Shown here: piece after piece, positions 1 to 51,236 of the stretch
How positions within the stretch are numbered: the stretch's first letter is position 1
How the letters are laid out: each line of letters begins with the position of its first letter
Program-made: the position numbers and the translations under genes
The notes under the pieces: model-generated
What the model was told of the DNA's origin: nothing
Seen by the model: only the letters and a program-made list of their open reading frames with translations
Database searches by the model: none
Assembly: GCA_020722945.1 (NCBI GenBank)
Contig: DYJV01000008.1
Coordinates: 1-51,236, forward strand
Source: Candidatus Methylomirabilis sp.
Lineage (GTDB): Bacteria > DYJV01
Length of the DNA stretch: 51,236 bases
Direction: 5' to 3'

Positions 1-11
1 AAAGTTTAATG

Positions 12-3000
12 TCACCTTTTGTCAAGACTAAATATAAATTCTTTTTTATACCAGCCACTTACATTACCTTCAAATAGTGGACACTTTTTCCCAATACAAC
101 TACTATTTTGTGAATGTTGCCTACATTTAAAATTGTATTGAGCAGGAAGGGAGATTCCGAGAAGTTGAGCTGATATTTCAGAGAGTAATTTTAATCCGAT
201 AAACGTTTCCCTTTGGCAGCATCTTGGAGCATTAAAATTAGCTATCTCTTTCAAAACTTGAGAAGAAAAATCCATTATTTTACTCCTCTGCTCAGGTTTT
301 AAAGGGTTTGATTTCATAATCACAGATAACCCTACCCCAACACCTGTTGCCACTCCACAAACGCCCATAAATCCACAACTTCCACCCGGAATCTTTCCAC
401 CCCTATCTATACCAGCAATGATATCACTATCATCTATTTTACCACCATTATTTCTGTAAGCAGTTAAAATAATTCCCGGAACAAAAGAGTGATACTCTGG
501 ACCATGCATTGGGAAAAATGAATTATTACGCACTATCTCAAATATTTTTAACATATCCCTTTCATCTGAATTAATAAGATTTTTTTTCATAAAAAAGATT
601 GGCTTTCTGTAATGGCATTCATCACAGATAAAATGTCCATTTTCGCACTTTACACTTGTTTTTGAAACCTTGCCACAGATAAAACATCTCTCTTCTTTTT
701 CATAATCGTGGTAGACAAGATCTCTTCCACAAATAAGACATCCAGTTTCATAAAAATTTTTAAAATCGGGTAAAAGATAACTACTTCTATCATCTGCTTT
801 ACTCTCAGGAGTTAATACACAGCAGCTAATCATATCTTTATTTGTAACAGCACCATTATTATTAGTAATAAATATAGTATCTTCATCTTCATCTGTAAAA
901 AAATAATCATTTACCGATCCTGCCCTGTAAAATTGTAAATCATCATTAACAAAATATCTTGATGGTCCAGGGTAGTAAACTGTTTTTTTATTATGTTGAG
1001 AAAATTTTTGTGCTGAAAAAGTAAGTGAGAAAAATTTAAAACCTTGCTCAACTCTGTAAGGGACCCTTGATAGCACTTTTATATTTTTAAATCCTACAAG
1101 GGCAAGAGAATCAAAAAGTTGCTCCTCTGTCATACTTCCTGAAAGACATTCACCCTTTAATTTGTCATTCTGCAAAAAGGATATGGGGAGAGTTTTTTCA
1201 GATACAACATCACTTACAACCATCTTCCCACTATTTTTTAATATTCTGAATATCTCTCTAAATACCATCTTTTTGTTGTGAGAAAGATTAATTACACAGT
1301 TTGACATAACAAAATTAAAAAAATCATCAGAAAATGGTAAATTCTCTATAAAACCTTTAATATAGGTTATATTTTTTGCGCCTTTACTATTTTTAGCTTT
1401 TTGAGAAAGTGTAAGCATTTCATCCAACATATCAATGCCAACAACACAACCTATATCACCAACTAAATCCGCCGCAATCAATGTTTCAACACCACTTCCA
1501 CTTCCAAGATCAAGTATATAATCACCTCTCTTTAGTGAAATATGATTAACCGGACTTCCACATCCGTAACTTTTTGAAATATTCTCTTCAGGGATATTTG
1601 AAGCTCTTAAATTCTCAATAAAAGGATTAAGTATATCAACATTTTCATTTATTGCAGCTCTTTTATAAAAACTTTGAACAGCCTCAATACCACTGCTTGT
1701 TGCAAAGGTGAGTAGGCAATTTGAATGAGTTAGAAAGACCTCCCCCTTTTTACCACAATCCTCAATTCTATCGCCTGTTTCAAAAAGAATTCTTGGGAGT
1801 TTATCCTTTTTATCGAAAATAGCAGCTTCCTCAACTATCATAGATTTTATAATATTATTATAGATTTGAATAAAAGGGTCTTTCCCAAAAATCTCACCAG
1901 AGTAGAAGAATGAAAGATCAAGATCCCCCCCACCATTTATAAATTTCCAATCATCATATTTTAAATCAGGAATATCTTTTACAGATAGTTCTCTTAATTT
2001 TCTCAAAGTAGCACTGTTTATCCATACATCAGATAAAGTGTTGGTCAAAATATCACCACAGCATAAATCTTGAATAAAAATAGTTGCAGCAGTTGGGTAA
2101 ACTTTTAGATCTGGACCAATTGCAAAACTCTCAATGCCAGCAGATGTAAGGTCATGTTTCAAATTGGGATAGGTAAAAACCTGAGTTGCTATTGAATAGA
2201 AATTATCTATATTTGCATTGTATTTTTTGGCTGTCTCTCTGTATTTATAAAGAGATTCAAATTGGGCAGTAACAATATTTTTGTCAAAATTTTTCCCATT
2301 CCCATTAGGTATATGATATAGAAAATGAAAATTTTTAACTCCCATCTTCATAAAAAATTCAATATCAAACTCCTTACTTAGAAGATCTACTCCAAGCGTA
2401 AAATTAAAATTACCATTTATCAGTATCTTTATTGACTCCAATAAAGATTCAAAACTCACTCCCCTTATATTTTCATATCTTTGGAAAGTCCCCTCACAAC
2501 TTAGTTGAAAATGTAATCTATCTACATCACATTTACTTTGAAATTCTGTGTAAAGATTTTTTAATGGTATCCCATTTGTAAGGAATGCAACTTTGCTATC
2601 CCTACTCTTGGTATGAATATATCTTACTATATCAACTATCTCTTGATAAACCAAAGGTTCTCCACCTGTAAAGATAAAAACATTTGTGCCAATATCTAAT
2701 AAAGAGTCAATAATAAATATCAATTTGCTCTTTTCTATCTCCAATCCATCATTTAAATGTTCAGAAAATAAACAGTGCCTGCATTTGAGATTACACCTAT
2801 TGGTGATGTGAAGCCAAACTTCTTTTGGGTATGTGCACTCGACTTTTTCTCCCCTTCCAGTGTAAACTTTATCTTCAATTTTTTTCAATATAGATTCTAT
2901 AAAAGTTTCAGCAGCAATAGCTTGCGATGAAAATTTTAGATCAAGGGTTTTTGCTGCACTGTAGATATCACCTGTTTCGATAAAAGTTTTAATAATGGTA

Positions 3001-3101
3001 TCCCCAGCTTTGTTTGGAACAAACCAGTAAGGTTGTTCAGGTAAAATATACAAGGGGTAATCGTTATGCTCAATCCTTCTTAATTTTTTTAACTTTTCCA
3101 A
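12..3101 (-). CDS. Multidomain radical SAM protein: N-terminal PqqD-like region, radical SAM/SPASM-like domain, ArsM-like SAM methyltransferase domain, C-terminal DUF5714-like Cys-rich domain
   Basis: CNLKCRHC radical SAM motif; TGGEPL; YGCGSP...ILDLGSGSG methyltransferase motif; SNCVINL and ECLSGS Cys motifs as in ArsM; multiple CxxC pairs in the C-terminus. TTG start with AGGAGAT about 6 nt upstream. Confidence 0.85.
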   Translation of the reverse strand: MEKLKKLRRIEHNDYPLYILPEQPYWFVPNKAGDTIIKTFIETGDIYSAAKTLDLKFSSQAIAAETFIESILKKIEDKVYTGRGEKVECTYPKEVWLHITNRCNLKCRHCLFSEHLNDGLEIEKSKLIFIIDSLLDIGTNVFIFTGGEPLVYQEIVDIVRYIHTKSRDSKVAFLTNGIPLKNLYTEFQSKCDVDRLHFQLSCEGTFQRYENIRGVSFESLLESIKILINGNFNFTLGVDLLSKEFDIEFFMKMGVKNFHFLYHIPNGNGKNFDKNIVTAQFESLYKYRETAKKYNANIDNFYSIATQVFTYPNLKHDLTSAGIESFAIGPDLKVYPTAATIFIQDLCCGDILTNTLSDVWINSATLRKLRELSVKDIPDLKYDDWKFINGGGDLDLSFFYSGEIFGKDPFIQIYNNIIKSMIVEEAAIFDKKDKLPRILFETGDRIEDCGKKGEVFLTHSNCLLTFATSSGIEAVQSFYKRAAINENVDILNPFIENLRASNIPEENISKSYGCGSPVNHISLKRGDYILDLGSGSGVETLIAADLVGDIGCVVGIDMLDEMLTLSQKAKNSKGAKNITYIKGFIENLPFSDDFFNFVMSNCVINLSHNKKMVFREIFRILKNSGKMVVSDVVSEKTLPISFLQNDKLKGECLSGSMTEEQLFDSLALVGFKNIKVLSRVPYRVEQGFKFFSLTFSAQKFSQHNKKTVYYPGPSRYFVNDDLQFYRAGSVNDYFFTDEDEDTIFITNNNGAVTNKDMISCCVLTPESKADDRSSYLLPDFKNFYETGCLICGRDLVYHDYEKEERCFICGKVSKTSVKCENGHFICDECHYRKPIFFMKKNLINSDERDMLKIFEIVRNNSFFPMHGPEYHSFVPGIILTAYRNNGGKIDDSDIIAGIDRGGKIPGGSCGFMGVCGVATGVGVGLSVIMKSNPLKPEQRSKIMDFSSQVLKEIANFNAPRCCQRETFIGLKLLSEISAQLLGISLPAQYNFKCRQHSQNSSCIGKKCPLFEGNVSGWYKKEFIFSLDKR

Positions 3102-3780
3102 AAATATCTCCTAATATAAATTTTATTATTGCAATTCTATTATTCAAGGTTTGCCTAATAAAACCATTTTTATACCAGCTCCGAGCAGAGGTTTTGACTT
3201 TTTCATCAAGTATTTTTACTGTCACACCATACTTTAAGGCTTTTCTGATAAATATGATATCTTCAAGTTCGGTAACATCATCAAAAGCTCCCATTGATGA
3301 GAATAGATTTTTAGAAACAATTATTACTTGATCCCCATACGGAATATTTGAAAAAAAAAGTCTAATAGAGGTAAAAAACTCAATAATTCTAAAGTAAAAA
3401 TTTGGTGAGTCTATACACAAACTAAAAGATACAATCTTTTTATCATAGTTTGTTTTAAATTGATGCTCTATTAAATTGAAACTATTTTGAGGTATTACTG
3501 TATCTGCATGAAGAAACATTAAGATATCTCCATTAGCAACTTCTGCCCCAATGTTCATCTGTTTAGCCCGACATTTATGATCAGCAAGTAAAACTTTGAT
3601 GATTTCAGGTGAAAAATACTCTAATATTTTGTTTACAGTTGCATCATCACCCTTTACAGCAACAACTATAATTTCACTTTTGATATAACAACTTTGTTCA
3701 ATTGCTAAAAGCACACTCTTTATACAATTTACAATATAATGCTCTTCATTATACGCCGGTATGACAACAGAAATTTTCAT
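3070..3780 (-). CDS. Family 2 glycosyltransferase, TIGR04283-like (arsenosugar biosynthesis-associated)
   Basis: MKISVVIPAYNEE...FLHADTVIP...GDQVIIVSKNLF typical of this GT2 subgroup; adjacent to TIGR04282-like gene. Confidence 0.8.
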   Translation of the reverse strand: MKISVVIPAYNEEHYIVNCIKSVLLAIEQSCYIKSEIIVVAVKGDDATVNKILEYFSPEIIKVLLADHKCRAKQMNIGAEVANGDILMFLHADTVIPQNSFNLIEHQFKTNYDKKIVSFSLCIDSPNFYFRIIEFFTSIRLFFSNIPYGDQVIIVSKNLFSSMGAFDDVTELEDIIFIRKALKYGVTVKILDEKVKTSARSWYKNGFIRQTLNNRIAIIKFILGDIFGKVKKIKKD

Positions 3781-4442
3781 AGATTGAAATATTGTTGGTA
3801 TTGTTTGATAAAGTTAATGGAGAGAAGATCACTACTGTTGTATATCTGATAAAAATTTCTTAAATCTTCAATTGTATCTATATCCCGTAACTCCTCAACA
3901 AAATTTGTAGATAATCCATTTTCATCTATTTTCTTAACAGTGTGTTTAAATACTTCAGGAGTGCTCCACTCTATATTTTTAAAAATATCTAAAATTAATG
4001 CCCCTCTCCTAAAACCTATAAGATAGTAACCCCCATCAGATGCAGGTCCCAATACAGTATCATAAACAGAGAGTGAATTTAACGATTCGGTTACGATTTT
4101 ACCATTTATTTGAGGTGTATCACTACCTATGATAATTGCACAATCAAAATTGTGCTGAAAAATAAGGTCAAATGCATTAAACATCTTTTCACCAAGATCG
4201 TATCCAGCCTGCTTATAAGCTGATTTTATTATTGCTGAACCATCTTCTGCTTTAAATGAGAATATATCAGGATAAGAAAAGATAAAATATGGAAAACCTG
4301 AATCTTTTACAGAGTTAACGGTATCAATAAGAGAGTTTTTATAAAAATTTATAGCAAAATCTGTAGATGTTGTTGCTGCAAGCCTCGTCTTTACATCAGA
4401 AGTTTGAAAATCTTTTGCAAAAATAATTACTCCACTTCTCAT
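3777..4442 (-). CDS. TIGR04282/DUF2064-like nucleotidyl/glycosyltransferase (arsenosugar biosynthesis-associated)
   Basis: IIIGSDTPQI...VLGPASDGGYYLIGF signature; 4-nt overlap with the downstream gene. Confidence 0.8.
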   Translation of the reverse strand: MRSGVIIFAKDFQTSDVKTRLAATTSTDFAINFYKNSLIDTVNSVKDSGFPYFIFSYPDIFSFKAEDGSAIIKSAYKQAGYDLGEKMFNAFDLIFQHNFDCAIIIGSDTPQINGKIVTESLNSLSVYDTVLGPASDGGYYLIGFRRGALILDIFKNIEWSTPEVFKHTVKKIDENGLSTNFVEELRDIDTIEDLRNFYQIYNSSDLLSINFIKQYQQYFNL

Positions 4443-5326
4443 TTTTCAATAGGTAACTCACTCAATGCCGACCATTCCCAAAAACCGTTGTCATAATTTT
4501 CAACATCAGTATAACCAATATATTTCATGATAGAATAAACAAATCCCGAACGGACACCACCTGTGCATACTGTTACTACTTTTTTATCTATCTTGTCAGG
4601 GTTTGGAATCCCTTTTTTATTCAAGAGAGCAAGAATCTCTTTTTTAGATTTTAAAGTATAATCTACATTTGTAAAATCTCTCCAGTTTATAAAAATAGAC
4701 TTAGGAATATGTCCCCCCCGCTTTTCACCATAAAGAATTGCACCATTATACTCTTGGAGCTCCCTTGTATCAATCAGTAATGCAGAATCATTTCGAAGCA
4801 TACTTTCTATATCTTTTGCATTAATCATAGTGAAATTTTCTAATTTAAGAGGTTTTGAAGATACTTTTGCAAAATTTATCGTGGGTATTAATGAGGTAGG
4901 ATAACCTTTATCTTTCCACAACTGATAACCTCCATTAAGTATTGAAATATTCTTATACCCAAGTTTGTCAAAAAGCCAGAAGAGTCTCCCCTCTGCTCCC
5001 CAGCTATCATTATCCCCATAAAATATAATTTTTTTATCACGATACAACCCTTTTTTTGAAAATGTAACCTCTATCTCTTTTAAAGGTTTTAATACACAAG
5101 GGACCTCCCCCTTTTTGTAGCACAATTCACTGCTACATCCACCATCAAGGTGAATAGCATTATTAATATGACCCTTTAAATAACTTATAGAGCTTCGTGC
5201 ATCCACAATTAGAGTAGAGTTTTCTTTATAATCTCTAAATAAATCATCTGCATTTACAAACATACTCCAAGAATTATCAGAAAATGTCAGAAAGATAAAG
5301 ATAAAAAGAGATACCAAACGGATCAT
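4439..5326 (-). CDS. Secreted two-domain rhodanese-like sulfurtransferase
   Basis: N-terminal signal-like hydrophobic segment; two rhodanese repeats; VCTGGVRSG active-site loop in the second domain. Confidence 0.8.
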   Translation of the reverse strand: MIRLVSLFIFIFLTFSDNSWSMFVNADDLFRDYKENSTLIVDARSSISYLKGHINNAIHLDGGCSSELCYKKGEVPCVLKPLKEIEVTFSKKGLYRDKKIIFYGDNDSWGAEGRLFWLFDKLGYKNISILNGGYQLWKDKGYPTSLIPTINFAKVSSKPLKLENFTMINAKDIESMLRNDSALLIDTRELQEYNGAILYGEKRGGHIPKSIFINWRDFTNVDYTLKSKKEILALLNKKGIPNPDKIDKKVVTVCTGGVRSGFVYSIMKYIGYTDVENYDNGFWEWSALSELPIEK

Positions 5327-5964
5327 TTCTTGAATCTCCTATAAATTATTGGAATTGTCGAAATAACTACTATAAATACAATACCTATTATAAACTCCTT
5401 TGTTATCTCACCTTTAAAAATATCAAAGATAGAACTTCCAAACACAACATAAGCTATACATCCGGGGAGCATACAGAGGAAGGTTGCAAGAAAGTATTGG
5501 TAAAATTTGACATCTGTGATCCCAAAGAAATAGTTGAGCAAATTATAAGGGAATATCGGGATAAGCCTTGTAAAAGCAACTATCTTCCATCCATTATTAT
5601 CAATTTTTGCTTTGAGTGGCTCAAGCTTACTCCCCTTAATCTTATCCTCTGCCCACTCCCTCACAAAGTATCTTGCAAGTAGAAAAGCAAATGAAGCACC
5701 AATAGTTGCTCCTATATTAGCATAGATTACACCCCATAAAGGACCAAAAATTGCCCCAGCAGCCAAAGCAAAAGGTATTGCTGGAATAAATAATACTGGA
5801 GTCACAGAATAGAGAAGTATAAAGATAAGTGGTGCCCAAAATCCTGAATTTTCAACAAGATTTTTAAGATTATCCTCATTTACATAAGATGCAAGATTAA
5901 AAAATTTCACAAAAACTATAATCAAAATTAAAAATAAAGTAAAAAAAATAAATTTTCTTTTCAT
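5323..5964 (-). CDS. TVP38/TMEM64 (DedA-like) family membrane protein
   Basis: Multiple TM segments; FIPAIPFALAAGAIFGPLWGVIYANIGATIGASFAFLLARYF; FTRLIPIFPYNLLNYFFG. Confidence 0.85.
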   Translation of the reverse strand: MKRKFIFFTLFLILIIVFVKFFNLASYVNEDNLKNLVENSGFWAPLIFILLYSVTPVLFIPAIPFALAAGAIFGPLWGVIYANIGATIGASFAFLLARYFVREWAEDKIKGSKLEPLKAKIDNNGWKIVAFTRLIPIFPYNLLNYFFGITDVKFYQYFLATFLCMLPGCIAYVVFGSSIFDIFKGEITKEFIIGIVFIVVISTIPIIYRRFKK

Positions 5965-6980
5965 TTAGCTAACCTCTTTAATTCTCTCTTTAACTTCCAT
6001 CTATTTTTCCAAAAAGTAAAAAAATTTATCTTACTAAAATCATTAAAAAGGATATCAAGTATATGGTGAACATCAACTTTTTTATTCTTCAAAAAAGATT
6101 TACAACCGTAGCAATATGTAGCAATAGTGTTATTGGCATATTCCATATGTTTTTTTTTCCATGAATCAGATAACTCTCTGTTGTAAAATCTTACACCGCC
6201 ACCTTCACCACAACATAAGGTTTTGTCTCTATTATATTTAGTTGAAGTTATTGTAATACCATTATTTGAAAGTATCCCCCTCACGAGATCTTGAGTCTGA
6301 CTATCTCCTCTCAATACACAGGGATCATGAAGTGTAACACTCTGATCAAAAGTTGAGCTTTTATCAGAAAGGTATTTATAAATTGTATTTACTTCAATTT
6401 CAGTATAATTTCTTAAAACTCTTGTGCAACTTGGACATACCGTTATGATCTCAACAATTCCATGATTTTTAAATATATTTATCTTTTCAAACATCTTTTT
6501 TTCAAATTTATCTACATTCCCAAGATCGTGAGATATTTTATAACAGCAATCTATAGCAATGCCAATAGCCCCTACCTTTGATTCAAGATATTTATATACA
6601 TTTAATACCATTGCGGGTGGTTTCCCTGTGAAAGCACAACCAAGAAAGAATAATTTATTTGCATTTTGAGGGATATGATAAAATTTAAAAATATCTGAAC
6701 CTGAATTTTTTTCATAAGAAAGGAGAGATTTAAATTTTTTTAAAACCATTTTGGAATCACTTTTAAAAACATCTCTTCTTAAATTAAGGAAATAACTCTT
6801 TATATCAATGCCTTTTGGACAAACAGCATTGCACAACCCACATAGAGAACATTCATAAGCAACTCTTTTTTCAAGATCTCCATTACTGATTATTTTATGA
6901 ATATCCGAAGGATTCCCATACTTTTTTAAAAATTCACAATCTTTAAGGCATTTATTGCAACTTATACAATTTTCAAACAT
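5961..6980 (-). CDS. (Fe-S)-binding protein with two 4Fe-4S motifs and CCG domains (GlpC/LutA/HdrD-like)
   Basis: CISCNKCLKDC, CSLCGLCNAVCP, DCCYKI and LCCGEGGGVRFY motifs. Confidence 0.8.
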   Translation of the reverse strand: MFENCISCNKCLKDCEFLKKYGNPSDIHKIISNGDLEKRVAYECSLCGLCNAVCPKGIDIKSYFLNLRRDVFKSDSKMVLKKFKSLLSYEKNSGSDIFKFYHIPQNANKLFFLGCAFTGKPPAMVLNVYKYLESKVGAIGIAIDCCYKISHDLGNVDKFEKKMFEKINIFKNHGIVEIITVCPSCTRVLRNYTEIEVNTIYKYLSDKSSTFDQSVTLHDPCVLRGDSQTQDLVRGILSNNGITITSTKYNRDKTLCCGEGGGVRFYNRELSDSWKKKHMEYANNTIATYCYGCKSFLKNKKVDVHHILDILFNDFSKINFFTFWKNRWKLKRELKRLAK

Positions 6981-8458
6981 CAGCTCCCCTTTTTTAATGT
7001 ATGGTAAAAACTAAGCATCGAACTGTAAAGAAAACCTACAAAAAATATTAACAATAGAGGGACAGAAAAGAAATTACCTCTTGTTACTGAAAATAAAATT
7101 ATATATCCAAAATAGAGTGCCATTATAAATTCAACAGATGGAAGAGATAAATTTTTTACTCTATAATTTTTATAAAACCATTTCTCTCTCTTTAAAGTTA
7201 TATTAAACTTAGGTGTTCTTTCAAAAGATGATTTTTTATTAAAAAGAGCTTCAAGAACAGCCTTTGAGTTATTTATACTCATAGCTATCCCCACAGACAT
7301 AAGCATTGGTATTTTTAATATACTTTTTGCAAAAGAAGAGCCCCTCTCCATTTCTGCAACAATATAAAATATAGCAATAGAAAAAAATGAAAAAACAAAA
7401 AGAGGGATATCTGTAAATAAGAGTTGATACCAGCCAATATCAAGTCTACTTACAATTGATGGATACATTACAAGAGAAAGCAGTAAGACAAGTATATAGG
7501 AGAAGTTACCCCCAAGATGAAAAAGTGCTTCCAACTTTACAGTCAATGGAAGTTTCTCTTTTAAAAGGAGAGGGAAATCTTTTTTAAAAGTCTCAATAGA
7601 GCCTTTTGCCCATCTATGTTGCTGCTGTTTGAAAGCATTGATGTCAACAGGTAACTCACTCAAAGATTTTGAATCTTTCAGATATAAAAACTTCCAACCT
7701 TTGATTTGTGCCCGATAGCTTAAATCAAGGTCTTCAGTTAGTGTATCATCCTGCCATCCACCAGCATCTATTATTGCTCTTTTTCTCCATATCCCTGCTG
7801 TCCCATTGAAGTTAAAAAATTTGCCACTCCTATTCCTTGCAAAATGCTCAACAATAAAATGTCCGTCAAGCATTACCCCTTGGATCTCTGTAATAGCAGA
7901 GTAGTCCCTATTTATATAATCCCAACATGTCTGAACCATCCCTATTTGGGGATCTGTAAAGTAATGAATGGTATCCTTTATAAAATTTTGAGGAACTAAA
8001 AAATCAGCATCGAATATAGCAATAAAATTACCCTTTGCAATTTCAAGCCCATATTGTAGTGCACCTGCTTTAAAACCAAAACGATTCCCCCGCCTTATAT
8101 GGGTAATATTAAAGCCCTTTTCTATTAGATCGTTAACAATCTTAGCAATAATATCCGTTGTCTCATCAGTAGAATCGTCAAGCACCTGCACTTCAAATCT
8201 GCTTTTTGGGTAACTTACATTCACAGATGAATTGATAAGCCTCTCTACAACATACTTTTCGTTATAGACAGGCAACTGAATCGTTACAAACGGCAACTTC
8301 CCAAATTTACCTGAAGGTTTTAATATCTCATTTTTTAAAATATAGTAGTGCAATACCATCAGTAATCTATGCAAACAGAAAATAGAGAGAAGAAACATCA
8401 ACAGAAAATAAATTTTAACAATAATGGGAAAATCAAAAAAGAACATATCCAAAATCAA
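6980..8458 (-). CDS. Processive family 2 glycosyltransferase, cellulose synthase/glucomannan synthase-like, membrane protein
   Basis: VQLPVYNE, LDDSTD, DADF, TEDLDLSYRAQ and QQHRWAKG motifs plus C-terminal TM helices. Confidence 0.85.
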   Translation of the reverse strand: MILDMFFFDFPIIVKIYFLLMFLLSIFCLHRLLMVLHYYILKNEILKPSGKFGKLPFVTIQLPVYNEKYVVERLINSSVNVSYPKSRFEVQVLDDSTDETTDIIAKIVNDLIEKGFNITHIRRGNRFGFKAGALQYGLEIAKGNFIAIFDADFLVPQNFIKDTIHYFTDPQIGMVQTCWDYINRDYSAITEIQGVMLDGHFIVEHFARNRSGKFFNFNGTAGIWRKRAIIDAGGWQDDTLTEDLDLSYRAQIKGWKFLYLKDSKSLSELPVDINAFKQQQHRWAKGSIETFKKDFPLLLKEKLPLTVKLEALFHLGGNFSYILVLLLSLVMYPSIVSRLDIGWYQLLFTDIPLFVFSFFSIAIFYIVAEMERGSSFAKSILKIPMLMSVGIAMSINNSKAVLEALFNKKSSFERTPKFNITLKREKWFYKNYRVKNLSLPSVEFIMALYFGYIILFSVTRGNFFSVPLLLIFFVGFLYSSMLSFYHTLKKGS

Positions 8459-8473
8459 TTACTTAAAGTAAAG

Positions 8474-9295
8474 TTACCATATAGCAGAGATCGCAAATGT
8501 ATAGGTAGCTCCCAAAGAGGTGTCTTTACCATATATTTCAGGGGTGTATTCAAATTCTACTGCAATATTTTTGTAAACTTTATAACCGATTGTAATATCA
8601 AGTTTTCCAAGATCGTATTCAGAGGATAATGTAGGATTACCTGAAAAATCAAACTCTTTATCACCATTACCCATTCCAAGTATTCCGTCAAGTTTGACCC
8701 TTCCGTATAACTTCTTTGTAAAATCACCACCTATCTCTATAAGATATCTCAATTCATCAGCAGGTGCTTCTGCTCTCCACCTATAACCCATCTCAAAATT
8801 TGCATAACCGGGTATTATTGGCCAAAGGGATGTGCCAAATAGAGCTCTCAACTCAAAATCGTATTGACCATTGCCAAGTGCCAAAGTATCATCTTTGTCG
8901 TATGCTTCAGGAATTTTTAAAACTCCTTGTAGAGAAAAAACACCTTTTTCACCTTTGAATATATTGTATTTAACCCCAAGATCAATATCTCCAATGCCAT
9001 TATTATCCATTTTGGTATAATCATCCTCTTTCTTTATATCTTTGTAATACAATGAAGTAATGGCAGTTAGTTTGTCAGTTATACCATATTCTGCATAAAG
9101 ACTCATATTGTAATCCTGAAAATCACCATCAAACTTGTAATCTTCACTTCCACCACCACTCAAAAACTCTTTATCTGAGTAGTAGTAGTTAAACCCTAAT
9201 CTTGTATATAATTTGTTTTTCTCCATACTCCATGCACCAGCAAAAAGATTCCCTGAAACAAAGAGTGCCACTATTATAAAAATTACTCTTCTCAA
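8474..9295 (-). CDS. Outer-membrane beta-barrel-like transporter/porin-type protein
   Basis: Signal peptide (MRRVIFIIVALFVSGNLFAGA), alternating amphipathic strands, terminal aromatic residue (IW). Confidence 0.6.
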   Translation of the reverse strand: MRRVIFIIVALFVSGNLFAGAWSMEKNKLYTRLGFNYYYSDKEFLSGGGSEDYKFDGDFQDYNMSLYAEYGITDKLTAITSLYYKDIKKEDDYTKMDNNGIGDIDLGVKYNIFKGEKGVFSLQGVLKIPEAYDKDDTLALGNGQYDFELRALFGTSLWPIIPGYANFEMGYRWRAEAPADELRYLIEIGGDFTKKLYGRVKLDGILGMGNGDKEFDFSGNPTLSSEYDLGKLDITIGYKVYKNIAVEFEYTPEIYGKDTSLGATYTFAISAIW

Positions 9296-9352
9296 TTTTT
9301 ACCTCCTCTTTTTTATACTATAAAATCAATTTGTTCCAAACTTTGAAAAAAT

Positions 9353-10708
9353 TTAGTAAGAAAGTGCATTTAATACACTCTGTTTCAACACTTCAAGCAT
9401 AAATTTACCCATTTCAGACTTACTCATATTAGGCCAATTTGTTTTGTTGGCAGGGTTAGTATCCCACAATAATTTTGCATTTGCGATCTGCAATTCACTT
9501 ATACTCTGCATATACCTATCAATAAAAAATTCAGGATTATGGGCTACTACTGCAACCTTGTTAGAATCAATAGGCACAACAAATAGCGACAGTGGAATTG
9601 ATGCAAATCTCCAGATGCCAAGATTCATGAAAAAAGGGTGCATATAAGATTCGAAAAACTGCATCTGATAGATACTTCCGATAGAAGTATCAAACTTAGA
9701 AAGTTGATAAGGGTCATTGTAAGCATGTATAACACTATTTTTTACAAGGGTAAGCATAGAATCACTTTTGTTAGGGATTACCCAATCCTTGATAACAACT
9801 TTTTTGCCATCTTTTAAAATCCATCCATCCTTTATTGCTGAAAATCTTGGGAAAGAGAGTATCCCTTTAAATATTGCGGATTCATCGTATAGGTATTTGT
9901 AATCCTCTATGCTGCCACCAACACTGTATGAATGCTGACTATTACCCCCTCCAAAAATGATTACATCACCTTTTTTTATGGCATTAGCAACAGCTTCAAT
10001 ATTTTGAAATTTCTTACCTGATCCAACTTCAACTTCATTTAATACTACAAGTGGCAAGTGAGTTGATGAAAATGATACTTTTGAGTCAGGCATCACAGGA
10101 TCAAATAAAGCATCAGGAAATGCTTGATTAACAGCATTCATTAAAACCAATCTTGCATTTTCAAGCAATCCCTTATTTTTACTACTCAAAAGATTAAATT
10201 GAGAGATATAACTAATTGGATCAACCAAACATATATGGATTATTTTCAACCCAAACTGTTCAGATGGAAGAAATATAAATCTAAAAGGTAGAGTAACAAC
10301 AGATTCAGGGGATACCTTGAGTAGCTCCTCCTCTACTTTAGACATACGAACTTCAAGGACTCTTACCCCCGAACTTTCAGCTATTTTCACAAGAAAATTA
10401 CCATAAGAGTATTTTGAAGTAGGGCCTATAGGAGAAGCTAAAATAGTATTTGTAGCAAATGTGGTAAATGAAGTGTCTTTTGAGAGGTAATCACCAAGCT
10501 TTTTAACAGCACTATCTATCTCCTTTATAACATTGCTGTCATATTCAACCTTAAACCTTGCAGTATCAATAAGGTCATAAGCATCAGTATAACTGTAATG
10601 CAAAGGTGGTAGTTTCTTCACTTCAAACCCAGCATAGCTAAATTGGAAAAAGATAATTAAATTGAAAAAGATAAAGATAGAAATGAGAAGTTTGTTGCTA
10701 TTTTTCAT
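9353..10708 (-). CDS. Hypothetical exported protein
   Basis: 451-aa ORF with N-terminal signal sequence, inside the operon; family not recognised. Confidence 0.75.
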   Translation of the reverse strand: MKNSNKLLISIFIFFNLIIFFQFSYAGFEVKKLPPLHYSYTDAYDLIDTARFKVEYDSNVIKEIDSAVKKLGDYLSKDTSFTTFATNTILASPIGPTSKYSYGNFLVKIAESSGVRVLEVRMSKVEEELLKVSPESVVTLPFRFIFLPSEQFGLKIIHICLVDPISYISQFNLLSSKNKGLLENARLVLMNAVNQAFPDALFDPVMPDSKVSFSSTHLPLVVLNEVEVGSGKKFQNIEAVANAIKKGDVIIFGGGNSQHSYSVGGSIEDYKYLYDESAIFKGILSFPRFSAIKDGWILKDGKKVVIKDWVIPNKSDSMLTLVKNSVIHAYNDPYQLSKFDTSIGSIYQMQFFESYMHPFFMNLGIWRFASIPLSLFVVPIDSNKVAVVAHNPEFFIDRYMQSISELQIANAKLLWDTNPANKTNWPNMSKSEMGKFMLEVLKQSVLNALSY

Positions 10709-10720
10709 AAGATCTCCCTT

Positions 10721-11410
10721 CTAATTAGAATAGTTTAGTTTTAGCATAAATATAGTTTTTAATATTTTGTAACCAGCCAAAATTGTCCCTTTTACTGTCC
10801 CACTTATTTTAGATCTCCCTATCCTCTTTCTATAACAAACAGGAATCTCTTTTACCTTTAAATTATTTAATATAGCTTTTATTTGCATCTCAACAGTCCA
10901 GCCATAATCTTTATCTTTCATATCAAGCTGGAGCAATTTATTAAATTTTATTGCTCTGAAAGGACCTAAATCAGTATATCTAAAGTTCCAGAAGGCATCG
11001 ATTACTCTTGTAGCAAGCCAATTTCCAAAAATTGACTGTGGTGTAAGAAACTGTTTATCCATCCTTGCTCCAACTACAAAATCAAAACCATCTTCCAAAA
11101 TAGGCTTTAGCAACTTATCAATCTCTTCAGGGTAATCACTGTAATCACCATCAAGAAATACTACTATATCTGTTTCAGGAAGGTTCTCTTTTATAAAGTT
11201 GATACCTTTCATACATGCAGATCCATAACCTCTCCTTTTCTCAAAAAGAAGTGTAGCTGAAGTTTTGGAAACTATTTGAGGGGTAAGGTCAACACTCCCA
11301 TTATCGACAACTATTTTATTTTTGAATATTTCAGGAATATCATTCAAAACTTTTATAATTGAACCCTCTTCATTAAGAACAGGAATAATAATAGCAACTT
11401 TATTTCCCAT
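10721..11410 (-). CDS. Family 2 glycosyltransferase, dolichyl/polyprenyl-phosphate mannose synthase-like
   Basis: IIPVLNEEGSI, VVDNGSVDLT, FLDGDYSDYPEEI, DLGPFRAI motifs. Confidence 0.8.
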   Translation of the reverse strand: MGNKVAIIIPVLNEEGSIIKVLNDIPEIFKNKIVVDNGSVDLTPQIVSKTSATLLFEKRRGYGSACMKGINFIKENLPETDIVVFLDGDYSDYPEEIDKLLKPILEDGFDFVVGARMDKQFLTPQSIFGNWLATRVIDAFWNFRYTDLGPFRAIKFNKLLQLDMKDKDYGWTVEMQIKAILNNLKVKEIPVCYRKRIGRSKISGTVKGTILAGYKILKTIFMLKLNYSN

Positions 11411-11775
11411 TCTTTTGCATATAAATAAAAAAAGCTATATTGTCCAATTCCTTTTTTTTATTGACTTAAAGAGTTTTATAAATAATTTTTATGATAACTC
11501 TTTATCTTTTGATAACCACTATCTAAAATAAAATAGAGTAAAAAATAGGGTTAAAAATCTTTTTTATACAAAAAAGGTAAATTAGTGGGGTAAGTTTTAT
11601 TATAAGTTGATTTGCTTGATTATAAATGCTATTTTATATCTCTTTTACAGAGATACAGATCCACTTTAGATAGGCAGATAAAGATAAGAGTAAATTCAGA
11701 TATATTTATCTCTATACAATTTTTGAGAAAAAATTTGATTAGGAGTTTACCCATTTATATGATACGATTGGGAGC

Positions 11776-13068
11776 TTGCAAAAATATTTCATATCTACAA
11801 TATTTTTTATAATGGGAAAGAGATTTTTTCTACCTTTTGTAATAGCTGTATATCTTTTAAGTTACCTTTATCTCTTTTTTTCCAATAGTTTTAAATACAA
11901 TTTTTTTATTTTGAGCTATACAGCTACTATTTTGTCAGTTTTATACTTTGTTTTACTGAGAAATTCTCTCAATAGGAACATTATCTTACTCCTCACGCTA
12001 CTTACTCTCACTTTAAAATTTTTATTTATATTCAAAGAACCACTTTTGTCAGATGATATTTATAGGTATTTATGGGAGGGGAAGATTCTTTTAAATGGTT
12101 TTAATCCTTACACATTCCCACCTAATTCAGAGGCTCTCTCCTTTTTAAGGGATAATATCTATATCAACGTCAACCATAAAGAGTTTACAGCAATTTATCC
12201 CCCATTTAATCTTATTTTAAATGCTCTTATTGTAAAACTTCACTACTCTGTAACCTTTTACAAATTTACTCTTTTTCTTTTTGATACAGCTGCTTTTTTT
12301 ACTGTTATTGGGGCTCTTCATTTATCAAAAAGACCATTGAGAGAATCATTGATATATTTTTTAAATCCCCTTACCACTCTTGAAATTGAATGGAGTGGCC
12401 ATAACGATATTATAATGCTGCTGATGATGTCTATAGGATATCTCTTTCTTTTAAAGAAGAGAGATTCCATCTCCTCTCTCCTCTTTTACACTTTGGCATT
12501 ATTATCAAAATTTGTATACATTATCTTTATCCCATTTTTTGCCAATTCTTACAAAAAAATTAATATTTTAATAATTATTGCTCTTTTATTTTACATCCCC
12601 TTCATTTATGGGAAAGAACATATTTTTGACTCTCTTATAATGTATTCAAAAAGCTGGGAATTTAATAGCAGCCTCTTCTCTCTTTTAAAAATTTTTATAT
12701 CAGATAACTTCATTGTCAGGAAAGGACTCCTTCTTCTTTATTTTGTAATGTATGTATACATCTGTTTAAATGTGAAAAGTTTGGATAGAAAGTTGTTGTT
12801 CCTTACTCTTGCATTGATACTTGTATCTCCTACTGTCCATCCATGGTATGGACTCTGGTTGTTACCATTGTTAACTTTAAGTTTTATAAAAGAGATATTT
12901 ATATTTACTCTCCTTCTACCTATCTCCTATCAGATACTTGAAAGATATTTTGCCTCAGGAGTATGGAATGAGAATTTTTACTACACTACTATTGTATATT
13001 CACCTATAGGATACTTTTTAATTTCAAGATTTTTTCAAAAAATCAACAAATCTATCGAAAATAGATAA
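11776..13068 (+). CDS. Polytopic membrane glycosyltransferase, GT87/mannosyltransferase-like; start uncertain (11776 TTG or 11812 ATG)
   Basis: Many TM helices; LLSDDIYRYLWEGKILLNGFNPYTFPP and YPPF motifs of polyprenol-phosphate-dependent mannosyltransferases. Confidence 0.65.
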   Translation: MQKYFISTIFFIMGKRFFLPFVIAVYLLSYLYLFFSNSFKYNFFILSYTATILSVLYFVLLRNSLNRNIILLLTLLTLTLKFLFIFKEPLLSDDIYRYLWEGKILLNGFNPYTFPPNSEALSFLRDNIYINVNHKEFTAIYPPFNLILNALIVKLHYSVTFYKFTLFLFDTAAFFTVIGALHLSKRPLRESLIYFLNPLTTLEIEWSGHNDIIMLLMMSIGYLFLLKKRDSISSLLFYTLALLSKFVYIIFIPFFANSYKKINILIIIALLFYIPFIYGKEHIFDSLIMYSKSWEFNSSLFSLLKIFISDNFIVRKGLLLLYFVMYVYICLNVKSLDRKLLFLTLALILVSPTVHPWYGLWLLPLLTLSFIKEIFIFTLLLPISYQILERYFASGVWNENFYYTTIVYSPIGYFLISRFFQKINKSIENR

Positions 13069-13201
13069 ATGGTGGAACTTTTTAGTGCTGTTCTCAACTT
13101 CAATATTTCGCTACTCAATATCTATTTTTAATTTTAATCTTTTAAATATTTCTGATATTAACTCTTGACTGGGTAAAATCTTAAAACTCGATAAAAAATA
13201 C

Positions 13202-13231
13202 TTGACTTTTACAGCGAACACACTCTAAAAT
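13202..13231 (+). promoter_or_regulatory. Candidate sigma70-type promoter
   Basis: TTGACT (13202-13207), 18-nt spacer, TAAAAT (13226-13231); GGAGG RBS precedes ATG 13261. Confidence 0.5.
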
Positions 13232-13260
13232 AGTTTCGATAAATAAAATGGAGGGTATCG

Positions 13261-13707
13261 ATGTCAGATAAAAAATGCTCCTACTGTGGAGAAGCTTCTC
13301 AAGAGATTAATTTTGATATATTCACCGAAAATTACTACTGTGAAAATCCTGAATGTGTTAGGAAAGCACAGACAGATACAAAGAGTTATTTTAAGGAGAG
13401 GGAGAAAAAGATAAGTAAAGATTTTGCAATAACTGATATAAAGAGTGAGGAAGATTTTGAAAATATGCTCTACTCATTATACGGATTACTCGATAGATCA
13501 GGAAAAACAAAAGAGCTTGGGGCTCTATCCGAACCAGATTTTTTCAAAAACAATGCTTTATACCTTATCAGCTCCGAAATAGACCCCAAATATATTTCAA
13601 TAAAAATGGGTGACAAAGATAAAACAAAGGTCAATATCACAATAAAAGAGAAGATACCTGCAGATATTTTAAAGGAAGCAATGAAAAAAGCTAAATTTAT
13701 AGATTAA
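13261..13707 (+). CDS. Small hypothetical protein with N-terminal zinc-ribbon-like Cys pairs
   Basis: CSYCGEAS...YCENPEC; RBS and promoter upstream, terminator downstream. Confidence 0.75.
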   Translation: MSDKKCSYCGEASQEINFDIFTENYYCENPECVRKAQTDTKSYFKEREKKISKDFAITDIKSEEDFENMLYSLYGLLDRSGKTKELGALSEPDFFKNNALYLISSEIDPKYISIKMGDKDKTKVNITIKEKIPADILKEAMKKAKFID

Positions 13708-13731
13708 AAAAGCCACTTAAAGTGGCTTTTT
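13707..13731. terminator. Bidirectional intrinsic terminator between convergent genes
   Basis: AAAAAGCCAC-ttaaa-GTGGCTTTTT perfect hairpin with A/T tracts on both sides. Confidence 0.85.
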
Positions 13732-13737
13732 ATCTTT

Positions 13738-15399
13738 TTAGAAGCATACTTTTGCTATTTTATACTTTTTGGTCTCATCTCTTGTATAATCTGGTAAAAG
13801 TATTGGTGAGCGTCTATCTGTAGTTATACCAGAATTTTTTAGTTCCTCTTCATACTTTTTGACATGATCAAGTGTCAATTTTGATGAGCTGTAGTCAATC
13901 CCTTTTGAATACTCACCTGCACTCTTGCCTGCTCTTCTCCCAAAAACAGTAATATCAAGCAGAGAGTTACCCATTAGTCTATTTTCACCATGGACACCTC
14001 CACTTGCCTCCCCTGCAACATAAAGACCGGGAACATTAGTTTTTGTGGTGTCTTCAATTTTGAGCCCACCATTCTGATAGTGAAGAGTTGGAAATACAAG
14101 CATAGGCTCTTTACTTATATCGATATCGTATCTTTTGAACTGAATATATTTTGCAGGAAGCTCTTTCTTTACTGTCCCACTACCCTCAAGCTCATCTATC
14201 ATAGGTGAATCTAACCATACACCTATACGTCCTGTCGGGGTAACTATTCCAAACCCTCTCTCTATACACTCACGGATTATACATGCAGACTCAACATCTC
14301 TTGGCTCCCTCTCAAATACAAACTGCTCACCTTTTATATTGAGAAGATTTGCTCCGAGACCCCTGACCTTTTCTGTAATAAGGAGACCTATATTCTGCTC
14401 AGGAAAAGCAACCCCTGTAGGGTGATACTGTGTGGAGTGCATAAAAGAAAATGGAACGCCAGCTCTGTAACCTATCACAAGACCATCAGCAGTTGCACCA
14501 TAGTGATTGGTTGTGGCAAATCCTTGAATATGTAATCTACCATAACCACCTGTTGAAATAACAATAGATTTTGCTTTTACAACAAAAAATTCCTCTGTCT
14601 CCATATTAAACAAAACAGCACCAGCTGCCCTACCATTTTCGTCAAGCAGTATCTCAACGGCGGGGGAGAATTCGAGGACATCTATATCATTTCTCCTGTT
14701 CCTTACTTCATCTCTTAAAACTCTCATAATCTCAGAACCTGTCATATCACCAGAAGAGTGCATCCTTTTTCGGCATGTCCCTCCACCATGTCTTGTTTTG
14801 AGTGAACCTTTATCAGTTTTGTCAAACATCATTCCAAGTTTTTCAAGCCATTGGATAACCAAAGGTGCATCATTGACCAAAGCTGCAACTAAATTTGGAT
14901 CATTGGTAAAATGACCACCACCCATAACATCAAGGTAATGATAATATGGTGAATCGGGCTTTCTCGTTGCTCCCTGAATACCACCCTCTGCCATTACAGT
15001 ATTTGCATCTCCATGTCTAAGCTTTGTAGCAATAATTACTTTACAACCCTTCTCCTGTGCAATCAGAGCAGCAGAACTTCCAGCTCCACCACCACCAATT
15101 ACAAGAACATCTGTCTCATATTTTACAAAATCTTCCAATTTCATGTCAGTTGGAACCATCGAATGCGATTCAAGAAGATCAACAAATTCAGCAGGATAAA
15201 CTTCACCTTTACTTGGACCAATCTTTACAGCTCTACGACCTTCAGCTTTGTAATCAGGGTGAAATTTATTCAAAACATCCTCTCTCTGTTGTAATGTGAG
15301 AGGTGTGTAAAATTGCCCATTTTTTGCTTTATCAACCCTTGCTGGTCTTGATGCTTCAACCCTTTTTATTAGCTCTTTCATTTCAGCAGTGTAACTCAT
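13738..15399 (-). CDS. FAD-binding fumarate reductase/succinate dehydrogenase-type flavoprotein subunit (TfrA-like)
   Basis: DVLVIGGGGAGSSAALIA, HSTQYHPTG, GLYVAGEASGGVHGENRLMGNSLLD motifs. Confidence 0.85.
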   Translation of the reverse strand: MSYTAEMKELIKRVEASRPARVDKAKNGQFYTPLTLQQREDVLNKFHPDYKAEGRRAVKIGPSKGEVYPAEFVDLLESHSMVPTDMKLEDFVKYETDVLVIGGGGAGSSAALIAQEKGCKVIIATKLRHGDANTVMAEGGIQGATRKPDSPYYHYLDVMGGGHFTNDPNLVAALVNDAPLVIQWLEKLGMMFDKTDKGSLKTRHGGGTCRKRMHSSGDMTGSEIMRVLRDEVRNRRNDIDVLEFSPAVEILLDENGRAAGAVLFNMETEEFFVVKAKSIVISTGGYGRLHIQGFATTNHYGATADGLVIGYRAGVPFSFMHSTQYHPTGVAFPEQNIGLLITEKVRGLGANLLNIKGEQFVFEREPRDVESACIIRECIERGFGIVTPTGRIGVWLDSPMIDELEGSGTVKKELPAKYIQFKRYDIDISKEPMLVFPTLHYQNGGLKIEDTTKTNVPGLYVAGEASGGVHGENRLMGNSLLDITVFGRRAGKSAGEYSKGIDYSSSKLTLDHVKKYEEELKNSGITTDRRSPILLPDYTRDETKKYKIAKVCF

Positions 15400-15418
15400 T
15401 TTTTAGCCTCCAATTTAA

Positions 15419-16213
15419 TTATAGATATTGAGTTTCTTTTGGCATCCATGTGCCATCATGTATTGCTGGCTCTATCTCTCTCTCTACATATCTCTTTTTA
15501 AGCTCTTCAAGAGGTAATTTTTTGAGCTCATCAAGAAATTTTTCGTATTTACCTGAATTAACATCTTCTCCCCTTTCAGGTAAAAATTCATCATTAGGTA
15601 AAATATATTTCCCATACAATCTTCTGCAGAGCTGAGCAACATGGTAATGCTGTATCTGTGCAGGACACCTTGAAGAGCACAAACCACACTGTATGCAATC
15701 AAAAGACATTTTGGCAACTTTTTCAACATCACCCCTCATTGCAGCATTGATATACCCCATAACGTCTATATCCATAGGACATGCTTTTGTGCATGTATTG
15801 CAACCTACACACTTTAAAACTTCAGGGTAGAGAGCCATTACTGTTTCTGCCGATGCATCAACCTCTTCTATATTATACACTGACCTATTTGCAGGAAAGA
15901 ATGGAACTTGAGCAATATACATATTCTCCTGAACAACTGTCTGGCATGCTAAACCAAAATATATTTTGTAATCTCCATATATTCTATAAACTGTCCCACA
16001 AGCTCCACAAATACCACCTCTGCATCCACAGGCACGGATAAATTTGTAACCTGCATATTCGATCGCTTTCTGTATGGTAATGGTTTCTGGGACTAAATAT
16101 TTCTTACCCATAATATAAATAGGTATCTCTTTTGAGCCTTTTGGGAGTATAACCCTATCCCCTGTGGCAATATTTATCTTTTGATTTGTATTTTCACTCA
16201 TATCTCCCTCCAA
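15419..16213 (-). CDS. 2Fe-2S/4Fe-4S iron-sulfur subunit of fumarate reductase/succinate dehydrogenase type (TfrB N-terminal-like)
   Basis: CGCRGGICGACG 2Fe-2S motif; CVGCNTCTKACP and CIQCGLCSSRCP 4Fe-4S motifs; directly upstream of the flavoprotein gene. Confidence 0.8.
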   Translation of the reverse strand: MEGDMSENTNQKINIATGDRVILPKGSKEIPIYIMGKKYLVPETITIQKAIEYAGYKFIRACGCRGGICGACGTVYRIYGDYKIYFGLACQTVVQENMYIAQVPFFPANRSVYNIEEVDASAETVMALYPEVLKCVGCNTCTKACPMDIDVMGYINAAMRGDVEKVAKMSFDCIQCGLCSSRCPAQIQHYHVAQLCRRLYGKYILPNDEFLPERGEDVNSGKYEKFLDELKKLPLEELKKRYVEREIEPAIHDGTWMPKETQYL

Positions 16214-16216
16214 TAA

Positions 16217-17332
16217 TTAGTTTGTATCAGCTTCTATAATAAACTCATTTTCCCTGAATGTTACTACCGGAGCAGGGGTATCAAAACTCTCTCCTGCTTT
16301 ATATTCAAGCATCTTTTGAACCGATTCCGCAGAACTTATAAAGAGTGTTGCAACATCAATATCATTTGGACATGCACTTGAACATAAACCACAAGCAATA
16401 CATGAACTTGACATATGGTTTAACCTTGTAAGGTGGAACATCGTAGTGTTTTCAAGCATTCTTAAAGCACCCTTTCTCTCTGCCCACCCTGATATTGTAT
16501 CTGCTGAATGGTCAAATGTAGGACTTCTGAAAACACACTCTTTACAGTAGCATATTGGACATGCAACCATACAATTGTGACATCTTATACATTTTGAAAG
16601 CAGATTTTTCAAACCATCAATAGAGTTAACACTCTTTTTAAATTCTGCCAACTTATCTGCTTTGCTCTTAATCCTCTCTGATACAACTTTTGAGATAGTG
16701 GACTCTCTTTTGGACAAATCAACACTTTGAGATTCAACAGTATCAAACAACTTTGAACCCTCTTTCAAAGTAAATATAATTCCACCATCTCCACCGTAAT
16801 AACCTATCACAGCATCTGGAAGTTTTGGGTCAATGGATGGTGTCTCACAGATAGTGCAGCTTTTTCTGAATGAGAAACCATCAGCAGATTTGAGATCACC
16901 GTTAGAGTGAATTTTAGGGTAATTTTCAACATAATCAGGATTGTTAGTAATAAGTTTCTCAAAATCGCTAACCTCATATGTCCCACTACAATCAGTTGCA
17001 ATAAGAAAACAGTTGTCAAGGTCTATCTGCTTAAATTTGGTGAGCTCCACAATAGCCTTTATCTCACAAGGTTTTGCAATAATCATCAATTTTTTAGAAG
17101 ATTTTGTAAAGGTGAGATTCTTTGCAATCCTACCTGTCTGAACAGGTATTACAGGAGCAAATGGGTTAATATTGTCAAGCATACTCTCAGAGCTTATCAA
17201 TCCCTGAATATAGTTACTCTTGGAGCTGTTTAAGACAGGGGCAAGAACCTCATCAATTTTGCCAGATTTCATAAGATTTTTCAGGTAATCTCTGAAATCT
17301 TTAATTCCATTAAATTTACAGGAAATATTCAT
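16217..17332 (-). CDS. FrhB/FdhB-like (coenzyme F420 hydrogenase/dehydrogenase beta-type) 4Fe-4S dicluster protein
   Basis: KPCEIKAIVELTKF...IATDCSGTYE resembles FrhB; CIRCHNCMVACP and CIACGLCSSACP motifs. Confidence 0.7.
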   Translation of the reverse strand: MNISCKFNGIKDFRDYLKNLMKSGKIDEVLAPVLNSSKSNYIQGLISSESMLDNINPFAPVIPVQTGRIAKNLTFTKSSKKLMIIAKPCEIKAIVELTKFKQIDLDNCFLIATDCSGTYEVSDFEKLITNNPDYVENYPKIHSNGDLKSADGFSFRKSCTICETPSIDPKLPDAVIGYYGGDGGIIFTLKEGSKLFDTVESQSVDLSKRESTISKVVSERIKSKADKLAEFKKSVNSIDGLKNLLSKCIRCHNCMVACPICYCKECVFRSPTFDHSADTISGWAERKGALRMLENTTMFHLTRLNHMSSSCIACGLCSSACPNDIDVATLFISSAESVQKMLEYKAGESFDTPAPVVTFRENEFIIEADTN

Positions 17333-17368
17333 TTATTTTTCCTCTTCTATCTATATTTATTTGTTTTA

Positions 17369-17797
17369 TTATGCATCCCATGCAGATTTTAAAGTTGAGG
17401 GACCTTTATCTTTTAAAAATTTTGTAAATTCGGTGACTGTCTCTGCAAAAAGTCTCCCCTCACTTGCACTGATCCATCTGAGCCACACTCTATCATCTTC
17501 AAGACCAAAGTTTTTTAATATATTTTTTAGTATTGCAACTCTTCTTCTCGCTTTATAATTCCCTGACTGATAATGACAGTCCCCCGGATGGCAACCACCA
17601 ATAAGAACACCATCAGCACCATCAAGAAGAGATTTCAGAACATAGACAACATCAATTGCCCCTGAACACATAAGATGGACAACTCTTATATTAGGTGGAT
17701 ACTGCTGTCTTGTTGTCCCCGCAAGATCTGCACCTGTGTATGTGCACCAGTGACACAAAAAAGCTATTATTTTTGGTTCAAACTTTTCTTCAGCCAT
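17369..17797 (-). CDS. MvhD-like hydrogenase/heterodisulfide reductase-associated iron-sulfur subunit
   Basis: CHWCTYTGADLAGTTRQQYPPNIRVVHLMCSGAID...DGVLIGGCHPGDCHYQSGN. Confidence 0.9.
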   Translation of the reverse strand: MAEEKFEPKIIAFLCHWCTYTGADLAGTTRQQYPPNIRVVHLMCSGAIDVVYVLKSLLDGADGVLIGGCHPGDCHYQSGNYKARRRVAILKNILKNFGLEDDRVWLRWISASEGRLFAETVTEFTKFLKDKGPSTLKSAWDA

Positions 17798-17824
17798 AAA
17801 GAAACTCCTTAAAACTATCTTTTA

Positions 17825-20821
17825 TTATGAAATAAGGTAATCTATCATACCAAGAACCTGTCCCTTTTCAAAACCATACTGCTGTGCTGCACCATTTGGA
17901 CAGCTCATCACACAAGCACCACAACTTTCACAAACTGTTTCAAAAACTTTGGCTATTTTAAGTGTAGGATCTATAACTCTTGCACTATATGGGCATACCT
18001 CAACACATATCCCACAACCACTGCAAAATCTGCTAATAACATAAGATCTATGCTCCATCGATACAAGCTCTCTCTGATTGAGGAATACAGCACCCCTTGC
18101 AGCAGCAGCCAAACCTTGAGAGACAGCTTCGTCAATATGTTTGGGAGCATGACACAAACCAGCCATAAATATATCTTTCTGGTTAAATATTATATTACCA
18201 CCCTTTTTATTTGACTCTTCAAAGAAACCATATTTATCAAGAGGTAAATTAAAAATTTGTGAAAGATTGATATTTTGGTTGGGCTCGATACCACTACTTA
18301 AAACAACCATATCAGGTGTAGAGTCAATATCTTTATTGAGAATTGGATCTCTATAATTTATATAAAGTTTACCATTTGAGACTTTTACTTGAGGTTTACT
18401 ATCAGGTTGATAAGGGATAAAAATAACACCCTTACTCCTTGCTTCTCTATAATAATCTTCATAGAAACCGTAACTCCTTATATCACGATAAAGAACTGTA
18501 ATATCAATATTTTTGAATTTATCTTTCAGTTTGAGGGCATTTTTGATGGCATGTGAGCAACAAACCCTGCTACAATACTCCCTTTTGCCAACCTCTCTTG
18601 ATTCAACACACTGGATCATTACTACTTTTTTGATATCACTAATATCATTATTTGAAATTTTATTTTCAAGCTCTACTTGTGTAATAATTTTGTCAGATTC
18701 TGAATATCCGTAAGATTTTGGCTTAACCTCTTTTCCACCAGTTGCAATAATTGTGATACCATGCTCTATAATAAATTCGGAATCATTAGATTTTATCAAA
18801 CTTCTTCTATTACCTACACTACCCTCTGAAGAGATAACTTCAGAAGATGTAAATATTTTGATATTGCTACTGTTTTTTACAGAAGTTATCAAACTCTGTA
18901 ACTTACTCTTGATATCTGCACCCCTTAATGTATAGTGGGATGTCAATAGCTTTCCACCAAGCTCTTCACTCTTTTCAACAAGAGATACGTCAAAACCCTG
19001 ATTTGCAAGATTAAGTGCAGATGTAAGCCCTGCTGCTCCTCCTCCAATAACAAGAGCAGAATCTTTTATAATGTTTTTTACTTCAGCTCCTGAACAATTT
19101 TTGAGAAGTTTAAAAACTGCAGCTTTAAGAAGAGTAATAGATTTATCAGAAAATAATTTTTTATCTAAAGAAGCAGCAAATATGCACTGCTCTCTGAGAT
19201 TAACAAATTCAAAATTAAGGAGTGAATAACCTTCATCTTTAAAACTTTTGAAGTAAATTTCCATATCCCTTGCAGAACATCCAGCAACAACAACTCTGTC
19301 AAGAGCATTATCTCCCATAATTTTCTTTACTTGTGAAATATTAGATGAGTTACATAAATTGTCAATAGTGCCAGTCCATTCAACTTCTTTTATGTTTTTG
19401 AGCTCCTTGAATATACGGTCAATTTCAAGTGATGTATCAAGGATATTGCCACATCTGCATATCAAGACACCTACTCTCGGAATCTGATAATCGTTGGGAG
19501 TCACAACTGCAGGAGTAAATTTATCACTTTTAACTCTTTTGTTTGACTCAAGAACTTTTGCAGCAACAGCAAGTCCATCTGTGGTAGTCTCCGGAATATC
19601 TTTGGGTGCAGTGAATGCCCCTGCTACATAGATACCTTTTACATTTGTTACCATAGGGTCAAATTCGTCACTTTCAGCAAAAAAGTATTTATTGGTAGAT
19701 ATTTTTGATATTTCTATTAATTTACGGGTCTCACTATTTTGAAAAAAACCGAGAGATAAAACAGCAATATCAAAATCTCTCTCTTTTAATTCACCATTTT
19801 TATAGTATGTTACTCTGATATTTTTATCTTGACCATGCTCTTTTAGTGTAGAGAGATGGCATCTTATAAATTTGATTCCATATTCATCTTTTGCTTTATT
19901 GTAATACTCCTCATACCCCTTCCCAAAAGCTCTTATATCCATATAAAAAAAGACAACTTCACAATCGGGCAGCTGCTTTTTGGTAAAGATCGCCTGCTTC
20001 AGTGCAAACATACAACATATTGAAGAGCAGTAAGGATTACCACTCTTTCTTATATCCCTTGACCCTACACATTGTAAAAAAGCAACACTCTTAGGTGAAG
20101 TAGAGTCCGATAACTTTATAGGGACACCACTTGTAGGACCAGAAGGGCTTATCAATCTCTCGTATTGGACAGAAGAGAGGACATTTTTGTTGTAACCAAA
20201 TCCAAACTCCTCTTTGATCCCACCCTTTACAGCTTCAAAACCCGGTGTAAATATTATATCAGAGACATCGAGCAAAAGCTCTTTGTCACTATTTGGTGAA
20301 AGATTTATTGCATTTACAGGGCATATTTCAACACATTTGTTACACTTGGTGCAGTTGACGGTATCAAGGAAATAAGATTTTTTTACTGCTTTGGGGTAAA
20401 ATTTGTAGACAGCTTTTCGTTTCTCAACACCTTCACCAAATTCGTTGTCAACAGTAACAGGGCAGACCTCTTCACATTTCCCACAGTCAATACAGAGTTG
20501 GCTATCAACAGGGTTTGATTTTATCTTTAATTTTACTTTAAAATTTCCCTGCTCCCCATCTATCTCAACAACAGATGAACTTGGTATAAAATTTATGTTG
20601 CTCCTGCCTGAACACTCAATGAATGGGCAGTAAGCAGGTGGTTTGGGTGATAAAAAACACACCCCACAAGAATTCGTAGGGAATTGATTGTCAAGTAAAG
20701 GGAAATACCCACCCATAGAAGGCTTGGAATCAATCAAATTTACCTTTATCCCACTATCTGCAAGAGCAAGGGAAGCAGACATCCCTGCAAAACCACTACC
20801 TACAATTAAAATCTCCTTCAT
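17825..20821 (-). CDS. Tandem HdrA-like protein with two FAD-binding modules and multiple 4Fe-4S motifs
   Basis: N-terminal ILIVGSGFAGMSAS and second ALVIGGGAAGLTSALNLA; two copies of the SRD/SRE...YCS.(I/V)CC motif; C-terminal CSGCGICVEVCP and CESCGACVMSCP. Confidence 0.85.
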   Translation of the reverse strand: MKEILIVGSGFAGMSASLALADSGIKVNLIDSKPSMGGYFPLLDNQFPTNSCGVCFLSPKPPAYCPFIECSGRSNINFIPSSSVVEIDGEQGNFKVKLKIKSNPVDSQLCIDCGKCEEVCPVTVDNEFGEGVEKRKAVYKFYPKAVKKSYFLDTVNCTKCNKCVEICPVNAINLSPNSDKELLLDVSDIIFTPGFEAVKGGIKEEFGFGYNKNVLSSVQYERLISPSGPTSGVPIKLSDSTSPKSVAFLQCVGSRDIRKSGNPYCSSICCMFALKQAIFTKKQLPDCEVVFFYMDIRAFGKGYEEYYNKAKDEYGIKFIRCHLSTLKEHGQDKNIRVTYYKNGELKERDFDIAVLSLGFFQNSETRKLIEISKISTNKYFFAESDEFDPMVTNVKGIYVAGAFTAPKDIPETTTDGLAVAAKVLESNKRVKSDKFTPAVVTPNDYQIPRVGVLICRCGNILDTSLEIDRIFKELKNIKEVEWTGTIDNLCNSSNISQVKKIMGDNALDRVVVAGCSARDMEIYFKSFKDEGYSLLNFEFVNLREQCIFAASLDKKLFSDKSITLLKAAVFKLLKNCSGAEVKNIIKDSALVIGGGAAGLTSALNLANQGFDVSLVEKSEELGGKLLTSHYTLRGADIKSKLQSLITSVKNSSNIKIFTSSEVISSEGSVGNRRSLIKSNDSEFIIEHGITIIATGGKEVKPKSYGYSESDKIITQVELENKISNNDISDIKKVVMIQCVESREVGKREYCSRVCCSHAIKNALKLKDKFKNIDITVLYRDIRSYGFYEDYYREARSKGVIFIPYQPDSKPQVKVSNGKLYINYRDPILNKDIDSTPDMVVLSSGIEPNQNINLSQIFNLPLDKYGFFEESNKKGGNIIFNQKDIFMAGLCHAPKHIDEAVSQGLAAAARGAVFLNQRELVSMEHRSYVISRFCSGCGICVEVCPYSARVIDPTLKIAKVFETVCESCGACVMSCPNGAAQQYGFEKGQVLGMIDYLIS

Positions 20822-20822
20822 C

Positions 20823-21662
20823 CTATATACCCTTTACCAATTGTGATGGATCAATAATATGTTTTGAAAACCATTTGGAAGTCCCTTCAAGTCCAAAAGC
20901 TTCACCAATTAACTCTGTAAAATATAGGACAGGCAAAGGCTCTTCAAGATTTTGCTTTGTATCGATATTTGCCTGACATAATCCGCACGATGTAATTATA
21001 CAATCTGCACCAGCTTCCTTTGCATAGCTGATAAGCTTGTTTATTAGTTTGGAAGCTAAAATAGGGTTTGTAAGAGCAGCATCACCACCACAACAATCTA
21101 CTCTACATGGCCATTCAAGGACATTAACACCCACTGCTTTCATAATTTCATCCATTATGCGAGGATTTTCAGGATTATCAAATTCAACAACTTCACTCGG
21201 TCTTAATATTGCACAACCGTAATAACAAACTGCATTTATATGAGTAAGTGGTTTGGTAACCCTCTCTTTAATTGTTTTAACTCCTATCTCCCTAAAAATA
21301 TCAAGAATATACTTTATTTTGATACTCCCTTTATATTTAAAATCTAAAATACTCTCTATTTGAGGCTTTTTTTTAGGATCTTTTAGACTCCATTCAGATT
21401 TTTTTAGGCTGCTAAAACAACCAGCACAAGGAACAAGTAAATCTTTTCCAACCTCTTCTGCAATTTTAATATTCCTCGCAGAAAGGTTGATTACCAGATC
21501 TTCACTAATATTTTTGGTAGGTCCCGAACCACAACAGTTCCAATCTTCTATCTCTTCAGTTTCAACACCTAAAATATCAAAAACAGCTTTTATAGACTTT
21601 TCATATTCAATAGCTGTTGAATGTGCTGTGCACCCTGGATAATATGATAATTTCATAAGCAT
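20823..21662 (-). CDS. HdrB-like CCG-domain subunit (second copy in operon)
   Basis: YYPGCTAHST, WNCCGSGPT, VDCCGGDAAL motifs. Confidence 0.85.
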   Translation of the reverse strand: MLMKLSYYPGCTAHSTAIEYEKSIKAVFDILGVETEEIEDWNCCGSGPTKNISEDLVINLSARNIKIAEEVGKDLLVPCAGCFSSLKKSEWSLKDPKKKPQIESILDFKYKGSIKIKYILDIFREIGVKTIKERVTKPLTHINAVCYYGCAILRPSEVVEFDNPENPRIMDEIMKAVGVNVLEWPCRVDCCGGDAALTNPILASKLINKLISYAKEAGADCIITSCGLCQANIDTKQNLEEPLPVLYFTELIGEAFGLEGTSKWFSKHIIDPSQLVKGI

Positions 21663-21676
21663 CCCATTCCTATTTA

Positions 21677-22219
21677 TTAGATTTCAGGAGTAATCTGTGT
21701 AAAAATATCTTTTATTTTCTGAGTATCTTTTATCTTTTTGGGGAAAAGTGGTAACTTCCCTCTTGTAAAAAGCTTGATACCGGTTTTGATGTCGCTAATT
21801 GCAGCTTTACTAAAAAAATCTTTTGTTTTCAGTTTGTAAGATATCAGGAAGGTTGCTTCATGGACTCTTCCAAAATTTTTTATACTCTCAACAAATGACC
21901 TATTAAAAGCATAACCAACTTTATCTGCTATTTCAACATTCTCCTCTATAGCCATCCTTCGTAATGTCCCCATAAGTTTGGCAATTTTGATATCGTTGGG
22001 ACAACGCTCTCCACAAGTCTCACACGATACGCAGAGCCATATAGCTTCACTCCTCAACAACTCATCTTTGCTGCCATACTGAATAGCTCTTATAACTTCA
22101 TTAGGCTTTATCTCCATAAATTCAGCAGTTGGACAACCTGCTGTGCATTTTTTACATTGGTAACATAAATTAAAATTCTCACCTGACCTTTTTTGAACTT
22201 CTAAAGTAAAATCATTCAT
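21677..22219 (-). CDS. HdrC-like 4Fe-4S subunit (second copy in operon)
   Basis: CYQCKKCTAGCP and CVSCETCGERCP motifs. Confidence 0.85.
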   Translation of the reverse strand: MNDFTLEVQKRSGENFNLCYQCKKCTAGCPTAEFMEIKPNEVIRAIQYGSKDELLRSEAIWLCVSCETCGERCPNDIKIAKLMGTLRRMAIEENVEIADKVGYAFNRSFVESIKNFGRVHEATFLISYKLKTKDFFSKAAISDIKTGIKLFTRGKLPLFPKKIKDTQKIKDIFTQITPEI

Positions 22220-22227
22220 CTTTTCAC

Positions 22228-24216
22228 CTATAAATTAATATTGGTTACAGGCTCTTGAAAGATGTTTATCATCTTGAGAGTCTGAATACTTGTCTGATTT
22301 ATCAGTTCACAAGCTTTATTAGGACACGCAGCTATACATGCACCGCAACCTTGACATAAGGCTTTATTAACATCAGATATCAGAGTATAAGAATTGAGCT
22401 GTCTTGCTCCATAAGGACATACATTTACACAGATACCACACCCACTACAAACAATAGGGTCAACTTTGGCTATCAATGGATCTTGAGATAATTTGTCATT
22501 TGAAAAGAGTGTAAGTATTTTGCCTGTGGATGCGAGTGCCTGAGAGACTGAATCTGTAATATCTTTGGGGGACTGTGCACACCCAGCAAGATAAACACCC
22601 TTTGTAGAGCTTTCAACAGGGTATAATTTGATGTGGGTTTCTGAGAAGAAACCGTATTCGTCAATTGTGGCTCTCAATTTTTTGGCAAGATCTTCAACTC
22701 CTGTTACAGGTATGATAGCATTTGCAAGCACAACAAGATCAACCTCAATATCGAGAGCTTGCCTTGTAATTGTATCTGCAGTTTTTGCAATAAGTTTATC
22801 ACCATCTTTATATATTTTGGAAACTCTACCCTTTATGTATAAGATTCTTTCATTCTCTGTCCCTGCATGGTAAAACTCTTCAAAATCTTTGCTATCCGTC
22901 CTGATATCCATATAAGAAACATACGCAACTCCATCAGGAACTCTCCTTTTGAACAATCTTGCCTGTTTAGCAGTATAGATACAACATACTCTTGAACAGT
23001 ATGGCTTATGAAACTCAGGATCCCTCGAACCTGAACATTTTATCCATAAAACAGATTTTGCCTCTTTACCATCTGAAGGTCTGATTATTTTACCATTTGT
23101 AGGACCATCTGGATCAAGCATCCTTTCAAAAGTAAGAGCGTCAATTACATCTTTAGAATTTTCTACACCATATTCAGGGAAATTGGTATTGGGGTATAGT
23201 TGATAACCTGTGGATATAACAATTGCCCCAACATACTCTTTGGTTATCTTAGGTGTCATTTCAAAGTTTATAGCATCTTTGCTGCATACATCTTTACACT
23301 TGCTGCAACCATTCAGAGAATGCTCACAATTTACACTATCTATTATCAATCTTTTTGGTAATGCTTTTTCTGAAAGGTAGTGTATAGCCTTTCGGTTTGA
23401 AAGCCCCATATTAAATTGGTCAGGAACAACAACAGGGCATACTGATATGCACTCATTGCAGTTGTTACACTTTAGGGGGTCAACAAATGAAGCTTTCTCT
23501 TTTATATCTATTTCAAAATTACCAACATAACCATCAAGAGCTTCAATTTCACTGTATGTGTAAAGTTTTATGTTTTTGTTTGATAATAGCTTTTCAGATA
23601 TCTCCTTTACATAGTCAAAAGCATTTTTGAAGTATGGGACAGTTTTGTAAATCTGAAGAAGTTTGCCACCAATAGCAGGTTCTTTTTCAACAAGGACAAC
23701 TTCATAACCAGCCTCTGCAAGATCAAGTGATGACATCATACCACTAATCCCTCCACCAATTACAATAACTCTCTTATTGAGACTTATCTGGTTGGGAACA
23801 AGTTCAATATTTTCTCTCACTTTTTCAACAGTAGCTTTTATGATATTAATAGCTTTAGCAGTCGCAGTAGGCTTATCACCCTGATGAACCCAACTACACT
23901 GCTCCCTTATATTTGCAATTTCAACAAGAAAAGGGTTTAATCCAACACTTGCAGCAGCTTTTCTAAATGTATTTTCGTGCATACGGGGTGAACAACTACA
24001 AACAACCACTCCGTTGAGATTATCTTTGACGATGTGCTCCTTGACTAACTGCTGACCAGGGTCCGAACACATATACATGTAATTTGTAGCAAAGATAACT
24101 TCATTATCTTTCTGCATCTCCTCAACTACTTTGTGGACATCTACAGAAGATGCAATGTTTGCACCACACCAGCAAACAAAAACCCCTATTCTATTAGGCA
24201 TTATCTTTATCCTCAA
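22228..24216 (-). CDS. HdrA-like FAD/Fe-S protein, full length (ATG 24201 may be the true start)
   Basis: VFVCWCGANI, VIVIGGGISGMMSSLDLAEAG, CNNCNECISVCP, CSGCGICVNVCP, CQGCGACIAACP. Confidence 0.85.
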   Translation of the reverse strand: MRIKIMPNRIGVFVCWCGANIASSVDVHKVVEEMQKDNEVIFATNYMYMCSDPGQQLVKEHIVKDNLNGVVVCSCSPRMHENTFRKAAASVGLNPFLVEIANIREQCSWVHQGDKPTATAKAINIIKATVEKVRENIELVPNQISLNKRVIVIGGGISGMMSSLDLAEAGYEVVLVEKEPAIGGKLLQIYKTVPYFKNAFDYVKEISEKLLSNKNIKLYTYSEIEALDGYVGNFEIDIKEKASFVDPLKCNNCNECISVCPVVVPDQFNMGLSNRKAIHYLSEKALPKRLIIDSVNCEHSLNGCSKCKDVCSKDAINFEMTPKITKEYVGAIVISTGYQLYPNTNFPEYGVENSKDVIDALTFERMLDPDGPTNGKIIRPSDGKEAKSVLWIKCSGSRDPEFHKPYCSRVCCIYTAKQARLFKRRVPDGVAYVSYMDIRTDSKDFEEFYHAGTENERILYIKGRVSKIYKDGDKLIAKTADTITRQALDIEVDLVVLANAIIPVTGVEDLAKKLRATIDEYGFFSETHIKLYPVESSTKGVYLAGCAQSPKDITDSVSQALASTGKILTLFSNDKLSQDPLIAKVDPIVCSGCGICVNVCPYGARQLNSYTLISDVNKALCQGCGACIAACPNKACELINQTSIQTLKMINIFQEPVTNINL

Positions 24217-24228
24217 ATAAATTTATCT

Positions 24229-25572
24229 TCAGCACGCTTTTGTCTCTACTCTGTTTTTAAGTTTCTCAAAGAGAACATGAACTTTACTTGCCGCAGCACT
24301 TGCGTGAGCAGTAGTATCAGCAATGTCTCTTAAACCTTGGCAACACCCAGCAAGGAAAATACCTTCCCTGCTACTCTCATTTGAAGCTATTTTGTAATCT
24401 TTCTCTTTAAAAAAACCAAATTCATTTATATCAATTTTTAATGTTTCACTTAAACTTTTTACCCCATCATTAGGTGCCATTGCTGATGCCAAAACTACCA
24501 TATCAGCAGATATCTCTATCTTCTCGCCTGTAAGGGTATCAGCTCCCCAAACTACTATTTTATCTCCATCCTGAAAAACTTTGGAGACTTTACCTTTGAT
24601 ATAAACAATCCTCTCCTCTTCCACAGACTGCTGTATAAACTGCTCATAACCTTTACCTGTGGAACGGATATCTATATAAAAGATATAAACCTTGCCATGA
24701 TGGACTTTATGTTTGAATAATCTTGCATGTTTGGCAGTATACATACAGCATACTCTTGAACAGTAAGATTTGTGAAGCTCTGGGTCCCTTGAACCTGCAC
24801 ACTGTATAAAAACAATATCTTGTGGAATTTTCCCATCAGATGGTCTCTTCACAACTCCAGCAGTAGGACCTGATGCTGACAAATATCTCTCCATTGTCAA
24901 CCCATCAATCACATCAGGAAGCTCACCACCATATTCACCTAAATTGGTTTTATCATATATTTTGAATCCTGTAGCTACAATTACAGCTCCGACTCTCTCT
25001 GTAAAAAAACTCTCTTTCTGCTTGTAATCAATCGCTTCAACAGGACAAACTTTTGCACATACTCCACATTTACCCTTTGTAAGCATTCTGCAATGATCAG
25101 GGTCTATAACAGGCTTGTTAGGAACAGCTTGAGGGGAAAGAGTATATATTGCTTTACCCTTGCCTGCATCTCTCTCAAATGCAGATGGAACTTTGGAGGG
25201 ACACTTCTCTTGGCATGTCCCGCAACCGGTGCATTTGCTCCAGTCAACATATGAAGGCTTACGTTTGATTGTAACTGTAAAATTACCCGGCTCACCTTCA
25301 AAACCTACAACCTCTGAATAAGTGTATAACTTGATATTAGGGTGTTGGCCTGTTTCAACTGTCCTTGGAGTGAGAGTGCATTGGGCACAGTCAAGTGTGG
25401 GGAAAGTTTCGGAAAGTTGAAGCATTCTCCCACCAACACTCGGAAGTGCTTCAACCATAACAACTTCATATCCAGCATTCCCAATATCTATTGCTGAAGT
25501 AATACCAGCTATCCCACCACCTATAACAAGAACTCTTTTTACTATATCATCCATCGTAATCTCCACATTCAC
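24229..25572 (-). CDS. Short HdrA-like FAD/Fe-S protein
   Basis: VLVIGGGIAGITSAIDIGNAG, CTGCGTCQEKCP, CGVCAKVCP, CAGSRDPELHKSYCSRVCC. Confidence 0.85.
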   Translation of the reverse strand: MNVEITMDDIVKRVLVIGGGIAGITSAIDIGNAGYEVVMVEALPSVGGRMLQLSETFPTLDCAQCTLTPRTVETGQHPNIKLYTYSEVVGFEGEPGNFTVTIKRKPSYVDWSKCTGCGTCQEKCPSKVPSAFERDAGKGKAIYTLSPQAVPNKPVIDPDHCRMLTKGKCGVCAKVCPVEAIDYKQKESFFTERVGAVIVATGFKIYDKTNLGEYGGELPDVIDGLTMERYLSASGPTAGVVKRPSDGKIPQDIVFIQCAGSRDPELHKSYCSRVCCMYTAKHARLFKHKVHHGKVYIFYIDIRSTGKGYEQFIQQSVEEERIVYIKGKVSKVFQDGDKIVVWGADTLTGEKIEISADMVVLASAMAPNDGVKSLSETLKIDINEFGFFKEKDYKIASNESSREGIFLAGCCQGLRDIADTTAHASAAASKVHVLFEKLKNRVETKAC

Positions 25573-26445
25573 CTACAAAAGACCTTTCTCTTTTAAGATA
25601 GGGGTAGGATCCACAAAATTCCTCTCAAATTCAAGAACTTTAGGGTCAAGACCAAGTGCAAGACCTAATAATTGTGTAAAATAAACTACCGGAATTTTCT
25701 TTAATTCAGGGTGGATAGAAGATAAAATATTTTGTCTATCATCGAGATTGAATTGGCATAAAGGACAGGAAGTTACTATAATATCAGCATTATTTTTTTC
25801 TGCACTATTTACTATTTCGTAAGAACACCTATTGGCAGTATCAGGATTATTCATAACTTGAAATGCTCCACAACACTCATTTCTATATGGGAAATAGACC
25901 GGCTCACAACCAAGAGTTTTCAGAAAATCTTCAAAGATAGATGGATTTTCAGGATTATCAAGCTGTATCTCTTTGTGCGGTCTTAAAAGTAAACAACCGT
26001 AATATGTAGCAACTTTGAGATCTTTTAGTGGTTTTGTGATTTTCTCTCTGATAGTTTCAAAACCAACAATATTTTTAAGTATTTCAAGGTAATGGACAAC
26101 ATCGACATTACCATCGTAATCTCTCTCTGTAAATTGGTTGAGCTTGTATCTCCTCTCTTCATCTGTTTTGATTACATAATTGGTCCTCTTCAAAACATTA
26201 AAACATACTGAACAGAGGGTAACAAGTTTATCGTAATTGGCTAATTGGGTGTCTGCCAAAACTCTTGAACATGAAGAGAGTCCCATATGATAATCGTTGA
26301 CAAGTGGGAATGATGCTCCACAACATGTCCATTTATCAAGCTCTTTTAATTCAAAACCGAGTTTTTTGGCTGATTCCCTGCCAGCATGGTCAAGATGTTT
26401 AGCTTTTGTGTATAAAGTGCATCCCGGGAAATAAGCAAGATCCAT
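25573..26445 (-). CDS. HdrB-like CCG-domain subunit (first copy in operon)
   Basis: AYFPGCTLYT, WTCCGASFP, NECCGAFQVM motifs. Confidence 0.85.
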   Translation of the reverse strand: MDLAYFPGCTLYTKAKHLDHAGRESAKKLGFELKELDKWTCCGASFPLVNDYHMGLSSCSRVLADTQLANYDKLVTLCSVCFNVLKRTNYVIKTDEERRYKLNQFTERDYDGNVDVVHYLEILKNIVGFETIREKITKPLKDLKVATYYGCLLLRPHKEIQLDNPENPSIFEDFLKTLGCEPVYFPYRNECCGAFQVMNNPDTANRCSYEIVNSAEKNNADIIVTSCPLCQFNLDDRQNILSSIHPELKKIPVVYFTQLLGLALGLDPKVLEFERNFVDPTPILKEKGLL

Positions 26446-26464
26446 TATATTCTCCTAAAACATT

Positions 26465-26875
26465 TTAGAGTGATGTAAATTTTCTGTAACAACTAATAAA
26501 AGCTATCTGAGGGGCTCTTTTGCGGTAATCTTCATCAAAATCTTTCACTTCAACATGACTACCTTCACTACGGAGCTTTATCATTCTACAAGCTTCTGCA
26601 ATCTTTGCAAAATCAACACCCTTTGGACATCTATTAAAACACATTATACAAGATGCACATATCCAGATAGTTTTGCTATTTAGAACTTTATCATACATCC
26701 CAAGCTGGAGATATCTGATAGCTTCAGATGGCATAATATCCATCTCAGAAACTGCCGGACATCCAGCAGAACATTTCCCACATTGGTAACATTTGTATAC
26801 ATTTTCTCCACTAATCTCTTCTATCTTCTCAATAATCTCTGAATTTATATTCTCTTTTCTGATTATACTCTTCAT
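26465..26875 (-). CDS. HdrC-like 4Fe-4S subunit (first copy in operon)
   Basis: CYQCGKCSAGCP and CASCIMCFNRCP; start moved from ORF-track 26938 to ATG 26875 (MKSIIRKEN), preceded by a GGGGG RBS-like stretch and not overlapping the upstream gene. Confidence 0.85.
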   Translation of the reverse strand: MKSIIRKENINSEIIEKIEEISGENVYKCYQCGKCSAGCPAVSEMDIMPSEAIRYLQLGMYDKVLNSKTIWICASCIMCFNRCPKGVDFAKIAEACRMIKLRSEGSHVEVKDFDEDYRKRAPQIAFISCYRKFTSL

Positions 26876-26876
26876 T

Positions 26877-27437
26877 TTACCCCCGTATTTCGAACTTTTT
26901 TCTTCCAATTTCGTAAAGATCATTGCCAAAAATATCATTTATAACAACAACAGGAAATTTCTCAACAGTAAGTTTCCTGATAGCCTCAGGACCGAGATCC
27001 TCATAAGCTATCACCTCTGATGTTTTGATACACTCACTTATCAAAGCACCTGCTCCACCTACAGCTGCAAAATAAACTGCTTTAAAATTTTTTATAGCAT
27101 CCTTTACTTCAGAAGATCTACTCCCCTTCCCAATCATACCTTTGAGCCCTTTTTCTATTAAAATAGGTGAATACGCATCCATCCTATAACTTGTAGTAGG
27201 ACCTGCAGAACCTATAACTTTACCCGGCTTGGGCGGAGTAGGACCAACAAAATATATAATCTGACCTTTAATATCAAAAGGGAGAGCTTTACCATCATTG
27301 ATAAGGTCAACCAATCTTTTGTGTGCAGCATCTCTGCCAGTATAAATAGTCCCTGTAATAAGGAGATTATCACCAGCTTTGAGGGAGGTGAGGATATCAT
27401 CTGACATTGGTGCTGAAATTTCTCTTATATTCTCCAT
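26877..27437 (-). CDS. Class I fumarate hydratase, beta/C-terminal subunit
   Basis: LITGTIYTGRDAAHKRL, YFVGPTPPKPGKVIGSAGPTTSYRMD signature. Confidence 0.9.
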   Translation of the reverse strand: MENIREISAPMSDDILTSLKAGDNLLITGTIYTGRDAAHKRLVDLINDGKALPFDIKGQIIYFVGPTPPKPGKVIGSAGPTTSYRMDAYSPILIEKGLKGMIGKGSRSSEVKDAIKNFKAVYFAAVGGAGALISECIKTSEVIAYEDLGPEAIRKLTVEKFPVVVINDIFGNDLYEIGRKKFEIRG

Positions 27438-27455
27438 TTTTACCTCATATTCAAT

Positions 27456-28295
27456 CTAAAGAGTAATCTCTTTATGTCTTGCAGCATGACATTGGAAATT
27501 GATTGCTACAGGGAGAGAAGCAATATGGCAAGGCTCAAGCTTTATATGGACAGCAAGACAGTAAACTCTGCCACCCAAACCTTGAGGACCCATACCAAGA
27601 TTGTTTATCTTTACAAGCAACTCTTTCTCAACTTTATCAAGCTCAGGATCATCATTACTACTACCAATTTCTCTAAGGAGAGCCTCTTTTGATAAAATAG
27701 CACTCCTTTCAAAATTACCACCAATACCAACTCCTATTATCACAGGTGGACAAGGATTGGAACCTGCAAAACTTGCCCTATCAACAATAATTCTCTTTAT
27801 ACCTTCCAAACCATCAGAAGGTTTGAGCATCTGCTGAAGGCTCATATTTTCACTGCCACCACCCTTTGGAGCAACAATTATCTTAACTTTATCACCAGAA
27901 ACTATCTTTGTATGAATAATAGCAGGTGTGTTGTCCCCTGTATTTTTCCTTGTGAAGGGGTTACACATAGATTTTCGAAGGTAGCCATCCCTGTATCCTT
28001 CAATAACGCCTTTATTAATCGCTTCATAAAGATCTCCACCTATAAAATGAACATCCTGACCAATCTCAAGAAATACAACCGCAACTCCAGTGTCTTGGCA
28101 TATAGGCATCTGCTCAGAAGATGCTATCTCAGCATTTTTGAGGAGTATATTGAGAATATCTTTACCTACTTCAGACTCTTCTATCTCAAGACCTTTTCTA
28201 AAAGCCTTAATTACATCACTTCCAAGATAGTAGTTTGCATCTATAGATAATGTTTTAATAGATTCGGTAATTTTAGCTACATTTATCTCTCTCAT
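27456..28295 (-). CDS. Class I fumarate hydratase, alpha/N-terminal subunit
   Basis: PICQDTGVAVVFLEIGQD, KGGGSENMS, CPPVIIGVGIGGNFE; likely start ATG 28295 (MREINVAK). Confidence 0.9.
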   Translation of the reverse strand: MREINVAKITESIKTLSIDANYYLGSDVIKAFRKGLEIEESEVGKDILNILLKNAEIASSEQMPICQDTGVAVVFLEIGQDVHFIGGDLYEAINKGVIEGYRDGYLRKSMCNPFTRKNTGDNTPAIIHTKIVSGDKVKIIVAPKGGGSENMSLQQMLKPSDGLEGIKRIIVDRASFAGSNPCPPVIIGVGIGGNFERSAILSKEALLREIGSSNDDPELDKVEKELLVKINNLGMGPQGLGGRVYCLAVHIKLEPCHIASLPVAINFQCHAARHKEITL

Positions 28296-28758
28296 TTTAT
28301 CCACCAAAACCTTAGTTTTAGATTGTATACAATATAAAATTCTTAAATGCAACAAAAATTTTGTTTGTTTTAATAAAGTTTAAAACTATTTGACAATACT
28401 AAATATACCATACAAAATCACTCTTAATAAAGATAAAAAAATATTTAGGAAAATTAATATTTAACCTTGTTCCATTCTAAAAAAATTAGAAGATTTTTCA
28501 AAATATTTAACTGATATTTTGGATATTCTCCAATCTGTTACTTTTAACTTTAAAGGGCTTCACTTTTTGAGACATAGAAACTCCATCTGTGAAAAATATG
28601 ATTATTGAGGTTATCCCCTCACCTATAAACAATTCAAATTAAATCTATTGAATTTTTAAATCTCAAATGTTAATAAATTATCTCTTTACAATATATTCAA
28701 TTTTTTTACTCAGAGAAATAGCAAATTTAAAAATATACAGAGATAAAAAGGAGTTTTT

Positions 28759-30831
28759 ATGAAAATATTAGTTACAAGTGCTCTCCCCTATGCAAATGGA
28801 CCTATACATATAGGACATCTTGTCGAGTATATCCAAACCGACATATTTGTCAGATTTTTAAAGCTTTCTGGAGAAGATGTCATCTACTGTTGTGCAGATG
28901 ATACTCATGGCACCCCGATAGAGATAAATGCCAGCCAACTTGGTATTTCACCTGAAGCTCTGATACAGAAGTATTACAATGAGCATTACGAAGCATTCAA
29001 AACATTTTTTGTTAATTTTGATAATTTTTATACCACCAATTCAAAGGAGAATAAAGAGTTTAGTGACTATTTCTTTACAAAGCTAAAGGATAATGGAGAC
29101 ATATACAAAAAAGATGTGGAACTGACATATTGCCCAAATTGTAAAAGATTCTTGCCTGATAGATATGTTAGAGGTATATGCCCAAAATGTAAAAGTGCTG
29201 ATCAATATGGGGACAACTGTGAAAAGTGCAATACCACTTATGATCCTACCGAATTATTAGAACCAAAATGCTCTATATGCAATGCTACACCTATACGAAA
29301 AAGCTCTGGACACTACTTTTTTAAATTATCAAACTATTCAGATAGGTTGCAGTCGTGGCTTGAGAAAAATGACTCCCTTCAAAAAGAGGTCAAAAATTAT
29401 CTCCTCAGCTGGATAAAGGAGGGTCTTAAAGATTGGGATATTACAAGAGATGCACCATACTTTGGTTTTAAGATAGTAGGTGAAGAGGATAAATATTACT
29501 ATGTTTGGCTCGATGCACCGATAGGTTATATTGCAAGCTGCAAAAACTACTGTTTGAAAAATGGTATTTCGTATGAAGATTATTGGAAGAGCAATGATTC
29601 AAAAATAATACATTTCATAGGTAAAGATATCATATATTTTCATTTTCTCTTCTGGCCTGCAATGCTTATGGGAGTTGGGTTTAATCTCCCTGAAAATATA
29701 GTTGTCCATGGATTTTTGACCATCAATAATGAAAAGATGAGTAAATCGAGAGGAACATTCATAACAGCCAAAGAGTGTGCTGACAAGTTAAACCCTGAAT
29801 ATCTCAGATATTTTTATGCAACAACATTGAGTCACTCTCTAAAAGATATCAACCTCGATACAGATGATTTAAAAAGTAGGATAAATTCTGAACTTGCTGA
29901 TAACTTTGGCAATCTTACAAACCGCTGCCTTACATTTCTCTTTAAAAATTTTGGTGGGACGCTTTCTCAATTTTCATATCCAGAACTTGAAAATGAGATA
30001 CTTGAACTCGCAACAAAAGTAATTCAACACTACAAAAACCTTGAATTTCACCTCGCAATTAGAACAATTATGGAGATAGGTATAATCGGAAATAAATTTT
30101 TTCAAGATTCTGCACCATGGGCTCTTATAAAAACAGATAAAGATAAAGCTCAGGCTCTTCTATCATTCACTACCAATGTAATAAAGATTATGGGGACACT
30201 ATTAAAACCTATCCTCCCAGAAACCATAAACAAATTAGAAAAAATTCTCAACATTGAAAGAGGATTTACAATAGCTGACGATATAAACTTTAATCTTAAA
30301 AACCACACTATCAACAAGCCTTCGATACTTCTTTCAAAACTTGAAGATGTAAAACTTGTAGAGCAACATCCATCAGGGAATCTACTTCTTAAAGCAGGGA
30401 AAATATTAACTGTATCTGACCACCCAAATGCTGACAAACTCTACATTCTTGAAGTTGATTTTGATACAGAGGTAAGACAAATAGTCTCAGGAATAAAGGA
30501 TCACTACAGCAAAGAGGCTCTTATCGGCAAAACTTCAGTATTTGTTTATAACCTTACAAAAGCAGAGATAAGAGGAGTTGCAAGTAGTGGAATGATACTT
30601 GCCGCCAAGTCTGAGGGGAATTTGGGTATCATCCTTACAGATGCACCAAAAGGCTCAGTAATTGAAATAGAGGGAGTCAAGTTTAACGGCAAGACAAACC
30701 TTTTGATAAAAGAGTTTTCAAAGATGACTTTCTCATCCAAGAAGGGGGAAGTGTTTTGTGAGGATAAAAAGCTGATTGCTAAAGATTCCAAAATCTACCC
30801 TGACAAAGATATAGAGGGGGTAGTAGGATAG
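28759..30831 (+). CDS. metG: Methionyl-tRNA synthetase with C-terminal tRNA-binding domain
   Basis: ALPYANGPIHIGH, CPKCKSADQYGDNCEKC zinc domain, KMSKSRG motif, C-terminal Trbp111-like domain; AAGGAG RBS. Confidence 0.95.
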   Translation: MKILVTSALPYANGPIHIGHLVEYIQTDIFVRFLKLSGEDVIYCCADDTHGTPIEINASQLGISPEALIQKYYNEHYEAFKTFFVNFDNFYTTNSKENKEFSDYFFTKLKDNGDIYKKDVELTYCPNCKRFLPDRYVRGICPKCKSADQYGDNCEKCNTTYDPTELLEPKCSICNATPIRKSSGHYFFKLSNYSDRLQSWLEKNDSLQKEVKNYLLSWIKEGLKDWDITRDAPYFGFKIVGEEDKYYYVWLDAPIGYIASCKNYCLKNGISYEDYWKSNDSKIIHFIGKDIIYFHFLFWPAMLMGVGFNLPENIVVHGFLTINNEKMSKSRGTFITAKECADKLNPEYLRYFYATTLSHSLKDINLDTDDLKSRINSELADNFGNLTNRCLTFLFKNFGGTLSQFSYPELENEILELATKVIQHYKNLEFHLAIRTIMEIGIIGNKFFQDSAPWALIKTDKDKAQALLSFTTNVIKIMGTLLKPILPETINKLEKILNIERGFTIADDINFNLKNHTINKPSILLSKLEDVKLVEQHPSGNLLLKAGKILTVSDHPNADKLYILEVDFDTEVRQIVSGIKDHYSKEALIGKTSVFVYNLTKAEIRGVASSGMILAAKSEGNLGIILTDAPKGSVIEIEGVKFNGKTNLLIKEFSKMTFSSKKGEVFCEDKKLIAKDSKIYPDKDIEGVVG

Positions 30832-30957
30832 CCGGTTATAAAGGGAGATTAGCAAAGAACACATTTATAGTGAACTTTTTTGCTAATATAGAGATATTCT
30901 ACAGAGTATAGGTTATATAAAGATTCAAACCTCTACGGGAATCAACAACAAATGGGA

Positions 30958-31273
30958 GTGAAATATGAATTATCACTTAGACCAATATACCAAAAAAAAC
31001 AGGATAGAGGGACATATTTTTTCAACAGTGCTTGCCTAACATTTACTTTGTGTAATCTATAGGGAACTTAAAAAAAGTGGAATAAAACACTCTTGGAATA
31101 CTATCAGAACGCATATGAATAGGCATAATCGGTCAGTATTAACAATGATAAATGCTGAAGGTAAAACAATTTATATAAAAGACACATCAGAGCCAAGTGA
31201 ATTTAATGTGGAGATATATAATGCATTGGGATTGAGTGAAAAACCACTAAAACGAGTAAAAACAATAGTTTAA
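30958..31273 (+). pseudogene. 3' remnant of an IS1634/IS4-superfamily-like transposase
   Basis: Reading across an A-run frameshift gives ELSLRPIYQKK/NRIEGHIFSTVLA*HLLCVIYRELKKSGIKHSWNTIRTHMN...INAEGKTIYIKDTSEPSEFNVEIYNALGLSEKPLKRVKTIV*; one in-frame stop and one frameshift. Confidence 0.65.
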
Positions 31274-31367
31274 GAAAATTTGTAGTGTAGAATGATTTTA
31301 AGTATCTAATAATATCAATGCTTTATAAACGCTTTTGACAAACTCGGGCTAGCCCTTTTTTATTTCA

Positions 31368-32051
31368 TCATTTATTGTATTGTTTGAAATAATTATCAAT
31401 TTCTTGTCTTAATTCAATTCCTATCCGTTCAAAAATATTAAGTAAATCTTGATAAGCACCTTCTCCTCCGATAAAGTCCCAAAACTCATTTGCAACTTTC
31501 AGTTCATTAGCAAGGTCTAACATTCCTCTCATTGTCCAGCGATTGTAAGGCTGTGGTTCATAAGGATTATAAGGAATCGCAATGAGTGATTGAACATTTT
31601 CTGTAGGGTTTGTTGCAAGTATTGCTGCAACCCATTCTAAAAGTGTCCGCTTAAATTCTTTGAAACCACCAGCATTTGGTTTTGCGGTCTTAATATCAAA
31701 AAGATAAACTATTCCATTACGGGAAACGAGTTTAATGTCAACTTTAGTCAGCTTGACGGTTTTCATTTCTCCTTGTCTACAAACGTTTCTGATTGCCTCG
31801 ATTTCATCTGGTTTATTTGGAGATGAATTGGCTGTTGCTAATTTATCCATAATATTTTGAATAACTTTATGTGCTTCTGATGAAATTTTTGTTCCCGCTG
31901 TTTGTTGTGAAGTGGCACTTGTAAAATTTGATGAGGCAAGTGCTAATGCAACAGGTTCAAAAATAGTTGTACCAAAATTTGTATTTAAAGAATGTATGAA
32001 AGAAAATAAAGCCATTCTGTCCTTGCCAAGTAATCTTGTGTGAAATGGCAT
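31368..32051 (-). CDS. TdeIII/MjaII-like type II restriction endonuclease
   Basis: KVDIKLVSRNGIVYLFDIKTAKPNAGGFKEFKRTLLEW (PD-(D/E)XK-type core) and overall resemblance to the TdeIII family; from memory, no search run. Confidence 0.65.
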   Translation of the reverse strand: MPFHTRLLGKDRMALFSFIHSLNTNFGTTIFEPVALALASSNFTSATSQQTAGTKISSEAHKVIQNIMDKLATANSSPNKPDEIEAIRNVCRQGEMKTVKLTKVDIKLVSRNGIVYLFDIKTAKPNAGGFKEFKRTLLEWVAAILATNPTENVQSLIAIPYNPYEPQPYNRWTMRGMLDLANELKVANEFWDFIGGEGAYQDLLNIFERIGIELRQEIDNYFKQYNK

Positions 32052-32309
32052 TGACGCAGGCTCCGGAATATGTCAAGAAAGTTGACCCCATTTTTTAAGC
32101 AATATTCCCTGTCTGAGTGCAATGCACAGGCAGGTTTAGTTTAAGATAGTTCTTTTTATCTACATTAATTGTTACAATTTTTCAGGTTCTTGCCTGCGCC
32201 ATTGGAACAATAGACAAATACAAGTCTTTGTTTTTCCTCTTATCCACCTTGAAAGGATTAGATGGACGTGCTTCCTCATAAACTTCTTTTCTTTTAGCAA
32301 GCATATCTC

Positions 32310-32867
32310 TCATTTATTTTTAGAAACTGTAAAATCAACTTTTGTCCCATAATAACCATCATTTGAAGGTTTTATAGCTTTGTAAAAATATCCATCAGCA
32401 GGTGATAGATTTATACTCTTATCAAAAGCTGTATAGATAGTTTCATCATTAAAAGCTATACTAAATTTGAGGTCTTTATCAAATTTTACTTCTAATGGAA
32501 TTATAAAAGTGTATGTCAATGTCTTATCTTTATTGATTTTTACAGTAAATTTTTCAGTTTTAACAATTTTACACTTTTTACCATTTATAAAAATCTTTGT
32601 AAAATAATCAAACTCTTTAATTCCGCTAAAATAATCTTTATAAACTGATAAAGTCTCCTTTTCATTAAAAGCATTATCACGATTGCTATCACAATTACTC
32701 ATTACATCTTGACTCCACCACTTATCCCAATTCCAAGAAATCTTTACCCCTTTGACAATACTCTCACTAATCAGAAGCTCGATGGATGGTTTTATAAAGA
32801 GATGAGGATGGCTGTAAAGAAAATTCCATGATAGTAAAAATATAATAAAAAATAGAATACGCTTCAT
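32310..32867 (-). CDS. DUF1007 family exported protein
   Basis: Signal peptide, SHPHLFIKPSIELL, DSNRDNAFNEKE, adjacent to NicO-family gene. Confidence 0.75.
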   Translation of the reverse strand: MKRILFFIIFLLSWNFLYSHPHLFIKPSIELLISESIVKGVKISWNWDKWWSQDVMSNCDSNRDNAFNEKETLSVYKDYFSGIKEFDYFTKIFINGKKCKIVKTEKFTVKINKDKTLTYTFIIPLEVKFDKDLKFSIAFNDETIYTAFDKSINLSPADGYFYKAIKPSNDGYYGTKVDFTVSKNK

Positions 32868-32880
32868 AAATTCACTCCGT

Positions 32881-33621
32881 CTACTTCAATAAGATACTGC
32901 TAAACATAAGAACCCCAATCAAAATTATTAGGAGAATCGATATATATTCAATAACTGTCGAAAATATCTCACCCCTTTTCAATCCCTCATCAGATAGCAA
33001 TAAGATACTATTTCTACCTTTTATACTTAAAAAACCGATTAATGAAAGGAGAGAAAACATTCCAAGAGAGATGCTTACTACAGATATAAAGCCAATAATA
33101 AAAATACCTTTTGAAAGTGTTAAAAGTGAAATCATCAATGCAGCAGGACAAGGTATAATCCCGGCTGAAATCCCTATTAATAAAAGGTTTCTATCTTTTA
33201 CTGACCTTTTTTCACTATCTTTACCAAATATTTTAAAAGTAAGAAATATCAGCCCCACTACTGTAATTAATACTCCACTTGCTACAATAAAGTAACTTTG
33301 AACCTTTATTTGAAACATCCCTTTTACTCCTGTAAAAACAAAATAAAAGAGTAAAGCCAAGATAATAGCTGAACCAGTGTGGATAATTGAAATTAGAGCT
33401 GATAATATTAATGATTTCTCAATTGGGTGTTTCTCTTTAAGAAATAGTGAGACAACTAAAGACTTCCCATGACCAGGTCCAGCCGAATGAAAAATTCCAT
33501 ATAAAAAAGATATAAGTATCAGTAGCAAAAGAGTTACTATATTAAAATTATCAATCAAATCCCTTAATTTTTCATTGAGTATGTTATCCATAAATCTTAA
33601 AATTTCAATAAAAAACGACAT
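32881..33621 (-). CDS. NicO/RcnA-type nickel/cobalt (metal) transporter
   Basis: GIFHSAGPGHGKSLVVSLFLKEK and GISAGIIPCPAALMI motifs; multiple TM segments. Confidence 0.8.
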   Translation of the reverse strand: MSFFIEILRFMDNILNEKLRDLIDNFNIVTLLLLILISFLYGIFHSAGPGHGKSLVVSLFLKEKHPIEKSLILSALISIIHTGSAIILALLFYFVFTGVKGMFQIKVQSYFIVASGVLITVVGLIFLTFKIFGKDSEKRSVKDRNLLLIGISAGIIPCPAALMISLLTLSKGIFIIGFISVVSISLGMFSLLSLIGFLSIKGRNSILLLSDEGLKRGEIFSTVIEYISILLIILIGVLMFSSILLK

Positions 33622-33805
33622 TTTACCCTCTACTTTCTGTAAATGACAATACTTTTAAATAACAGAGAATATTGTTACTCCTGTTAATTATCTGTAAAAC
33701 TTTACCATCACTCAATCTTCAAATTTTCTAAATTCTCTATCTAAAAATTTAAAGCTTGTTTCACAATTTATCTTTAATAAAGAGCTTAAAAATAAGCTAT
33801 TTTAT

Positions 33806-34843
33806 TTATACTTTATACTCCTCTTTTAGTAGCTCTGATAACTTTCTTAAAAGATTAAAAGCTTTCTCTACTGTCTTATCTCTATCTTGATTTATCAGAC
33901 AGCATGTTGCAGGTGAAATAAGGGAGTTACTGATAAGCTCATCATCTTTAATTCCACTATCTTTACTAATTTTAGTAAAAGTTTCTTTTATAAGTTTTAT
34001 AAGAGATGAAGCGTTCTCCCTCTCAAATGGTTCAAAATTTGTAGGGACAATACCCCATACAATCTTACCACCCCTTTTAATAAACTTTCTGATTGACTCT
34101 CCATGCATAGGTATAATTTTTTGGTTTGTATGGAGATCAATGGAGACAATATCCATATCAAATCCAAGTAAAAAATCCCAGTCAGGATTCCCACAGAGAT
34201 GAATCCCTCTGGGTCTATCGATCATTGCCAAGAAAGATTCTATATCCTCTTTTGCAATTACATCGTTGTATCCCGACATAGCACTAAAAACAAATTGTAA
34301 TCCCGGTTCATCTATAAAGATAAATGCATTCTCATTTTTACTCTTTAATCTTGAAAGCTGAATATTTATCCTTTTTGCCATAAACTCAAACATAAATGGT
34401 CTTATTTCATCGTTAAATATCAGAGGTCTTCCATTATCGATATCTTTTACATAAAAACCAAAACTTACAGGCCCTTCAAGCTGCCCTCTGATAGCAGGGT
34501 ATTTTTTTAGATCAAAGGTAAGAAATTTATTGTAAACAACCGAATATTTGTCACTTACATCAAGGTAATTATGATTTTCCATATTATTAAGAGTGTTCTC
34601 AATCTCTTCAAGAAACTTCTGATTTGAAAATCTTAATGTTCTCTTTTCAGTATCAAGTATTATTCCCGGAAACTTTTCTGAAGCCTGAACATACATATCC
34701 TCAAAGTAGCTATAAAGAGGTAGCTGAGGCCAAAAAGGGATATCAAGAGATAAAGCTGTTTTTAATGCCATTTCGATATCCGTATGAGGCATAACCCCCA
34801 TAGCTGTTGTCATAAAATTTCCTATTTTATCTAATTGTGACAT
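33806..34843 (-). CDS. MetE/UROD-fold methyltransferase-like protein (core-MetE-like, lacking the MetE N-terminal domain)
   Basis: FIDEPGLQF, GIHLCGNPDWDFLL, SPATCCLINQD; candidate Zn ligands HxC...C. Confidence 0.65.
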   Translation of the reverse strand: MSQLDKIGNFMTTAMGVMPHTDIEMALKTALSLDIPFWPQLPLYSYFEDMYVQASEKFPGIILDTEKRTLRFSNQKFLEEIENTLNNMENHNYLDVSDKYSVVYNKFLTFDLKKYPAIRGQLEGPVSFGFYVKDIDNGRPLIFNDEIRPFMFEFMAKRINIQLSRLKSKNENAFIFIDEPGLQFVFSAMSGYNDVIAKEDIESFLAMIDRPRGIHLCGNPDWDFLLGFDMDIVSIDLHTNQKIIPMHGESIRKFIKRGGKIVWGIVPTNFEPFERENASSLIKLIKETFTKISKDSGIKDDELISNSLISPATCCLINQDRDKTVEKAFNLLRKLSELLKEEYKV

Positions 34844-35249
34844 AAATATACCCCTTTTTTTATCTAATGTGAGTTTTGGTTTAAAAATAAAACAGTAAAA
34901 ATCAATAATTTTGGTCTTATAATAAATATGCTGTTACAGAAATTCAAACTTCAGATTTTATATTCTTACATAATTATCTGTAAATGATACACGGAAGAAA
35001 AAAATTTTTATAAAAAGATAAAAGCATTCTGATACAAATCATCAGAAAGTATCTCAAAACATTGGAGATGGGGATAAAGTTTCAACCCTCTAAGTCCCAA
35101 ATCAAATAGATCGCACAAAATCTATCCCTACTAACACCCAACATGGAAGAGAGTTGCAAAACATAAACAGCTTCTATAAAATTATAGATAAAAAGTAAAG
35201 ATAGTCCTAACTTATTGAAATAAAAGGTAAACTTCAAATATACATCGAA

Positions 35250-35972
35250 TCATATATCTATCTTCATAAGATCATCACCTATGATAAAATGTTTGGGGAG
35301 CAGCTCTTTTTGAGGTAGAGAATCGGGGTAAAAGTGAGAGAGAATAACTCTCTTTATATTAGAATTTTTGTCTATCTTTGTAACATCTTTAAAAGATAGA
35401 TGACCTAAAGCAGGTTTATCATGGTTTGAGGCAGATTCAAATATAGCTAAATCAGAATTATTTGAATGAGTCTCAAGCTCTGCAAAATACTCAGTATCAG
35501 ATGAGTAAAATATCTTCTTACCTTCAGCAAATATCTTTATCCCAACAGATTCTTCACTATGAATAGTTTTAAAAAGCTCAAAAGAGAAATCAGGAAAATT
35601 TAAACTTGTAGCTTCATGGATAATTACCCCACAATCAGGGGTGATCCATTTTGATAAGATACTCTTAAAACTTTCAATATAATTTGTAAGCCCACTGAAT
35701 CCAAATATAGTAATAGGTCTTACCCTTTTGTAAAAAGGTGATTTTAGTGCAAAAAGGAGATGTATCAGTCCCATAAAATGATCCGGGTGCTTGTGAGAGA
35801 TAAATATATAATCAATCTCATCAGCCCTGACTGACAATCTTTCAAGCCTTTCAAGGGTGTAAAAACCTACATCAAGGAGAAGATTTGAACTTGCAAATTG
35901 AAGAAAATAGCTTGAAGAAGCCCTATTTTGAAACTGAACAGCACTACCTGAACCTAATAAAAATAGTATAAT
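35250..35972 (-). CDS. MBL-fold metallohydrolase, RNase Z-like; 5' end extended relative to ORF track
   Basis: SHKHPDH (HxHxDH); upstream in-frame codons encode ILFLLGSGSAVQFQNRASSSYFLQFASSNLLLDVGFYTLERLER, with a GGGGAG RBS 6 nt before an ATT codon at 35972-35970. Confidence 0.7.
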   Translation of the reverse strand: MILFLLGSGSAVQFQNRASSSYFLQFASSNLLLDVGFYTLERLERLSVRADEIDYIFISHKHPDHFMGLIHLLFALKSPFYKRVRPITIFGFSGLTNYIESFKSILSKWITPDCGVIIHEATSLNFPDFSFELFKTIHSEESVGIKIFAEGKKIFYSSDTEYFAELETHSNNSDLAIFESASNHDKPALGHLSFKDVTKIDKNSNIKRVILSHFYPDSLPQKELLPKHFIIGDDLMKIDI

Positions 35973-36215
35973 ATCACTCTCCCCTATATTAATATTAAAA
36001 AAATATCCGATAGTAGTTTAAACTTAAATAATGAGATAAAATAGAACTATATTTTGCCATATAATTTTTGTAATACTTTTTACAATATACAGAGAGATTA
36101 ATCAAGTGGTTTGATTAAACACTCTTTATAATGCTTCAATCTATCTATCTTTATTTAAATAATGGATGGGAAAAATAATTAAATTTAAACTGTATTAAAA
36201 TAAATTAAAAATTTA

Positions 36216-36243
36216 TTGACAAAATGATAATAATAACTTTATA
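36216..36243 (+). promoter_or_regulatory. Candidate sigma70-type promoter of the diguanylate cyclase gene
   Basis: TTGACA (36216-36221), 16-nt spacer, TTTATA (36238-36243). Confidence 0.45.
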
Positions 36244-36266
36244 GAGATTTTTAATCGGAGCCTTTT

Positions 36267-37826
36267 ATGTTTATGCCACTAAAGAAAAATAAAATTACAA
36301 ATGTTCTTATAATATCTCTAATACTATTTGGACTCCTTCTAATTATATCAAATTTCCTCTTTTTCTACAATAATGGTATACCTATTACACTCTTCAATCT
36401 GATAAAAATGAATCTTACAGCTCCCTCTCTCTTATTTATCAATTTTTTCACTATTCTTTACAACATATTTATATTTATTGTTTTGAAAAAGATAAAAAAA
36501 GATTCAGCTATCAATAAAGATATGGAGAAAGAGTTCAAACCATTCAAAAATCTCCTCGATAATGCACCAGCAGTTGTAATTTACTCTGACCCAAAAGGGT
36601 ATTTTAGATTTGTCAATAAATCTTTTCAAGAAATTACAGGATATTCAAAGGAGGAAGTGCTCAAGGCTCACAAACATATATCTGAATTTTACAAAGATGG
36701 TATTGATGAAGCTAAAATGGTGATGGATATAATGCGTAAAACAGACAAAGGTGGTATTGGTAAAATAATTGACCATAGAATTGATATTATAACAAGATAC
36801 AAAGAGATTATCCCATCAACTATCTTTGCCAATATTGTATATGACGATGATGGCAATGAAGCTGGGTCAATAGGTTTTATCTTTGATATAAGAGATAGGC
36901 TAAAACTTGAAGATGCTCTTGAGAAATCAAAAGACAAATACAAGAAACTTATAGAAAATGCTGGCGAAGGGATCTATATAAGACAAGACCACCAATTCAA
37001 ATATGCAAACAGAAAATTTAAAGAGATGCTTGGATATGCAGACTCAGAAGAGTTTATGAATTTACCTATTACCACCATAATAGACGAATCTTCATTCAAT
37101 ATATGCTCCAATCTCTACTGCAAAATATTAAATGGAGAGTCTGTCAAAATGCCTTACGAAACTGTATTCAAAAAGAAAAATGGTGATAAAATCTTTGTTG
37201 AAATCACAATTAATCCTGTTGAATTTGAAGGTAAGAAAGCAGTTCAAGGTTTCGTAAGGGATGTTACAGACAAAAAGATACTTGAAGAGAAACTAAAAAA
37301 TGTTCACCAGCAGCTTCTTGAACAATCAATAAAGGATGAGTTAACAAATTTATACAATTACAGATACTTCAGGGAATCACTCAAAAATAAATATGCTGAA
37401 AGCAAACGTTACAATCTCCCATTATCTTTACTGATGTTGGATCTTGATGATTTTAAAAATATAAACGATATTTACGGACATTTGGCTGGTGATTTTGTCT
37501 TAAAAGAGTTTGCACAGATAATACTAAAAAATGTCAGGAGTTCAGATATTCCAGCAAGATATGGTGGTGAAGAGTTTGCAATTTTACTACCCAATACAGA
37601 TTCAAGTGGTGCAAAGGAGATAGCAGAGCGGCTAATACACGATATTAACATAAAAAAATTTATTTACGACATAAGTATCATCAAAGTAACTGCCAGTGTA
37701 GGTATCTCAACTCTTGATGCTGATACAATATTAAATGAAGATATGCTTATCAAATACGCAGATGAAGCTCTTTATTATGTGAAGAAAAATGGTAAAAACA
37801 ACCTAAAAATTATGAATGAAGAATAG
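36267..37826 (+). CDS. Membrane-anchored PAS-PAS-GGDEF diguanylate cyclase
   Basis: Two N-terminal TM helices; two PAS domains; DELTNLYNYRYF...ARYGGEEFAILLP. Confidence 0.9.
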   Translation: MFMPLKKNKITNVLIISLILFGLLLIISNFLFFYNNGIPITLFNLIKMNLTAPSLLFINFFTILYNIFIFIVLKKIKKDSAINKDMEKEFKPFKNLLDNAPAVVIYSDPKGYFRFVNKSFQEITGYSKEEVLKAHKHISEFYKDGIDEAKMVMDIMRKTDKGGIGKIIDHRIDIITRYKEIIPSTIFANIVYDDDGNEAGSIGFIFDIRDRLKLEDALEKSKDKYKKLIENAGEGIYIRQDHQFKYANRKFKEMLGYADSEEFMNLPITTIIDESSFNICSNLYCKILNGESVKMPYETVFKKKNGDKIFVEITINPVEFEGKKAVQGFVRDVTDKKILEEKLKNVHQQLLEQSIKDELTNLYNYRYFRESLKNKYAESKRYNLPLSLLMLDLDDFKNINDIYGHLAGDFVLKEFAQIILKNVRSSDIPARYGGEEFAILLPNTDSSGAKEIAERLIHDINIKKFIYDISIIKVTASVGISTLDADTILNEDMLIKYADEALYYVKKNGKNNLKIMNEE

Positions 37827-38027
37827 CATCAACTAAACTTTTACAAACCTGATCCACAATATCTCTTACCGCTATTTCTATCGGTGATAGTATGTCACCT
37901 TCAACTCCCCTACCCTCTATAATCAAGGTTAAAAAGATTGAAACATTCTTTTTAATTTAATCTTACAACCACATTATAAAGATCAGGAGACTCCCGATTT
38001 AGATAAACTAATATTTGTTGATTAACA

Positions 38028-39443
38028 TCATTTTAAATTAGATTTATATCTTTTTATAAGTGTATCTTTTAACTCCCATAATTTTTTACTAATTCCAACT
38101 CTGTAAACGTGTGGATTTACAAATCTTTTATGCTCTTCATTAAGAGTTTCAAACCTTTTGTTCTTATACTCGACAATATCTTTGATGGAAAAGTTGATTC
38201 TGATTTCACCATCTTTATAAACAGGTAGTAAAAGTTCTTCATATTCACTCTTATCAACAGGGGTTTTTTTGTAAATATCAAATGGATGCTTTATTACTTT
38301 AATATTCTCTTCTTTTTCAAGAATAATGCCATCTATAAAAAATTTACTATTAAAATCAAAATATCTTCTCACCTTTTTTATCCCGGGATTGTTTATCTTC
38401 TCTATATTTTCAGATATTTTTATCTTAGCTTCACCATTTAATGAGGAAAGTTTGTATACTCCGTCCAGAGCAGGTTGATCATAAGCAGTAATAAGCCTTG
38501 TCCCAACTCCCCACATATCGATAGGGGAATTTTGATTGTTAAGACTCTGTATAGTGTATTCGTCAAGCTGGTTTGAAACAAGAATCTTTACATAACCAAG
38601 ATTATTTTGGTCAAGTCGCTCCCTTACTTTTTTTGAAAAATATGAAAAATCTCCACTATCAAGCCTTACCCCTTTTAATTTGAGGTTTTTACGCTCCATC
38701 TCTTTAGCTACCTTGATAGCATTTGGAAGACCACTGTTTAATGTGTCATATGTATCAATGAGTAAAATTGCATTTTCTGGAAAGTTTTCAACAAAACTTC
38801 TAAATGCTAAATATTCATTAGCAAAACTTTGGACCCATGAATGAGCATGAGTCCCTTTTACAGGAATATCGTAGAGATAACCAGCAAGGGTATTAGATGT
38901 CGCAGCTGCACCACCTATTATTGAGGCTTTTGTAGCCATTATACCAGCAAAACCTTGGGCACGTCTCAATCCAAAATCGATAACAGGTTTACCTTCTGCA
39001 GCATAAACTATCCTTGATGTTTTAGTAGCTATAAGTGATTGAAAATTTATAATATTAAGAATCAGGGTTTCTATCAACTGGCACTCTATAATATTTCCCG
39101 ATACTCTTATAAGTGGTTCATTTGGGAAAACTATCTCACCCTCTCTGCAAGAGAGTATCTCTCCTCTGAATTTAAAATCTTTCAGATATGAGATAAAATC
39201 TTTTAAAAAACCTTGCTTTTCAAGGTATATAAGATTTTCATCAGTAAATCTAAAATCTTTAATAAGATTGAGAAAATCTCCAAGCCCTGCAAAAACAGTA
39301 TAGCCGCCATTGAATGGGTTACTCCTGAAAAAGTAATCAAAAGTTGCTATATCTTCCTTTTTATTTGTCAAAAAGTATCCTTGTGCCATTGTGAGTTCAT
39401 AAAAATCTGTGTATAATGCTGAAAAATCAAAACTCTTTAACAT
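38028..39443 (-). CDS. pncB: Nicotinate phosphoribosyltransferase
   Basis: DFYELTMAQGYF, DFGLRRAQG, GTHAHSWVQSF, GVRLDSGD; start moved to ATG 39443 with AAGGAGA RBS. Confidence 0.9.
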   Translation of the reverse strand: MLKSFDFSALYTDFYELTMAQGYFLTNKKEDIATFDYFFRSNPFNGGYTVFAGLGDFLNLIKDFRFTDENLIYLEKQGFLKDFISYLKDFKFRGEILSCREGEIVFPNEPLIRVSGNIIECQLIETLILNIINFQSLIATKTSRIVYAAEGKPVIDFGLRRAQGFAGIMATKASIIGGAAATSNTLAGYLYDIPVKGTHAHSWVQSFANEYLAFRSFVENFPENAILLIDTYDTLNSGLPNAIKVAKEMERKNLKLKGVRLDSGDFSYFSKKVRERLDQNNLGYVKILVSNQLDEYTIQSLNNQNSPIDMWGVGTRLITAYDQPALDGVYKLSSLNGEAKIKISENIEKINNPGIKKVRRYFDFNSKFFIDGIILEKEENIKVIKHPFDIYKKTPVDKSEYEELLLPVYKDGEIRINFSIKDIVEYKNKRFETLNEEHKRFVNPHVYRVGISKKLWELKDTLIKRYKSNLK

Positions 39444-39610
39444 TGAATCTCCTTGATAATCTAACCCAATTTTGTAAAAATTCAATTAAGTTAGTAATAT
39501 GATTAAATAATATAAATCTAATTCTAAACTATATATTTTAAAAATTACCTTTTGGATAGAGAGATCAAAAATTTTTTTCACCTCTTTTATATTTATTTAA
39601 CAAAGTCTGA

Positions 39611-40195
39611 CTAATAAATAATCTCTACTTTTTTAAAATCTGATATCTTCTGGTATGCAGCAGCAATCACACAAATAGAGTAAGGTATCGTAAATATTGA
39701 AAGTATTCCATAAGGAAATGCTGTAAAAATATTAAGAAGAGCAAGTAAAAATAAAATTATCAGAAGTAATTTAAGGTTACTATTAAAAATTTTTATACTC
39801 TTTATGAAAGCGAGATAGATTGTTGTATCTTTTTCTAATACCAATATTGGAAGAACGAAGATAGTCGCAATTTGAAAATATACCCCCGGAAGCAGTAATA
39901 AAATGAATCCAACTGTGGTTACGGTAATATTAAAAAAAGAGTATATAAGTAATTTAAATGCTATATCTTTATCGGCAAATGGAGATAAGAGTGTCTGTAT
40001 CTCAACTTTACTATTAAAATTAAATATTACATTAAAAATTCCATAAAGGAAGAAAGGTCTTATAAATTCACCACCTATGAAAGTTACTTTAAAAAGAAAG
40101 ATATATGAGATTATCATCATAAGTGTAATGATAAAATAATTTGGCAGGTTAAGCATATAGATATTTAAAGCAGATTTGAATATCTCTTTTACCAT
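39611..40195 (-). CDS. Hypothetical multi-pass membrane protein
   Basis: ORF with several TM segments, abutting ftsK. Confidence 0.65.
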   Translation of the reverse strand: MVKEIFKSALNIYMLNLPNYFIITLMMIISYIFLFKVTFIGGEFIRPFFLYGIFNVIFNFNSKVEIQTLLSPFADKDIAFKLLIYSFFNITVTTVGFILLLLPGVYFQIATIFVLPILVLEKDTTIYLAFIKSIKIFNSNLKLLLIILFLLALLNIFTAFPYGILSIFTIPYSICVIAAAYQKISDFKKVEIIY

Positions 40196-42441
40196 TAGAT
40201 AAGGACTTTCCTCGGTTTACTTCCGTCAGCAGGTCCCACAATACCATCAGACTCCATCTGTTCTATAATATTGGCTGATCTATTGTAGCCTATCTTCAAT
40301 CTCCTCTGAAGCATCGAGATAGATATTGAATCAACTGTTTTGACAAATTCAATAGCCTCTTTGTAGAGAGAATCATTAGTAGAAAAATCTTCTTCATTAA
40401 CTATTGAACCATTTTTACCATTTTTATCAGAATCGTAATTCAAAATTTCAGACTCTATATATTGTGGGGAAGATGATGATTTTATAAAGTTTGTAACTTT
40501 TATAATCTCATCATTAGTAATAAATGCTCCCTGAAGCCTCACCACGGAAGAACTTCCAGGGGGTAGAAAAAGCATATCACCATAACCAAGTAGTGCCTCT
40601 GCTCCCATACTGTCGATAATAGTTCTTGAGTCAACCCTTGAAGTAACTTTGAAAGCTATTCTCGAAGGTAAATTATTTTTTATAACTCCTGTTATTACAT
40701 CTACTGAAGGTCTCTGCGTTGCAAGTATAAGATGGATACCAGCGGCTCTTGCTTTTTGGGTCAGCCTCGCAATAGATGTCTCAACATCTTTAGGTGCAAT
40801 CATCATAAGGTCTGCAAGCTCATCAATAACCACCACTATATATGGAAGTCTCTCACTTTTTGAGACTTTATAGTTGTATGAAAGGATATCTCTTACCTCT
40901 GAATTTGCCAATATCTCATAACGTCTATCCATCTCACCTATTGCCCATCTAAGTGCAATTGCAGCTTTGTCAGGCTGAGTAATTACAGGGAGGAGGAGAT
41001 GAGGAATTCCGTTATAAACTGACAATTCAAGCATCTTTGGATCAACAAGTATAAATTTTACCTCATCCTCTTTTGCTCGGTAAAGTATACTTATAAGAAG
41101 TGTATTTATACATACACTTTTACCCGAACCAGTAGAACCCGCAACCAAGAGATGAGGCATCTTTGAAAGATCTGAAACATACGGAGTCCCATCTATTGTT
41201 TTGCCAAGTGCTATTGTAAGGAGAGATTTTGAATCTTTCCATTGTGAAGAGTTAATAATTTCTCTAAAAAATACAACTTTTCTATTTTCATTTGGAATTT
41301 CGATACCTACAACAGATTTGCCTGGGATTGGCGCAACTATCCTTACAGAGAGTGCTTTTAGTGCCATAGTAATATCATTTGAAAGAGCTGTTATTTTGCT
41401 TAACTTTATACCGGGTGCTGGCTCAAACTCAAATAAAGTAACAACAGGTCCTGTGATTACCTTTGCGACTTTCCCATCTATTCCAAAATCAGAGAATTTT
41501 TCAAGTAACACACTCTTCTTATTTTCAAGGTATTCAGGATCTACCCTGTCTGTGTGCTGGGGTGGTTCTGATAGAAGAGATAATGGGGGATCTTTTGGTA
41601 AATCATCAATAACTTTTTTATCTCTTTTTGAATAACTCTCCTCAACACTATCTTTACTAACTCTATCTACTTGATATTTAGATTGACCCCCTCTATCTTT
41701 ATCAACTATAGTTAAGGTCTCATTATTCTTAACACCTTTGTCAGGGATTTGGATGTTAGAGTTATCAAGATCAAATTTGATATCCTCATCCCTCTTAGTA
41801 AGTTTTTCAAAAATATACGACAACTTTCCTTTAAAATTTGTAAAATTCAGTTTAAATATCTTATTTTTCAGAAATATTATAGATAAAAATAAAAATTTTG
41901 GTAAATCTGTCATAAACTTTATAATGGAAAACTTAAATGTAAGTATAATCGATAAGATGAATATTGTAATGATAATTATTATAGCTCCTGTAAAATTAAA
42001 GTATTTTACAAGAAATTCAGAAATTAAAGAGCCGACAAAACCACCTGAAAGAACAAGACCATCTCGAAAATTAATTTTCTCAGGCAAGAATATTGTAAAC
42101 ATTGATGAGAGTGTAAGGATAAATATTATAAATGAAAAGATGTGGATATTTTTTATAATATCATTTTTGAAAATTTTAATGAGATATAAAAATATTACAA
42201 ATGGCAGCAGTATAGATGAAAAACCAAATATCTGTATCAAAATATCTGCAACAACAGCTCCTACAGGTCCACAGATATTTTTAACTTTTATTGTGGAAAA
42301 GGTGTTAAAAGAGGGATCCTTAGGATTATAAGATACGATACTTAGAAAAACAAGCATAGTAAGAGAGACCAACAACCAGAAGAAGATCTCTCTTTTTATG
42401 TCAACCTGCTTAATTTTGTTTATAATATCTGAGATGAACAT
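40195..42441 (-). CDS. ftsK: FtsK/SpoIIIE family DNA translocase
   Basis: N-terminal TM helices; LLVAGSTGSGKSVCINTLL Walker A; VVIDELADLMM Walker B; C-terminal gamma wHTH domain (LQRRLKIGYNRSANIIEQME). Confidence 0.95.
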   Translation of the reverse strand: MFISDIINKIKQVDIKREIFFWLLVSLTMLVFLSIVSYNPKDPSFNTFSTIKVKNICGPVGAVVADILIQIFGFSSILLPFVIFLYLIKIFKNDIIKNIHIFSFIIFILTLSSMFTIFLPEKINFRDGLVLSGGFVGSLISEFLVKYFNFTGAIIIIITIFILSIILTFKFSIIKFMTDLPKFLFLSIIFLKNKIFKLNFTNFKGKLSYIFEKLTKRDEDIKFDLDNSNIQIPDKGVKNNETLTIVDKDRGGQSKYQVDRVSKDSVEESYSKRDKKVIDDLPKDPPLSLLSEPPQHTDRVDPEYLENKKSVLLEKFSDFGIDGKVAKVITGPVVTLFEFEPAPGIKLSKITALSNDITMALKALSVRIVAPIPGKSVVGIEIPNENRKVVFFREIINSSQWKDSKSLLTIALGKTIDGTPYVSDLSKMPHLLVAGSTGSGKSVCINTLLISILYRAKEDEVKFILVDPKMLELSVYNGIPHLLLPVITQPDKAAIALRWAIGEMDRRYEILANSEVRDILSYNYKVSKSERLPYIVVVIDELADLMMIAPKDVETSIARLTQKARAAGIHLILATQRPSVDVITGVIKNNLPSRIAFKVTSRVDSRTIIDSMGAEALLGYGDMLFLPPGSSSVVRLQGAFITNDEIIKVTNFIKSSSSPQYIESEILNYDSDKNGKNGSIVNEEDFSTNDSLYKEAIEFVKTVDSISISMLQRRLKIGYNRSANIIEQMESDGIVGPADGSKPRKVLI

Positions 42442-42494
42442 TACATTAAGAAGAAAATAGCACTATAATTAAAACTCCACAAAAGGTTCACAAA

Positions 42495-44441
42495 TCAATA
42501 CGCAGGGAAACCCACAATATATGAAGCTGCTTTTATAGCAAGAGGATTGACAGAACTCTTTTTGATAACAGCACAGTATATTTCATCATTGTTGAGATAA
42601 AAACCCTCTATGCCACCTTCAAGTTTACCTGTGTAAGGTTTCATCGTAACATCTCCCATGCTGTTTTTATAAACAAGTCTGAGCTCACCCTCTTTGAACA
42701 ATCCAACATCACCCAAAACAGCATCTAATGTAGCATAATTTTTAACAATTAGGACACTCTCCTTTCCACTTGCATCCTTTGTAAATTTGAGAGGTTTCAC
42801 ATCAATGGCTTTCTGCTTGTTATATTCAAATTTCTCTGTCCCAAGATTCACAGAAGCAGAGTTAAATGTGCCACCAAGACTTTCATCACCATTATAAATA
42901 GCTTCACCCTTTTGGTAAACCATAAGTTTGTGAATCTCATTTACAAAAAGGATCTCTTTTACTCCATCTCCATCAAGATCAGCTTTTACAGAGGATGAGA
43001 GTCTAAAACCAAAAGGTATCCAAGTATCTTTTACTCTTTCTATCTTGTCCCCTTTTAGGTTTATCTTAGAGAGGGTGCTGCCAAAAATATTTTCAGAATC
43101 AAAACTCTGCGATGCAAACTCCTCAACACCATTGTCGTCAAAGTCAAATGTCCCAAATATATGATTGAGGTGATCAGCAATGATTGAAATCTTGTTACCA
43201 TTTATTTTGTAAATCCTTGAATCCATAGAATCTTTCATTAAGATATTTACAACTATCTCAACATCTCCATTATTATCAACATCTATAAATCTTACACCGA
43301 TTATATTGCCAAAACCTTTATAAGTATCACCTGTAAGCTTTCTGAAAGTATCTGAAGATAGCTCACCATATATAATTGAGGTTCCATCACTATAGATAAT
43401 TTTATCTTTGTAAAAATCTACTGTTTTAACCTTTTCTGAAAGCTGAGATATATTTCTGAATTTGGTTATCACAGGCTTTGTATTTTCAAATGTCTCCATG
43501 TTGTATTTGGAGGCAGTAGTTTTGGCAGTTCCGGGATACTTTTTGGCAGTTTCTGGAGGAAGTTTTTGAAGTTGAGCATTTGGATAAGGGGGCTGCTGGT
43601 TGGACAACTGATTTGGTAACTGTGGAGATTGTCCATAAGGGTATTGTGGTAGAGCTGCTGCTACCTGTCCCTGATTACCCATAGGGTAAACAGAGAGTGA
43701 TGGATATTGTGAAGAATTGGCTGATGATGCAACTTTTTTGGAATCATCCTTTTCAGGATTGTAGTTGATCATCTTGTTGGATAGGTCAAATGTTTCTTCA
43801 TAGAGTCCGATTGAGTATTTGGTGTAGTTTGAAAAAAGTTTAACAGATATTTTTTTGGATTTTGGATTTTCACTATCTTTTATAAAAACCTTAAGGTTCA
43901 CTATATATTCATCTCTTCCGGGTGGGATATTAACATTTTCAGGGATAATCTCAAATTCACTAAAAGCTGACATCCCAAGCTCAATATAACTCTGAATATT
44001 GTATGCAGCAAGAGGTTTGTCAGAAAGATTTTCTACATCACTCAACTTAAAGATAACTCTTTTGGAATATTTTACTTTATCACCAACTTTAATACCTTTA
44101 TTTTCTATTATATCACCTATACCAATACTACCTGAAACCTCTTTTAGTGACAAAAGAGCTATTCTATCCTCAATCTGCCCTACTATTTTACCAGATAGTT
44201 TGTTTACAATAGGTCCTTCCTGCCTATAAATACTTGCTTCCATACCTTTTTGGGGAGTAAAATTCTCAAATTGGATAACAGCTTCTTTCCTCTCTGGAAT
44301 AACAGCTACAACTTCACCATAATAGGTAAAAGATTTTTTAACCTTTGAAAATATATCTGTCATAGTCTGGTCAAGATACTTTGCATGTATGGAGGTAGAG
44401 ATAAGAAGAGTATAAAAAATTGCAATAATTATTTTTTTCAT
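42495..44441 (-). CDS. Exported protein with FG-GAP/VCBS-type repeats and a Pro/Gln-rich linker
   Basis: Signal peptide; DVDNNGDVEIV, DFDDNGVEEF, DLDGDGVKEILFVNE repeats; YPYGQSPQLPNQLSNQQPPYPNAQLQKLPP linker. Confidence 0.7.
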   Translation of the reverse strand: MKKIIIAIFYTLLISTSIHAKYLDQTMTDIFSKVKKSFTYYGEVVAVIPERKEAVIQFENFTPQKGMEASIYRQEGPIVNKLSGKIVGQIEDRIALLSLKEVSGSIGIGDIIENKGIKVGDKVKYSKRVIFKLSDVENLSDKPLAAYNIQSYIELGMSAFSEFEIIPENVNIPPGRDEYIVNLKVFIKDSENPKSKKISVKLFSNYTKYSIGLYEETFDLSNKMINYNPEKDDSKKVASSANSSQYPSLSVYPMGNQGQVAAALPQYPYGQSPQLPNQLSNQQPPYPNAQLQKLPPETAKKYPGTAKTTASKYNMETFENTKPVITKFRNISQLSEKVKTVDFYKDKIIYSDGTSIIYGELSSDTFRKLTGDTYKGFGNIIGVRFIDVDNNGDVEIVVNILMKDSMDSRIYKINGNKISIIADHLNHIFGTFDFDDNGVEEFASQSFDSENIFGSTLSKINLKGDKIERVKDTWIPFGFRLSSSVKADLDGDGVKEILFVNEIHKLMVYQKGEAIYNGDESLGGTFNSASVNLGTEKFEYNKQKAIDVKPLKFTKDASGKESVLIVKNYATLDAVLGDVGLFKEGELRLVYKNSMGDVTMKPYTGKLEGGIEGFYLNNDEIYCAVIKKSSVNPLAIKAASYIVGFPAY

Positions 44442-44552
44442 TAAAATCCCCTATTTTAGAATATAAATAAAGAAAACAATTAATTTAATATACTGCTTTT
44501 GTCAATAAATAATTTTAAAAATGAGCTGATATTAAGAAATTTTAAGAAAATT

Positions 44553-44981
44553 TTAGAAATTGAGTTTCTTTGCTCTTATCCTAAAAGAGACTATAATGTC
44601 TTTAAATGAGATATCAACAAATTTATAGATTAATTTCTGTGCAATGAAATTTTTGACAAAATATTGAAGATTAAAAGAGACTTCTGTAAGAAATGGATCA
44701 ATCTCTTTAAAACGCCACTCACCTTCAAAAATTGAAAGTGGACCCTCAATTTGTTTGAAAGTTACACGGTCAGGTGGGAAAAAATCTGCTCTCATAATTA
44801 CATTTTTTATAGGTATTGTAGGAATTATTTCAACCAATACACCAAGCTCGTCCCTTTCAATAACATTAACCTTTTTAAAGCCAAGCACAAATTCAGGATA
44901 CTTTTCAATATCTGTTATTATACTGAATCCTCTACTTAAACTTATAGAGACTTTGTCTACAAAACTCATTCTTTTTATCAT
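44553..44981 (-). CDS. SRPBCC/START-like (RatA/COQ10-type) protein
   Basis: DIEKYPEFVLGFKKVNVIERDE, FEGEWRFKEIDPFLTEVSFNLQYF. Confidence 0.75.
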   Translation of the reverse strand: MIKRMSFVDKVSISLSRGFSIITDIEKYPEFVLGFKKVNVIERDELGVLVEIIPTIPIKNVIMRADFFPPDRVTFKQIEGPLSIFEGEWRFKEIDPFLTEVSFNLQYFVKNFIAQKLIYKFVDISFKDIIVSFRIRAKKLNF

Positions 44982-45991
44982 TTAAAATACCTTGAATTTT
45001 GATAGTAGTTCAAACCATATTCATAAAGGACTTTTAAGGTTGAAGCCAATGGGATAGCAATAAGCAAACCTATAAAATTAAAAATTTTACCAAAAACAGC
45101 AAGACTCAATATTACTACAACAGGGTGAAGCCCAACCTTATTCCCAACTATCTTGGGAGTTATGAAAAAACTTTCTAAAAACTGGACAACTCCAAAAACA
45201 AGAAAAACATACAACAACCCTAATAAACTCTGATCATGCAAAAATGATATCAAAATCGAACTTACAATACCTAATAAAAATCCTAAATAAGGGATAATAC
45301 TTGCAAAACCTGAAAATATCCCGATTATGAGTGCTGAATCAAGACCTATCATAATTAATCCTGCTGAATAAAGTATTGCGAGTATAAGGCAGATAAGGAG
45401 CTGTCCCCTCACAAAAAGACTAACTGAATTGTCTATCTTCCCAAATATCTCTGACACTTTTGATACAAACTTAGGAGGTATTTTACCCTTGATATTAGCT
45501 TTTATATGGTCAAACTCTTTAAGAAAGTAGAATGTAAATATCGGGATAAATAGAAAATTAAGCATATTTGCAACCATTGAGAAGATGTTATTTAGCACTT
45601 TATTTGCAATGTTTAGACTTTGTGGAAAAATTTTGTCAATAGGGATATCCACCTTTTGTAAAATTTCAAAATGAGTATTTATAAGAGCTTTCCACTTTTC
45701 TATATATGAGGGTAAATTTTCAGCCAAATTATTGAATTCTGAGATAAATGCAGGAACAACAAAGATTAAAAGGAGTGAAAAGATAGAAAAGGATATAATA
45801 ATTATCAATATAATGGAGAAAGTCCTTGAAAAGTAACGTTCCATAAGATCAACAAGTGGGTCAAGTATGTAGGCAATAAATAGTGAGATAAAAACAGGGG
45901 TCAAAATATCTCTTAACCAATAAATAAAATAAAAAATTGCTCCAAGAACCGATAGGATAAATACTATTTTAAATTCGTCAGATACTTTCAT
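44978..45991 (-). CDS. AI-2E family transporter/permease
   Basis: Polytopic protein; SIIPYLGFLLGIV, PKIVGNKVGLHPVVVILSLAVFG. Confidence 0.85.
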   Translation of the reverse strand: MKVSDEFKIVFILSVLGAIFYFIYWLRDILTPVFISLFIAYILDPLVDLMERYFSRTFSIILIIIISFSIFSLLLIFVVPAFISEFNNLAENLPSYIEKWKALINTHFEILQKVDIPIDKIFPQSLNIANKVLNNIFSMVANMLNFLFIPIFTFYFLKEFDHIKANIKGKIPPKFVSKVSEIFGKIDNSVSLFVRGQLLICLILAILYSAGLIMIGLDSALIIGIFSGFASIIPYLGFLLGIVSSILISFLHDQSLLGLLYVFLVFGVVQFLESFFITPKIVGNKVGLHPVVVILSLAVFGKIFNFIGLLIAIPLASTLKVLYEYGLNYYQNSRYFK

Positions 45992-45994
45992 AGG

Positions 45995-46726
45995 TTATAA
46001 CTCTCCCGATATATATTTTATAATAGAGATGGTAACAATTGATGCAACCTCTGTTCTCATTGTGTTGGTGGAAAGTTTGATAGGGGTAAAGTTATGTGTG
46101 TTGAAAAGATTAATCTCGTTATCTGAAAAACCACCCTCAGGACCCACTACAATAAGCTTCTGAAGAGTTTTATCATTATTAGTGGTAGAAAGTTGATAAA
46201 TAGAAACCCCATCTTTACTATTAAAATATATTTTAAATAAGTAGTCAAGACTTAATATATCGTTAAAAGTATATATTTTTTCTATGAAATGTATGAAGTT
46301 GTTCCTGCTCTGCTTCGATGCTTCTATAATTGTCCTATTCCACTTATCTATCTTATCAATAGAGAAATTTTTCAAGTAGGAGTATTCTGATACAAAAGGG
46401 TAGATATTATTTATCCCAAGTTGAACAGCAGAATTTAGGATAGTTGTAAAATTTTCAGGCTTTATAATTGAAACAGCAATATCTGTTTTGAAGTTACTAC
46501 CTTCAACTTCATTAAACAAACTACATTCAATAGTAATAGAACGCTTACTTATATCTTTTATTTCACCACGAGCAGTAAGGGTTTTACCATTAAAAACCTC
46601 AAAAATATCACCTTGAGTCCCTCTAAGAACATTTTTTATATGGTGAAATTCACTACTGCTTTCATCAATTACATACAAAATCTGACTATTTTTAAGGTTT
46701 GGAAGAAAGATTCTCCTCAAAATCAA
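45995..46726 (-). CDS. rsmE: 16S rRNA m3U1498 methyltransferase
   Basis: IVVGPEGGFSDNEI, LSTNTMRTEVASI; HHIKNVLR N-terminal motif. Confidence 0.9.
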   Translation of the reverse strand: MILRRIFLPNLKNSQILYVIDESSSEFHHIKNVLRGTQGDIFEVFNGKTLTARGEIKDISKRSITIECSLFNEVEGSNFKTDIAVSIIKPENFTTILNSAVQLGINNIYPFVSEYSYLKNFSIDKIDKWNRTIIEASKQSRNNFIHFIEKIYTFNDILSLDYLFKIYFNSKDGVSIYQLSTTNNDKTLQKLIVVGPEGGFSDNEINLFNTHNFTPIKLSTNTMRTEVASIVTISIIKYISGEL

Positions 46727-47799
46727 TACCTTACCTTTCTATCTAAAAAACAGCAAAGTATAGTAAGCAATATAAAGCTAATAAATGGTGCAATAAAGAA
46801 TGGAAGAAATTTCATATATGCCAAATTTATAAAAAAATTGTGAACAATAAAGAAAAAGAAGCCAACAACCGCAGAGATAAGAGCTGCAGTAACTCGACCT
46901 CTATCCCTCGGATTCTTTATATTGAGCAAAAATGCTATAAAGATAAATAGAATATTTACCAAAGGGTATGTAAATTTATTTAAAAGGTCAGTTTTATATT
47001 TTACAGTGTCTATGCTTGAATTTTTAAGGTTTTTCAATATCTTTAACAACTGCATAAAGCTGATATTCTTGTTTTCTATTGTTATTACAACAAAATCTTC
47101 CCTATTAAAATCCAAAGGGATATCAGAAAGAGCACTTTCGGAGTATGATATTAATCTATTGTTATTAAACTTGTAATTTTCAGAATTTTGAAGTTTCCAT
47201 TTGTTATCCACATATAAAGCACCTTTTGCATCTATCCTCTCAGAAATTCTAAAATTATCATCAAATTTAAGGACAGTTATACTCTGCATAAAACCTGCAT
47301 CAAAATTTGCAATTCCAATTTTGAATATATATTGATCTTTCTTATACCATATCTTATTTTCTTGTAAAACAGCATAATTTTTCTTATCTTTTAACTCAAC
47401 ATTCTTTATCATCTTTGCTTTATAAAAAAAATCAGGATTTATAAATTCGTTGTTTATAAAAAGGATCAGGTAAAAAATAATCCCAAGAGTAAATAGTATT
47501 TTATAAAGTAAACTTCTTTTTACACCAAGAGTTCTAAAAGCTATAATCTCATACTTTGTATTTAAATTTGAAAATAGGAAGCACCCTGTTGATAAAACAG
47601 AGAATGGGATAATGTAGTAAAGGGCTAACGGTGTTTGAAAGATAAAGTATTTGAATATATTTAAAAGATTCAAATTCTTTGATTCAATAAATGTTGAGAT
47701 ATTTCCAAAAAAATCAGCAATCCAAAAAATCAAGATAAATGCAAGAAAAAAATATAGGAAAATTTTAATAAACTCTTTTATTATATACTTTGCAATCAT
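46723..47799 (-). CDS. LptF/LptG family permease (first)
   Basis: TM architecture and N-terminal LptF/G sequence; start revised to ATG 47799, overlapping the upstream stop (ATGA). Confidence 0.8.
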   Translation of the reverse strand: MIAKYIIKEFIKIFLYFFLAFILIFWIADFFGNISTFIESKNLNLLNIFKYFIFQTPLALYYIIPFSVLSTGCFLFSNLNTKYEIIAFRTLGVKRSLLYKILFTLGIIFYLILFINNEFINPDFFYKAKMIKNVELKDKKNYAVLQENKIWYKKDQYIFKIGIANFDAGFMQSITVLKFDDNFRISERIDAKGALYVDNKWKLQNSENYKFNNNRLISYSESALSDIPLDFNREDFVVITIENKNISFMQLLKILKNLKNSSIDTVKYKTDLLNKFTYPLVNILFIFIAFLLNIKNPRDRGRVTAALISAVVGFFFFIVHNFFINLAYMKFLPFFIAPFISFILLTILCCFLDRKVRY

Positions 47800-48881
47800 A
47801 TTTTTACATATCTCATTAAGATTGTTATTAGAAGCAATACTACTATATTTGGCAACCATGCTCCGAGAAGAGGGATCAGAATATTAAATTTTGTCATATA
47901 GCTTGATAACATAATTGTAAGGTAATATACAAAGATAATTGACAAAATTATAAATAGTGTCCAAGATTTTGGATTACGGGAGTTTGTAATTCCAAAAAAA
48001 ACACCTGCAATAACAAAAATAATTGAAGCAAAAGGTAAAGAGTATTTTTTGTATATCTCCATCTTGATAGCATTTACTTTTTTAATATTTTTTTGACTAC
48101 TGTAATTTGCAATTCGTTTATTCAGCTCATCTATTGAGCTCTCCTTATCCTTTATATTTATCGTTTGGTTGAGGCTCTCCTTTAGATCAAAACTTAAAAT
48201 ATAATCTTTGAAAATTATAACCTCATAATTCTTCTTACTCTTTTTTATATGAATTGCACCATTTTTTAATTTTAATTGAAAAATATTACTCTTTTCAGTT
48301 ATAATGCCCTCCTCTGCTGTAATAATCTCAGGGATATTAGTAAATTCATCGTAGATAATAATATCTTGCAATACTTTCTTTCCATCTATGAAATCACCAA
48401 AATATATCACCGTTGAACCAAATGGATTATTGAAAGTTTTTGGCTGTAAAGTATTGATATTTTTATTTTTAATTATATCGTTTGCTTCATAGAGAAAATG
48501 TTTGGTAGAGAGTGGCAAAAGATAAATATTGTTAAAAATACCTATTAAAAATGAAAATATCCCAATTATAAAAGGTATTTTATAAAGTGTGATGTTGGCG
48601 ATACCAAAACTTTTTAGGGCTATTATCTCATTTGATGAGGAGAATCTCGAAAAAGAGTAAAGTATTGCAGACAGAGTAACAAGCGGGATTGTAAAGATAC
48701 CAAATGACGGCAAAAGAAGAAAAAGTAATTTTAATGTTGAAGTAAAGGGGAGAACCCCATTTACTATTTTGTCTGTAAAATCTATAAATTTGATAATTAA
48801 AAATAAAAAATTAAATACAAATAGAAAGAAAATATAACTTAGTGCAATCTCTCTAAAAAAATATCTTTCATATACCTTCAC
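47796..48881 (-). CDS. LptF/LptG family permease (second)
   Basis: MKVYERYFFREIALSYIFFLFVF...LKSFGIANITLYKIPF; TM architecture; adjacent to paralogue. Confidence 0.8.
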   Translation of the reverse strand: MKVYERYFFREIALSYIFFLFVFNFLFLIIKFIDFTDKIVNGVLPFTSTLKLLFLLLPSFGIFTIPLVTLSAILYSFSRFSSSNEIIALKSFGIANITLYKIPFIIGIFSFLIGIFNNIYLLPLSTKHFLYEANDIIKNKNINTLQPKTFNNPFGSTVIYFGDFIDGKKVLQDIIIYDEFTNIPEIITAEEGIITEKSNIFQLKLKNGAIHIKKSKKNYEVIIFKDYILSFDLKESLNQTINIKDKESSIDELNKRIANYSSQKNIKKVNAIKMEIYKKYSLPFASIIFVIAGVFFGITNSRNPKSWTLFIILSIIFVYYLTIMLSSYMTKFNILIPLLGAWLPNIVVLLLITILMRYVKI

Positions 48882-49036
48882 ATCAAAGTCCCTTTCAAAT
48901 ATCTACATCAACTCTCTAAATTTGATATTTTGTCACATTAAAACAGAAAAATTACTAAATTAGAGTTAATATTCAATATATCAGTTATGATTAGGTGCAT
49001 TTACATATTTTATAAAGTAAGTGAAAATATTTTACT

Positions 49037-49492
49037 TTATAATATTTTGGAGCTGTCAAGGATAAATGTAACAGGTCCATCATTGACAAGTGAGATATCC
49101 ATATCTGCCTGAAACACCCCCTCCTTAATATTTATTGAGGGGAAAGTTTCTCTTATAAAAGTTATAAAATCATCATAAAGTTGTTTGCTCTCTGATGGAT
49201 TTTCGGCTTTATCAAAAGATGGTCTTCTACCCTTTCTACAATCACCATAAAGTGTAAACTGGGAAACTATAAGTAACTCCCCTGAAATATCAAGGAGTGA
49301 TCTATTAAAATTTTGGTCACCATCTGGGAATACCCTTAAATTTAATATTTTATTTGCTATATATTTAATATCATCAGAAGAGTCACCCCTCCCTATTCCC
49401 AGAAAAACCAGAAGACCTTTACCTATTTGACTAACTCTACGACTATCTATTTCAACAGATGCTTGGCTAACTCTCTGTATTAAAGCTCTCAT
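49037..49492 (-). CDS. dtd: D-aminoacyl-tRNA deacylase
   Basis: MRALIQRVSQASVEID, LLIVSQFTLYGDCRKGRRPSFDKA, VNDGPVTFILDS. Confidence 0.95.
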   Translation of the reverse strand: MRALIQRVSQASVEIDSRRVSQIGKGLLVFLGIGRGDSSDDIKYIANKILNLRVFPDGDQNFNRSLLDISGELLIVSQFTLYGDCRKGRRPSFDKAENPSESKQLYDDFITFIRETFPSINIKEGVFQADMDISLVNDGPVTFILDSSKIL

Positions 49493-50261
49493 CTATTATC
49501 CTCAAAGTATTTTTATAAGAATTAAACAATGTCTCTTTGTCGTGAGGTTCGAGTGTTAGAATGGCTTCTGGTGAATACTTCCTGATAAATTTAAAAATAT
49601 TATGAAAATTAATGTTACCCTCCCCAACAGCCATATGATAATCAAAAGTCCCATCATTGTCGTGAAGATGTATCTCAAATATATTTTTGTTAAAATTTTT
49701 AAAATACTCCTCTATCGGCAAAGTAGAAAAAACATTATGATGCCCAACATCCAAACATACACCTGCCTTATCATATTTAACAAGCTCAAGAAGTGTATCT
49801 AATACCTTCATATCCTTTTCAAAAATATTTTCAAAAGATATTTTCAGATTTAGAGAATTGGCATAATTTACTACTTTTGACCATGTTAGTGAGACCCTCT
49901 CTCTCCATAACTGAAAGAACTGACCATGTATAATATCGTTATACCCGGGATGAAAAACTATATTTAAAGGGGAAAATAAAACAGCAAGATCGAGCAGTTT
50001 AATAAATCTATCCTCTGTTACCACTCGTATCTTTTCATCAAAAGCACCAGGACTCAAATCGATAAATGGTGCATGAAAAGTAACTTTTATATTGTGATCT
50101 TTAATAAAATTTGACATATCGTAAAAATCTTTAAAGGTATAACTGTCCATCTGATTTGAAAATATCTTTAACTCAAGATTGAAGAGTTTACTCCCTAAAA
50201 TTAACTCTCTTTCCTGCATAAGGTAATCAACAGGAACAGAAATAAAAATATTTTTAACCAT
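49467..50261 (-). CDS. Sugar phosphate isomerase/epimerase-like TIM-barrel protein
   Basis: VTFHAPFIDLSPG, ISFENIFE, VCLDVGHHNVFS, EIHLHDNDGTFDYH motifs of the xylose isomerase-like TIM barrel. Confidence 0.8.
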   Translation of the reverse strand: MVKNIFISVPVDYLMQERELILGSKLFNLELKIFSNQMDSYTFKDFYDMSNFIKDHNIKVTFHAPFIDLSPGAFDEKIRVVTEDRFIKLLDLAVLFSPLNIVFHPGYNDIIHGQFFQLWRERVSLTWSKVVNYANSLNLKISFENIFEKDMKVLDTLLELVKYDKAGVCLDVGHHNVFSTLPIEEYFKNFNKNIFEIHLHDNDGTFDYHMAVGEGNINFHNIFKFIRKYSPEAILTLEPHDKETLFNSYKNTLRIIDESFNTES

Positions 50262-50506
50262 ACTCTACTCCACTTTAATATTATGAAAAAAGATATCTGA
50301 AATTTAGAAATGGTAACATAGTTGAAAAATAAAATAAATATTTTTTTAATAGTTAACAATTAGCAAGATAAAAGAATAGAGATTTTATCTTTATCTTGGA
50401 TGTTATAGTTTTTTTAAATTTTCCTCCTGAATGGGAAGAGGGAGTTAAAACAAAAACAAAATCTAAAAGATAAACCACCCTGTTGATGTTATAGTTTTTT
50501 TAAAAA

Positions 50507-50617
50507 ATTCCCCTCCTTCTGGGGGGTGGACAGCAAAGCCTGACAGGGAATTCCCCTCTTTCGGAGGGGTGGACAGCGAAGCTGGACGGTTAATTCCCCT
50601 CCGTAGAGGGGAATTAA
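50507..50617. repeat. Three adjacent copies of a GC-rich palindromic repeat (ATTCCCCTCN-nnn-GAGGGGTGG...)
   Basis: Copies at about 50507-50548 and 50549-50590, then a perfect 12-bp hairpin TTAATTCCCCTC-cgta-GAGGGGAATTAA at 50590-50617. Confidence 0.8.
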
Positions 50618-50730
50618 AAAAATAGTTGTTAATTGATAGGGGTTAGTTGTTAGAAAAAAAATTAAAGAGAAACCACAGCACCACTTTGCGGCATCCTTTG
50701 AGTATAGAAAAATTAAAGGGAAATAAAAAC

Positions 50731-50760
50731 CCTTAGCGTCTTTGCGTCTTTGCGAGAAAT
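50731..50760. repeat. Short repeat-like segment CCTTAGCGTCTTTGCGTCTTTGCGAGAAAT
   Basis: Internal tandem GCGTCTTT/GCGTCTTT; no coding potential. Confidence 0.5.
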
Positions 50761-50889
50761 ATAAGAAAAAAAGAGAAAAGCAGAGAGGTTTTATCTTTGG
50801 TCTTGGATGGTATAGTTTTTTTTAAAAATTCACATCAAAAGAGAGGAATGAAAGAAAGACCACCTCTCTAATGCTATGGTTTTTAAAAA

Positions 50890-51009
50890 ATTCCCCTCTA
50901 TGGAGGGGTGGCAGGCAGAGCCTGACGGGGTGGTCTTTTCTCTTATTTTTTCTCTTTTATTCCCCTCTACGGAGGGGTGGCACCGTCAGGTGACGGGGTG
51001 GTCTTTTTT
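50890..51009. repeat. Two further copies of the GC-rich palindromic repeat, each ending GACGGGGTGGTCTTTT
   Basis: ATTCCCCTCTATGGAGGGGTGGCAGGCAGAGCCTGACGGGGTGGTCTTTT (50890-50939) and ATTCCCCTCTACGGAGGGGTGGCACCGTCAGGTGACGGGGTGGTCTTTTTTT (50959-51009). Confidence 0.85.
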
Positions 51010-51105
51010 TGTTTTTGTTTATCTTTCCTACTTAATAAAGAGGGGAATTTTTCAAAAAAATAATTATCCATTGTCAATTCACCATTGACCATTCACCATT
51101 ATCAA

Positions 51106-51236
51106 TTATCCAGTTGCCCACTTCCACTCTGAGATATTTCTTGTCTGGCTATCAAAGTTGATACCGAGAAGAAACAACTGCTGATTTGGCGTTTCAGATT
51201 TGAATCTCAAAAGGTATTTACTCTTTATCTGATCCA
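51106..51236 (-). CDS. C-terminal fragment of a protein resembling AAA-ATPase-like/PD-(D/E)XK nuclease superfamily proteins; runs off the window edge
   Basis: Minus-strand translation DQIKSKYLLRFKSETPNQQLFLLGINFDSQTRNISEWKWATG*; GINFDSxxRNIxEW is typical of this family's C-terminus. Confidence 0.5.
   Translation of the reverse strand, partial: DQIKSKYLLRFKSETPNQQLFLLGINFDSQTRNISEWKWATG

Follow-up and report, generated by a model that had tools for sequence, protein, structure and literature searches.

Fused HdrA proteins have been reported from ANME archaea and from the MetFV-HdrABC-MvhD complex of Moorella thermoacetica (PMC9012536), and have been surveyed across the Archaea (PMC11237513). 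In the Moorella complex the tandem HdrA was measured to contain two FADs, one of which is proposed to bifurcate (PMC5861303). That complex shares with the operon described here two fused HdrA modules, the complementary distribution of Cys197 and the N-domain, HdrB, HdrC and MvhD (PMC5861303, PMC9012536), and MetFV-type tandems are found among the relatives in our tandem HdrA tree. Its output, however, is methylene-THF via MetFV, whereas here there are FrdAB, fumarase, an FdhB-like protein, an additional HdrCB and an additional HdrA dimer; neither MetF nor MetV is present among the operon genes of the window, the 51,236-nucleotide stretch of Candidatus Methylomirabilis sp. DNA that was analysed.

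Other described systems share parts of this arrangement. The ANME HdrA3/HdrA4 fusions and the HdrA5+6 and 12+13 pairs also show complementary loss, are proposed to be asymmetric heterodimers and often have FdhB-like genes; they differ in being archaeal, in having FdhA-like genes and in carrying the N-domain in the first half, where ours carries it in the second (PMC9012536). The methanogen HdrABC-MvhAGD and HdrABC-FdhAB complexes (5ODC, 7BKB, 8RVU) have the same HdrA fold, cluster ligands, HdrB CCG motifs, MvhD and FdhB, but their HdrA homodimer is symmetric, they draw electrons from H2 or formate, and the acceptor is heterodisulfide. The thiol:fumarate reductase TfrAB resembles our system in its intact FrdA catalytic residues and in combining FrdB with a CCG protein; in the window operon, in contrast, the FrdB-CCG fusion of TfrAB is absent, the CCG domain being a separate HdrB gene, and HdrA modules are added. 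The BamBCDEF and AOR-Hdr clusters also have tandem HdrAs, and one such copy in the window genome (locus L013) is 36% identical to ours, but these have tungsten AOR and HdrD-like partners and form a separate supported clade. The comparison with BamE-like tandems proposed in an earlier note on this DNA places our 998-residue protein outside the BamE/AOR clade, with no tungsten AOR or HdrD-like gene adjacent to it. Finally, the Culexarchaeia Ehe cluster has an SdhA gene beside bifurcating HdrA2B2C2 genes, but is an archaeal membrane [NiFe]-hydrogenase cluster for which no fumarase-Frd operon was described (PMC9723716).

No bifurcating or HdrA-linked fumarase-fumarate reductase operon was found in the open literature searched, where the Culexarchaeia cluster comes closest. 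Tandem HdrA, the logic of the asymmetric dimer and the presence of two FADs are already known; what we have not found described is the setting fumarase-HdrCB-HdrA(x2)-HdrCB-tandem HdrA-MvhD-FdhB-like-FrdB-FrdA.

Organisation of the operon

Thirteen co-directional genes occupy positions 28355 to 13738, no gap between them exceeding 36 nt (Table 1). The 447- and 662-residue HdrAs and the two HdrB/HdrC pairs that the earlier note had seen nearby are confirmed to lie in the same run as the 998-residue protein. The main feature of the operon, its fumarase and fumarate reductase genes, was not mentioned there. Each HdrB has ten CCG cysteines, all of them invariant, and the FdhB/FrhB-like protein is nearest to the FdhB chains of Hdr-formate dehydrogenase (HdrABC-Fdh) complexes. 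The real start of HdrC1 is probably downstream of the listed one.

Table 1. Genes of the operon, and cofactor sites of the tandem HdrA, in window coordinates.
Feature	Position	Strand	Basis
Fumarase class I alpha subunit (FumA N-part)	27456..28355	(-)	Pfam Fumerase 2e-113
Fumarase class I beta subunit	26877..27437	(-)	Pfam Fumerase_C 2.3e-58
HdrC1, dicluster ferredoxin subunit	26465..26938	(-)	Pfam Fer4_8 2.5e-10; position conserved in relatives
HdrB1, both CCG motifs complete	25573..26445	(-)	NCBIfam HdrB/SdhE; 10 CCG Cys invariant, n=47
HdrA, 447 aa: Cys197 equivalent C65, inserted ferredoxin, HA3-type site	24229..25572	(-)	5ODC alignment
HdrA, 662 aa: N-domain, inserted ferredoxin, HA3-type site, C-terminal ferredoxin	22228..24216	(-)	5ODC alignment
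HdrC2	21677..22219	(-)	NCBIfam CoB_CoM_SS_C 8.7e-22
HdrB2, both CCG motifs complete	20823..21662	(-)	NCBIfam CoB_CoM_SS_B 2.1e-51; Cys invariant, n=39
Tandem HdrA, 998 aa	17825..20821	(-)	Open ORF; NCBIfam, PDB, ligand alignment, AlphaFold2
N-half FAD motif GSGFAG, residues 8-13	20783..20800	(-)	Alignment; kept in 92 tandems
Cys55, Cys197 equivalent, predicted to complete partner's N-domain cluster	20657..20659	(-)	Cys or Sec in 92/92
Inserted ferredoxin of N-half, 8 Cys (110-167)	20321..20494	(-)	Alignment to 5ODC HdrA
N-half HA3-type cluster site C251, C265, C269, C270	20012..20071	(-)	Alignment to 5ODC HdrA
C-half N-terminal-type cluster domain C455, C490, C515	19097..19480	(-)	Kept in 90-91/92
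C-half FAD motif GGGAAG, residues 593-598	19028..19045	(-)	Alignment; tandem conservation
C-half HA3-type cluster site C738, C750, C754, C755	18557..18610	(-)	92/92
C-terminal ferredoxin, 8 Cys (933-974)	17900..18025	(-)	Alignment to 5ODC HdrA
MvhD, electron-entry adaptor	17369..17797	(-)	Pfam FlpD 2.6e-50
FdhB/FrhB-like subunit with dicluster ferredoxin	16217..17332	(-)	9t1s_M 4.3e-27, 8rvu_E, 7bkb_E
FrdB/TfrB-N-like, 2Fe-2S and two 4Fe-4S	15419..16213	(-)	12 cluster Cys invariant, n=66
FrdA/TfrA-like flavoprotein, non-covalent FAD predicted	13738..15399	(-)	NCBIfam TfrA 346 bits

Identity and fold of the tandem HdrA

The 998-residue protein is an HdrA by all tests applied. Its reading frame is uninterrupted over 998 codons, it matches the NCBIfam family HdrA2 (NF040770) with 714.6 bits in three stretches, and among PDB sequences it matches solved HdrA chains with E-values down to 7e-133. 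In a phmmer search one solved HdrA falls on three pieces of the protein, its N-domain on residues 448–626, its core on 3–421 and its C-terminal part on 821–997. The AlphaFold2 model has a pLDDT of 86.4 and a pTM of 0.87, with low confidence for residues 53–63; its best 11 Foldseek matches in the PDB are all HdrA, and one half superimposes on HdrA with a TM(target) of 0.92 and an rmsd of 2.2. Both halves contain a TrxR-like FAD domain (GxGxxG) and a C-x(n)-YCSxxCC cluster site, the features by which membership of HdrA was judged. The HdrA-HdrA fusion proposed in the earlier note is thus borne out by the three-stretch HdrA2 match and by the doubled motifs, with GxGxxG at residues 8–13 and 593–598 and, as also claimed there, two CxxSRx...YCSxxCC segments, at residues 251–270 and 738–755.

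Cofactor ligands in the two halves

Each half of the tandem, and the 447- and 662-residue HdrAs, were aligned to the HdrA of 5ODC, whose sequence was taken from PDB-match alignments; the numbering agrees with Cys197, and cluster names such as HA3 follow that structure. This alignment to an HdrA of known structure had been suggested as a check, and in it the FAD motif and the ligands of the HA3-type cluster, which faces HdrC, are intact in both halves; the idea of a degenerate half is rejected for this protein on that ground.

The other cluster sites are divided. The N-half has Cys55, eight inserted-ferredoxin cysteines and four HA3-type cysteines, without N-domain or C-terminal ferredoxin, and the C-half has the N-domain cysteines C455/C457, C490 and C515, four HA3-type cysteines and eight C-terminal ferredoxin cysteines, without Cys197 or inserted ferredoxin. 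N-domain and Cys197 are thus complementary in the two halves, the pattern looked for in a fused asymmetric HdrA, and the division of these two elements and of both ferredoxin types agrees with the asymmetric part of an earlier proposal in which one FAD bifurcates and the others relay. Judged by their aligned ligands, the halves are complementary and neither is degenerate. By homology to the 5ODC dimer, Cys55 of the N-half would be the fourth ligand of the C-half N-domain cluster. Two FADs are predicted from the motifs, and one C-terminal ferredoxin (entry, C-half) with one inserted ferredoxin (exit, N-half) would give one complete low-potential wire per tandem. Taken jointly with our reading of the whole operon, we consider it on balance probable that the single 998-residue chain by itself constitutes a whole asymmetric HdrA dimer.

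Across 92 tandem HdrAs, which come from many bacterial and archaeal phyla, the ligand positions are kept in 83–92 of 92 sequences, nearly all of them in 89–92. The Cys197 position is either Cys or an in-frame TGA (selenocysteine) in every one, with TGA exactly at this codon in more than ten, including L013, the second tandem HdrA of the window genome. One solved HdrA has a non-standard residue (X) at the same position. In two other lineages (L017 and L018) the N-half HA3 ligands are lost, so that one half is degenerate there.

The 447- and 662-residue HdrAs

The 447-residue HdrA lacks N-domain and C-terminal ferredoxin, as does the N-half of the tandem, and the 662-residue HdrA has Asp (D201) at the Cys197 position. 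This matching split suggests that the two genes encode an equivalent dimer. HdrA acts as an obligate dimer (PMC9012536), and the four HdrA modules, correctly counted in the earlier note, would therefore form two dimers, 998 fused and 447+662, with one HdrBC each, in place of the four modules for two HdrBC pairs that were envisaged there.

According to a proposal by Chadwick et al., HdrAs that occur as pairs or fusions and have complementary losses are heterodimers (PMC9012536). The related operons offer a natural, sequence-only test of this, in which the fate of Cys197 tracks the N-domain of the partner, and they support an asymmetric pairing of N-domain with Cys197. In 17 of the 18 loci with a lone 662-type HdrA and a visible upstream HdrB, the protein has its N-domain as well as Cys197. 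Cys197 is absent from 22 of 22 proteins of this type that are preceded by a 447-type partner without N-domain, and it is retained in both intermediates (L178 and L186) in which the 447-type keeps its N-domain; these counts are not independent events, as the 447/662 pair arose once or a few times. The one exception among the lone loci, L039, has a 447-like fragment directly upstream by tblastn.

In the tree the 447 and 662 clades are sisters (support 0.996), which suggests that the pair came from a local duplication of one HdrA. The idea that the 998-residue protein arose when the neighbouring 447 and 662 genes fused was rejected, since the tandem N-halves form a group of their own (1.0), apart from the 447/662 group.

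The operon in other genomes

The gene order of the window is also seen in Thermodesulfobacteriota bin100102 (L026), Deltaproteobacteria DeMMO6_17 (L027) and K_DeepCast_100m (L028), with MvhD not detected in the last of these loci, and an extended variant is present in two Chloroflexota loci (L031 and L039). Of 395 genomes sampled in the phylum of bin100102, 100 have FrdB at E<=1e-40. The neighbourhoods of 60 of these matches, together with the earlier loci, make up the 67 FrdB loci that were read, gene identities being checked by NCBIfam and Pfam. Fumarase is present in 33–34 of the 67, SucC in 36, malate dehydrogenase in 22 and Kor in 7, and an isocitrate dehydrogenase gene sometimes lies within the operon. 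With SucC, Kor and malate dehydrogenase, the system would belong to the malate-to-2-oxoglutarate branch.

These loci form a graded series, from simple to window type. The simplest is HdrCB-FrdBA with no HdrA (L147–L152); further steps are (malate dehydrogenase)-fumarase-HdrCB-HdrA-Kor-FrdBA-(SucC) and malate dehydrogenase-fumarase-HdrCB-HdrA-MvhD-p297-ShyB-like-FrdBA-SucC. In the window type the tandem cassette (HdrCB2, 998, MvhD and FdhB-like) occupies the middle position, where the simpler relatives carry Kor or MvhD-p297-ShyB-like, so that the cassette seems to be a replaceable module for electron entry.

Fumarate reductase and genome context

The fumarate-site residues of FrdA, H326, R346, H440 and R474, were located by alignment to solved SdhA chains and are kept in 66–67 of 67 sequences. 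The position of the histidine that binds FAD covalently is Asn (N133) in all 67. Work on E. coli Frd mutants indicates that this histidine is needed for efficient succinate oxidation, which would accordingly be disfavoured here.

With E0' values of +33 mV for fumarate and -320 mV for NAD (PMC5861303), and -420 to -500 mV for ferredoxin, bifurcation from NADH to fumarate and ferredoxin is computed to be exergonic, at about -33 to -49 kJ/mol; for two ferredoxins per fumarate the computed value is about -30 to +1 kJ/mol.

The window genome (2.51 Mb, estimated to be 98% complete, with 5.8% contamination) has matches to acetyl-CoA synthase, several to 2-oxoacid oxidoreductases and four NuoF-like proteins, and the operon FrdA is its single match to an FrdA query. 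At this estimated completeness there is no match to citrate synthase (PF00285), [NiFe] hydrogenase (NiFeSe_Hases) or CofD. The presence of acetyl-CoA synthase and 2-oxoacid oxidoreductases, with no citrate synthase match, fits a reductive branch that makes 2-oxoglutarate with ferredoxin. F420 was rejected as electron carrier because CofD is missing from the genome matches, and H2 via Mvh because [NiFe] hydrogenase is; a link to sulfate reduction was also rejected, DsrA giving just a 19-bit ferredoxin-like match.

Proposed function

Our preferred reading, which we place modestly on the probable side, is that the operon encodes a soluble, HdrA-linked and probably electron-bifurcating fumarate reductase, with direction and bifurcation predicted from the gene content and ligands. 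Both HdrA dimers, HdrCB1, HdrCB2, MvhD, the FdhB-like subunit and FrdAB would make up one cytoplasmic complex. The co-encoded fumarase would convert malate to fumarate, and FrdAB fumarate to succinate. Electrons would enter via the FdhB-like subunit and then MvhD; their donor is most likely NAD(P)H, which is a guess, as none of the operon genes codes for an NAD(P)H-binding subunit. From MvhD they would reach an FAD by way of the tandem's one C-terminal ferredoxin, and there an HdrA would split them: one pair would reach free ferredoxin via the shared N-domain/Cys55 cluster and the one inserted ferredoxin, and the second pair fumarate via an HA3-type cluster, HdrCB and FrdB/FrdA. Reduced ferredoxin would feed CO2 fixation, for example by 2-oxoglutarate synthase and by CO dehydrogenase/acetyl-CoA synthase. 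The ligands for entry (MvhD, C-terminal ferredoxin), for exit (inserted ferredoxin) and in HdrBC are intact, bifurcation itself being predicted. The single MvhD gene for two HdrA dimers counts against this reading, as regards the entry of electrons into the 447/662 dimer. Co-transcription, we note, is no proof of a single complex. A two-stage process, in which the 447/662 and 998 dimers each split electrons and one fumarate drives up to two ferredoxins, would be allowed by the energetics for two ferredoxins, but we regard it as highly improbable.

If the preferred reading is true, fumarate joins crotonyl-CoA, caffeyl-CoA, methylene-THF and heterodisulfide as a reduction that anaerobes couple to that of ferredoxin. 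Low-potential electrons would possibly be recovered from fumarate reduction, which would account for the ability of bacteria lacking a quinone-linked Frd to operate the reductive TCA branch and to meet the cost of 2-oxoglutarate synthase.

Electrons might instead pass between the complexes through a soluble thiol, not direct wires, with HdrB1 and FrdB/FrdA oxidising an unknown dithiol to reduce fumarate, like methanogen Tfr, and the HdrAs regenerating the thiol. TfrA is the best-scoring family for FrdA, FrdB and HdrB resemble the two halves of TfrB, a minimal HdrCB-FrdBA exists without HdrA, and both HdrBs keep both CCG motifs with all their cysteines, so that a thiol or disulfide substrate is possible, a point against direct wiring. 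Against this, 43 of the 67 loci have a 662-type HdrA in the FrdBA operon, a pattern that speaks for direct linkage, and we consider coupling by thiol unlikely. Operation in reverse, with succinate oxidation driven by reduced ferredoxin (confurcation) in an oxidative TCA branch, would suit the Kor, SucC, malate dehydrogenase and occasional isocitrate dehydrogenase genes of the relatives; it is quite improbable, however, given a cost of about +33 kJ/mol for confurcation to NAD+, the universal Asn in FrdA and the lack of a citrate synthase match in the window genome.

It is also doubtful that the tandem HdrA, HdrCB2, MvhD and FdhB-like protein are a separate, general bifurcating oxidoreductase merely co-transcribed with fumarate reductase. 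The tandem HdrA family is broader than the Frd operon, locus L029 has a stand-alone HdrD-tandem-MvhD-FdhB-like set without Frd, and the 998-residue protein was not fused from its neighbours, as would suit an independent cassette. In many genomes, however, the cassette lies within the Hdr-Frd gene order, and the tandems from Frd operons fall in one supported clade (support 99; 6 of its 7 rows).

Variation among the tandem HdrA proteins

The N-terminal halves of two tandem HdrAs, at L017 and L018, are truly degenerate, the HA3-type ligands of the CxxSRx...YCSxxCC cluster site being gone; L017 comes from the only further genome of the window's phylum in the sample. The window's own genome encodes another tandem HdrA (L013), which neighbours tungsten-AOR-like, HdrD-like and MvhD-like proteins in a gene order resembling that of BamBCDEF. 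Its codon for Cys197, the ligand that in 5ODC HdrA completes the partner's N-domain cluster, is TGA and probably encodes selenocysteine.

An insertion of ∼130 residues in the N-half of the L021 protein looks by eye like a response-regulator receiver domain. The ∼1500-aa HdrAs at L043, L049, L054 and L104, which adjoin or include a tandem HdrA, possibly carry additional flavoprotein insertions of the kind reported for ANME-1 HdrA9-11. The C64-bearing insertion of the window's 998-aa HdrA, with similar insertions at L015 and L021, falls in a low-confidence loop of the predicted model.

Locations of the features discussed
Locus	Positions	Feature
L017	1464-4496	tandem HdrA, N-half without HA3-type ligands
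L018	8328-11315	tandem HdrA, N-half without HA3-type ligands
L013 (G000:C141)	470-9047	another tandem HdrA, same genome as window
L021	8667-12212	tandem HdrA, 1181 aa
Window	20614-20660	six-residue insertion with additional Cys (C64), directly after Cys197-type motif of 998-aa HdrA
L161	59-12269	single run: malate dehydrogenase, fumarase, HdrCB, HdrA, 2-oxoacid:ferredoxin oxidoreductase, FrdBA, SucC
Window	31368-32051	gene for a restriction endonuclease of the TdeIII type (Pfam 3.1e-85), for which a partner methyltransferase would be expected

Related operons

The malate dehydrogenase-to-SucC run of L161 recurs at L164, L170 and L173, and these runs constitute an entire reductive TCA branch with the Hdr module built in. 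At L147-L152 the operon comprises HdrC-HdrB-FrdB-FrdA only, with no HdrA. Since window HdrB1 matches the profile of the SdhE anchor (methylmenaquinol:fumarate reductase) with a higher score than that of HdrB, such minimal forms might be quinone-linked.

The window also encodes a TdeIII-type restriction endonuclease.
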